From: Ruminococcus sp.
GTDB lineage: Bacteria > Bacillota > Clostridia > Oscillospirales > Acutalibacteraceae
Assembly (NCBI GenBank): GCA_017411835.1
Contig: JAFQPG010000018.1
Coordinates: 1-36,572 of the forward strand
Length of the DNA: 36,572 bases
Reading direction: 5' to 3'
Under the pieces are notes generated by a model. It saw only the letters and a program-made list of their open reading frames with translations, did not search any database and was not told the origin of the DNA. The position numbers were made by a program, and so were the translations under genes. Shown here one piece after another: positions 1 to 36,572 of this stretch (positions are counted from its first letter, which is position 1; every line of letters starts with the position of its first letter).

Positions 1-67
1 ATAGTTGCCTGTTGACTTTCTGTAAGCTTTAGCTTGGTCAAAATTGACTGTAAACCTGAAGTACAGA

Positions 68-2701
68 TTAGTCCTCCATACTTGCGATAGCAGCCTGAGC
101 AGCAGCAAGTCTAGCGATTGGAATACGGAATGGTGAGCAAGATACATAGTCAAGACCGATGATGTGGCAGAATTCTACTGATGTTGGGTCACCGCCGTGC
201 TCACCGCAGATACCGCAGTGAATGTTTGGACGAGTTTCTTTACCCATCTTAACAGCCATCTTCATTAAGCTACCAACACCTGTCTGGTCGAGCTTAGCAA
301 ATGGATCGTTTTCGTAGATCTTCTTGTCGTAGTAAGCCTCTAAGAACTTACCAGCGTCGTCACGGCTGAAACCGAATGTCATCTGTGTAAGGTCGTTTGT
401 ACCGAAGCAGAAGAACTCAGCTTCCTTAGCAACAGCATCAGCTGTTAAGCAAGCACGTGGGATTTCCATCATTGTACCAACTTCGTACTTGAGCTCTACG
501 CCTGCAGCAGCGATTTCAGCATCAGCTGTCTCAACTACTACGTCCTTAACGTACTTAAGCTCTTTAACTTCACCTGTAAGTGGAATCATAATCTCAGGAA
601 CGATTGTCCAGTCTGGGTGAGCCTTAGATACGTTGATAGCAGCGCGGATAACTGCCTTTGTCTGCATCTTAGCGATTTCTGGGTATGTTACTGCAAGACG
701 GCAACCACGATGACCCATCATAGGGTTGAACTCGTGGAGTGAAGAAATGATAGCCTTGATGTCAGCAACGCTCTTACCCTGAGCTTCTGCAAGAGCAGCG
801 ATGTCAGCTTCCTCTGTAGGAACGAACTCGTGGAGAGGTGGGTCTAAGAAACGGATACAAACCGGGTTGCCCTCAAGTGCTTCGTAAAGCTTCTCAAAGT
901 CGCCCTGCTGGTATGGCATAATCTTCTCAAGAGCAGCCTCTCTGCCCTCTACTGTATCAGCACAGATCATCTCTCTGAATGCTGCGATTCTGTCAGCCTC
1001 AAAGAACATATGCTCTGTACGGCAAAGACCGATACCCTCAGCGCCGAGCTCTCTAGCACGCTTAGCATCTTCAGGTGTATCAGCGTTTGTTCTAACCTTA
1101 AGTGTTCTGTACTTATCAGCCCACTCCATAATTCTACCGAACTCGCCAGCGATTTCAGCGTCTACTGTAGGGATAATACCCTGATAGATGTTACCTGTTG
1201 AACCGTCGATTGAAATGTAGTCGCCCTCGTGGAATTCAATACCAGCGAGTGTGAATACTTTGTTGTCTTCGTCCATCTTGATTTCTGAGCAACCAGATAC
1301 ACAGCATGTACCCATACCACGAGCAACAACAGCAGCGTGTGATGTCATACCGCCACGAACTGTGAGGATACCCTGAGCAGCCTTCATACCTTCGATATCT
1401 TCAGGTGAAGTCTCAAGTCTAACGAGAACAACCTTCTCGCCTGCAGCGCCCCAGTTCTTAGCGTCTTCAGCAGTGAATACTACCTTACCGCAAGCAGCAC
1501 CAGGAGAAGCTGGAAGAGCCTTACCGATTGGAGCTGTCTCTTTTAATGCCTTAGCATCGAACTGTGGGTGTAAGAGTGTGTCGAGGTTTCTTGGGTCGAT
1601 CATAGCAACAGCCTTCTTCTCGTCGATCATACCCTCGTCAACGAGGTCACAAGCGATCTTTAAAGCTGCCTTAGCTGTTCTCTTACCGTTTCTTGTCTGG
1701 AGCATATAGAGCTTGCCGTGTTCAACAGTGAACTCCATATCCTGCATATCTCTATAGTGATCCTCGAGGTTTGCACAAACTTCTTTGAACTGTGCGAAAG
1801 CCTCAGGGAACTTGTTAGCCATTTCAGCGATTGGCATTGGTGTTCTTACACCGGCAACAACGTCTTCGCCCTGTGCATTTGTAAGGAACTCACCCATGAG
1901 CTTCTTCTCACCAGTAGCTGGGTCACGAGTAAATGCAACACCGGTACCGCAATCATCACCCATGTTACCGAAAGCCATCATCTGTACGTTTACAGCAGTA
2001 CCCCATGAATAAGGGATATCGTTGTCACGACGGTAAACGTTAGCTCTTGGGTTATCCCATGAACGGAATACAGCCTCAACAGCGCCCATAAGCTGTTCCT
2101 TAGGGTCTGTTGGGAAGTCTTTACCAATCTTTGACTTGTACTCAGCCTTGAACTGCTCAGCTAAAGTCTTTAAGTCTTCTGCTGTGAGGTCTACGTCCTG
2201 AGTAACGCCCTTTGCTTCCTTCATCTCGTCGATGAGCTCTTCAAAGTACTTCTTACCAACTTCCATAACAACGTCAGAGTACATCTGGATGAAACGGCGG
2301 TAGCAGTCATAAGCCCAACGTGGGTTGCCTGACTGAGCAGCCATTGTCTCAACAACGTCTTCGTTAAGACCGAGGTTGAGGATAGTATCCATCATACCAG
2401 GCATTGATGCTCTAGCACCTGAACGAACAGATACTAAAAGTGGGTTCTCTTTGTCGCCGAACTTTTTGCCTGTGATTTCTTCCATTTTGATGATGTTTTC
2501 CATAATCTCAGCCTGGATATCATCATTAATCTTTCTGCCGTCCTCGTAGTACTGTGTGCAAGCCTCAGTAGAAACTGTGAAGCCCTGTGGTACAGGAAGA
2601 CCGAGTTTTGTCATCTCAGCAAGGTTAGCACCTTTACCGCCGAGAAGCTCTCTCATTGAAGCGTCGCCCTCTTTGAAGAGGTAAACAAACTTGTGACTCA
2701 T
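68..2701 (-). CDS. ppdK: Pyruvate, phosphate dikinase
   Basis: PPDK interconverts pyruvate, ATP and phosphate with PEP, AMP and pyrophosphate in the cytoplasm; in anaerobic Firmicutes it often works with pyrophosphate-linked glycolysis. The 877-residue length is normal for the family. The N-terminal ATP-grasp nucleotide-binding region begins with KGANLAEM near residue 24. The phosphohistidine loop GGMTSHAAVVARG contains the swivelling His455. The C-terminal PEP/pyruvate-binding barrel has the MMGHRGCRL stretch and the catalytic-cysteine segment HCGICGEHGG near residue 830. The ATG is preceded by AGGAGGTTGATTC, a strong ribosome site. It is transcribed divergently from the glmU-like gene. The codons are highly biased toward a small set, as expected for a strongly expressed gene. 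Identification is secure. Confidence 0.98.
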   Translation of the reverse strand: MSHKFVYLFKEGDASMRELLGGKGANLAEMTKLGLPVPQGFTVSTEACTQYYEDGRKINDDIQAEIMENIIKMEEITGKKFGDKENPLLVSVRSGARASMPGMMDTILNLGLNEDVVETMAAQSGNPRWAYDCYRRFIQMYSDVVMEVGKKYFEELIDEMKEAKGVTQDVDLTAEDLKTLAEQFKAEYKSKIGKDFPTDPKEQLMGAVEAVFRSWDNPRANVYRRDNDIPYSWGTAVNVQMMAFGNMGDDCGTGVAFTRDPATGEKKLMGEFLTNAQGEDVVAGVRTPMPIAEMANKFPEAFAQFKEVCANLEDHYRDMQDMEFTVEHGKLYMLQTRNGKRTAKAALKIACDLVDEGMIDEKKAVAMIDPRNLDTLLHPQFDAKALKETAPIGKALPASPGAACGKVVFTAEDAKNWGAAGEKVVLVRLETSPEDIEGMKAAQGILTVRGGMTSHAAVVARGMGTCCVSGCSEIKMDEDNKVFTLAGIEFHEGDYISIDGSTGNIYQGIIPTVDAEIAGEFGRIMEWADKYRTLKVRTNADTPEDAKRARELGAEGIGLCRTEHMFFEADRIAAFREMICADTVEGREAALEKIMPYQQGDFEKLYEALEGNPVCIRFLDPPLHEFVPTEEADIAALAEAQGKSVADIKAIISSLHEFNPMMGHRGCRLAVTYPEIAKMQTKAVIRAAINVSKAHPDWTIVPEIMIPLTGEVKELKYVKDVVVETADAEIAAAGVELKYEVGTMMEIPRACLTADAVAKEAEFFCFGTNDLTQMTFGFSRDDAGKFLEAYYDKKIYENDPFAKLDQTGVGSLMKMAVKMGKETRPNIHCGICGEHGGDPTSVEFCHIIGLDYVSCSPFRIPIARLAAAQAAIASMED

Positions 2702-2795
2702 TTTGAATCAACCTCCTAAAAATATTGTTAATAGGCCGCCATATAAATTGCTTTTATTTTGCACTTTTTATTATGACCTAAACATGCCTATCGAT

Positions 2796-2824
2796 ATTAT
2801 AACAAATGTTATATTAAAATTCTA
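2796..2824 (-). promoter_or_regulatory. Candidate sigma-A promoter of ppdK
   Basis: Reading the minus strand, a perfect TATAAT lies at 2801-2796, about 95 bases before the ppdK start. The matching -35 position (TAGAAT at 2824-2819) is weak, so only the -10 element is convincing. Confidence 0.4.
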
Positions 2825-2916
2825 TAGATAATCTAAAAAAATCTTATAAAAGTTAGGTGTTTTTTTTGGTGATATTGTGAAAAATGTTTAATTTACATTT
2901 AATTTGCAAATTAAAC

Positions 2917-2944
2917 TTGAAATTTTACAAATATATGCGATAAT
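2917..2944 (+). promoter_or_regulatory. Candidate sigma-A promoter of glmU-like gene
   Basis: TTGAAA at 2917-2922 and GATAAT at 2939-2944 are separated by 16 bases. This would give a leader of roughly 25 bases ahead of the GAGGTG ribosome site and the ATG at 2975. Confidence 0.5.
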
Positions 2945-2974
2945 ATTAATATCTGTTATTATGCGAGGTGCGAT

Positions 2975-3721
2975 ATGGCTAAATGTGCAGTTATTCTCGC
3001 CGGTGGCGAAGGCAAACGAATGAAGTCGAATAAACCAAAACCTATGAGCGAAGTGCTCGGCAGACCGATGCTGCAATGGGTTATCGACTCTGTACGCGGT
3101 GCAGGAGTTGAAAACATCTGCGTTGTAAAAGGCTTTAAAAAGGAATGTATCGAAGAATACGTTGCTACCTTGCCTTACAAGGTCGAAACTGTTTATCAGG
3201 CCCAGCGTTTAGGTACAGGCCACGCGGTTATGATGGCTAAAGACTTCTTAAAAGAAAACGAAGGCGATGTCGTCATTTTGTGCGGTGATGCTCCGTTTAT
3301 GGACAAGGACACTATCGCAGACGCTTTTGCTCAGCACGATAAGGAAAACGCCTCCGCTACTGTTATTTCTGCGGTGCTTGAAGATTCTACAGGCTACGGA
3401 CGAATTGTCAGAAATGCTGACAACTCTTTAAAAGCGATTGTAGAGCAAAAAGAAGCAGACGAAGAAACGCTTAAAATCAAGGAAGTAAACTCGGGTGGAT
3501 ACTGGTTTGATACAAAAGACCTTTTGTCAGTACTCGACTCGATTACCGCAAACAACGCGGCTGCTGAATACTACCTTCCTGATGCGTTAAAGCTCTTGAT
3601 TAATAACCAAAAAACTGTTGGTGCTTTTACTGCAAGCTCACCTGATACGGTGCTCGGTGCAAACGACCCTCAGCAGCTTGAAGAACTCAACCAGATTGCT
3701 ATCAAAAAAGGCTATCGTTAA
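2975..3721 (+). CDS. glmU: GlmU-type UDP-GlcNAc pyrophosphorylase domain protein (no acetyltransferase domain)
   Basis: A nucleotidyltransferase that would join GlcNAc-1-phosphate to UTP, giving UDP-GlcNAc for peptidoglycan. The N-terminal signature LAGGEGKRMKSNKPKPM (residues 9-25) is the nucleotide-binding loop with its catalytic Arg and Lys. QAQRLGTGHAVMMA, CGDAPFM and the EVNSGGYWFD region are also typical of the GlmU N-domain. The protein is 248 residues and stops where bifunctional GlmU (about 450 residues) would continue into its left-handed beta-helix acetyltransferase. The natural stop is followed by a normal intergenic region, so this is not a frameshift visible here. It precedes prs, as gcaD does in Bacillus. 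Substrate specificity is inferred from family and context. Confidence 0.85.
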   Translation: MAKCAVILAGGEGKRMKSNKPKPMSEVLGRPMLQWVIDSVRGAGVENICVVKGFKKECIEEYVATLPYKVETVYQAQRLGTGHAVMMAKDFLKENEGDVVILCGDAPFMDKDTIADAFAQHDKENASATVISAVLEDSTGYGRIVRNADNSLKAIVEQKEADEETLKIKEVNSGGYWFDTKDLLSVLDSITANNAAAEYYLPDALKLLINNQKTVGAFTASSPDTVLGANDPQQLEELNQIAIKKGYR

Positions 3722-3797
3722 AACTAGTCTAGCTATCAAACGGATATAATTTTATTTTCATATATCATCAAAATATCAAAAAGGGGAATATCAAAAA

Positions 3798-4757
3798 ATG
3801 AATTCACATGGTAAGGACATCAAGATTTTCACACTGAACTCTAACGTTGAAGTTGCTCAGGGTATTGCCGGTTGCCTCGGTTTACCACTTGGTAAAAGCG
3901 ACTGCGCTACTTTCTCTGACGGTGAAATCGCTGTTTCGCTTCACGAGTCTGTACGTGGTAGCGAGTGCTTTATTGTGCAGTCAACCTGCTCACCTGTAAA
4001 CGACAACCTTATGGAGCTTCTCATTATGATTGATGCTATGAAGAGAGCTTCCGCTTCTTCCATCACAGCAGTTATGCCTTATTTCGGCTATGCTCGTCAG
4101 GACAGAAAATCAAAGGCAAGAGATCCAATCTCAGCAAAGCTTGTTGCTGACCTCATTACTGCTGCAGGCGCTGACAGACTTCTTACAATGGACCTTCACG
4201 CTGCTCAGATTCAGGGCTTCTTCAACATTCCTGTTGACCACCTTGTTGGTGCTCCTATGCTTGCTGAGCATATGAGAAACAAGATTGCAGGCCACACCGA
4301 CGAATATGTTGTTGTATCACCTGACTTAGGTTCTGTTACACGTGCTCGTAACTTTGCTGCTAAAATCGGCTGCCCTATCGCTATCGTTGACAAGCGCAGA
4401 CAGCGTGCTAACGTTTCTGAGGTTATGAACATTATCGGTGAAGTAAAAGGCAAAAAGGTTATCCTCGTTGATGATATGATTGATACCGCAGGTACACTTT
4501 GCAATGCTGCTAACGCTATCGTTGAAAAAGGCGGCGCTACAGAGGTTTACGCTTGTGCTTCTCACGCAGTACTTTCCGGTCCTGCTATCGAGAGAATTAA
4601 GAACAGCGCTATCAAAGAGTGCATCCTCCTTGATACTGTTCCGATTTCAGAGGAGAAAATGATTGACAAATTTACTATTCTTTCTGTTGCTCCGCTGTTT
4701 GCTGAAGCAATCGAGAGAATTTACGAAGACAAGCCTGTTTCTCCAATGTTCCTGTAA
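3798..4757 (+). CDS. prs: Ribose-phosphate pyrophosphokinase (PRPP synthetase)
   Basis: Makes PRPP from ribose-5-phosphate and ATP, feeding purine, pyrimidine, histidine, tryptophan and NAD synthesis. At 319 residues it is full length. Visible landmarks are the start [14 protein letters not shown], the metal/ATP signature [18 protein letters not shown] near residue 133, and the PRPP-binding loop [11 protein letters not shown] near residue 224. AAGGGG precedes the ATG. It lies 76 bases after the glmU-like gene and is followed at once by a strong intrinsic terminator, so the pair probably forms a small operon. Confidence 0.97.
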
Positions 4758-4765
4758 AACTTCTT

Positions 4766-4793
4766 GAGGGTGTCAGCCGACACCCTCTTTTGT
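4766..4793 (+). terminator. Intrinsic terminator after prs
   Basis: A perfect 9-base-pair stem, GAGGGTGTC / GACACCCTC, with an AGCC loop (4766-4787) runs into a T-rich tail, TTTTGTTCTTT. It closes the glmU-prs transcript. Confidence 0.9.
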
Positions 4794-4833
4794 TCTTTAA
4801 ATATACGTTATTTTAATTCTTTAGGAGAAGTAT

Positions 4834-5439
4834 ATGTTCTCAAAATTCAAGAAAAATTCTAACTCTACTGCTATTGAATATTTAGTTGTCGGACTCGGAA
4901 ATCCGGGCAAAGAGTACGAAAACACCCGCCACAACTGCGGGTTCATCGCTGTTGACCATATAGCAGAAAAACTCGGTTGCAAAATGAACAAGCTGAAGTT
5001 TAAATCGACCATCGGCGATTGTGTCATAAACTCGCACCGTTGTCTTTTAATGAAGCCGTCCACCTTTATGAATTTATCCGGTCAGGCGGTGACAAGTGCG
5101 ATGCAGTTTTACAAAATTCCGCCTGAAAATGTCATCGTGATTTTTGACGACATTTCGCTTGATGTCGGCAAAATGCGTATCAGACGCAAAGGCTCTGACG
5201 GCGGTCAAAAGGGTATGCAAAACATCATTTACCTGTCAGGTAGCGAGAATTTCCCGCGCATCAAGGTAGGTATCGGCAAAAAGCCACACCCTGAATATGA
5301 CCTAAAAAAATGGGTGCTGTCTAAGTTTTCAAACGACGACAAAAAGCTCATCGACCCGTTACTTGATAACATTTTAGACGCTGTTTCCCACATCGTTTCA
5401 AATAACATCGACAAGGCGATGAATCTATATAACTCCTGA
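4834..5439 (+). CDS. pth: Peptidyl-tRNA hydrolase
   Basis: Releases tRNA from peptidyl-tRNAs that drop off the ribosome. The 201 residues match bacterial Pth (about 185-200) with a short N-terminal extension. The conserved start VVGLGNPGKEYENTRHNCG contains the active-site Asn and His. The tRNA-contact segment KPSTFMNLSGQAV, the catalytic Asp in VIFDDISL, and the GSDGGQKGMQNI loop are all present. GGAG precedes the ATG with good spacing. In Bacillus the homologue (spoVC) sits between prs and mfd, the same order as here. Confidence 0.97.
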   Translation: MFSKFKKNSNSTAIEYLVVGLGNPGKEYENTRHNCGFIAVDHIAEKLGCKMNKLKFKSTIGDCVINSHRCLLMKPSTFMNLSGQAVTSAMQFYKIPPENVIVIFDDISLDVGKMRIRRKGSDGGQKGMQNIIYLSGSENFPRIKVGIGKKPHPEYDLKKWVLSKFSNDDKKLIDPLLDNILDAVSHIVSNNIDKAMNLYNS

Positions 5440-5535
5440 TAAAACGCTTATTTTAAAGTGCTCAAATATATCCGTTAAAATCTGATTCGAATATACTTTA
5501 AAGCTTTAAGCATAATATAATACTGAGGTACGAAA

Positions 5536-8500
5536 ATGAAGTTCTTAGACAACATACTGACAGGCACTAAGGGCTTTAGCGCCTTGAGTGTCGCCCTCAG
5601 TCAAAAAACTGCCTGCGCTGTAACAGGCGTATCGACAGTCCACAAAGCAAATATCGTATCTGCGCTCTGCCATTTTAAAAATTGCAGGGCTTTTTGTGTT
5701 GCCCAAAATGAGATTGAGGCACAAACCTTGTGCAATGATTTAGCTATGATGGGACTGCGCGCTTTTGTATATCCCGTAAAAGATTTCACCTTTATGAACA
5801 TCGACGTAAAGTCGCACGAATACGAGCATCAGCGCATCAACGTGCTTACTAAAATTTTAAATGACGAATGTGATGTTGTAATCGGCTGTATGGAAGCTTT
5901 TTCGCAGTTTACTATCCCGAAAGATGTCTTAAAAATTGCATCAGTTTCTCTAAAATGCGGCGACAGCATAAAGCTTGAAGGGCTTATTAAATCACTTTTA
6001 CTTTTAGGCTACGAGCGGTGCGAGCAGGTCGAGGGCGTCGGACAGTTTGCTCTACGCGGTGGAATACTTGATTTGTTTATGACAAACTCAACAGCTCCTG
6101 TAAGAATTGAATTTTGGGGCGACGAAATCGACACAATCAATTACTTTGATACCATCACCCAGCGACGCACAGACTTCTGCGAAAGCATTTTGCTCTCGCC
6201 ATCAACCGAAGTTTTAATAGAAAACAAAGCCGAACTAATCGCAAAGATACGCAAAAAAGCGTCGTATTTAAAAACCGAAAAGAACGAAAAAGCAAAAGAA
6301 ATTTTGCTAAGAGAAGCACAGCTTCTTGAAGACGATATCACTATCCCGAATATCGACAAATTTATTGCGACTGTGTATAAAACACCGCACACACTTTTTG
6401 ACTATATCGACGACGATGCACTTGTTTTTATCAGCGAGCCTAAGGCCGTAAAAGAGCGTATGAAATCGGTCGATGCATACAACAAAAACGAGCTTTCGTC
6501 GATGTTTGAAAGCGGTGCACTTTGCAGAGGCTTCGAGACTTTTTCGCTTGATTACGCTCAATGTATGAACAAAATATGCGAGCACCCTCTGCTTTATATG
6601 GATAACTTCTCGCATGGCGGCTACGACACCTCTATTTCACAGCTTGTTAATTTCAACGCTAAACAAAATGCTTTATTTAACGGCACCGTATCCTCACTTA
6701 TAGAAGACCTTGAGGAAATCTCGTACAAAAATTATAAAATTGCTGTGCTTGCAGGAACAAAAAAAGCCTGTATCAATTTGTGCGAAGCTCTGGAACACAA
6801 AGGCTATAAAGCACAAATTATCAAAGATACCGACACTTTGCAAAAGGGTATTATCTATATTGTCGAGGGGCTTTTATCCTCGGGTATTGAATACCCGTCA
6901 GAGTACTTCATACTGTATTCACGTGCACAAACCTTTGCAAAGGTGCAAAAAAGCCGTAAGATACCTAAAAATGCCCAGCAGGTGCACAGCATTTCTGAGC
7001 TTGAAACGGGCGATTATGTAGTCCATTCTACACATGGTATCGGACTTTTTAAGGGTATCCATAAAATACAGGTGCAAGGCGTTACAAAGGACTATATAAA
7101 AATCGAATACCAAAAGGGTGACTTGCTTTATGTCCCTGTTACCCAGCTTGATTTGGTTGCAAAATATATCGGCCCTAAAGAAGATACTAAAGTAAAGCTT
7201 TCTAAGCTCGGCGGTACTGACTGGCAAAAGGCAAAGTCACGTGTTAAATCTGCTGTAAAAGATATGGCAAAGGAGCTTATAAATCTTTACAGCAAGCGTA
7301 TGCAGGCACAAGGCTATGCTTTTTCCTCAGACAACGAATGGCAACGAGATTTTGAGTCCTCCTTTGAATTCGAAGAAACCCAAGATCAGCTTCGCTGTTG
7401 TAAAGAGATTAAGCGCGATATGGAGCGCCTTGCTCCTATGGACAGGTTGCTGTGCGGTGATGTCGGCTTTGGAAAAACCGAGGTCGCGTTGCGTGCTGCT
7501 TTTAAATGCGTTTGCGACTCAAAGCAATGTGCACTTTTGTGCCCTACTACAATTTTAGCATGGCAACACTTTCAGACTATGTTAAATCGCTTTGACAACT
7601 ATCCTGTCAGGGTAGAACTGCTGTCGCGTTTTCGTACCAAAAAACAGCAGGAAGAAATTATTAAAAAGCTTAAACGCGGTGAAATCGATATGATAATCGG
7701 TACCCACCGCTTAGTACAAAAGGACGTAGAGTTTCGTGATTTAGGACTTGTCATTATCGACGAGGAACAGCGTTTCGGCGTTGCCCACAAGGAACGTTTT
7801 AAAGAGCTGTGCGAAAATGTTGATGTACTCACACTCTCCGCTACCCCTATCCCTCGTACGCTGAATATGGCGATGAGCGGAATACGCGATATGTCGGTAA
7901 TCGAAGAAGCACCGCTTGACAGAAAGCCTGTGCAAACCTACGTTTTAGAGCACGACAACGACATAATTTACGAGGCAATCAGAAAAGAAATTCGCCGAGG
8001 CGGACAGGTTTTTTACCTGCACAATAATACAGAAACTATAGCAGCAAAGGCAAATAAAATAGCAGACGCTATCCCATCTGCAAATGTTGCTGTCGGTCAC
8101 GGCAAAATGAGCGAGCAGGAACTGTCTGAGGTCTGGAGAAAAATGCTCGAACAGGAAGTAAACGTGCTTGTCTGCACCACTATTATTGAAACGGGTGTTG
8201 ACCTGCCAAATGCAAATACCCTGATTATCGAAAATGCCGACCGCTTTGGCCTTTCTCAGCTACACCAGATACGAGGCAGAGTCGGTCGCTCTTCCCGCAG
8301 AGCGTACGCGTACTTTACCTTTAACGGTGCAAAGGTTATGTCAGAGCTTGCACAAAAGCGACTGCGTGCTATCAGGGAATTTACTCAATTTGGTTCAGGC
8401 TTTAAAATAGCTATGCGTGACTTAGAGCTTAGAGGTGCGGGCAATCTGCTCGGTTCTAAACAGCACGGGCATATGGAGGACGTCGGATACGATATGTATT

Positions 8501-8979
8501 TAAAGCTTTTGTCCGATGCTGTGCTTGAAGAAAAAGGTGAAAAAGACCCTAAGACACCTGATGCTGACTGTATGATTGATGTTGCGATTGAAGCACATAT
8601 TCCTGAATACTATATCTCCAATTTATCTAACCGACTTGATGCCTACCGCAGAATTGCTGATATAAAAGAAAAAGCTGATGCACAGGACGTAATCGACGAA
8701 TTTATCGACCGCTACGGCGATATCCCGACATCTGTTATGGGACTTATCGACATCGCTTTAGTTAGAAATATCGCAAGCTCTATGGGCATATATGAAATCA
8801 GACAAAACGAAAACAGCCTGCTTTTGTATATTGACTCTATAAAACGAGAAGAAGTCGGCATGCTTATTTCAAAGCTTAAAGGTCAGGCAATGCTAAGCGC
8901 AAGCGCTAAGCCGTATATTGCTGTAAAATACAAAGAAAAAATCAACCCACTTAATGCTTTAAAAGAAATATTCTTTTAA
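5536..8979 (+). CDS. mfd: Transcription-repair coupling factor
   Basis: Mfd is a DNA translocase that pushes stalled RNA polymerase off damaged templates and recruits UvrA. The 1147 residues are full length. The UvrB-like N-terminal part contains EGVGQFALRGGILDLF. The RNA-polymerase-interaction (CarD-like) domain begins GDYVVHSTHGIGLFKG near residue 493. The helicase has Walker A GDVGFGKTE near residue 640, the DEEQRFG box near residue 742, SATPIPRTL, and the TRG/helicase C-terminal block HQIRGRVGRSSR. The C-terminal TRCF domain (PEYYISNLSNRLDAYRRIA) is present. The gap after pth is 96 bases, with no terminator seen. Confidence 0.98.
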   Translation: MKFLDNILTGTKGFSALSVALSQKTACAVTGVSTVHKANIVSALCHFKNCRAFCVAQNEIEAQTLCNDLAMMGLRAFVYPVKDFTFMNIDVKSHEYEHQRINVLTKILNDECDVVIGCMEAFSQFTIPKDVLKIASVSLKCGDSIKLEGLIKSLLLLGYERCEQVEGVGQFALRGGILDLFMTNSTAPVRIEFWGDEIDTINYFDTITQRRTDFCESILLSPSTEVLIENKAELIAKIRKKASYLKTEKNEKAKEILLREAQLLEDDITIPNIDKFIATVYKTPHTLFDYIDDDALVFISEPKAVKERMKSVDAYNKNELSSMFESGALCRGFETFSLDYAQCMNKICEHPLLYMDNFSHGGYDTSISQLVNFNAKQNALFNGTVSSLIEDLEEISYKNYKIAVLAGTKKACINLCEALEHKGYKAQIIKDTDTLQKGIIYIVEGLLSSGIEYPSEYFILYSRAQTFAKVQKSRKIPKNAQQVHSISELETGDYVVHSTHGIGLFKGIHKIQVQGVTKDYIKIEYQKGDLLYVPVTQLDLVAKYIGPKEDTKVKLSKLGGTDWQKAKSRVKSAVKDMAKELINLYSKRMQAQGYAFSSDNEWQRDFESSFEFEETQDQLRCCKEIKRDMERLAPMDRLLCGDVGFGKTEVALRAAFKCVCDSKQCALLCPTTILAWQHFQTMLNRFDNYPVRVELLSRFRTKKQQEEIIKKLKRGEIDMIIGTHRLVQKDVEFRDLGLVIIDEEQRFGVAHKERFKELCENVDVLTLSATPIPRTLNMAMSGIRDMSVIEEAPLDRKPVQTYVLEHDNDIIYEAIRKEIRRGGQVFYLHNNTETIAAKANKIADAIPSANVAVGHGKMSEQELSEVWRKMLEQEVNVLVCTTIIETGVDLPNANTLIIENADRFGLSQLHQIRGRVGRSSRRAYAYFTFNGAKVMSELAQKRLRAIREFTQFGSGFKIAMRDLELRGAGNLLGSKQHGHMEDVGYDMYLKLLSDAVLEEKGEKDPKTPDADCMIDVAIEAHIPEYYISNLSNRLDAYRRIADIKEKADAQDVIDEFIDRYGDIPTSVMGLIDIALVRNIASSMGIYEIRQNENSLLLYIDSIKREEVGMLISKLKGQAMLSASAKPYIAVKYKEKINPLNALKEIFF

Positions 8980-9047
8980 ATTTTGCTTCATTCTACCCTA
9001 TTTCTTGTGTATAAATTGTGAAGATTTGCTTTTTTTTGTACAATATA

Positions 9048-9076
9048 TAGACAAATTCTACTTTTTTATGTATAAT
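9048..9076 (+). promoter_or_regulatory. Sigma-A promoter of the lipoprotein gene
   Basis: TAGACA (9048-9053) and a perfect TATAAT (9071-9076) with a 17-base spacer lie about 40 bases before the ATG at 9118. Confidence 0.7.
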
Positions 9077-9117
9077 GACTAAGTACGTTTAAATACTTTA
9101 AAGGACGGTAAAAAACA

Positions 9118-10272
9118 ATGAAGAATTTTACTAAATTTCTTGCAGTAGTTTTGGTTATCATTATTGCTCTTTCAACTGCTGCTTGCTCTCTTACACCACA
9201 GACTTCTTACAAAGAAGGCGACAACGAGCTTGCTATCGGTGTTTACATCTACGCTATGTATAACGCTTACACACAGGCTCAGTCTTTTGCTCAGCAGACA
9301 GAAGGCTACGATGCTGAAGCCGGCACTTACGACGGCGACACTTCTTTCTTGAAAGTTGAAATCACTGACGAAGAAGGCAAAAAGGCTACTGCTGACCAGT
9401 GGATTATGGACGAAACTGACAGAGCTATGAGAACCTTACTTGCTGTGGACAAGGAATTCGACAGACTCGGCGCTACTATCGACCAGGCAAGCATGGAAGG
9501 CTATCAGGCAAGTGCAAAAGAGTACTGGGACTACGGCCCATATTACTCAATGTACGGCGAGCAGTACATCAACCCATACAAAGATATTTTCGAGCCACTT
9601 GGCGTATCATACGACTCTTTTGAATACTTCTACATCACATCTGCTAAGCAGGAAGTCATTTTTGATATGCTCTACAACGAGGGCGGCGAAAAAGCAGTAT
9701 CAAACGAAGAGCTTGCAAAGTTTTTTGAAGACAACTACACAAGCTACGTGTACTTCAGCAAGAATCTCTACGAAACTGAGCAGCAGACAGGCGAAGACGG
9801 CAGCGCGCTTTCCTCAAACGTTGCTTTCTCTAAAAAGAGAATTGCTAACATCGAAAACAAGTTTGAAGGCTATGTAAACGATACAAACTCCGGTAAAGAT
9901 GTAGACGATGTTGTTAAAGCATTTATGAAGGACTCTGACCTTGAGACCGACCCAAGTGTTAAGAATGTTGAGATTATGGCTGACAGCACAATCGGCGAAG
10001 ATTTAGTAGCTGCTATAAATGACCTTAAAGATAACAAAGCATCCTACAAGATTATCGGCGAAGCTGATACACAGGTAATCTACTACTTCTTCAAGGAAGC
10101 TATCACAAAACAGACAGAAAACTACATCAATGACGAAGCAAATCGCGAGTCAGTTCTTCAAAGCTACAAGGGCGACGAGTTCAAATCTTACATCGATGAT
10201 ATTGCTAAATCACTTGATGTTACAATTTCAAAGGCAGTTAAGAAATACAGCCCTGAAATGTTTGAAGATTAA
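9118..10272 (+). CDS. Lipoprotein, PrsA/SurA-like foldase candidate
   Basis: A 384-residue lipoprotein. The hydrophobic signal peptide ends in the lipobox STAAC, with the modified Cys near residue 23. The acidic, Lys-rich body has long helices (DRAMRTLLAVDKEFDRLG; ISFAQ-type segments are absent). The layout, an N-terminal helical chaperone-like region, a central region and a helical C-terminus, resembles PrsA/SurA-type secretion foldases. I do not see a clear parvulin (PpiC) core, so prolyl-isomerase activity is doubtful. It has its own promoter and AAAGGACGG ribosome site. PrsA-like genes follow mfd in several Clostridia, which supports but does not prove the call. Confidence 0.65.
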   Translation: MKNFTKFLAVVLVIIIALSTAACSLTPQTSYKEGDNELAIGVYIYAMYNAYTQAQSFAQQTEGYDAEAGTYDGDTSFLKVEITDEEGKKATADQWIMDETDRAMRTLLAVDKEFDRLGATIDQASMEGYQASAKEYWDYGPYYSMYGEQYINPYKDIFEPLGVSYDSFEYFYITSAKQEVIFDMLYNEGGEKAVSNEELAKFFEDNYTSYVYFSKNLYETEQQTGEDGSALSSNVAFSKKRIANIENKFEGYVNDTNSGKDVDDVVKAFMKDSDLETDPSVKNVEIMADSTIGEDLVAAINDLKDNKASYKIIGEADTQVIYYFFKEAITKQTENYINDEANRESVLQSYKGDEFKSYIDDIAKSLDVTISKAVKKYSPEMFED

Positions 10273-10334
10273 TTTTCCCTTTTGTTTTCTGATAATTCTA
10301 CACAAACTGCACACTTTAATCAGGGAGTGATAAT

Positions 10335-11165
10335 GTGAACAAAAGAATAAATGTACTTCTTATATCAGTCGCACTTATTATGTGTATGACAGTATTTGCT
10401 ATATCTGCTTACGCTGCTGCAGAGCCTACTACAGCCCCTGCACCTGTTGACCCGGCACCGACTTCTACACCGGTTGATCCGGCACCGACTTCTGCACCCG
10501 CTGCCCCAACCTCTGCACCTGCTCCTAGCGAGGGCAACACTCCTGCAATTACTGACCCTACAGTTGACCCTAATCAGGGCATCATAGAAGACCCGACTAC
10601 AGATGCTTATGTTGAGCCTGAGGCTACTGAGTATTACTACTACGACGAAGATGAAATGGTAAATAACATCGACGGCACAGCAGGTAATGTTTCTGACTAT
10701 ACAAATTTGTATGACACCTCAGACTTTGACGAAAAAGCACTTGAAGAATCTAAATGGGACGATATCGCACTTGATATTTCTGAAGCTAAAGGCGACGCTA
10801 TGGACTTCTCCGCTATCAAAGAAAACACCTCACAAGAGGACGATGGCGAGTGGATTATCTACACCGGCTTTACCCTTATCGGTCTTGCTTTACTTGGCAT
10901 TTTGTATTTTACGATTGCCACAATTACATACAAGAAAAAGCTTAAAAAACTTAAAGCAAGAGAACAAAGACAGCGTCAAAGAGACCAACAACGTCCTAGA
11001 AATGACTACGGCGACTCTGACGAGTTCCCGTCTGTACAGGACTACAACCGACACTATCAGCGCAACCGCTACGCACCAAGTGGTGGCGGATATGCCGAGC
11101 GTAAACGCAGAAACGCCGACACTGCTGAAATTGATATTCCAAGAAGATACATTTCAAAACATTAA
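10335..11165 (+). CDS. Single-pass membrane protein with Pro/Thr/Ala-rich exterior, function unknown
   Basis: No family is recognised. The GTG start follows a CAGGGAGTG ribosome site. The 276 residues read: signal peptide or N-terminal anchor (1-28); a Pro/Ala/Thr-rich stretch with a tandem VDPAPTS repeat (30-66); an acidic, Tyr-rich segment (EATEYYYYDEDE, 96-107); a transmembrane helix (about 174-198); and a strongly basic, Gln/Arg-rich tail. The charge pattern suggests an extracellular acidic domain and a cytosolic basic tail. It lies 62 bases after the lipoprotein gene, probably in the same transcript, and is followed by a terminator. It might be a cell-wall-spanning accessory factor, but no function should be assumed. 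Confidence 0.75.
   Translation: MNKRINVLLISVALIMCMTVFAISAYAAAEPTTAPAPVDPAPTSTPVDPAPTSAPAAPTSAPAPSEGNTPAITDPTVDPNQGIIEDPTTDAYVEPEATEYYYYDEDEMVNNIDGTAGNVSDYTNLYDTSDFDEKALEESKWDDIALDISEAKGDAMDFSAIKENTSQEDDGEWIIYTGFTLIGLALLGILYFTIATITYKKKLKKLKAREQRQRQRDQQRPRNDYGDSDEFPSVQDYNRHYQRNRYAPSGGGYAERKRRNADTAEIDIPRRYISKH
10446..10499 (+). repeat. 27-base tandem repeat coding VDPAPTS(T/A)P
   Basis: Two adjacent 27-base units (10446-10472, 10473-10499) differ at only a few bases and encode the Pro-rich spacer of the membrane protein. Such repeats readily change copy number. Confidence 0.8.
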
Positions 11166-11174
11166 TAAAAACAC

Positions 11175-11207
11175 AAAGCACCTACCAAAAAAGGTAGGTG
11201 CTTTTTT
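11175..11207. terminator. Bidirectional terminator at the phage-island 3' end
   Basis: The stem AAAGCACCTACC / GGTAGGTGCTTT (12 pairs) with an A6 loop is followed by TTTTTATTA on the plus strand; the minus strand also has a T-rich tail. It lies between the convergent membrane-protein gene and the phage operon and can stop transcription from both sides. Confidence 0.9.
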
Positions 11208-11208
11208 A

Positions 11209-11676
11209 TTACTTAAACAAAAGCATTACATACTGGCCTTCGTTCTCGTTAAAATTGTTAATCATACCGTCAGTAGGCTGTGTGTCCTGAGTTACTACTA
11301 TAGACTGCTCTTTAAGAGTTAAATTTGCATTTGAACCAAAGGTTCTTCCGACTATCGCAAAGTGAGAAATAACATTGTTATTTGCATCAATCTCCACAGG
11401 TGGATAAAACTTCTGGAACACGATTGCAAATCTGTAGCTGTTTTCAAGCTCAAAAGTTTTTGTTCCTGCTCCGTCACCCGCATAGGAAAATACCGTATAT
11501 GGGTTTTCGTAACGCTGTTTTTCCTGTGCAGAAACGTGAATAGAGCTGTTTAGTATGTGACCGCCCAGCTTTTCATCGATGATGTTATTGTCATTGACAA
11601 AGTCAATTCGCTTTGGTCGGTCACTTGACTGCCACGCACACAGATTAAGATTTTCGGTATAAGAGGTTGCTGCCAT
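11209..11676 (-). CDS. Short tail-fibre / baseplate-tip-like protein (last gene of island)
   Basis: A 155-residue protein. Its N-terminus (NLNLCAWQSSDRPKRIDFVNDN) resembles the start of many Firmicute phage tail-fibre proteins, where a similar segment joins the fibre to the baseplate. The rest looks like a beta-rich domain with many polar residues and no collagen-like repeats, and it is far shorter than a usual fibre. It follows the DUF2313 gene by 11 bases with a GGAGG site and ends 2 bases from the terminator. Its place at the end of a baseplate module suggests the receptor-contact protein. The call rests on position and the N-terminus only. Confidence 0.5.
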   Translation of the reverse strand: MAATSYTENLNLCAWQSSDRPKRIDFVNDNNIIDEKLGGHILNSSIHVSAQEKQRYENPYTVFSYAGDGAGTKTFELENSYRFAIVFQKFYPPVEIDANNNVISHFAIVGRTFGSNANLTLKEQSIVVTQDTQPTDGMINNFNENEGQYVMLLFK

Positions 11677-11687
11677 TTTGTTCCTCC

Positions 11688-12254
11688 TTATTCTAGGTTA
11701 TCAATATCTTCCCACCTTAGATTAAGTGAGTCGATGTATGTAAAGTCGTTGTTTTTGCTGTCGCTTTGCTCCCAACTCGGCCCGTTAAAAACCACATACA
11801 CTACCTGATGCGCAGGCATTATTTTCAAAATCTGCGAGCGTATCCACGCTTTTTGAGCATCGGTGTAGCTGCCCAACGCGTCAACAACTATAGTGTAGGT
11901 TTTCGGATACTCATACACCTTGAAATTTTCAAGCGAAAAGCTTTTTAGCGATTTATTGATTTGCTCTACAGTAAAGCTTTTCTGGTCGATGCTTTCTCTA
12001 AGATTTAGCATCTGTCTGCGTTTTTGAAGTGTCAGGTCATCTCGCAAAGCCCCGATAATAATTTCTCGATTTTCAATGCCATAGGTCGATGCTGTATCAA
12101 TAAAGCATTCAAAAAGCATCTCAAGCGTTTTTTTATTGAGTCTGTTTATCTCGTCTGAATAGGTCTGCAATTCATACGAGATGTTTGAGTTTTCAAAGCT
12201 GTATAAAGAAAGTGGGGATAGCGCTTCTTTCATTGATGTATATGCTTCTTTCAT
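11688..12254 (-). CDS. Baseplate wedge protein, DUF2313/YmfQ (gpI, XkdU-like)
   Basis: 188 residues, close to the usual size of YmfQ/XkdU. The C-terminal block, IMPAHQVVYVVFNGPSW, is the hallmark of the DUF2313 family, and the N-terminal helices around ALRDDLTLQKRR also fit. These proteins sit next to baseplate J in contractile-tail phages and help link wedge to fibre. The ATG overlaps the stop of the baseplate J gene (TAATG), so translation is likely coupled. Confidence 0.8.
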   Translation of the reverse strand: MKEAYTSMKEALSPLSLYSFENSNISYELQTYSDEINRLNKKTLEMLFECFIDTASTYGIENREIIIGALRDDLTLQKRRQMLNLRESIDQKSFTVEQINKSLKSFSLENFKVYEYPKTYTIVVDALGSYTDAQKAWIRSQILKIMPAHQVVYVVFNGPSWEQSDSKNNDFTYIDSLNLRWEDIDNLE

Positions 12255-13321
12255 TACTGCACCGCCCTGATATCAATTTTATTTACCACACATTTTTCAT
12301 TAGGTTTCGGGTAAACATCGCTGCAGTAAGCATCAATAAAGCTGTAATTTTTTACTCCCTGTGTATGGTGAATTATGTCGCCGACATTGCTTAAAAGCAC
12401 AGGCTCACCTACCGAAAGCGAGTTTACGTAATCGGTGATTTTTTCTTTTAGCAAAGCTGACAGCTCATTAAAGTCATAACCGTCAAAAACTTCAAGAGTA
12501 AAGCTAAAGAGCACGTCATTTTTCAGCGCATATAAAACAAACACATCAACGTTGAGCTCTCTGTTTTCATCGATAAGCGCCTGTGCCTGCTCTATCTGTG
12601 CTCTTGTGACACTTTCGCCGTTATATCCGCATACATAAACATCTACTGTGCCCGCACCTCTAGAGCACGGTACAACCGACGCCGAGTGTATGCCATCTAC
12701 AGACAAAGCAAGACGCTTGTAATAAACCGCATTTGTACTGTTTGATATATCCTGATAGCTTGCAAGCACACGCTTTCTTAAGTCTTCATCGGTTTCTTTA
12801 TCAAAACCGCCTTTAAAAGCACTTTTGTTTACAACTGCACTTATGTTAAGCGGAGGCGTCACCATCACCGTAACTGTATTTTCAGACACGTTATAGTCGC
12901 TACCGCCCTGCACAGCCACAACCTTTACCTTGACTGATTTCTGACCTGCTAAAAGAGTCGCATCTTCTACTGTTTCATAGCTTTTTGCAACAGGCCCGAC
13001 GGTTGCAACCACCGTGCCCTTTTTTATTACAATATCACTTTCTGATGCATCAACTACTGAGAAGGTGACTTCACCCGTTGCTTTGACTGCTTCTTTTCTT
13101 ATTAAGCCTCGCTGTTGTGCGTGCTTATCAAGATACTCGCCCGTTGCTGTTGAAATAAACATCTGCCTTTTTACAAATTCTTGTGCAACATAGTTATTAT
13201 AAATTTCTGCACTTAAAACCTTGAGTCTTAGCATTATATCTGATTCATCGCTGATTGTGCTACCGCTGTAAAACTCATAATTTTCAATCATTCTATTAAG
13301 AATTTCTTCGTAACTATCCAT
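12254..13321 (-). CDS. Baseplate J-like wedge protein (XkdT family)
   Basis: 355 residues, typical of baseplate J (Mu gp47, PBSX XkdT). Family features visible are the N-terminal helix with VLSAEIYNNYVAQEF, the ATGEYLDKHAQQRGL segment near residue 58, the beta-rich middle with KKGTVV, and the signature ETDEDLRKRVLASYQ near residue 175. The GAPG-like turn is replaced by CSRGAGTVDVYV. It forms the wedge that triggers sheath contraction in myophages. The start overlaps the gp25-like gene by 8 bases and has GGAGGTG upstream. Confidence 0.93.
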   Translation of the reverse strand: MDSYEEILNRMIENYEFYSGSTISDESDIMLRLKVLSAEIYNNYVAQEFVKRQMFISTATGEYLDKHAQQRGLIRKEAVKATGEVTFSVVDASESDIVIKKGTVVATVGPVAKSYETVEDATLLAGQKSVKVKVVAVQGGSDYNVSENTVTVMVTPPLNISAVVNKSAFKGGFDKETDEDLRKRVLASYQDISNSTNAVYYKRLALSVDGIHSASVVPCSRGAGTVDVYVCGYNGESVTRAQIEQAQALIDENRELNVDVFVLYALKNDVLFSFTLEVFDGYDFNELSALLKEKITDYVNSLSVGEPVLLSNVGDIIHHTQGVKNYSFIDAYCSDVYPKPNEKCVVNKIDIRAVQ

Positions 13322-13661
13322 TGATTGTCACCTCCGTTGTCGCGCTTTTGTCTTTGCATATAACCCTTATAATCGCTTTTTTAGGCGTGCTGTTTTTATC
13401 AACACTTAAAACCTGTAAATCGCAGTAAGGAATATCCACGGTCGCTTCCTTATAGAGCATCTCGAGCTTTTCTTTGAGCATTTCGTCGTTCATACTAAGG
13501 GTATGAGTATTACACCCAAGCTCCCTGTCAAAAGGAAAAGCCCCCTTTTTTATTGTGCAGGCGATTTTTATTCTCTGCACAATTTCTTCAAATGACTCAA
13601 CATAAACCGTACTGCCCCATTGTGTTATTGCAAGGTCATTATTTTCTATTTTTACATCCAT
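13314..13661 (-). CDS. gp25/GPW-like baseplate protein (XkdS/DUF2634)
   Basis: 115 residues. A short beta N-terminus is followed by helix EIVQRIKIACTIKKGAFPFDRELG. The last part, GAFPFDRELGCNTH, matches the conserved EPR-like core of gp25/gpW-type wedge proteins, and the C-terminus is a beta pair (AIIRVICKDKSATTEVTI). The order gp25-like then J-like is the one found in PBSX and P2-type baseplates. It is separated by 2 bases from the preceding spike gene, so it is part of one polycistron. Confidence 0.8.
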   Translation of the reverse strand: MDVKIENNDLAITQWGSTVYVESFEEIVQRIKIACTIKKGAFPFDRELGCNTHTLSMNDEMLKEKLEMLYKEATVDIPYCDLQVLSVDKNSTPKKAIIRVICKDKSATTEVTING

Positions 13662-13663
13662 AG

Positions 13664-13999
13664 CTACTCAACCGCCTTTCCGTTGATAAGCACGGAGCCG
13701 TCGTTTTTCAAAACTATAGATGCACCGCCTAAGGAATAAAGCATCAGCTCGCCCGGCTTTAGCCCCATATCGGGTGCAATAACGCCGATGCACGCCTCTT
13801 TTTTAGTAAGTGGCAAAACCACCGAATGCTCACCCACAGGCGGGTTGTAAACAATTCCGAATGGAGCAACAATCGGCATATCTCTATGCTCGAGTGATGT
13901 ATTAACCGCAACATTTCCAAGCTTACTTTGAGTAACATCACCACAGCTTGCATCACTTTTAGAAAAAGAATTTTTAGTTACATAATCAAGTAGCCACAT
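13664..13999 (-). CDS. Baseplate spike-like protein (gp45/gpV-related)
   Basis: 111 residues. An OB-fold-like middle (PPVGEHSVVLPL) is followed by GELMLYSLGGASIVLKNDGS, the repeating beta pattern typical of the C-terminal needle in Mu gp45 and gpV-type spikes (GxxIxLxxDGxxxING). The position, directly after the hub and before gp25, is right for the spike or for XkdR. It is short, so it may carry only the OB and a minimal needle. The ATG has GAAAGGAAG upstream, and the hub stop lies 1 base before it. Confidence 0.65.
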   Translation of the reverse strand: MWLLDYVTKNSFSKSDASCGDVTQSKLGNVAVNTSLEHRDMPIVAPFGIVYNPPVGEHSVVLPLTKKEACIGVIAPDMGLKPGELMLYSLGGASIVLKNDGSVLINGKAVE

Positions 14000-14000
14000 A

Positions 14001-14945
14001 CTACACTTCCTTTCTCTTTAGCGTCACTATAGTGACATCTTTTTTAGAACTCAACTGATATCTGATGCTGCTTACGTACAGGTTATCTATATCTTTGCAG
14101 ATTGAATTTTTCACCTTAGCATTGCTGTTAAATACTGAAAGATGCTGACCAACGCATTCAAGGGTAATGTAGTATGCTTTTTCTCTGCCGTTTTTTATCA
14201 TTTTATCGGCGTACTCTACCGGAGTATCAGTAAGCACAGAATTCAAATACCTCTCGCGTTGAATTTTTCTTTTTGTCGCATCTTTGTTTTCAACTACGCT
14301 GTTATATCCGCAGGAATTAGTCACCTTTATACGCACCTTGGAAATCTCTTCGCATCTTTTGTTTACCTGTGCAAATTTAGTGTAAGGGATACCGTCACCG
14401 TCATTTGAAAAGACAACGGTGCTATCCTTTTTTGAGCCTGAAAAATCGACCTCTCCATACTCGTTTACACGCACAGTACTGTTATAGGCGTTCTTTGAAA
14501 AATCTTCTATCGCCTGCCAGTTTGTCTGACCCTTTAATACTGTCTGTGTACCGTAGAAAGTCACGTTTTCTCCCCTTGTTTTTAAACCGAAAGGTGTGAT
14601 ATGGTGCGACTCAATCACAAAGGTGTCGGGGTGCATATAGCTTATTGGCTCGCTTTCGTTGTCGACAAGCTTTGATGCCATACTGCGTGCAACAATTTTT
14701 ATGTACTCACCTGACGCGCTTGATAGAATCTGTTGCTCATCAATAATGCCGTAAAACAACGCTTTATCGTCATCAAAGAGTTTAACCTCAACAAGCTCAT
14801 CACAGTCAAAATATGCAAACACAGCGCTCATATCATCACACGGAACGCCCTGCTCCATATTCACATCAAGCGTAACAGGGTTAAAAGCAGTAACACTCTT
14901 ACCATTTATATCCGTAAAAACAAATCTCAGCACAGCTTTATGCAC
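14001..14945 (-). CDS. Baseplate hub protein (gpD / XkdQ-like)
   Basis: 314 residues, the size of XkdQ/gpD hub proteins, which join the tail tube to the spike. The N-terminal half is beta-rich with typical hub features (FDCDELVEVKLFDDDKALFYGIID), followed by NWQAIEDFSKNA, a conserved segment in the family, and YADKMIKNGREKAYYITLECVG. The start is GTG and overlaps the LysM gene end by 19 bases; a second GTG four codons later (14933) is equally possible. It is recognised mainly by pattern and by its place before the spike. Confidence 0.75.
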   Translation of the reverse strand: MHKAVLRFVFTDINGKSVTAFNPVTLDVNMEQGVPCDDMSAVFAYFDCDELVEVKLFDDDKALFYGIIDEQQILSSASGEYIKIVARSMASKLVDNESEPISYMHPDTFVIESHHITPFGLKTRGENVTFYGTQTVLKGQTNWQAIEDFSKNAYNSTVRVNEYGEVDFSGSKKDSTVVFSNDGDGIPYTKFAQVNKRCEEISKVRIKVTNSCGYNSVVENKDATKRKIQRERYLNSVLTDTPVEYADKMIKNGREKAYYITLECVGQHLSVFNSNAKVKNSICKDIDNLYVSSIRYQLSSKKDVTIVTLKRKEV

Positions 14946-15445
14946 TCCCCTTTCTTTATATCATTGATAAACATAATGTGTTTATTAAGCTCTACAAGCT
15001 TTTTTATATCAACACCATATTTGTAGGAAACGTCCCACAGCGTTGTATCTAAGTCACAGATAATCTCTTTTGAAAAAACAAAGCACTGTGGCCTATCCTT
15101 TAAAATCGAAAACGAAAAGCTGTATGTAAGAACAGATGAAGAGGGCTTTGCGATAATTGAGAGCTTATCAAAGCACGCATAAAACGGACTAAGCTTTGGC
15201 AAGCACAAAATTGCGTTTTCGCCCTGTTCATAAAGGCTTTTAAGCTTTTGATACTGATGTATACAATCATCACCGTAAAGCTCACCCACCCCGCTTATCC
15301 TAATCGGCTTTTCGCCGAAATTGATAAGCACATCAGCGCTGTATGGAAGCTCAATCCTCTGCACCTTTTTTTCGCTGTGGATTTCAAGACTTTTCGGGTT
15401 ATGATGCCAGCTAAAGCCGTTAAATCTCATTGGGCTTAATTTCAT
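14927..15445 (-). CDS. LysM-domain tail/baseplate protein (XkdP-like)
   Basis: 172 residues. The N-terminal part (MRFNGFSWHHNPKSLEI) is typical of tail proteins encoded just before the hub. The C-terminal 45 residues form a LysM module: DTTLWDVSYKYGVDIKKLVELN and the closing GECIKLC. XkdP-type proteins bind peptidoglycan or help assemble the hub and are placed between the tape measure and the hub gene. Here the gene before it is only 50 codons and there is no tape measure. Start and stop overlap neighbours (ATGA), which points to translational coupling. Confidence 0.8.
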   Translation of the reverse strand: MKLSPMRFNGFSWHHNPKSLEIHSEKKVQRIELPYSADVLINFGEKPIRISGVGELYGDDCIHQYQKLKSLYEQGENAILCLPKLSPFYACFDKLSIIAKPSSSVLTYSFSFSILKDRPQCFVFSKEIICDLDTTLWDVSYKYGVDIKKLVELNKHIMFINDIKKGECIKLC

Positions 15446-15594
15446 CTTGTGCCCACCTCCTGCTCATCTAAAAAAGCTCTGTTGTAGCGTCGGCAGTCGC
15501 GCTCAAACTCTTCAGAAATTCTAAAAACCACATCGCTGTTTATTTCTGTCTGACTAAATTCAGGCACTATGTTTTCAGTCTTTTCCATACTCAT
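15442..15594 (-). CDS. 50-residue protein at the tape-measure position
   Basis: A small open frame found by reading the gap between the tube-like and LysM genes. Its ATG overlaps the preceding stop (ATGA), its own TGA overlaps the ATG of the LysM gene, and GGAGGT lies just ahead. The predicted protein is charged and mostly helical (RISEEFERDCRRYNRAF). The tight coupling on both sides and the conserved operon spacing show it is a real gene. It takes the slot where contractile phages carry chaperones and the tape-measure gene. The function is unknown; a short internal tail rod or an assembly factor is possible. Confidence 0.7.
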   Translation of the reverse strand: MSMEKTENIVPEFSQTEINSDVVFRISEEFERDCRRYNRAFLDEQEVGTR

Positions 15595-15962
15595 ACCTCC
15601 GCTACATTCATTTTTGTCGCAATTATCGTGTACTTATCTGTCAGCGGTTTTTGCGGTAAAGCTTCCCTGACTTTGCTTTTAAGGCGACAGTTTAAATACT
15701 CGTACCTTTTGTTGCCGTCTGCTAAAGACAAGGTGAAGCCGTCCTTTTCAAAAATTTCGCTATCTAAATGAGTAAGCGCCGTAAGGCTTAGCTCATAGCT
15801 TTTGTTTAAAGGCACGGTATCAAACGCTTCATCACACAAAAACTCTTCAATTTTATATACGTCTGAACTTTCCTGAGCAACAAAAGATGTGACAAAACAA
15901 AGAAGCTCTTCATCAATATAAATATTAATATCCTCACCCTTTAAAAGTCTTAGTGTATTCAT
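15591..15962 (-). CDS. Candidate tail-tube-like protein
   Basis: 123 residues from the ATG with GAGGAGGTG upstream; the longer frame to 15986 has no ribosome site. The layout is beta-rich: INIYIDEELLCFVTSFVAQ, a central loop with YELSLTAL, then SLADGNKRYEYLNCRL and a C-terminal helix/strand. The short strand-turn-strand opening and the size resemble tail-tube proteins such as XkdM and gpFII, but no diagnostic motif is visible. The position, after the tail terminator, suits a tube. It could instead be a baseplate adaptor. No sheath gene lies before it, which is unusual for this baseplate type. Confidence 0.45.
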   Translation of the reverse strand: MNTLRLLKGEDINIYIDEELLCFVTSFVAQESSDVYKIEEFLCDEAFDTVPLNKSYELSLTALTHLDSEIFEKDGFTLSLADGNKRYEYLNCRLKSKVREALPQKPLTDKYTIIATKMNVAEV

Positions 15963-16396
15963 CCTGTCACCTCCTCGTACATACAAAACGATAGCTGTAA
16001 AACTACATCTCTATATACAGACATAGCGTTCTCATCAAACGATATCGCAGAAATTTTTATATCCTGACAAGCGTTGTAGCTGTCGCTTTTTCTGATTGCA
16101 TCGCATAGCTCATTTGCAAGGCTGATAAGCCCCTCGCCACCGTTGTTTTTCGGCGCATAAATTCTGAATTTCAGCGTTAAATCATACATACCGCCTTTTA
16201 AATTATCTTTAACATTTTCGCCAACAAAACTACTCACGACCTGAGTATCCAGCGTTGATACCGCTATCATATAGTCGCTTAAAGGGTTTGCTTGCTCATA
16301 AGCGCCAAAGCCTTTTACAAAGCATATATCGCTAAGCGAGCCATACGTTTTTATTTTTTTTACCATATCATCAATGTTAGTCTGAAGCTGCGTCAT
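15959..16396 (-). CDS. Tail terminator / head-tail joining protein (XkdJ-like)
   Basis: 145 residues. The ATG at 16396 has AAAGGCGG seven bases upstream; other in-frame ATGs lie at 16402 and 16417, and the frame to 16492 only overlaps the previous gene. The helix-strand pattern (TNIDDMVKKIKTYG, then VVLQLSFCMYEE at the end) and the size match tail terminators of the gpU/XkdJ type, which cap the tube and join it to the head. The family is assigned from size and order, with low sequence support. It overlaps the next start by ATGA. Confidence 0.55.
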   Translation of the reverse strand: MTQLQTNIDDMVKKIKTYGSLSDICFVKGFGAYEQANPLSDYMIAVSTLDTQVVSSFVGENVKDNLKGGMYDLTLKFRIYAPKNNGGEGLISLANELCDAIRKSDSYNACQDIKISAISFDENAMSVYRDVVLQLSFCMYEEVTG

Positions 16397-16742
16397 AGTC
16401 ATCCCGCCTTTGTTCATAATACGGCTTAAGCACCGCCCATACATACAGCGCGCTGTTATTAAACTCGTAGGTGTCGCTGTTATGCACAACATATTTTTTG
16501 CCGTTAGATGTGAGCACCGCGTTCTCCCTTATATCAAACCTTAACTGCGGTGTGCCGATATAAAGGTAATATCTTTTTTCGGAAAAGCCGCCTGTGGTAA
16601 TCGAATCATTAAAATATCGGCTGTTTTTATAGTGAAGCGGCTGAATAAAAGCTTTTGTAAAATAAACTTTTGCGCCTTTTTCTATTTTTACCCGATTACC
16701 ATAGGTATTAATCATATTTTTTACGCTGGCAAATATGCTCAT
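16377..16742 (-). CDS. Head-tail joining protein (head-closure/stopper, XkdH-like)
   Basis: 121 residues from the ATG at 16742, which overlaps the previous stop (ATGA) and has AAGGGTG ahead. The beta-rich centre contains NSRYFNDSITTGGFSEKRYYLYIG and NGKKYVVHNSDTYEFN, followed by a helix with LYVWAVLKPYYEQ. This resembles head-closure (stopper) proteins of the XkdH group. These sit between connector ring and tail terminator to hold DNA in the head. The assignment is from pattern and gene order. Confidence 0.6.
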   Translation of the reverse strand: MSIFASVKNMINTYGNRVKIEKGAKVYFTKAFIQPLHYKNSRYFNDSITTGGFSEKRYYLYIGTPQLRFDIRENAVLTSNGKKYVVHNSDTYEFNNSALYVWAVLKPYYEQRRDDYDAASD

Positions 16743-17101
16743 ACACTCACCCTTGTAAAGCAAAAATCATCAAAGCTTACAAGGTCTGTTATTTCCTGCT
16801 TTTGGTTTTGCCACATTAAAGCAGCAGACTCTATCATATCTGACGACTTAGTAATCTGCACATCGCCTGCTTTTAGGCTGTAGGCGGTGTTTGCACTCAT
16901 AGCAAGCGCATATTTATAGTACGCGTAAACAGCACACGCATACGCAAGACGCTTGTTTTCGCTTTCGCTAAACTCTTTTTTTCTTTGCTTGCCCTCAAAG
17001 TATTTTATGCAATCAACTATAATAAAAATCCATTTTGATATTTCTTCTTGCTCAAGGCCTGACACCAGAGCAAATCTGTCCAGCACATCTTTTAAACTCA
17101 A
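16739..17101 (-). CDS. Head-tail connector (adaptor) protein
   Basis: 120 residues starting at TTG, with AAAGGAGGG eight bases upstream. The sequence is almost wholly helical (IFIIVDCIKYFEGK; KRLAYACAVYAYYKYAL), as in gp6/gp15-type adaptor proteins, which form a ring under the portal. It directly follows the capsid gene by 14 bases, the usual position for this role. There is no catalytic motif. Confidence 0.65.
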   Translation of the reverse strand: MSLKDVLDRFALVSGLEQEEISKWIFIIVDCIKYFEGKQRKKEFSESENKRLAYACAVYAYYKYALAMSANTAYSLKAGDVQITKSSDMIESAALMWQNQKQEITDLVSFDDFCFTRVSV

Positions 17102-17115
17102 GGTGTCGCCCTCCT

Positions 17116-18126
17116 TTAGTATGTAAGTTTAATTGATGCGTCCTTGAAAATCTTTGCAAAGCCCGCGATACAAGAAACTGTTGCACGCTCGAGCTGTCTG
17201 TCGATGAGCTTGTCGTAGTCAGTAACAACGTCGCCTGCCTTAACCATTTCAAGAGCACAGTTTTTATCAAGACCAATGATAAGGTCAGAGTTGATAGCAT
17301 CTGTGTGCAGTAGGTTTGCACCAAGTGGTGTGACCATTTTGCCACTGCCCTGGAAATTAAGACCTGCTGCAGCATCCTTCATCTCGCCCATTGCTAAAAT
17401 CTTCTTCATAGCAGAGGTTGGCGCTAAAATTGTATTGAGCTGATACGGAGAAAGATTTGCCCATAAGGAGATGAGGTCGTCATAAGAAACGTCGCCTGTC
17501 TCGGCGCTTGCGATAGCCTTGCACGCATTTGAGTTGCCGTCACCGTTTAAAATAGTGTCTACAGCGTCTTTGAGCTGTGCTCTGGCAATATATGCGCCAA
17601 TCTGGTTGAGCGTTACCGTAAAGAGGTCGAGACGCTGGAAGCGTAACGCCTCGTAAGAAGATACGAGCATTCTGCCACGCTTATGAAGCTTAACGAGGTT
17701 TTCAGATGTTTTTACAACTGTCTGCGGAATGTACGCACCCTCGTTTACGATGCTCAAAGACTTGTCGTCTTCACTAGGGTCAGACGTAATGCTTCTGTAG
17801 TCCATACCGTCGATTGTAGTAACGGTTGCGACAATGTCAGATAAAATGTCTGCGTTTTCCATACCCTGCTTTACTGCACGAGCAACATATTCAGGGAAAA
17901 GTGCAGATGAGTTTGAGCTCTGGAAAAACTTTTCGACACAGTCAGAACCCTCGCCTGATACCTTGATATCAAAACGCTTGAGCTGACGTGAAAACGCGTC
18001 TAAGTTTTCGAGCTGCGTACCGATATAGTTTGCTGATGGGTCTAAAGATTCGAGCACGTCAGTAAGGCTTTTGCCCTTTGCCTGATACATACCCTTTTCA
18101 AGATTAATATTCTCAAATAATGCCAT
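17116..18126 (-). CDS. Major capsid protein (HK97-fold)
   Basis: 336 residues, typical of HK97-fold capsid proteins. A Lys/Ser-rich N-arm (ENINLEKGMYQAKGKSLTDVLE) is followed by a region with SSALFPEYVARAVKQGME, which is seen in XkdG-like capsid proteins, then VNEGAYIPQTVVKTSENLVKLHKRGRMLVSS and GLNFQGSGKMVTPLGANLL. The long E-loop-like and P-domain patterns fit. It is the most conserved-looking structural gene of the island, with strong codon bias and GGAAG upstream. It is placed after the decoration protein and before the adaptor, the standard order. Confidence 0.9.
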   Translation of the reverse strand: MALFENINLEKGMYQAKGKSLTDVLESLDPSANYIGTQLENLDAFSRQLKRFDIKVSGEGSDCVEKFFQSSNSSALFPEYVARAVKQGMENADILSDIVATVTTIDGMDYRSITSDPSEDDKSLSIVNEGAYIPQTVVKTSENLVKLHKRGRMLVSSYEALRFQRLDLFTVTLNQIGAYIARAQLKDAVDTILNGDGNSNACKAIASAETGDVSYDDLISLWANLSPYQLNTILAPTSAMKKILAMGEMKDAAAGLNFQGSGKMVTPLGANLLHTDAINSDLIIGLDKNCALEMVKAGDVVTDYDKLIDRQLERATVSCIAGFAKIFKDASIKLTY

Positions 18127-18147
18127 TATTACATCTTCCTTTCAAAA

Positions 18148-18486
18148 TTAAAGAATAAAGCCTACGATATTTTCTTCTGCTGATACAACAAGGTATTCTC
18201 TACCGTTATCAGATGCTTTTACCTTGCCTGATGCACCTGCGCAGATTGTTTTATAGCCTGTCTCAAAAGCATCGTCTGTAGGCATTTCGATATAGCCTGT
18301 AAGCTGGACTGCAGCGTAGCCGTTTCTTACATTAACTGCTACACCAATCATATTTTCATCGTCTGCGCACGCACAAACTGTCTTTGAATCTGACATCTTA
18401 ACCGGTGTGCCCATAACAACTGTGCTGTTCTTATCAACAGCGAATGTCACAACGTTTTCGTTGTAGCCTGAAAAATTAATACTCAT
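18148..18486 (-). CDS. Capsid decoration-like protein
   Basis: 112 residues, all-beta, Val/Ala-rich, with regular GYAAVQLTGYIEMPT and TGYKTICAGASGKVKA patterns. This is like DUF2190/head-decoration proteins encoded just before the capsid gene. No other phage role suits its size and place. Decoration proteins stabilise the packed head, so its presence suggests that DNA-filled heads are made. Confidence 0.65.
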   Translation of the reverse strand: MSINFSGYNENVVTFAVDKNSTVVMGTPVKMSDSKTVCACADDENMIGVAVNVRNGYAAVQLTGYIEMPTDDAFETGYKTICAGASGKVKASDNGREYLVVSAEENIVGFIL

Positions 18487-18499
18487 AATTTTTGCCTCC

Positions 18500-19489
18500 T
18501 TAAACCATAAACTGATTGTTTTTTTCTGTTACAAATTTTGAGCCCTTTTCGTCTTTTACACATTCAAGCTGAGGTGAACAAGGCTCTTCTTCCACGCTCT
18601 TTTTTGTGTACGCATCACACAAAGACTTAAGCTCGTAAACACTAAGCTTTTCTAAAATTCCTTTTAGCGTCTGCGTATCAAGCTCGATATGAGTTACGCC
18701 CATTAATCTAAGCGCCTCATTTTGAAGCTGTGCTTTGTAAAACTCGCCGTCTGATGCTCTTTGCTCGAGCTGTGCGATGTAATCACAAAGCTTTTCTGTC
18801 TGATGCGATTTTAATATCATCTCCTTGCCCTGTTTAAGAGCAGAAATTACATCCTTCATATTTTTACTCTCCTCTTTGTTTTTACAAAACGCTTTAATAA
18901 CGCCTGCATTTTTCTGTGCAGGTACTGCAACAAAGCTAAATTCATACGCGTCATACACACCCGTTAGCTCACCGTAACAAAGTTTACCGTTATACTCTTG
19001 TCCCTTTGTGTGGTGACAACTTGTCGTATGCATATCCTGTGAGCATATTGAACACAGGGTTTCTTTTACCGCACACCCGACGCTTACTTCCTTTGTAATG
19101 CCTGAATCAAGCGCCAAAATAAGCTCTTTGTTTTTCTCAGATTTAGGAAGATACGCACGTGCGACAAGTCTGAAATAATCGTCACCCGTTTTAGTTTTTC
19201 TGTTTTCAAGGGCTTCAACCTTGCACGAAAAAATACGTGCTGACTGATTTTTTGCACTTGGGTTGTGGTCAAAAATGCCCGTCTTTCCGACAAAGAGCTT
19301 TTCAAGCTCAAAGAGCGATTCAACCGTAAAGCGTTCAAAATCTCTATCGATGTCGTTATCACAAAGCACAACGGAGAATACGTAAACCTCATCAGCACTC
19401 AGCTCTCGTCGTGTGTACTGATTAATAAGCTGTAAATCTTCATTACTTACTAAAGTGTCTGCACTTTTAATTACCTTACCTGTTTTCAA
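18500..19489 (-). CDS. Prohead protease and scaffold fusion (XkdF-like) with Cys/His insertion
   Basis: 329 residues with a TTG start that overlaps the portal stop; GAGGTG is upstream. The first 200 residues are a U35-type serine protease: HNP with His75, and EVSVG with Ser136. A zinc-knuckle-like insertion has Cys146, Cys149, Cys158, His159/His160 and Cys171 (CSICSQDMH then CHH). After residue 205 it turns into a coiled scaffold-like region (KDVISALKQGKEMILK; YIAQLEQRA) as in fused protease-scaffold proteins. The protease trims capsid N-arms during maturation. All the expected catalytic residues are present. Confidence 0.85.
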   Translation of the reverse strand: MKTGKVIKSADTLVSNEDLQLINQYTRRELSADEVYVFSVVLCDNDIDRDFERFTVESLFELEKLFVGKTGIFDHNPSAKNQSARIFSCKVEALENRKTKTGDDYFRLVARAYLPKSEKNKELILALDSGITKEVSVGCAVKETLCSICSQDMHTTSCHHTKGQEYNGKLCYGELTGVYDAYEFSFVAVPAQKNAGVIKAFCKNKEESKNMKDVISALKQGKEMILKSHQTEKLCDYIAQLEQRASDGEFYKAQLQNEALRLMGVTHIELDTQTLKGILEKLSVYELKSLCDAYTKKSVEEEPCSPQLECVKDEKGSKFVTEKNNQFMV

Positions 19490-20643
19490 CTTTTCACCTC
19501 CGCTAAAGAAAGCTCAATCTGCTGTGCCTGAGCATTGTGCAGACGAGCAGTCGCAAGCTCTGTTTCGTCTAGCAGACTGATATTGCTCCAGTTTATTTCG
19601 AACTCATCGCAAAGCGAAGAAGTTCTTAAAAACTGCCTGCAAATCTTTTTGATAACAGGATTTAAAATCGTCCTGTAATACTCAAGCTCGCTTGTTAAAA
19701 TATCCGCCTGCTGGGCGCTCATACGCTCTGTTGAGGACCACGAAAGTCCGAGCAAAAACGGCGGGATAGAAAGCTTTGCAACAATCTGTTCTAAAAGATG
19801 TCGTATCTCGATATCGCACGACAGCACCTGATTATCAGCACCGATTACCTTAACCGAAACATCACCCACCGACACAAAGTCGCATACCTGAGATTTATCC
19901 CTCATCGCCTTGCTCCATTGTGTCGCAATTTCCTGCACACGCTGTTTTGTGTTTATGTGAGCGTTTTCCTGCGGCTTATAGGTAATTGCAAAACGCACGT
20001 TTCCAACTCTTTCGAAATTCACACCGATTGTGTTGAAAATCTTCAAAAGTATTGAGCTTACAAACGGCAGTCCCTTTAAAATCGATGTGCCCTGCACCCT
20101 GCCCGGTGTCGGGTTTAAAAGGCTTAAGCAGATAAGCTCCTGATATTTAACCGGTGTGTAGCTCATATCCTTGCCCTTTGCACACACCAAAACATCAAGT
20201 GACGAGTCTAATTGTTTCAGCCTTACATCTTCTAATGACGCGTTATACAAAGCTTTTACAAAGCGAAAATCTTTTGACATAACAATCTCGCCTACTGCAC
20301 TACCGTAGGTCAGAAGCTGGTCAAAATACGTATAGATAAACTGCATAATGCCGTTTGAGTTGTTATTTACTCTGACATCTTGCAAAAAATTATCCAGCGA
20401 CTTTTGTGCCGATTTATCCTTACACTTAATTTCAAAAGTGCCGATAAGTCGCACAAGCTTTGAAATCGCAGCATCGATAACAGGAATTGCTTCTCTTAAG
20501 CTTTTATAAAGCTCAAGCTGTTTTTCACAATACGGACTGTAGTTATCAAGCATAGAAAATGGATGCTTATTCGTGCTTGATAAAGAGGTCTGAACAGTAA
20601 AGTCATCTGCATCGCTTTTCTTTTTTGCAGAAAATAATTTCAA
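19486..20643 (-). CDS. Portal protein
   Basis: 385 residues. The ring-forming protein through which DNA is pumped into the head. The landmarks are an N-terminal YSPYCEKQLELYKSLREAIPVIDAAI segment, FIYTYFDQLLTYGSAVGEIV in the stem-wing part, and the conserved LSIPPFLLGLSWSSTERMSAQQA loop close to the C-terminus. The size is at the low end for XkdE-type portals (about 440-500). The TTG start has AGGAGG ahead. Gene order terminase, portal, protease is standard. Confidence 0.88.
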   Translation of the reverse strand: MKLFSAKKKSDADDFTVQTSLSSTNKHPFSMLDNYSPYCEKQLELYKSLREAIPVIDAAISKLVRLIGTFEIKCKDKSAQKSLDNFLQDVRVNNNSNGIMQFIYTYFDQLLTYGSAVGEIVMSKDFRFVKALYNASLEDVRLKQLDSSLDVLVCAKGKDMSYTPVKYQELICLSLLNPTPGRVQGTSILKGLPFVSSILLKIFNTIGVNFERVGNVRFAITYKPQENAHINTKQRVQEIATQWSKAMRDKSQVCDFVSVGDVSVKVIGADNQVLSCDIEIRHLLEQIVAKLSIPPFLLGLSWSSTERMSAQQADILTSELEYYRTILNPVIKKICRQFLRTSSLCDEFEINWSNISLLDETELATARLHNAQAQQIELSLAEVKS

Positions 20644-20658
20644 GCTATTACCTCCTGT

Positions 20659-21912
20659 TTAGTATCTTTTTGCGGCGACAGCACAAAAATCACTGTCGTC
20701 GCGGTTTTTAATTGTGGTGACAAAATATCTGATATCATCCATCGCGTGGTCATTTGCTTTGACTACCATATCGTTTTGTGCGTTTTCGCTCCATCTGTAT
20801 AAAGAGAACTCCTTTATGCTTGCTTTGCAGTTTTTGCATATACGCACGCTTTTCTCTTTAAGCGCAGAGGACACGGTTCTGATTCCGTCGATGACGTTGT
20901 TTTTTGCAGGCACTACTAAAAATTTCTGATGCCGCCTGATAACCTCAATAAAGCTACACGCTGACGGGTCAACCGTAACGCAGGATATCTTTTTACCATT
21001 CACAAGCTCGCACAACGCCTTGTAGTGCTCCTCGTCAGTACGCTGATATCCCTCTTTTTTAGAATCGAAATAATATTCGTCAATTCTATACCACACGTCG
21101 TTTTGTCTTCCCCACAAACCAAATGACGCGGGATTTACCGTACCGTAATCGCACGACACAGCGTATTCCTCAAAATCGCCTTTTGGTATATCGTAAAATG
21201 CGCTGTCATTGTCCATAAACGGATACACAGCACCGCACACGCTCACCCATCTGCCCTGAACAAAACGCTGATAAAAAGACCCCGAATACATCTTTTCGTA
21301 GCGCTTTATCATTTTTTTAGAAAGGGACGGGTTGTCGTGCATTGTAAAGTGGATATACAAAGCGTTTTTTTCTTTATGCTTTTTTATCCACTCGTTGTAG
21401 AACCAATGGGACGGATACTCAGGGTTGCAGTTAAACCAGAAAGTTGAGCCTGATACCGAGCATCGTGCCAAAGCCTGCTCGACAAAAGACCTCGGCATAA
21501 GTGCTACCTCATCAAGCAAAATTCCGCTAAGCGTCATACCCTGTATTAAAGAGGCTGAGCCCTCATCCTTACCGCCGAAAAGGTAAAAGCGGTTAACTTT
21601 GTTTTTGTAATTTGCGGTAATGAGGTTATCGCTTAGCTTATAAGAAATTTCAAAGCCCAACCGCTCAAGCTCAGATGTTAGAGGAGTGACTAAATTCCTG
21701 CGTAGCGATTTTATCGTTTTTCCGCACAAGGCAAACGAGCTGTCATCAAATTTTGCAAATGCCCACAAAATAAACGACAACGACATACAAAAGGTTTTGC
21801 CCGACCTGACTGCCCCGTCGCAGATCACCGCATCACAGCTTTTGTAGGGTGAGTTTTCGCTCCACCAGGTAAGTGCAAGCAACTGCTTTTTAGAAAAAGG
21901 TTTATAGTTCAC
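20659..21912 (-). CDS. Terminase large subunit
   Basis: 417 residues from GTG at 21912, which has GAGGTGG six bases upstream (a TTG at 21927 would add five residues). It is the packaging motor. The ATPase has Walker A GAVRSGKT (residues 33-40 of this start) and Walker B ILLDE (131-135). The RNase-H-like nuclease has its acidic residues at Asp255 (SCDYG), Asp315 (TVDPSA) and Asp392/Asp393 (HAMDDIRYF). All catalytic residues are intact, so the enzyme looks functional. It overlaps the small-subunit stop by 11 bases. Confidence 0.95.
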   Translation of the reverse strand: MNYKPFSKKQLLALTWWSENSPYKSCDAVICDGAVRSGKTFCMSLSFILWAFAKFDDSSFALCGKTIKSLRRNLVTPLTSELERLGFEISYKLSDNLITANYKNKVNRFYLFGGKDEGSASLIQGMTLSGILLDEVALMPRSFVEQALARCSVSGSTFWFNCNPEYPSHWFYNEWIKKHKEKNALYIHFTMHDNPSLSKKMIKRYEKMYSGSFYQRFVQGRWVSVCGAVYPFMDNDSAFYDIPKGDFEEYAVSCDYGTVNPASFGLWGRQNDVWYRIDEYYFDSKKEGYQRTDEEHYKALCELVNGKKISCVTVDPSACSFIEVIRRHQKFLVVPAKNNVIDGIRTVSSALKEKSVRICKNCKASIKEFSLYRWSENAQNDMVVKANDHAMDDIRYFVTTIKNRDDSDFCAVAAKRY

Positions 21913-22402
21913 CGTTTTCCACCTCAAGTTCGCTTATCGTCTTTGCGCCTAAATTTATTGCATCAATCAGACTGTTTCCAAAGTCCTGCTCTTTTTCGCA
22001 GTCGCTGATATTTTGCAACGCTTTAATTCTGTCAAAGAATTTTATCTCCATCGCTCCATCTTTAAGCTTTTTAATTTCGGACACCATAATCAGGTCCATT
22101 TTCGAGAGCGTTTCTCTACTCACATTTTCCATAAACAAAAGGCTGACAGCATCAGAAACTGATGAAAAAGCAAGGCGTTCAAAACCGAGTCGCGCTATCT
22201 GCTTGATTGCGTTTTCACGCGTGTTTATGATAGACGCTATCTCTGCTGCCGCCTCAGGCTTTGACAGTATCTGCTCGCCCTTTTGCAAAGGTTTTTTTGT
22301 GTAGCCCGCGTTTAGTGCAGACTTTTCAATATCAGCGCTGTTTGCATAATGCACACAAAAGAGTCTTTGCTTTTGAGAAAGCCCCCGTGTTTTATTCTTC
22401 AA
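21902..22402 (-). CDS. Terminase small subunit
   Basis: 166 residues. I start it at TTG 22402, which has GAAAGGAG about seven bases ahead; a GTG at 22432 has none. The N-terminal part is helical DNA-binding (KTRGLSQKQRLFCVHYANSADIEKSALNAGYTKK), the well-known XtmA/terminase-2 pattern. It recognises the packaging start site and hands DNA to the large subunit. It is the first gene of the island operon. Confidence 0.9.
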   Translation of the reverse strand: MKNKTRGLSQKQRLFCVHYANSADIEKSALNAGYTKKPLQKGEQILSKPEAAAEIASIINTRENAIKQIARLGFERLAFSSVSDAVSLLFMENVSRETLSKMDLIMVSEIKKLKDGAMEIKFFDRIKALQNISDCEKEQDFGNSLIDAINLGAKTISELEVENGEL

Positions 22403-22453
22403 AGTATCTCTCCTTTCAATAATGGCTCTCACTTAACCCCCAAAAAACGAAAA

Positions 22454-22486
22454 AAGTTGCATAAAAATATGCAACTTCTGAAAAAA
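22454..22486. terminator. Hairpin between phage-island leader and gerA gene
   Basis: A perfect 10-pair stem, AAGTTGCATA / TATGCAACTT, with an AAAA loop. On the minus strand it is followed by TTTTTTCGTTTTTT, so it reads as a good intrinsic terminator located about 50 bases upstream of the first island gene. On the plus strand it is followed by an A/T-rich stretch with weaker tail quality. No convincing promoter is visible between it and the first island gene. Confidence 0.75.
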
Positions 22487-22559
22487 TTTTTTATTTTTTT
22501 ATAATTTTTCTAGTTTTGGTAAAGATATAGTAAACTGTAAATTTTTAAAAGGAGACTAT

Positions 22560-23972
22560 ATGTTTACTGAAAATTTTGAGCATAACAGAAAGCTTTTAAA
22601 AGATACTTTGCGTAGTGACGAGTGCTTTGACATAATCGAGCGAGATATCGAATTAAACGGCAAAAAAGCGGTTATGTTTTACATCGATGGCTTTGTAAAG
22701 GACGACACGATGGAGCATATTATGGAGTTCTTTTACTTAAATACCGAAGACGACATCACCGTTGATGCGCGCACCTTTGCATCTCACTGTGTACCGTACG
22801 TTGAGGTCGACGTCATGGGCGACCTTGATATGGTTGTAAAAAATGTGCTGTCTGGCGTTTCGTGCATTATAATAGACGGGTTTACCGAATGCATTATGCT
22901 TGATATGCGTACCTACCCTCAACGAAGTACATCAGAGCCACAAGACGACAAGGTGCTTCGAGGCTCAAAGGACGGCTTTGTAGAAACGCTGATTTTCAAC
23001 TGTGCACTAATCAGGCGACGCATCCGCGACCCTCAGTTTACGACCACCGCATTATGCGTGGGCAAGTCATCAAAAACCGATATAGTAATGTGCTATATGA
23101 AGGACAAGGTCGATAAATCGCTTTTAAAAACGCTTAAGAAAAAGATAGAAAACTTAGATGTCGTAGCGCTTGCAATGAACCAGCAAAGTCTGATTGAAGC
23201 GTTGTATCCTAAAAAATGGTACAACCCTTTTCCAAAGGTAAAGTACACCGAGCGTCCTGACGTAGCCGCCGCGGTTGCGCTAAAAGGTAGTATAGTAATT
23301 TTGGTCGACAACTCGCCGTCAGCACTTTTGCTTCCGACCTCGATTTTTGAGGTACTCGAAGAAGCTGACGACTACTACTTCCCTCCGATTACAGGAACTT
23401 ATATAAGACTTGCGCGATATTTAATCACAATCATTTCTGTGATTTTGACTCCGCTATGGCTCTTGGCGGTACAAAACCCCGACTTTGTCCCCGAAACTTT
23501 TTCGTTTGTTATCCCCGACAGCTCGCAGGTCAACATCTCGATTTTCTGGCAGTTAATTTTAATTGAAATCGGAATAGACGGCTTACGCCTTGCGGCTCTC
23601 AATACCCCCGACAGCCTGTCCACCTCGCTGTCCATCGTCGGAGCTATCGCCTTTTCGCAGTTTGCGATAGACTCGGGATGGTTTTCGATGGAGGTTATCC
23701 TCTATATGGCGTTTGTCACCATCGCAAACTACAGCCAGCCTAGCTATGAGCTCGGCTACAGTCTGAAATTTTTACGAGTTATTTTGCTTGTACTGACAAA
23801 GATTTTCAACTTCTGGGGCTTTGTCGCCGGTATTGCTTTAAATATCGTACTGCTTTTCACAAACAAAACCTTATCGGGAAAAAGCTATATGTATCCGCTT
23901 TTCCCATTAAACCCTAAAGAGCTGCTCTACAAGCTCACCCGCATACGCTCATCTGCTAAAAAAGCAGATTGA
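22560..23972 (+). CDS. GerA-family spore germination protein (SpoVAF/GerAA-like)
   Basis: 470 residues, similar to SpoVAF (about 490). The soluble N-terminal domain begins with NFEHNRKLLKDTL and ends in the family block RGSKDGFVETL near residue 134. Then come membrane segments at about 285-305, 325-345, 355-372, 378-392 and 405-433, and a C-terminal PLFPLNP loop. GerAA/SpoVAF proteins sit in the inner spore membrane and help nutrient-triggered germination or dipicolinate release. No GerAB/AC or other spoVA genes lie nearby, so it is an orphan here. AAAAGGAG precedes the ATG. It ends in overlap with the convergent spmB gene. Confidence 0.9.
   Translation: MFTENFEHNRKLLKDTLRSDECFDIIERDIELNGKKAVMFYIDGFVKDDTMEHIMEFFYLNTEDDITVDARTFASHCVPYVEVDVMGDLDMVVKNVLSGVSCIIIDGFTECIMLDMRTYPQRSTSEPQDDKVLRGSKDGFVETLIFNCALIRRRIRDPQFTTTALCVGKSSKTDIVMCYMKDKVDKSLLKTLKKKIENLDVVALAMNQQSLIEALYPKKWYNPFPKVKYTERPDVAAAVALKGSIVILVDNSPSALLLPTSIFEVLEEADDYYFPPITGTYIRLARYLITIISVILTPLWLLAVQNPDFVPETFSFVIPDSSQVNISIFWQLILIEIGIDGLRLAALNTPDSLSTSLSIVGAIAFSQFAIDSGWFSMEVILYMAFVTIANYSQPSYELGYSLKFLRVILLVLTKIFNFWGFVAGIALNIVLLFTNKTLSGKSYMYPLFPLNPKELLYKLTRIRSSAKKAD
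23951..23969. other. Hairpin spanning overlapping convergent stops
   Basis: A 7-pair stem, ATCTGCT / AGCAGAT, with an AAAAA loop covers the stop region of both the gerA-like gene and spmB. There is no T-run on either side. It may act as a weak bidirectional stop or RNA end-protecting fold. Confidence 0.35.
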
Positions 23973-24462
23973 CAGTAAGCACGGCAAAAATTGCTGCAGT
24001 AAAGTCCGCCACAAGCGCCGCTATAAGCGTGTGGCGGATTTTCTTTATATTTACTGCGCCAAAATACATAGTTATTGCGTAAAAGGTTGTTTCCGTTGAG
24101 CCCGCAATTACGCTTGCGCATCTGCCTAAAAAGCTGTCCGGTCCAAAGTCTTTTAGCGCTTGATTTAAAAGCGCCGTTGACCCACCGCCCGACACAGGAC
24201 GCAAAAGCGTCATCGGTAAAAGCTCGCTCGGAAATCCGATTTTTTCACAAACAGGTGACAAAAAATCTGATATCATCGTCAATGCACCAGAAGCTTTTAG
24301 CATACTGACAGCAACTATCAGACCAATTAAAGTAGGTGCAATATTATATATTGTTTTGATTCCACTCTTAGCCCCTTTAACGAAAACATCAAAAACATTC
24401 ACTTTTTTAAAAAGCGCATAGCAAAGCACAAAGGCAATTAAACTCGGCATCACGTAGTCCAT
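23956..24462 (-). CDS. spmB: Spore maturation protein B
   Basis: 168 residues. A membrane nucleoside-transporter-gate-like protein needed with SpmA for spore core dehydration. The family signature RPVSGGGSTALLNQ and the ETTFYAITMYFG motif are clear, and five hydrophobic segments are visible. It overlaps spmA by 13 bases, the usual gene pair. The start codon is preceded by a weak GGGG site, so coupled translation from spmA is likely. Confidence 0.95.
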   Translation of the reverse strand: MDYVMPSLIAFVLCYALFKKVNVFDVFVKGAKSGIKTIYNIAPTLIGLIVAVSMLKASGALTMISDFLSPVCEKIGFPSELLPMTLLRPVSGGGSTALLNQALKDFGPDSFLGRCASVIAGSTETTFYAITMYFGAVNIKKIRHTLIAALVADFTAAIFAVLTVNLLF

Positions 24463-25037
24463 TTTTTGCCCCCGAAGCTTTGTATTATTCTATTTATTGC
24501 AAGTGCTGTAAAAAGCGCAACTGCAGAGGTTATCCACACGCAAATGATAATATCAAATGGCGACTGCGAGCCTAAAGCCTTACGCATTGTCGCGATAGTC
24601 GTCGGCAAAAGCTGGATAGACGCTGTGTTCATTACGACAAAGGTTATCATCGAATTTGTAGCAACATCGCTTTTGTTATCTTTATTTAGCTCCTGCATAG
24701 CAGTAAGTCCAAGCGGAGTCGCCGCATTTGCAAGCCCTAATAAATTCGCGCTTACATTCATACATATACACTCAAACGCCCTGCTGTCCTTTTTTACGTC
24801 AGGAAACAAACGCCTAAGCAATGGTGAAAAAAGCTTTGCAAGCTTTTGTGTCAGCTCGCATTCTTTTGCAACCTCCATTATCCCCGACCATAAGCACAGC
24901 ATCCCGCTCATCATTATAAGAAGCTCTACAGCGTTAGATGCTCCGTCCATTATAGATGCCGACAGCTCCTGTGACGTATCAGTAAAAAAAGAGCAAACTA
25001 TGCTTGCTAAAATCATAAAGACAAATATGTACGACAA
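24450..25037 (-). CDS. spmA: Spore maturation protein A
   Basis: 195 residues from a TTG at 25037, chosen because AAAGGTGG lies seven bases upstream; the longer frame to 25067 has no such site. Family motifs are CLWSGIMEVA, LFPDVKKDSRAF, SANLLGLANAATPLG and FVVMNTASIQLLPTT. Together with SpmB it forms a membrane unit active in the mother cell during sporulation. The pair is transcribed away from the AbrB-like gene; no promoter could be picked with confidence. Confidence 0.93.
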   Translation of the reverse strand: MSYIFVFMILASIVCSFFTDTSQELSASIMDGASNAVELLIMMSGMLCLWSGIMEVAKECELTQKLAKLFSPLLRRLFPDVKKDSRAFECICMNVSANLLGLANAATPLGLTAMQELNKDNKSDVATNSMITFVVMNTASIQLLPTTIATMRKALGSQSPFDIIICVWITSAVALFTALAINRIIQSFGGKKWTT

Positions 25038-25104
25038 AAATTTACCACCTTTTGCTAAATTTATCAATTTTTATCGAATTCACTAAAAATATGACAAAAT
25101 TCGA

Positions 25105-25133
25105 TTGACACCGGCAAACCTATTTGATAGAAT
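25105..25133 (+). promoter_or_regulatory. Strong sigma-A promoter of AbrB-like gene
   Basis: A perfect TTGACA (25105-25110), a 17-base spacer and TAGAAT (25128-25133) are found about 30 bases ahead of the coding start at 25166. Confidence 0.8.
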
Positions 25134-25165
25134 GAATTTAAGAGATTATGAAAGGAAGAGTTTTT

Positions 25166-25408
25166 ATGAAACCTGCAGGATTTATACTAAAGATAGACCA
25201 GCTTGGACGTATTGTTATCCCAAAGCCTTTGAGAAAAAAATACGACCTTGAGCTTGGCGACAGCTTAGAGCTTTTTAACGAGCCTGACGGCATACTGATG
25301 AAAAAGTACTGTATGAGTTGTGCTTTTTGCGGCAACGACGACAATCTCACAAAATTCAAGGATAAGACGATTTGCGAAAACTGTCTTAACGAAATCAAAA
25401 ACGCTTAA
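25166..25408 (+). CDS. AbrB/SpoVT-like transcriptional regulator with C-terminal Cys4 knuckle
   Basis: 80 residues starting at the ATG with AAAGGAAG upstream (an ATG at 25148 has none). The first 45 residues are a swapped-hairpin AbrB domain: DQLGRIVIPKPLRKKYDLELGD. The C-terminus holds two CxxC pairs (CAFC and CENC, with CMSC just before) and looks like a small zinc ribbon. AbrB-type proteins bind A/T-rich promoter DNA as dimers or tetramers in transition-state and sporulation control. Being next to spmAB fits, but its targets are unknown. Confidence 0.9.
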   Translation: MKPAGFILKIDQLGRIVIPKPLRKKYDLELGDSLELFNEPDGILMKKYCMSCAFCGNDDNLTKFKDKTICENCLNEIKNA

Positions 25409-25477
25409 TTTGTAATTTATCCATCTACTAAAATATATATTTAATTTTTTAACATTATTCTAGTTAGGAGCTTTATT

Positions 25478-25966
25478 ATGAAGAGAACAGACAAGAAAAA
25501 CTACTACCTTGACATTGCTGAAACTGTATTAGAGCGTGGCACCTGCTTAAGACGCAACTTTGGTGCAATTATCGTCAACAACGACCAGATTGTTTCTACC
25601 GGCTACGTAGGAGCTCCAAGAGGCAGAAAAAACTGCATTGATATGGGCGTATGCGTAAGAGAGCAAAACAACATCCCACGTGGCGAACGCTACGAGCTTT
25701 GTCGCTCTGTTCACGCTGAGGCGAACGCTATTATCCACGCATCCAGAGAAGCGATGCTCGGCGCGACCTTGTATCTTGTTGGCAAAGATGCTAAAACAGG
25801 CGAGTATGTTGAGAACGCTTGTGCGTGCTCTATGTGTAAGCGTATGATTATCAACGCAGGCATCAAAAAGGTTATTATCCGTAATTCAAAAGACAAATTC
25901 ACTGCTATTTACGTAGACGAATGGGTACAAAACGACGAGTCCCTCGACGCAGTTTTAGGCTATTAA
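25478..25966 (+). CDS. dCMP/cytidine deaminase family protein (ComEB-like)
   Basis: 162 residues. A zinc-dependent deaminase that would turn dCMP into dUMP for thymidylate synthesis. The zinc motif HAEANAI and its partner CSMC (in the CACSMCKRMI segment) are both present, as is the N-terminal FGAIIVNNDQIVSTGYVGAPRG and the dCMP-deaminase insert CVREQNN. GGAG lies ahead of the ATG. A terminator follows. It could also act on other free nucleotides, but dCMP is the best guess from the sequence. Confidence 0.9.
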   Translation: MKRTDKKNYYLDIAETVLERGTCLRRNFGAIIVNNDQIVSTGYVGAPRGRKNCIDMGVCVREQNNIPRGERYELCRSVHAEANAIIHASREAMLGATLYLVGKDAKTGEYVENACACSMCKRMIINAGIKKVIIRNSKDKFTAIYVDEWVQNDESLDAVLGY

Positions 25967-25978
25967 AATACATACAAT

Positions 25979-26010
25979 GCGGGCGGCTTTTCACCGCCTG
26001 CTTTTTTTGT
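25979..26010 (+). terminator. Intrinsic terminator after the deaminase gene
   Basis: The GCGGGCGG / CCGCCTGC stem (one G-U pair) with a 7-base loop is followed by TTTTTTTGTTTTTATT. Confidence 0.88.
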
Positions 26011-26026
26011 TTTTATTGTTGCTTTG

Positions 26027-26055
26027 TTGCAAGGAGCTCTTGCTTATGCTAAAAT
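26027..26055 (+). promoter_or_regulatory. Candidate sigma-A promoter of xdhC-like gene
   Basis: TTGCAA (26027-26032), a 17-base spacer and TAAAAT (26050-26055) lie directly ahead of the AAGGTGAT ribosome site and the ATG at 26073. This also argues against the longer frame that starts inside the terminator. Confidence 0.55.
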
Positions 26056-26072
26056 ATTTTAAGGTGATAATA

Positions 26073-27074
26073 ATGAAGGATATGCTACAAAAGATTTTAT
26101 CGCAGCTTAAAGAAAACAAACCTGTTGTGCTGATGACCATTTTCAAAAGCAGCGGTTCAACCCCGAGAAAGACAGGCGCAAAAATGGCGTGCTTTTGCGA
26201 CTTTTCTACCTTAGATACAATCGGCGGAGGTGCAATCGAGCACGACGCAATTAACTGCGCAAAAGAGATGTTTAAAACCAAGAAGAGCTTTTCAAAAAAC
26301 TACACCCTTAATCACAACGACGCGGCAGATTTAGGAATGGTATGCGGTGGAGAATGTAGTGTATATTTTCAGTACATCGAGCCAAATGACAAAAACATTG
26401 AGGTTTTTTCTACCGCCTGCAGGCTCATAAAAGAGCGCAAAAGCTCGTGGCTGATTACCGCCATTAAAGACGATTACTGCGAAATGGGTATCTACACAAA
26501 AGAGCATGGCTATTACTTTATTAACGAATGTATAGATTTTGATGGCATTTTCAAGACAACCCCTCAGCTATCAAAAAACGGTTTGTATTTTTCTCAGCCT
26601 TTGTGCGAAAAAGACTTGGTTTACATTTTCGGCGGTGGACATATAGCAAGGGCGTTGTGTCCGCTTTTAGCATCGTGCGATTTCAGAGTTGTTGTTTACG
26701 AAGACAACGAAGATTTTGCAAAAAAATCGCTATTCCCTGATGCTCAAAGTGTTATATGCAAAAGCTATCTTGACATTGAAAACACCATCGATTTTAAAGA
26801 GAATGATAGCGCAATCGTGCTCACCAGAGGTCACAAAAGCGACAACGAAGTAATCAGACAGATTTTGTCAAAGCGTCCTTTCTATCTGGGCGTGATCGGA
26901 AGCAAGCAAAAGGTTTTTGCTATGAACGAGTATCTTAAAAGCTGTGGCTTTAAAAAGTCAGAGATTGACAGCATCCATTCCCCAATAGGACTTAAAATCC
27001 ACGCTCAAACCCCTGCCGAAATCGCCGTTTCTATATGCGCCGAGCTGATATACAAAAGAGCATTGAGAAGATAA
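26073..27074 (+). CDS. XdhC/CoxI-family molybdoenzyme maturation protein
   Basis: 333 residues from the ATG at 26073 (AAGGTGAT upstream). The N-terminal XdhC/CoxI domain has SSGSTPRKTGAKM and the TIGGGAIEHDAI loop. The C-terminal Rossmann domain starts VYIFGGGHIARALCPLL and ends with HSPIGLKIHAQTPAEIAVSICAELI, both classic for XdhC. The family sulfurates or inserts the molybdenum cofactor for xanthine dehydrogenase-like hydroxylases. No such hydroxylase subunit lies nearby, so its partner must be elsewhere. Confidence 0.93.
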   Translation: MKDMLQKILSQLKENKPVVLMTIFKSSGSTPRKTGAKMACFCDFSTLDTIGGGAIEHDAINCAKEMFKTKKSFSKNYTLNHNDAADLGMVCGGECSVYFQYIEPNDKNIEVFSTACRLIKERKSSWLITAIKDDYCEMGIYTKEHGYYFINECIDFDGIFKTTPQLSKNGLYFSQPLCEKDLVYIFGGGHIARALCPLLASCDFRVVVYEDNEDFAKKSLFPDAQSVICKSYLDIENTIDFKENDSAIVLTRGHKSDNEVIRQILSKRPFYLGVIGSKQKVFAMNEYLKSCGFKKSEIDSIHSPIGLKIHAQTPAEIAVSICAELIYKRALRR

Positions 27075-27098
27075 CCTAAAATATAAAACTTATGTAAA

Positions 27099-27125
27099 AA
27101 AGGCTGACCTGTTTGGTCAGCCTTT
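27099..27125. terminator. Bidirectional terminator, GGCTGACC family
   Basis: The stem AAAGGCTGACC / GGTCAGCCTTT (11 pairs) with a TGTTT loop lies between the convergent xdhC-like and esterase genes. It has T-rich tails on both strands and shares its core with two further hairpins in this window. Confidence 0.9.
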
Positions 27126-27130
27126 CTTAT

Positions 27131-29653
27131 TTAATATTCAACTTTATATCCATCGGAATAATAAGCACTAATATACTTTGTTTTATCGTTTGATAAACAT
27201 CTTACGGTATAGATATATTCCTTGCCCTTTTTCACATTTTTGTCAAGATAGCTTGTGGAGGAAGTCGTCTTTAACGCTTTCCAACCGGACTGTGTTTTAA
27301 CAAAAATTCTATAATATTTTGCTCCTTTAACCTTACTCCATTGAAGATTAATTCCTTTTGAACTTACTGTAGCCTTGCTGATTTTAGGAGCCTTGATAAA
27401 GGTAATTGATTTTCCTGCTTTATCGTATGCGCTTTGATATTCGCTTGAGTCTTGCGAAACACATCGAACGGTGTAAATGTATTTGGTAGAACTTGAAACA
27501 GTCTTATCGGTATAGCTTGTGCCGATGGTGTCGCCCTCTATTTTCCATGACGAAGCGCCTGCCTTTTTAACAAACACTCTGTATTTTTCTGCGCCTGGAA
27601 CTTTGTTCCATGTTATCTTTACGCTATTTGTATTGTTCTGAATTTTAGTGATTTTTGGAACGCTAAGGAACTTATTGTACCAACCATCTTTGTTATAATC
27701 ACTATCGTACTCACCGTTTTTGGCAACACATCTTACCGTATATCTGTACTCGGTAGAGCTCTTAAGGCCTTCGTGGGTAAAAGATGTTGAAGAAGTGGTA
27801 GCAAGTCTTTTGTACTTACCGCCTGTGTAGTAGAAAACCCTGTATTTATATGCTCCGTCAACCTTATTCCAGGTGATTTTTGCACCCGTACTCAAATTAG
27901 TTATGGACTTGATTTTTGGGGTACTAAGCTTATACGGTATATTAACCTCAATGCTGTAAACTTCATTAAGGTTTTCGTCAAGTACCTTTATTTTTGTTAG
28001 TCCCCTGTTTTTTGGAACATAAACACCATTTTGATCATCAAAAACTAAATAATTCTTATCAATACTTGTCGTGTACTTTTTGCCCTTATGAGGCGGATAA
28101 ACTCGCAATGATAACTTAAATGGTGATAGCTGGTCACTTGTAAACCTGTCTTTTACATAATTTCCGTCAGCGTCAATAAATGAAAAAGATACAGTTTCGT
28201 CCAAATCATTGCACAAGCTAAAAAAGTTTCTGGCTGTATCAAGGCCCGTTTCGTTATGTGCAGCCTGTGTATAGTGGATGTCAAAATGCAACTCGTTTAC
28301 TGTTGTCGGAATATTATGCAGATTTGTATTTTCTCTTAGCGGGTATGTAAGATAGCCGTCAGGATATCTTTGAGTAAAATAGTTTTTTACGCTACTGTCT
28401 GTTGCCCAGAACTCGTTAGCAACGCTAAGCATATATACATTTGGGAAATCTTTGCTATAGGAAACCAACGGCTGAACAATTCTTGGAGCAGTCAGACTTA
28501 AATCTTTTTGTGTTTTGTGCTGTTTGCTCAAAGCTGCACGTGTAATGATAATTCCAAAACAATCAAGTTCTAAATTACTGTTAATAAGATTAACCGTTCT
28601 TTTGAAATATGTATCGTAGGTTGAATATACTGTACTTACATTACTCTCGCCCTGAAGCCACAAACAAAGTTTTTTATTAAGTTCGTAATGACCTGCGGCG
28701 ATTTCAGCATTAAGAGTCTGCTCGGCAGCCTTAAACACAGCCATAGCACGCTCATATACAGTTTCTCCTTTTTGCCATTTACCGATAGTAGTTCCGCCTG
28801 CTGCTGCGTTTACAACCCACACCTTATCGTCTGTAAGATTATTCCATTCATAAGCAAAAGCTGCATCAAAGCCTGTTTTTCCGTTCTTCTGTGCTGTTAA
28901 TGAGTCGAGCGTATATACAAGCTTTTTATTGCTGACAGAATACTCATAGTCATTTCCCAACGCGCCCGCAACATAGTCAGGAGCAGTAGCAACCGTGCTT
29001 GTAATAAGATTGCTCAGGCCTGTTATGTTTTTACCTATTGAACTATGTGGCGCATAAGAAGAATACACCTGCCCTTTTTCGCACACTATAGAATCATTGG
29101 GTGTAAAAGGAGCAGATTTTGAATTATACCCCTCTGCGTTACTCTGTCCTGTAATGTAAACTACAGTCAGCGGTGCTTTAGTTACAGTAACATTAAGCAT
29201 TATAGCGTCTACTTTTTCAACTACTGTATCGTCTGAAAATTCCTGTATAAAGCCGATGTCCTCTTTCTTTACTAAAAGCAGGCTTGCACTACCTACCGCA
29301 GTTGCCCTGAAAACATCTTCGCTTGTAACAGTAATAACATTGTCGTCTAAATTATCGGTTATTTGACCGTTTACAACCTTATTTGAACTAACGCTTTGTT
29401 CGACAACTTTGACTATGCTGTATCCTTTAAATATATCCTGCAGATTTTTAATGTCGTCATATCTGATTTGCAACTGTTCATTGCTTACTATATTAAAACC
29501 TGCCAATTCTTTTTCAGACGGAGTGATATCCAAAGCTTCATCGGACAAATTAATATCATTTTCAACAGCTTGTGCAGTTGATGTTGCATAAACAGGAAAA
29601 ACTGAACTAAACAATATCAAAAATGCTAAAAGAACTAATGTAACCTTTTTCAT
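27131..29653 (-). CDS. Secreted SGNH (sialate-O-acetylesterase-like) esterase with three Fn3 repeats
   Basis: 840 residues. A signal peptide (1-24) is followed by an unassigned region to about 160 and then an SGNH/SASA-like catalytic domain (about 163-480). The catalytic blocks are GQSNAEG with Ser171, AAAGGTT near 286, LQGESN near 333, and HFDIHYT with Asp458/His460. After a linking domain there are three Fn3 modules of about 85 residues, each with an ITWNKV-like strand and ending YTVRC, filling roughly 583-840. It has no dockerin or anchoring motif. It likely removes acetyl or similar ester groups from polysaccharides outside the cell; the substrate is unknown. The promoter is strong. Confidence 0.85.
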   Translation of the reverse strand: MKKVTLVLLAFLILFSSVFPVYATSTAQAVENDINLSDEALDITPSEKELAGFNIVSNEQLQIRYDDIKNLQDIFKGYSIVKVVEQSVSSNKVVNGQITDNLDDNVITVTSEDVFRATAVGSASLLLVKKEDIGFIQEFSDDTVVEKVDAIMLNVTVTKAPLTVVYITGQSNAEGYNSKSAPFTPNDSIVCEKGQVYSSYAPHSSIGKNITGLSNLITSTVATAPDYVAGALGNDYEYSVSNKKLVYTLDSLTAQKNGKTGFDAAFAYEWNNLTDDKVWVVNAAAGGTTIGKWQKGETVYERAMAVFKAAEQTLNAEIAAGHYELNKKLCLWLQGESNVSTVYSTYDTYFKRTVNLINSNLELDCFGIIITRAALSKQHKTQKDLSLTAPRIVQPLVSYSKDFPNVYMLSVANEFWATDSSVKNYFTQRYPDGYLTYPLRENTNLHNIPTTVNELHFDIHYTQAAHNETGLDTARNFFSLCNDLDETVSFSFIDADGNYVKDRFTSDQLSPFKLSLRVYPPHKGKKYTTSIDKNYLVFDDQNGVYVPKNRGLTKIKVLDENLNEVYSIEVNIPYKLSTPKIKSITNLSTGAKITWNKVDGAYKYRVFYYTGGKYKRLATTSSTSFTHEGLKSSTEYRYTVRCVAKNGEYDSDYNKDGWYNKFLSVPKITKIQNNTNSVKITWNKVPGAEKYRVFVKKAGASSWKIEGDTIGTSYTDKTVSSSTKYIYTVRCVSQDSSEYQSAYDKAGKSITFIKAPKISKATVSSKGINLQWSKVKGAKYYRIFVKTQSGWKALKTTSSTSYLDKNVKKGKEYIYTVRCLSNDKTKYISAYYSDGYKVEY

Positions 29654-29683
29654 ATTAACACTCCATATAAAACATCTTCTTTT

Positions 29684-29712
29684 ATTATATTGCTAAGATT
29701 TTATAAAGTCAA
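29684..29712 (-). promoter_or_regulatory. Sigma-A promoter of the esterase gene
   Basis: On the minus strand TTGACT (29712-29707), a 17-base spacer and a perfect TATAAT (29689-29684) precede the ATG at 29653 by about 30 bases. Confidence 0.85.
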
Positions 29713-29785
29713 TGCGACACTTTTAACATCACAATTTCAAAAAATTTCTTCTTATATTGACAAGCATTTTTCACAAAATACTACT

Positions 29786-29812
29786 ACAACGACAAAAAAA
29801 TTTTTTCGTTGT
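29786..29812. repeat. A/T-cored palindrome in the SASP leader
   Basis: ACAACGA and TCGTTGT arms flank an A6/T6 centre, giving a near-perfect inverted repeat with a single mismatch, about 50 bases ahead of the SASP start. It might be a regulator site, a weak terminator or an RNA hairpin. Confidence 0.5.
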
Positions 29813-29863
29813 TTATCTATAAATTATTTTGTGAAAAAACCTATAGAAAAGGAGAAGAAAATC

Positions 29864-30055
29864 ATGTCAAAGAATTCTATCGTAGTTCCAGAGGCTAAGG
29901 AAGCTTTGGAGCGTTTCAAGATGGAAGCTGCACAGGAAGTTGGCGTAAACCTCAAGCAGGGTTACAACGGCGACCTCACATCACGTCAGGCAGGTTCAGT
30001 CGGCGGTCAGATGGTTAAAAAGATGATTGAGTCTTACGAAAACAGCTTAAAATAA
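29864..30055 (+). CDS. Small acid-soluble spore protein, alpha/beta type
   Basis: 63 residues. Coats and protects spore DNA from UV and heat; degraded by the GPR protease at germination. The family is clear from VPEAKEALERFKMEAAQEVG, which carries the GPR-type cleavage motif, and from GYNGDLTSRQAGSVGGQMVKKMI. GGAGAAG lies ahead of the ATG; the longer frame to 29690 lacks this site and crosses the promoter of the opposite gene. An AATACTA near 29777 is close to the -10 consensus of sigma-G, but the -35 partner is poor. Confidence 0.97.
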   Translation: MSKNSIVVPEAKEALERFKMEAAQEVGVNLKQGYNGDLTSRQAGSVGGQMVKKMIESYENSLK

Positions 30056-30071
30056 TTTTAAAAATAAAAAA

Positions 30072-30108
30072 AGGGCTGGCCAATTTGGTCAGTCCTTTGT
30101 TTTTTAAT
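30072..30108 (+). terminator. Intrinsic terminator after SASP gene, GGCTGACC family
   Basis: AGGGCTGGCCA / TGGTCAGTCCT with two G-U pairs is followed by TTGTTTTTTAATT. It is a diverged copy of the hairpins at 27099 and 32011. Confidence 0.85.
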
Positions 30109-30137
30109 TTGACTTTAAAAATAAACAAGGCTATAAT
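30109..30137 (+). promoter_or_regulatory. Sigma-A promoter of dockerin phosphoesterase
   Basis: TTGACT (30109-30114), a 17-base spacer and a perfect TATAAT (30132-30137) sit right behind the terminator of the SASP gene. Position and strength fix the coding start at 30166. Confidence 0.88.
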
Positions 30138-30165
30138 CGGATTATATCATAAAAAGAGGTGCTGT

Positions 30166-31992
30166 ATGAAAAAATTTCTATCAATACTCCTTTCTGTGTT
30201 AATCCTTGCATCTTCAATCATTACCGGCTACTCTGAACAAAATGAGAATATTAAAATTGGTGATGTCGATTTTGATGGAGAAATTTCTGTGCTCGATGCT
30301 ACATATATCCAGCTCTATCTTGCTGATAAGAAAACCTTTACGCAAGAACAAAAAAAGGCTGCCGACACCGACTCAAGTGGAAGTATCAGCATAATAGATG
30401 CTACTTTAATACAAAAACTTCTTGCTGACCTTATCCCTGAATTTCCTCAGAACCCCGATAAAGATGAAGAGTTACTTGCAATAGCGAATAAAATGAACTC
30501 GGTTCAAAATGAAAACACGCTATCTCTCTCGGTTTTATCAGACGTTCATTTCGATGAAAAATTAGATTCGGCAAAAGCAAAACTGGAAAATATTGAAAAA
30601 CTAGGACAGCTTCAAAGCCTTACTAATATCGACTATACTGTAAACCTCGGTGATTTTGTTAACGGCAATGAAGCAAAGCAAGCAACCATCACTTCGCTTA
30701 CAACATTTCTTGAAAAATCTGAGGAATTAATCGATGCGCCTGTTCTAAATGTTCGTGGCAACCACGACGACAACGGCTGGTACACTTACGGTAAATTCGG
30801 TGGTTCAAATATGCCGGACGAAATCATAAACGACGAAGAATGGCACAATCTGGCGCTCACAAAGTTGCCTGACAACTTTGTATTCGATGAAAATAACCCT
30901 TATGGCGGTTACGGCTATATAGACCACGAAAGCTCAAAAATCCGTATTTTTATGCTCAATAGCTGTGATATCCCGTATGTTTTAAACGACGACGGTTCGT
31001 ATAGATACAACAGCTACACAGGTCACGCGTTCTCTGACTATCAGCTTGACTTCGTTGCAGATGCTCTGCACTTTTCAGATAAAGAGAACCCTAACGACTG
31101 GGCAGCGCTCTTCTTAACCCACGTACCACTTGATACGTCAAACGCTGACGACTTGCGCTTTGGCACAAAAAGTGCTTTAATACGCGGACACGAATACCTG
31201 CTTGCTATCATCTCTGCATATAAAAACGGTACTTCGTTTAAAGCTTCGGGCTCTGCATACAACCCAAGCAATAAAAATGATAGATCAGAAGACTTTTTAG
31301 TAAGCGTTGATGTAGACTATTCTAATAAAGGCTGTGGCGAGGTTATCGCTTTTATGAGCGGTCACACCCACACTAACAACTACACAAATGAAGCAGGATA
31401 TAAAAACAGCCTTTCTTACGGCTACACTTTCATTGGAACGATAGGCTCAAGTAACTTTTCTAATTATGTTATCAATAGAGAAAACAACACGATTTCTGCT
31501 TTTTCTTACGGCAAGGTTGTTCCTGAAACTGCTCAAGGTAATGTAACTACTCCTCCAAATACAGGCAGTATTGAATCAGGCGAATGGGTGGTTTCATACA
31601 GCCAGTTTGTTCCAAACAAAGAAAGTATATACAACGGAGTTTCAGAAAAGCACCCGATGTACTACACCTTAAGTGACGATAGCAAAATAGTTGACCTTGA
31701 AACTTTAGAGCTGGACAATTCAGTAAAAGTTGCTGCTGCTCGTCAGCTTACAAAAGCTATCGCAGTAAAGCCGTTTACGACCTACATTATTCCTGATGAC
31801 TATAAGGGCGATTGTTTAAGCTTCTCCAGCTCAGGCGCCAGAAGAGCTTTTTTAAAGCCTGTTGACCACGGCGATTATAAAACCATTACTACAGATATCC
31901 GTCAATACTATATCGTATTCTCGCTTGATACAAATATTTATAAAGATTATAAAAACTTCTACATAAAAGAAATGGTTTACGGTATTGAATAA
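30166..31992 (+). CDS. Secreted metallophosphoesterase with N-terminal type I dockerin
   Basis: 608 residues from the ATG at 30166 (AGAGGTG ahead). A signal peptide (1-22) is followed by a dockerin (29-92) with two calcium-binding repeats, GDVDFDGEISVLDATYIQ and DTDSSGSISIIDATLIQ. The calcineurin-like phosphoesterase follows: DVHFD (Asp126, His128), LGDFVNG (Asp163), RGNHDDNG (Asn199, His200), THVPL and SGHTHTNN. All metal ligands are present. The last 120 residues form a separate beta-rich domain. An N-terminal dockerin is less common than a C-terminal one. It should dock into a cohesin scaffold outside the cell and remove phosphate from an unknown substrate. Confidence 0.92.
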   Translation: MKKFLSILLSVLILASSIITGYSEQNENIKIGDVDFDGEISVLDATYIQLYLADKKTFTQEQKKAADTDSSGSISIIDATLIQKLLADLIPEFPQNPDKDEELLAIANKMNSVQNENTLSLSVLSDVHFDEKLDSAKAKLENIEKLGQLQSLTNIDYTVNLGDFVNGNEAKQATITSLTTFLEKSEELIDAPVLNVRGNHDDNGWYTYGKFGGSNMPDEIINDEEWHNLALTKLPDNFVFDENNPYGGYGYIDHESSKIRIFMLNSCDIPYVLNDDGSYRYNSYTGHAFSDYQLDFVADALHFSDKENPNDWAALFLTHVPLDTSNADDLRFGTKSALIRGHEYLLAIISAYKNGTSFKASGSAYNPSNKNDRSEDFLVSVDVDYSNKGCGEVIAFMSGHTHTNNYTNEAGYKNSLSYGYTFIGTIGSSNFSNYVINRENNTISAFSYGKVVPETAQGNVTTPPNTGSIESGEWVVSYSQFVPNKESIYNGVSEKHPMYYTLSDDSKIVDLETLELDNSVKVAAARQLTKAIAVKPFTTYIIPDDYKGDCLSFSSSGARRAFLKPVDHGDYKTITTDIRQYYIVFSLDTNIYKDYKNFYIKEMVYGIE

Positions 31993-32010
31993 AAAATTAT
32001 AAATAACAAA

Positions 32011-32037
32011 AAGGGCTGACCAAATTGGTCAGCCCTT
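32011..32037. terminator. Bidirectional terminator, GGCTGACC family
   Basis: The stem AAGGGCTGACCA / TGGTCAGCCCTT (12 pairs) with a 3-base loop lies between the convergent phosphoesterase and CBM26-dockerin genes. The minus-strand tail is T-rich (TTTTTGTTATTT), and the plus-strand tail is shorter. Confidence 0.88.
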
Positions 32038-32054
32038 AGCTTTTGCGTTTTATT

Positions 32055-33965
32055 TTACTGTGTAACTACGCTTTCAATGCCATAAGGATTGCCTAAACCA
32101 GCTAAGAAACGCTGAACAGCAGTTGCATCTATAACCGTAACTTGGCCGTCCTTATCAACCTCTGCAGCCTTTTCGTCGAGTGTGCTAACAAGACTTGCGA
32201 CAAATTTCTGAATTAATGTAGCATCAAGTACGTTAACCTCACCGTTGCCGTCAGCATCACCAATGATATATGACTGTGCCGGTGTTGTTGGCTGAGGTGT
32301 TGTCCCTGAATTTGGAGTACTTGGCTGAGGAGTACTTGGCTGAGGTGTTGTTGGTTGAGGTGTTGTTGGCTGAGGAGTTGGAGTTGAGCCACCCTCTAAC
32401 ATCTTACCGATTCTTGCAAGTGGAACTGTGATGTGGTCAGCGTCCTCTTTCTCCTGTGAAGTTGATGGGTCATTAGAATACTCTTTTTCTGCATTGTCCC
32501 ATGTACTTGGGTCAGCAGGAAGGGTGTTCATAGCAGATGTACCGAAAGTAGAAACCTTCATTAAGCCGATACCATTTGACTCGAGCTCTGATTTTGAAAT
32601 GCCGAGTGCGCTGAATGGAATAGACATCTCGTAGAACATATCAATGCTCTTAGAGTGCTTCATACCTGAAGCATAGAAATCAACCCACTTGCTTGTATCA
32701 TCAAGTGTATCGCCAGGCACACGATTTTCCCAATGGCCATAGCCCTTATCTACACCGTAAAGATTTTGTGAAATTGTGTCGTTGCCCCAATCAAGCTTGA
32801 TTGAAGAAACCTTTGTGTCGTTGTATTCAATCTTGCCGTCGTCGTTTGCCTTGTAAACGAAAGGACCGTTTGAATAGTTTGTTGAAAGAGCAATTACTGT
32901 GTCGATGTTAGCGTCCATAGTAATACCAGAATCCCATAATGTGCCACCGCTTGCAACAGTACCGTCACCCTCAATTGTTGGGTCTGTGCTGAAGTAGAAG
33001 AAAATTGGCAGGTTGTAAATCCAGAGGTTACCCTGTGTCTTAGGGAAGTCATCCATAGGAGCTACAGAGTCCTGAACGTTTGCCATTTCCCACATAAGGT
33101 AGAGGTTGTCATTATCCCATGCAGCGTAAAGAGCATAGTCGTCGATAGCGATTTCGTGCATTGAACTACCGCAGTATACACGTGGGTCGTCGTTTGCTAC
33201 GCCCTGAGCAATAAGCATTGAGCTGTCCCAATCAGAGATAGAACCGTCGATAGAGATAGAAGCCTGCTTACCAACCTGTGAGTTAGGGTTTGTAGCGTAG
33301 TAGCCATCGAGTGCAGGAGCTGTTGAGCCGTCGCCGTCGACAACGCCAGCCTCTTTCTTTGTATATGTAAAGGTTTCTGTTGTTGTGCCGTTTTTGTTTG
33401 TAGCAGTAACTGTAACAGTTGTTGTAGAACCAACTGCAACGCCACTACCTACAGTAACTACAGCAGAGTTTGTAAATGAAACTGCTGATTTACCGTCGAT
33501 TGAATAAGTAGCTGAATCAGCATAAGATACTGTGAATGTAACATCAAGTGTATCAGATTTGAATGAAGCGCCATCCTTCTTAGAAGCAGCGATTACAGGA
33601 AGTACAGAAGATACATCGTAAACGCCCCAAGCGCTTGTTGAGAAATCATAAATTGAGTTTGCACCAGGGATGTCGAGGTCGCCTGTCTGTGTTGAACCGT
33701 TGTTGAAGATAATGCAGTTGTTGCCTGCAGGTACTTCGATTGAGTAAACGTTGTCCTCAACCTTTGTCATTGCAGAACCCGGCCATGCAACCGCACCCTG
33801 ACCGCCCTTTGGCCAGTAGTAAGCGTTAACTGTGCCCCAGTTAGCAGTGTTTCTGAAATAAACTGTTGTTGTGTCAGCAGCTGTTGCTGTGAGCATTACT
33901 GTGCAAAGGCTTAAAATCATCACTAAAGATAAAAATAAGCTGAGCAATCTTTTACCTGTTTTCAT
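32055..33965 (-). CDS. Secreted CBM26 / CBM9-like starch-binding protein with C-terminal dockerin
   Basis: 636 residues from the ATG at 33965, which has AAGGAGAAT ahead. Signal peptide (1-29); CBM26 (about 32-117: VYFRNTANWGTVNAYYWP, with aromatic starch-contact residues); an Ig-like/chitobiase-type domain (about 122-203); a CBM9/DOMON-like region (about 235-520: SIDGSISDWD, DNDNLYLMWEM); a Pro/Thr/Gln linker (528-562); and a dockerin (566-636: GDADGNGEVNVLDATLIQ, DKDGQVTVIDATAVQ). No glycosidase motif is present, so it probably helps bring cells or the scaffold onto starch, as Sas/Doc proteins do in R. bromii. Similar proteins are known, but this one is not identified by name here. Confidence 0.9.
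   Translation of the reverse strand: MKTGKRLLSLFLSLVMILSLCTVMLTATAADTTTVYFRNTANWGTVNAYYWPKGGQGAVAWPGSAMTKVEDNVYSIEVPAGNNCIIFNNGSTQTGDLDIPGANSIYDFSTSAWGVYDVSSVLPVIAASKKDGASFKSDTLDVTFTVSYADSATYSIDGKSAVSFTNSAVVTVGSGVAVGSTTTVTVTATNKNGTTTETFTYTKKEAGVVDGDGSTAPALDGYYATNPNSQVGKQASISIDGSISDWDSSMLIAQGVANDDPRVYCGSSMHEIAIDDYALYAAWDNDNLYLMWEMANVQDSVAPMDDFPKTQGNLWIYNLPIFFYFSTDPTIEGDGTVASGGTLWDSGITMDANIDTVIALSTNYSNGPFVYKANDDGKIEYNDTKVSSIKLDWGNDTISQNLYGVDKGYGHWENRVPGDTLDDTSKWVDFYASGMKHSKSIDMFYEMSIPFSALGISKSELESNGIGLMKVSTFGTSAMNTLPADPSTWDNAEKEYSNDPSTSQEKEDADHITVPLARIGKMLEGGSTPTPQPTTPQPTTPQPSTPQPSTPNSGTTPQPTTPAQSYIIGDADGNGEVNVLDATLIQKFVASLVSTLDEKAAEVDKDGQVTVIDATAVQRFLAGLGNPYGIESVVTQ
32280..32384 (-). repeat. 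Pro/Thr/Gln linker repeats
   Basis: Tandem repeats of PQPTT / PQPST in DNA and protein join the binding region to the dockerin. The repeats may vary in copy number. Confidence 0.75.
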
Positions 33966-34030
33966 AAGTAATTCTCCTTGTCTTTTAGTTCTTTTAAAGA
34001 ATAAAATAGTTATTAAAACAACCAAAGTTT

Positions 34031-34059
34031 ATTGTATAACATATATTTCTATATTTCAA
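34031..34059 (-). promoter_or_regulatory. Candidate sigma-A promoter of CBM26-dockerin gene
   Basis: Minus-strand TTGAAA (34059-34054), a 17-base spacer and TACAAT (34036-34031), about 65 bases ahead of the ATG. Bases 34060-34190 hold nothing else recognisable. Confidence 0.6.
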
Positions 34060-34180
34060 TGCAATTTTTTACAAAAATAAATATCGCCAACTAAATTGTA
34101 TAAAAAGTCAAGTTTTGCCCTAAAAAACCGCAAAAGTCTAAAATCATAATCAAAAAAGCGGTGCAAAACAACTTTGAAAA

Positions 34181-34212
34181 GAAAATAAAAAAGGCTCGGA
34201 AAAAACCGAGCC
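34181..34212 (-). terminator. Intrinsic terminator of the amylase gene
   Basis: On the minus strand GGCTCGG / CCGAGCC (7 pairs, T6 loop) is followed by TTTTTTATTTTC. It stops the GH13 transcript ahead of the CBM26-dockerin promoter, so the two genes are separate units. Confidence 0.92.
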
Positions 34213-34240
34213 CATTTTATTATTTTATCTTAAGAAAGAA

Positions 34241-36550
34241 TTATTTGAGATATGTCTGACCTGTTGGACCTACAGCACCGTTGATGCCTGTAAAGCCTGA
34301 TGCACAGCATACGTAAACTCTCATATTACCCTTACCAACATTAGATACGGTAAGTGTGCCGTTTGTTACCTGCTTAACATCGCCTGTAACAGCATCGATA
34401 TACTTGCCGTTTGGAAGGTTTTTAAATGTTGCGCCATCTGTGATGGTTACACATGCGAGAGAATCGATGTTTTCAGCCTTGTCTGTGTATCTTCTTACAT
34501 AAGCCATATTACCTGAAGCGTAGTTTGAATCTGCTGTGTACTGACCCTTCTGGAGTGCAGGAATAGCACGTCTGATAGCATTCAACTTCTGGATGTGCTT
34601 TGCAAGTGGGTAGTTAAGAGTAGTAGCAACAGTACCTGAAGCGGTGTACTCACTAAAGTCTGTAGCATTAACAGTACCCTTAATGTTGTCGCCGTAGTAA
34701 GCACGACCTGTCTGCGAGAGTGGCTTGTTTGGACCGACGTCGATTTCCATACCCTTAGCAAACTCAATCTCTGTACCATAGTAAATACAAGGGATACCAC
34801 GGAATGTAAAGATGAGGTTTAAGTTCTCAGCCCAAGCCTGTGTACCTAAGCTGAAACGAGTTTTCTCCATACCATCAGGACCGTAGTCGTGTGAGTCAAC
34901 ATACATTACGTTCCATGTGGAGTCGTTCATATACTGGTCTTCTGTAAGACCTGCTCTGTATGCAGAACCTGCGTTTTCAAAGTTCCAATGCATTGTAAAG
35001 TCGATTACAGATGTACCGTTAGCCTTTGAGTAGTCAGGTGTGTGATATGTGATACCGTTTAAGAAAGCGTTGCTTGATGTTGGATGTCCGCTTGGGTCTC
35101 TGTGTGCATCATAGTGAGCCTTAGATTTTTCAATATTAGTAAGTGCATCTGATGCGCTTGTACCCCAGTTGCCCTGCCATGCACTTTCTGTTTCTAACCA
35201 AGTAAAGAATGCAGGTGAAGAAGATGGAATGTTGTGGTTCCAAGTCTCTCTAACACGTGAACAAACCTCACCAAAGATGTGGAAATTGTTCTCGCCGTTA
35301 GTCTTCTGAGAAAGAATGTCAGCAAATTTAGGGAAATAAGCGTTGTTTAAAGTCCAACGGTTGATGTGCTTTTCTGTATCAAGACGGAAGGCATCAACGC
35401 CCATATCAGCGTAATCACGATATGTATCTGTGATGTACTTAGCAACAACAGGGTTTTCGGTATTGATATCAACGCAGTCGCCCGCCATTGAGCCCTGCTG
35501 CTCGATTGATGACTCGTAACCCATGTTTCTCTCTCTATGGTAGTACTCGTTCTTGTTCATATTGTTTGACTGCAAGTCTTTCATAACGTCAAGTCTTGCT
35601 TGGAACTGGTCACCAGGTAAGAGATTGTCGTAGTTTGGATAGCATCTTGCAAGGTCAGAACCCGGTAAAACCTTCATACAATCAGGGTCGCCAAGATCCT
35701 GAACAGTCTTGTACTCCTTAGTAAACATAGGAGCTAAGAAAGGATCACCGAAGTTACCTGTATGGTTCCATACAACGTCCTGAATAATCTTCATGCCCTT
35801 CTGGTGAGCAGCCTCGATAACATCATCGTATGTATAGCCGTCACTTTCGTAACGAACATCGACTGTGCTAAAGTCAAATGAATGGTAACCATGGTAGTCA
35901 TAGCCCGATGCGTTTGTTACAACAGGAGTAATCCAGATTGCACTAAAACCTAGAGCTTTGATGTAGTCAAGCTTTTCAACAAGACCCTTGAAGTCACCAC
36001 GCCATGCAGGGTCAGAGTCAGGGTTGTTAGCCTGCTTGTCATCCCAGCAATGTACGTTGTTTCCTGTATCACCGTCGTAGAAACGGGTTGTGATAATAAA
36101 GTAGATAGAGTCTTCTCTTAAGTCAGAACGCTCGTAATCATACTCGTATGGATTTGTTTTATACCACTTGCCGTCTTTGTACCACCAGTTTCCTGTAGGA
36201 CTTGTAGTGCGGTTTGTTTCAGCGGTAATCTGACCGTCAAGTGTTGTTTTGCCGTTAGTAAACAGCATATTGATTTTAGTCACGTTAGAAAATGTGTATG
36301 TATACCAGTAGTTACCTGTTGCACTTTCCTTTGTCATTTTAACGCCTGGATATGAAGCAGTCTGGTCTGTTGGAAGTGCGTTCCAATAGTAGATATAAGG
36401 CACACAATCTTTGGACTCAAAGTGAATTTTAATAGAGTTTGCAGAAGTGTCTGCGATGTCGGTCTCGGTTGCGTATGTAGAGATAACAGCAACTGATACG
36501 ATTAACATTATACAAAGCACTACTGCCAATAATCTTTTAATTGTATTCAT
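34241..36550 (-). CDS. Secreted alpha-amylase family GH13 with N-terminal CBM26
   Basis: 769 residues with GGAGG ahead of the ATG at 36550. A signal peptide (1-28) is followed by CBM26 (about 38-132: YIYYWNALP and NWWYKDGKWY carry the stacking aromatics). The GH13 barrel runs from about 145 to 665. Conserved regions: DVVWNH (Asp258-His263), FRLDTEKH with nucleophile Asp391, FGEV with acid/base Glu428, and VDSHD with Asp555, in which the usual Asn of VDNHD is Ser. A C-terminal beta domain closes the protein. It hydrolyses alpha-1,4 (perhaps alpha-1,6) glucan outside the cell. No dockerin is present, so it would be released or anchored by another route. Confidence 0.95.
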   Translation of the reverse strand: MNTIKRLLAVVLCIMLIVSVAVISTYATETDIADTSANSIKIHFESKDCVPYIYYWNALPTDQTASYPGVKMTKESATGNYWYTYTFSNVTKINMLFTNGKTTLDGQITAETNRTTSPTGNWWYKDGKWYKTNPYEYDYERSDLREDSIYFIITTRFYDGDTGNNVHCWDDKQANNPDSDPAWRGDFKGLVEKLDYIKALGFSAIWITPVVTNASGYDYHGYHSFDFSTVDVRYESDGYTYDDVIEAAHQKGMKIIQDVVWNHTGNFGDPFLAPMFTKEYKTVQDLGDPDCMKVLPGSDLARCYPNYDNLLPGDQFQARLDVMKDLQSNNMNKNEYYHRERNMGYESSIEQQGSMAGDCVDINTENPVVAKYITDTYRDYADMGVDAFRLDTEKHINRWTLNNAYFPKFADILSQKTNGENNFHIFGEVCSRVRETWNHNIPSSSPAFFTWLETESAWQGNWGTSASDALTNIEKSKAHYDAHRDPSGHPTSSNAFLNGITYHTPDYSKANGTSVIDFTMHWNFENAGSAYRAGLTEDQYMNDSTWNVMYVDSHDYGPDGMEKTRFSLGTQAWAENLNLIFTFRGIPCIYYGTEIEFAKGMEIDVGPNKPLSQTGRAYYGDNIKGTVNATDFSEYTASGTVATTLNYPLAKHIQKLNAIRRAIPALQKGQYTADSNYASGNMAYVRRYTDKAENIDSLACVTITDGATFKNLPNGKYIDAVTGDVKQVTNGTLTVSNVGKGNMRVYVCCASGFTGINGAVGPTGQTYLK

Positions 36551-36572
36551 TTATGTTACCTCCTTTACCAAG

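Follow-up and report, generated by a model that had tools for sequence, protein, structure and literature searches.

What does a run of phage genes with packaging, head and baseplate functions and almost no tail do in a Ruminococcus chromosome? The question is raised by the window, a stretch of 36,572 nucleotides (contig JAFQPG010000018.1) in which 18 consecutive minus-strand frames extend from 11209 to about 22402 and occupy 99% of that span with coding sequence. The gaps between successive frames range from -28 to +21 bases, and the sole exception is a 116-base overlap that is due to an upstream start codon. The first-pass annotation had described these frames as unbroken packaging, head and baseplate sets. 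None of the 18 is broken, and the profile matches given below confirm the description.

Packaging, head and baseplate genes

The packaging and head genes, with profile matches in brackets, are:

21902..22402, minus strand: TerS, small terminase subunit (PF03592, 9.9e-14; phrog_2606, 6.2e-11)
20659..21927, minus strand: TerL, large terminase subunit (PF03237, 5.9e-18; phrog_2, 3.7e-45)
19486..20643, minus strand: portal protein (PF04860, 4.8e-12; phrog_30703, 1.6e-122)
18500..19489, minus strand: probable head maturation protease/scaffold (phrog_16951, function unknown, 2.2e-97)
18148..18486, minus strand: head cement/decoration protein (phrog_4588, 4.3e-15; PF22758, 0.022, below the cut-off)
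17116..18126, minus strand: major capsid protein (PF25209, 2e-15; phrog_3922, 1.8e-96)
16739..17101, minus strand: head-tail connector (neck) protein 1, role by position (own profile in 40/41 loci)
16377..16763, minus strand: head-tail connector (neck) protein 2, role by position (own profile in 35/41 loci)
15959..16492, minus strand: tail terminator-like protein (phrog_1232 tail terminator, at only 0.099; profile in 32/41 loci)

TerS starts at a TTG after GAAAGGAG, and its frame could alternatively open at the GTG at 22432. The protease/scaffold assignment is a probable one based on sequence and on position between the portal and cement genes. Neck protein 1 had no match in the Pfam and PHROG libraries. 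The true start of the terminator-like gene is probably near 16402, and in loci L034, L036 and L038 this gene and the tail tube gene form a single frame. Profile searches found TerS, TerL and portal in all 41 loci compared, which indicates DNA packaging. The Terminase_2 domain of TerS is retained, so that the choice of a specific site is conceivable; this counts against the GTA-like reading given below.

The baseplate genes and the end gene are:

14927..15445, minus strand: LysM tail protein (PF01476, 0.001; phrog_1274, 8.5e-5)
14001..14945, minus strand: baseplate hub (phrog_177, 2.8e-5)
13664..13999, minus strand: Mu gp45-like baseplate/spike protein (PF06890, 0.011; phrog_25991, function unknown, 1.4e-10)
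13314..13661, minus strand: gp25-like baseplate wedge, sheath-initiator relative (PF10934, 0.011; phrog_120, 1.5e-5)
12254..13321, minus strand: baseplate J protein (PF04865, 1.2e-50; phrog_6, 7.6e-65)
11688..12254, minus strand: Mu gp48-like baseplate protein (PF10076, 2.1e-9; phrog_521, 4.6e-16)
11209..11676, minus strand: short fibre-like end protein, candidate receptor-binding protein (weak profile match and model)

The J, gp25, gp45 and hub genes keep the same order wherever the baseplate is retained among the 41 loci, and the fibre-like end gene was detected in only 16 of them. The end-protein profile (A5) matched phage Gp15 weakly (6r5w_A, 0.007, over 27 residues). A tail-fibre PHROG was matched by one of 20 family members (0.005) and not by the window's own protein, which is modelled with N-terminal helices followed by a beta domain (pLDDT 83, pTM 0.58).

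The reduced tail

PBSX-type clusters are ordered terminase, portal, protease, capsid, neck, terminator, (sheath), tube, (chaperone, tape measure), LysM, hub and baseplate. In the window, the interval between the terminator-like and LysM genes holds two small genes only:

15591..15986, minus strand: tail tube protein (131 residues from TTG, 123 from ATG)
15442..15594, minus strand: 50-residue gene in the tape-measure slot, candidate remnant (C-terminal motif common to relatives)

The first-pass annotation had correctly counted a 123-residue and a 50-residue gene here and had concluded that the tail shaft was missing. The conclusion holds for the sheath and for a real tape measure, but not for the tube, which is the 123/131-residue gene. 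Its profile (A4) matched solved tail tubes (8q01_A, 9.1e-6; 31es_G, 0.043; the XkdM-related 9g8s_Z, 0.13), and its AlphaFold2 model is all-beta with a pLDDT of 88.4. The 50-residue gene had no match in Pfam or PHROG. Its RDxRRY-type C-terminal motif also occurs in frames of 170-234 residues at the same place in eight clusters of the sister family f14, and these clusters carry a sheath. The gene is thus plausibly a tape-measure remnant. A 993-residue frame in L063 was considered as a tape measure and rejected; it has no family and looks like antisense noise.

A sheath encoded elsewhere in the genome had been named among the refuting observations, and none was found with PF04984 in the whole genome of the window's strain. 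The profile search likewise found no sheath in 36 of 36 genus genomes. As a positive control, 8/10 genomes of f14 matched, or 7/9 after removal of G424 (locus L068), the control genome included in the sheath profile. Of the PBSX-type parts, the tube and the J/gp25/hub baseplate are present, and no sheath or long tape measure was found.

Inheritance, flanks and a palindromic element

The portal was found in 33/36 genus genomes, one copy each, with an inner stop in 0/34 matches, and in 70/394 genomes of the order, again one copy each, with an inner stop in 3/70. In family f1 it occurs in 35/43 genomes; the eight misses belong to four genera without any sampled carrier, and the cluster is therefore dispensable. 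Two named Ruminococcus albus genomes also carry clusters of this family, and in R. albus 8 and KH2T6 the cluster is of the head-only form. A tree of concatenated TerL, portal and capsid from 50 loci recovered f1 as one clade of 27 rows (96*), f26 (93) and f15 (100*), and the six family labels need five changes, the minimum possible. In the close pair L034/L036, dN/dS is 0.018-0.178 across all genes, which indicates purifying selection; in the pair L057/L058, neck protein 2 reaches 0.58 and the other nine genes lie at 0.066-0.217. Portal spread, tree and dN/dS together show what is expected of a gene transfer agent (GTA), namely vertical inheritance within the host lineage under purifying selection. 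The survey of relatives and the per-gene dN/dS had both been suggested by the first-pass annotation, and both came out in favor of its proposal of a domesticated, selectively kept and nearly tail-less particle, possibly GTA-like, as did the missing sheath.

Twelve flanking frames were scanned, all on the inner side of the outer frames at 2975-4757 and 29690-36550. Three of the twelve have no family and the others are all host-type: GerA, Mfd/TRCF, peptidyl-tRNA hydrolase, PPDK, a deaminase, XdhC, an esterase, a Gate-domain protein and an antitoxin-type DNA-binding protein. Housekeeping and sporulation neighbors had been reported, and this agrees. The spore-germination gene GerA is divergent from TerS, and the GerA-side flank is common to nine genus loci; other genus relatives have different neighbors around the cluster. 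The scanned flanks gave no recognizable integrase, repressor or replication gene, so the locus has the GTA character of chromosomal phage-like packaging and structural genes only. The earlier statement that lysis and mobility genes are absent stands for the scanned part of the flanks, where none matched. It does not extend to a sister species (G033), in which a holin/lysozyme cassette is preceded by a second copy of a palindromic element found upstream of TerS. This cassette resembles xhlA-xhlB-lysin of PBSX. No lysis cassette was found in the 757 kb (44%) sampled of the window's own genome.

22452..22479, minus strand: palindromic element TTGCAY-N6-RTGCAA with A/T tracts, upstream of TerS (core conservation)

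The element is a putative regulatory element, either a terminator-like hairpin or an operator. Element profiles were tested with clades held out. The core occurs upstream of TerS in 52/147 loci, compared to 13 matches in 2.37 Mb elsewhere, and the TerS leader folds with a z of -4.3; Rfam has no family anywhere in the window. In families f14, f15, f2 and f7 the element is at TerS in 1/15 loci, that one being a training locus. A scan for hairpins with a T-run was positive upstream of TerS in 56/146 loci compared to 19/438 random segments. Only 23 of the 56 hairpins have the TTGC core, and some loci therefore have other hairpins. Two exact matches to the pattern were found in viral contigs, and the stretch of contig covered around each has no TerS, TerL, portal or capsid gene belonging to the cluster family. 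A LexA-type SOS box was sought and was absent in 50/50 regions upstream of TerS. In some loci the element is overlapped by a CodY-like box (15/51 loci with no more than 3 mismatches, vs 3.6% of shuffles), and we regard it as a lead only.

Interpretation and known systems

Taken from gene content and comparison, the cluster is probably the structural operon of a vertically inherited, tail-reduced and domesticated GTA-like phage particle that would package and deliver DNA. The TerS/TerL motor would fill a small capsid. Since neither replication nor integration genes of a phage are recognized beside the cluster, the load most likely consists of host DNA pieces. The portal, neck and terminator proteins would close the capsid, and the head would sit, via only one or two tail-tube rings, on a baseplate of the contractile type whose sheath has been lost and which ends in the short fibre-like protein. 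The 50-residue tape-measure remnant would set the minimal tail length. Expression is probably controlled by the palindromic element. Since the element also precedes the holin/lysozyme cassette of the sister species, release would probably occur by lysis of some producer cells, perhaps in the window's strain as well.

A prophage in late decay, in which the tail genes went first and the remaining frames are open by chance, would account for the missing tail genes and the unrecognized integrase, repressor and replication genes. It would also require very recent splits among these genomes, and purifying selection on every gene of L034/L036, the presence of the cluster across genus and family, the family-sorted tree and the scarcity of portal inner stops leave it almost no probability. 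Horizontal spread within the order of a capsid-forming satellite or an active short-genome phage family is very improbable. There are 373 relatives filed in a viral contig collection and five in faecal phage records, R. albus KH2T6 has two TerL copies, and a rabbit MAG (record prefix CANQRG) has two capsid loci (L078 and L098). However, the tree follows host families with zero surplus changes, the genus and order surveys found a single portal per genome, the GerA-side flank is shared, and most of the 80 kept viral-collection loci come from contigs of roughly the cluster's own length (3-20 kb).

The divergent GerA gene in nine genus loci hints at spore regulation and thus at a cell-internal or sporulation-linked role of the capsid and baseplate instead of DNA transfer. 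This role is highly unlikely given the different neighbors of other genus relatives, the universal TerS, TerL and portal genes that point to packaging, and the G033 cassette that points to release. A PBSX-like killing particle, which would package host DNA without delivery and kill related cells via its baseplate, has a modest chance of being correct. The gene order of the cluster is of the PBSX type, and the baseplate genes keep that order where they are retained. Contractile killing requires a sheath and a long tube, whereas no sheath was found, the tape-measure slot holds 50 codons, and the fibre-like end gene was detected in a minority of loci. PBSX itself packages 13-kb pieces of host DNA in a GTA-like manner without the DNA transfer of other GTAs (PMC7667829).

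The GTA-like reading can be extended to an order-old GTA that predates the split of several families. Its contractile tail would have been dismantled stepwise, with loss of the long tape measure, then of the chaperone and sheath, and then in some lineages of most of the baseplate. What is left, a head with a tube of one or two rings, would deliver DNA without contraction, and one palindromic element would tie the structural and lysis operons together. We give this extended scenario even chances.

To our knowledge, no particle, packaged DNA or transfer has been described for this cluster family. PBSX of Bacillus subtilis has the same gene order and contributes an XkdM-related tube to the weak matches; unlike PBSX, the window's cluster lacks a sheath, a real tape measure and recognized lysis genes in the operon, and its spread follows host families. 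RcGTA of Rhodobacter capsulatus is likewise chromosomally encoded and has both head and tail. Its tail is short, with five tube discs and a tape measure that contains a 113-residue helix, and its DNA load is small (<4.5 kb; PMC7296036). It differs in its siphovirus-like tube proteins, its other kind of baseplate and its alphaproteobacterial hosts (PMC7296036).

Borodovich et al. described a GTA-like system in Faecalibacterium of the gut in 2026 (PMC12946183); its published sequence is CP030777, 2536737-2546346. As described in the available excerpt, FpGTA of Faecalibacterium prausnitzii, from the human gut, is similar in having a compact operon for the head, about 10.5 kb long and without replication genes. 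The excerpt also reports capsids without visible tails and a separate locus for baseplate, fibre, holin and endolysin (PMC12946183). In the window, head and baseplate genes form one operon. Unlike FpGTA, the window's family spans several bacterial families and its tail loss is traceable. At E 0.001, neither G264 nor G226 matched its capsid, TerL or portal; we take these two genomes to be Faecalibacterium from a MAM marker that matched one of them. G226 gave one partial portal match at 0.235, and the surrounding locus (L253) holds no cluster. A TerL-like gene in G573 was considered as a possible FpGTA and rejected, its relatedness being limited to TerL. Judged on these presumed Faecalibacterium genomes, the two systems are apparently distinct, and the Faecalibacterium precedent serves as an analogy only. 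From sequencing of virus-like particles, the same work reports that Ruminococcaceae package DNA in a GTA-like way, the fragments of Ruminococcus callidus measuring 4.6 kb, and the excerpt names no operon for it (PMC12946183). The 4.6-kb class is only suggestive of host-DNA packaging by the window's cluster.

The cluster is no local relic. Across a single order, many gut bacteria seem to have retained it over a very long span by inheritance from parent to daughter cell, and its probable use is the transport of their own DNA, in pieces, from one cell to another. If so, a large share of the gut and rumen bacteria of the order would carry a DNA-packaging particle of their own. This could account for the GTA-like packaging that has been reported for Ruminococcus and Oscillospiraceae from faecal virus-like particles and to which the excerpt assigns no operon (PMC12946183). 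Living intermediates from sheath-bearing to head-only clusters would allow a direct test of how a virus tail evolved into a minimal injector, and the shared palindromic element would offer a handle on the remaining regulon and its trigger.

Gene content and tail of the particle

The window corresponds to contig C18, one of 20 in a 99% complete genome of 1.72 Mb. Eighteen minus-strand frames occupy 11.2 kb almost without gaps, and family searches identified packaging, head, and baseplate genes. The protein between the portal and cement genes matches a PHROG that carries no function, and its position and sequence suggest a protease/scaffold-like protein. The neck proteins had no informative match in the family and profile libraries, and the terminator had a marginal match; their putative assignments come from conserved position. 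The tail tube, thought to be missing in the first-pass annotation, is encoded by a 131-aa gene. A profile of this gene and 39 relatives reached the solved tail tube proteins 8q01_A (9e-6), 31es_G (0.043), and XkdM-related 9g8s_Z (0.13), together with one unrelated chain (0.55), and the predicted structure of the product is all-beta (pLDDT 88). A PHROGs search matched 34 of the 40 family members to phrog_27038, whose function is unnamed. Terminator and tube profiles share a single open frame of 266–289 codons in two loci of the window's genus (L034 and L036) and one of its family (L038), as if the tube sat straight on the terminator.

The frame between the tube and LysM genes has 50 residues. 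A short C-terminal motif relates it to frames of 170–234 residues at the same position in eight clusters of the sister family (f14), all of which carry a sheath. At the usual helix rise of 1.5 angstrom per residue and the disc pitch of the Rhodobacter capsulatus gene transfer agent (RcGTA), 50 residues would reach across no more than two tube discs. The tape measure of RcGTA has a 113-residue helix that accompanies five tube discs with a 38 angstrom pitch (PMC7296036). A long tape measure was not seen in any locus examined gene by gene. Five f14 loci contain a chaperone-like gene that lacks a library match and is named solely from its position and size.

The same annotation held that the sheath is absent, and this was confirmed. 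The window's genome has no PF04984 match, and a sheath profile built from the cluster family itself had no match in 59 relatives, including all 36 genomes of the window's genus. As a positive control, this profile detected the sheath in 8 of 10 f14 genomes picked for having the portal (7 of 9 when G424, which contributed to the profile, is set aside); the two misses belong to one genus, g137. The sheath is present in 14 of 40 fetched clusters (nine from f14, three from f26, one from f2, and one from f7) and in none of the 17 clusters from the window's family (f1), where the L039 contig stops before the sheath position. L059 and genus g137 of f14 have lost the sheath and, as far as profiles see, the baseplate genes; the rest of f14 is mostly sheath-bearing. 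Profiles detect only head, neck, and hub in some clusters of f26, a family that is probably Ruminococcus-like, and likewise in Ruminococcus albus 8 and KH2T6; the baseplate genes may be more divergent in these loci. In the window's particle, whose tail length we infer, the shaft is most likely cut down to a stump.

Distribution, inheritance, and selection

The first-pass annotation proposed a search for the cluster in relatives, and it is present across the genus and family. Of 36 genus genomes, 33 have one portal copy each, and the three without a match are drafts (78–89% complete); in the same sample, 1 of 23 genomes from other families has the portal. In a wider sample, 70 of 394 order genomes carry the portal, as do 35 of 43 from the family; the eight family misses fall in four genera, where it is absent from every sampled genome. 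The capsid was found in 89 of 197 f26 genomes, a count that includes partial matches and weak ones (as weak as 1e-5). Inner stops occur in 0 of 34 portal matches in the genus sample and 3 of 70 in the wider sample. There are exceptions to single copy among Ruminococcus-like genomes. A TerL search of 13 genomes gave two copies in R. albus KH2T6 (G602) alone, and one rabbit MAG (record prefix CANQRG) has two capsid loci, L078 and L098. The portal and capsid of the cluster family are also contained in 'Bacteriophage sp.' human faecal records (MT835952, MT836604, MT835508, MT838993, and MT835769), and a viral contig collection holds 373 relatives. Some of these phage-filed relatives may be host DNA deposited as virus.

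Gene order is mostly kept across 41 loci. Capsid and portal-side genes are ordered differently in L052 and L067, the portal is split over two frames in L061, and the capsid precedes the protease-like gene in many Ruminococcus-like loci. The GerA-side flank is common to nine genus loci. In a TerL, portal, and capsid tree of 50 loci, made by a quick method without bootstrap and with one long branch (L064), all 27 f1 rows form a single clade (96), as do the 17 genus rows (100). The f26 (93) and f15 (100) rows are also grouped, and the f2 row lies next to two f14 rows. The six family labels require five changes, the minimum possible. Sheath state requires at least five changes, a count that omits six of the 50 loci because their contigs end too early. 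The dN/dS values are 0.018–0.178 across every gene of the pair L034/L036, in agreement with the earlier view that the cluster is selectively kept. In the pair L057/L058, 9 of 10 genes have values of 0.066–0.217, and neck protein 2 has 0.583. Many genes in three more distant pairs have saturated dS, and the finite values are 0.07–0.38. The cluster is not decaying; it is inherited along families under selection.

A conserved element upstream of TerS

The region upstream of TerS contains the palindrome TTGCAY-N6-RTGCAA, with A and T tracts on its flanks.

22452–22479, minus strand: the palindrome in the window

A TATAAGTGAAAGG-like stretch follows it in many loci. The palindrome was first spotted in a nine-locus alignment and counted afterwards: of the 147 loci that have upstream sequence, 52 contain its core, compared to 13 occurrences in 2.37 Mb of other sequence. 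A few of the 147 loci are identical or near-identical DNA entered under two identifiers (such as L056/L071). Of 69 testable Ruminococcus-like loci, 25 have the element at TerS according to a profile built from 15 f1 loci and one f14 locus, and a profile trained on Ruminococcus-like loci found it in 18 of 27 f1 loci. The element could be either a terminator-like hairpin or an operator. Upstream of TerS in L034, it overlaps an exact match to the CodY-type box consensus, AATTTTCAGAAAATT; in other relatives the overlapping box takes weaker forms. This overlap hints at starvation control.

Two relatives carry additional copies, and one copy precedes a lysis cassette.

L054, 1463, 3754, and 12225: element copies
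L161, 15461–15531: element copy

The genus relative G033 has a second copy some 7 kb upstream of TerS, immediately ahead of genes for a small coiled-coil membrane protein, a holin, and a muramidase. Among the matches listed, phage relatives of the coiled-coil protein are annotated as hypothetical or by orf number. Phage matches of the holin, including one from Faecalibacterium phage FP_Lugh, are annotated as holin. The best solved relative of the muramidase, presumably a GH25 enzyme, is a 1,4-beta-N-acetylmuramidase (1e-14). R. albus KH2T6 and two further loci have a related muramidase gene close to the cluster. Of 218 loci searched, 5 gave a muramidase match, and two of these 5 are G033 itself. 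L054 has two further copies, one before and one behind the cluster, with no nameable gene beside them. The sampled 44% of the window's genome contains one element, at TerS, and no lysis cassette. The element would be a candidate for control of lysis.

Relation to known gene transfer agents

TerL, portal, and capsid of the cluster family had no match at E 0.001 in two genomes of one genus code that we take to be Faecalibacterium through a marker, which matched one of the two. Judged through these presumed genomes, the Faecalibacterium agent FpGTA therefore seems to represent a separate lineage that shares the life style. Borodovich et al. 2026 describe packaging of GTA-like type in Ruminococcaceae, Oscillospiraceae, and Christensenellaceae, name the two-locus FpGTA (40-nm capsids, no tails visible, 8.4–8.9 kb DNA), and report 4.6-kb packaging in Ruminococcus callidus, with no operon named for it in the sections consulted (PMC12946183). 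Searches of an open-access library listed no other description of the cluster family. The cluster most likely encodes a particle resembling gene transfer agents, in which a contractile-type baseplate sits beneath the shortened shaft; this particle would package and deliver host DNA.
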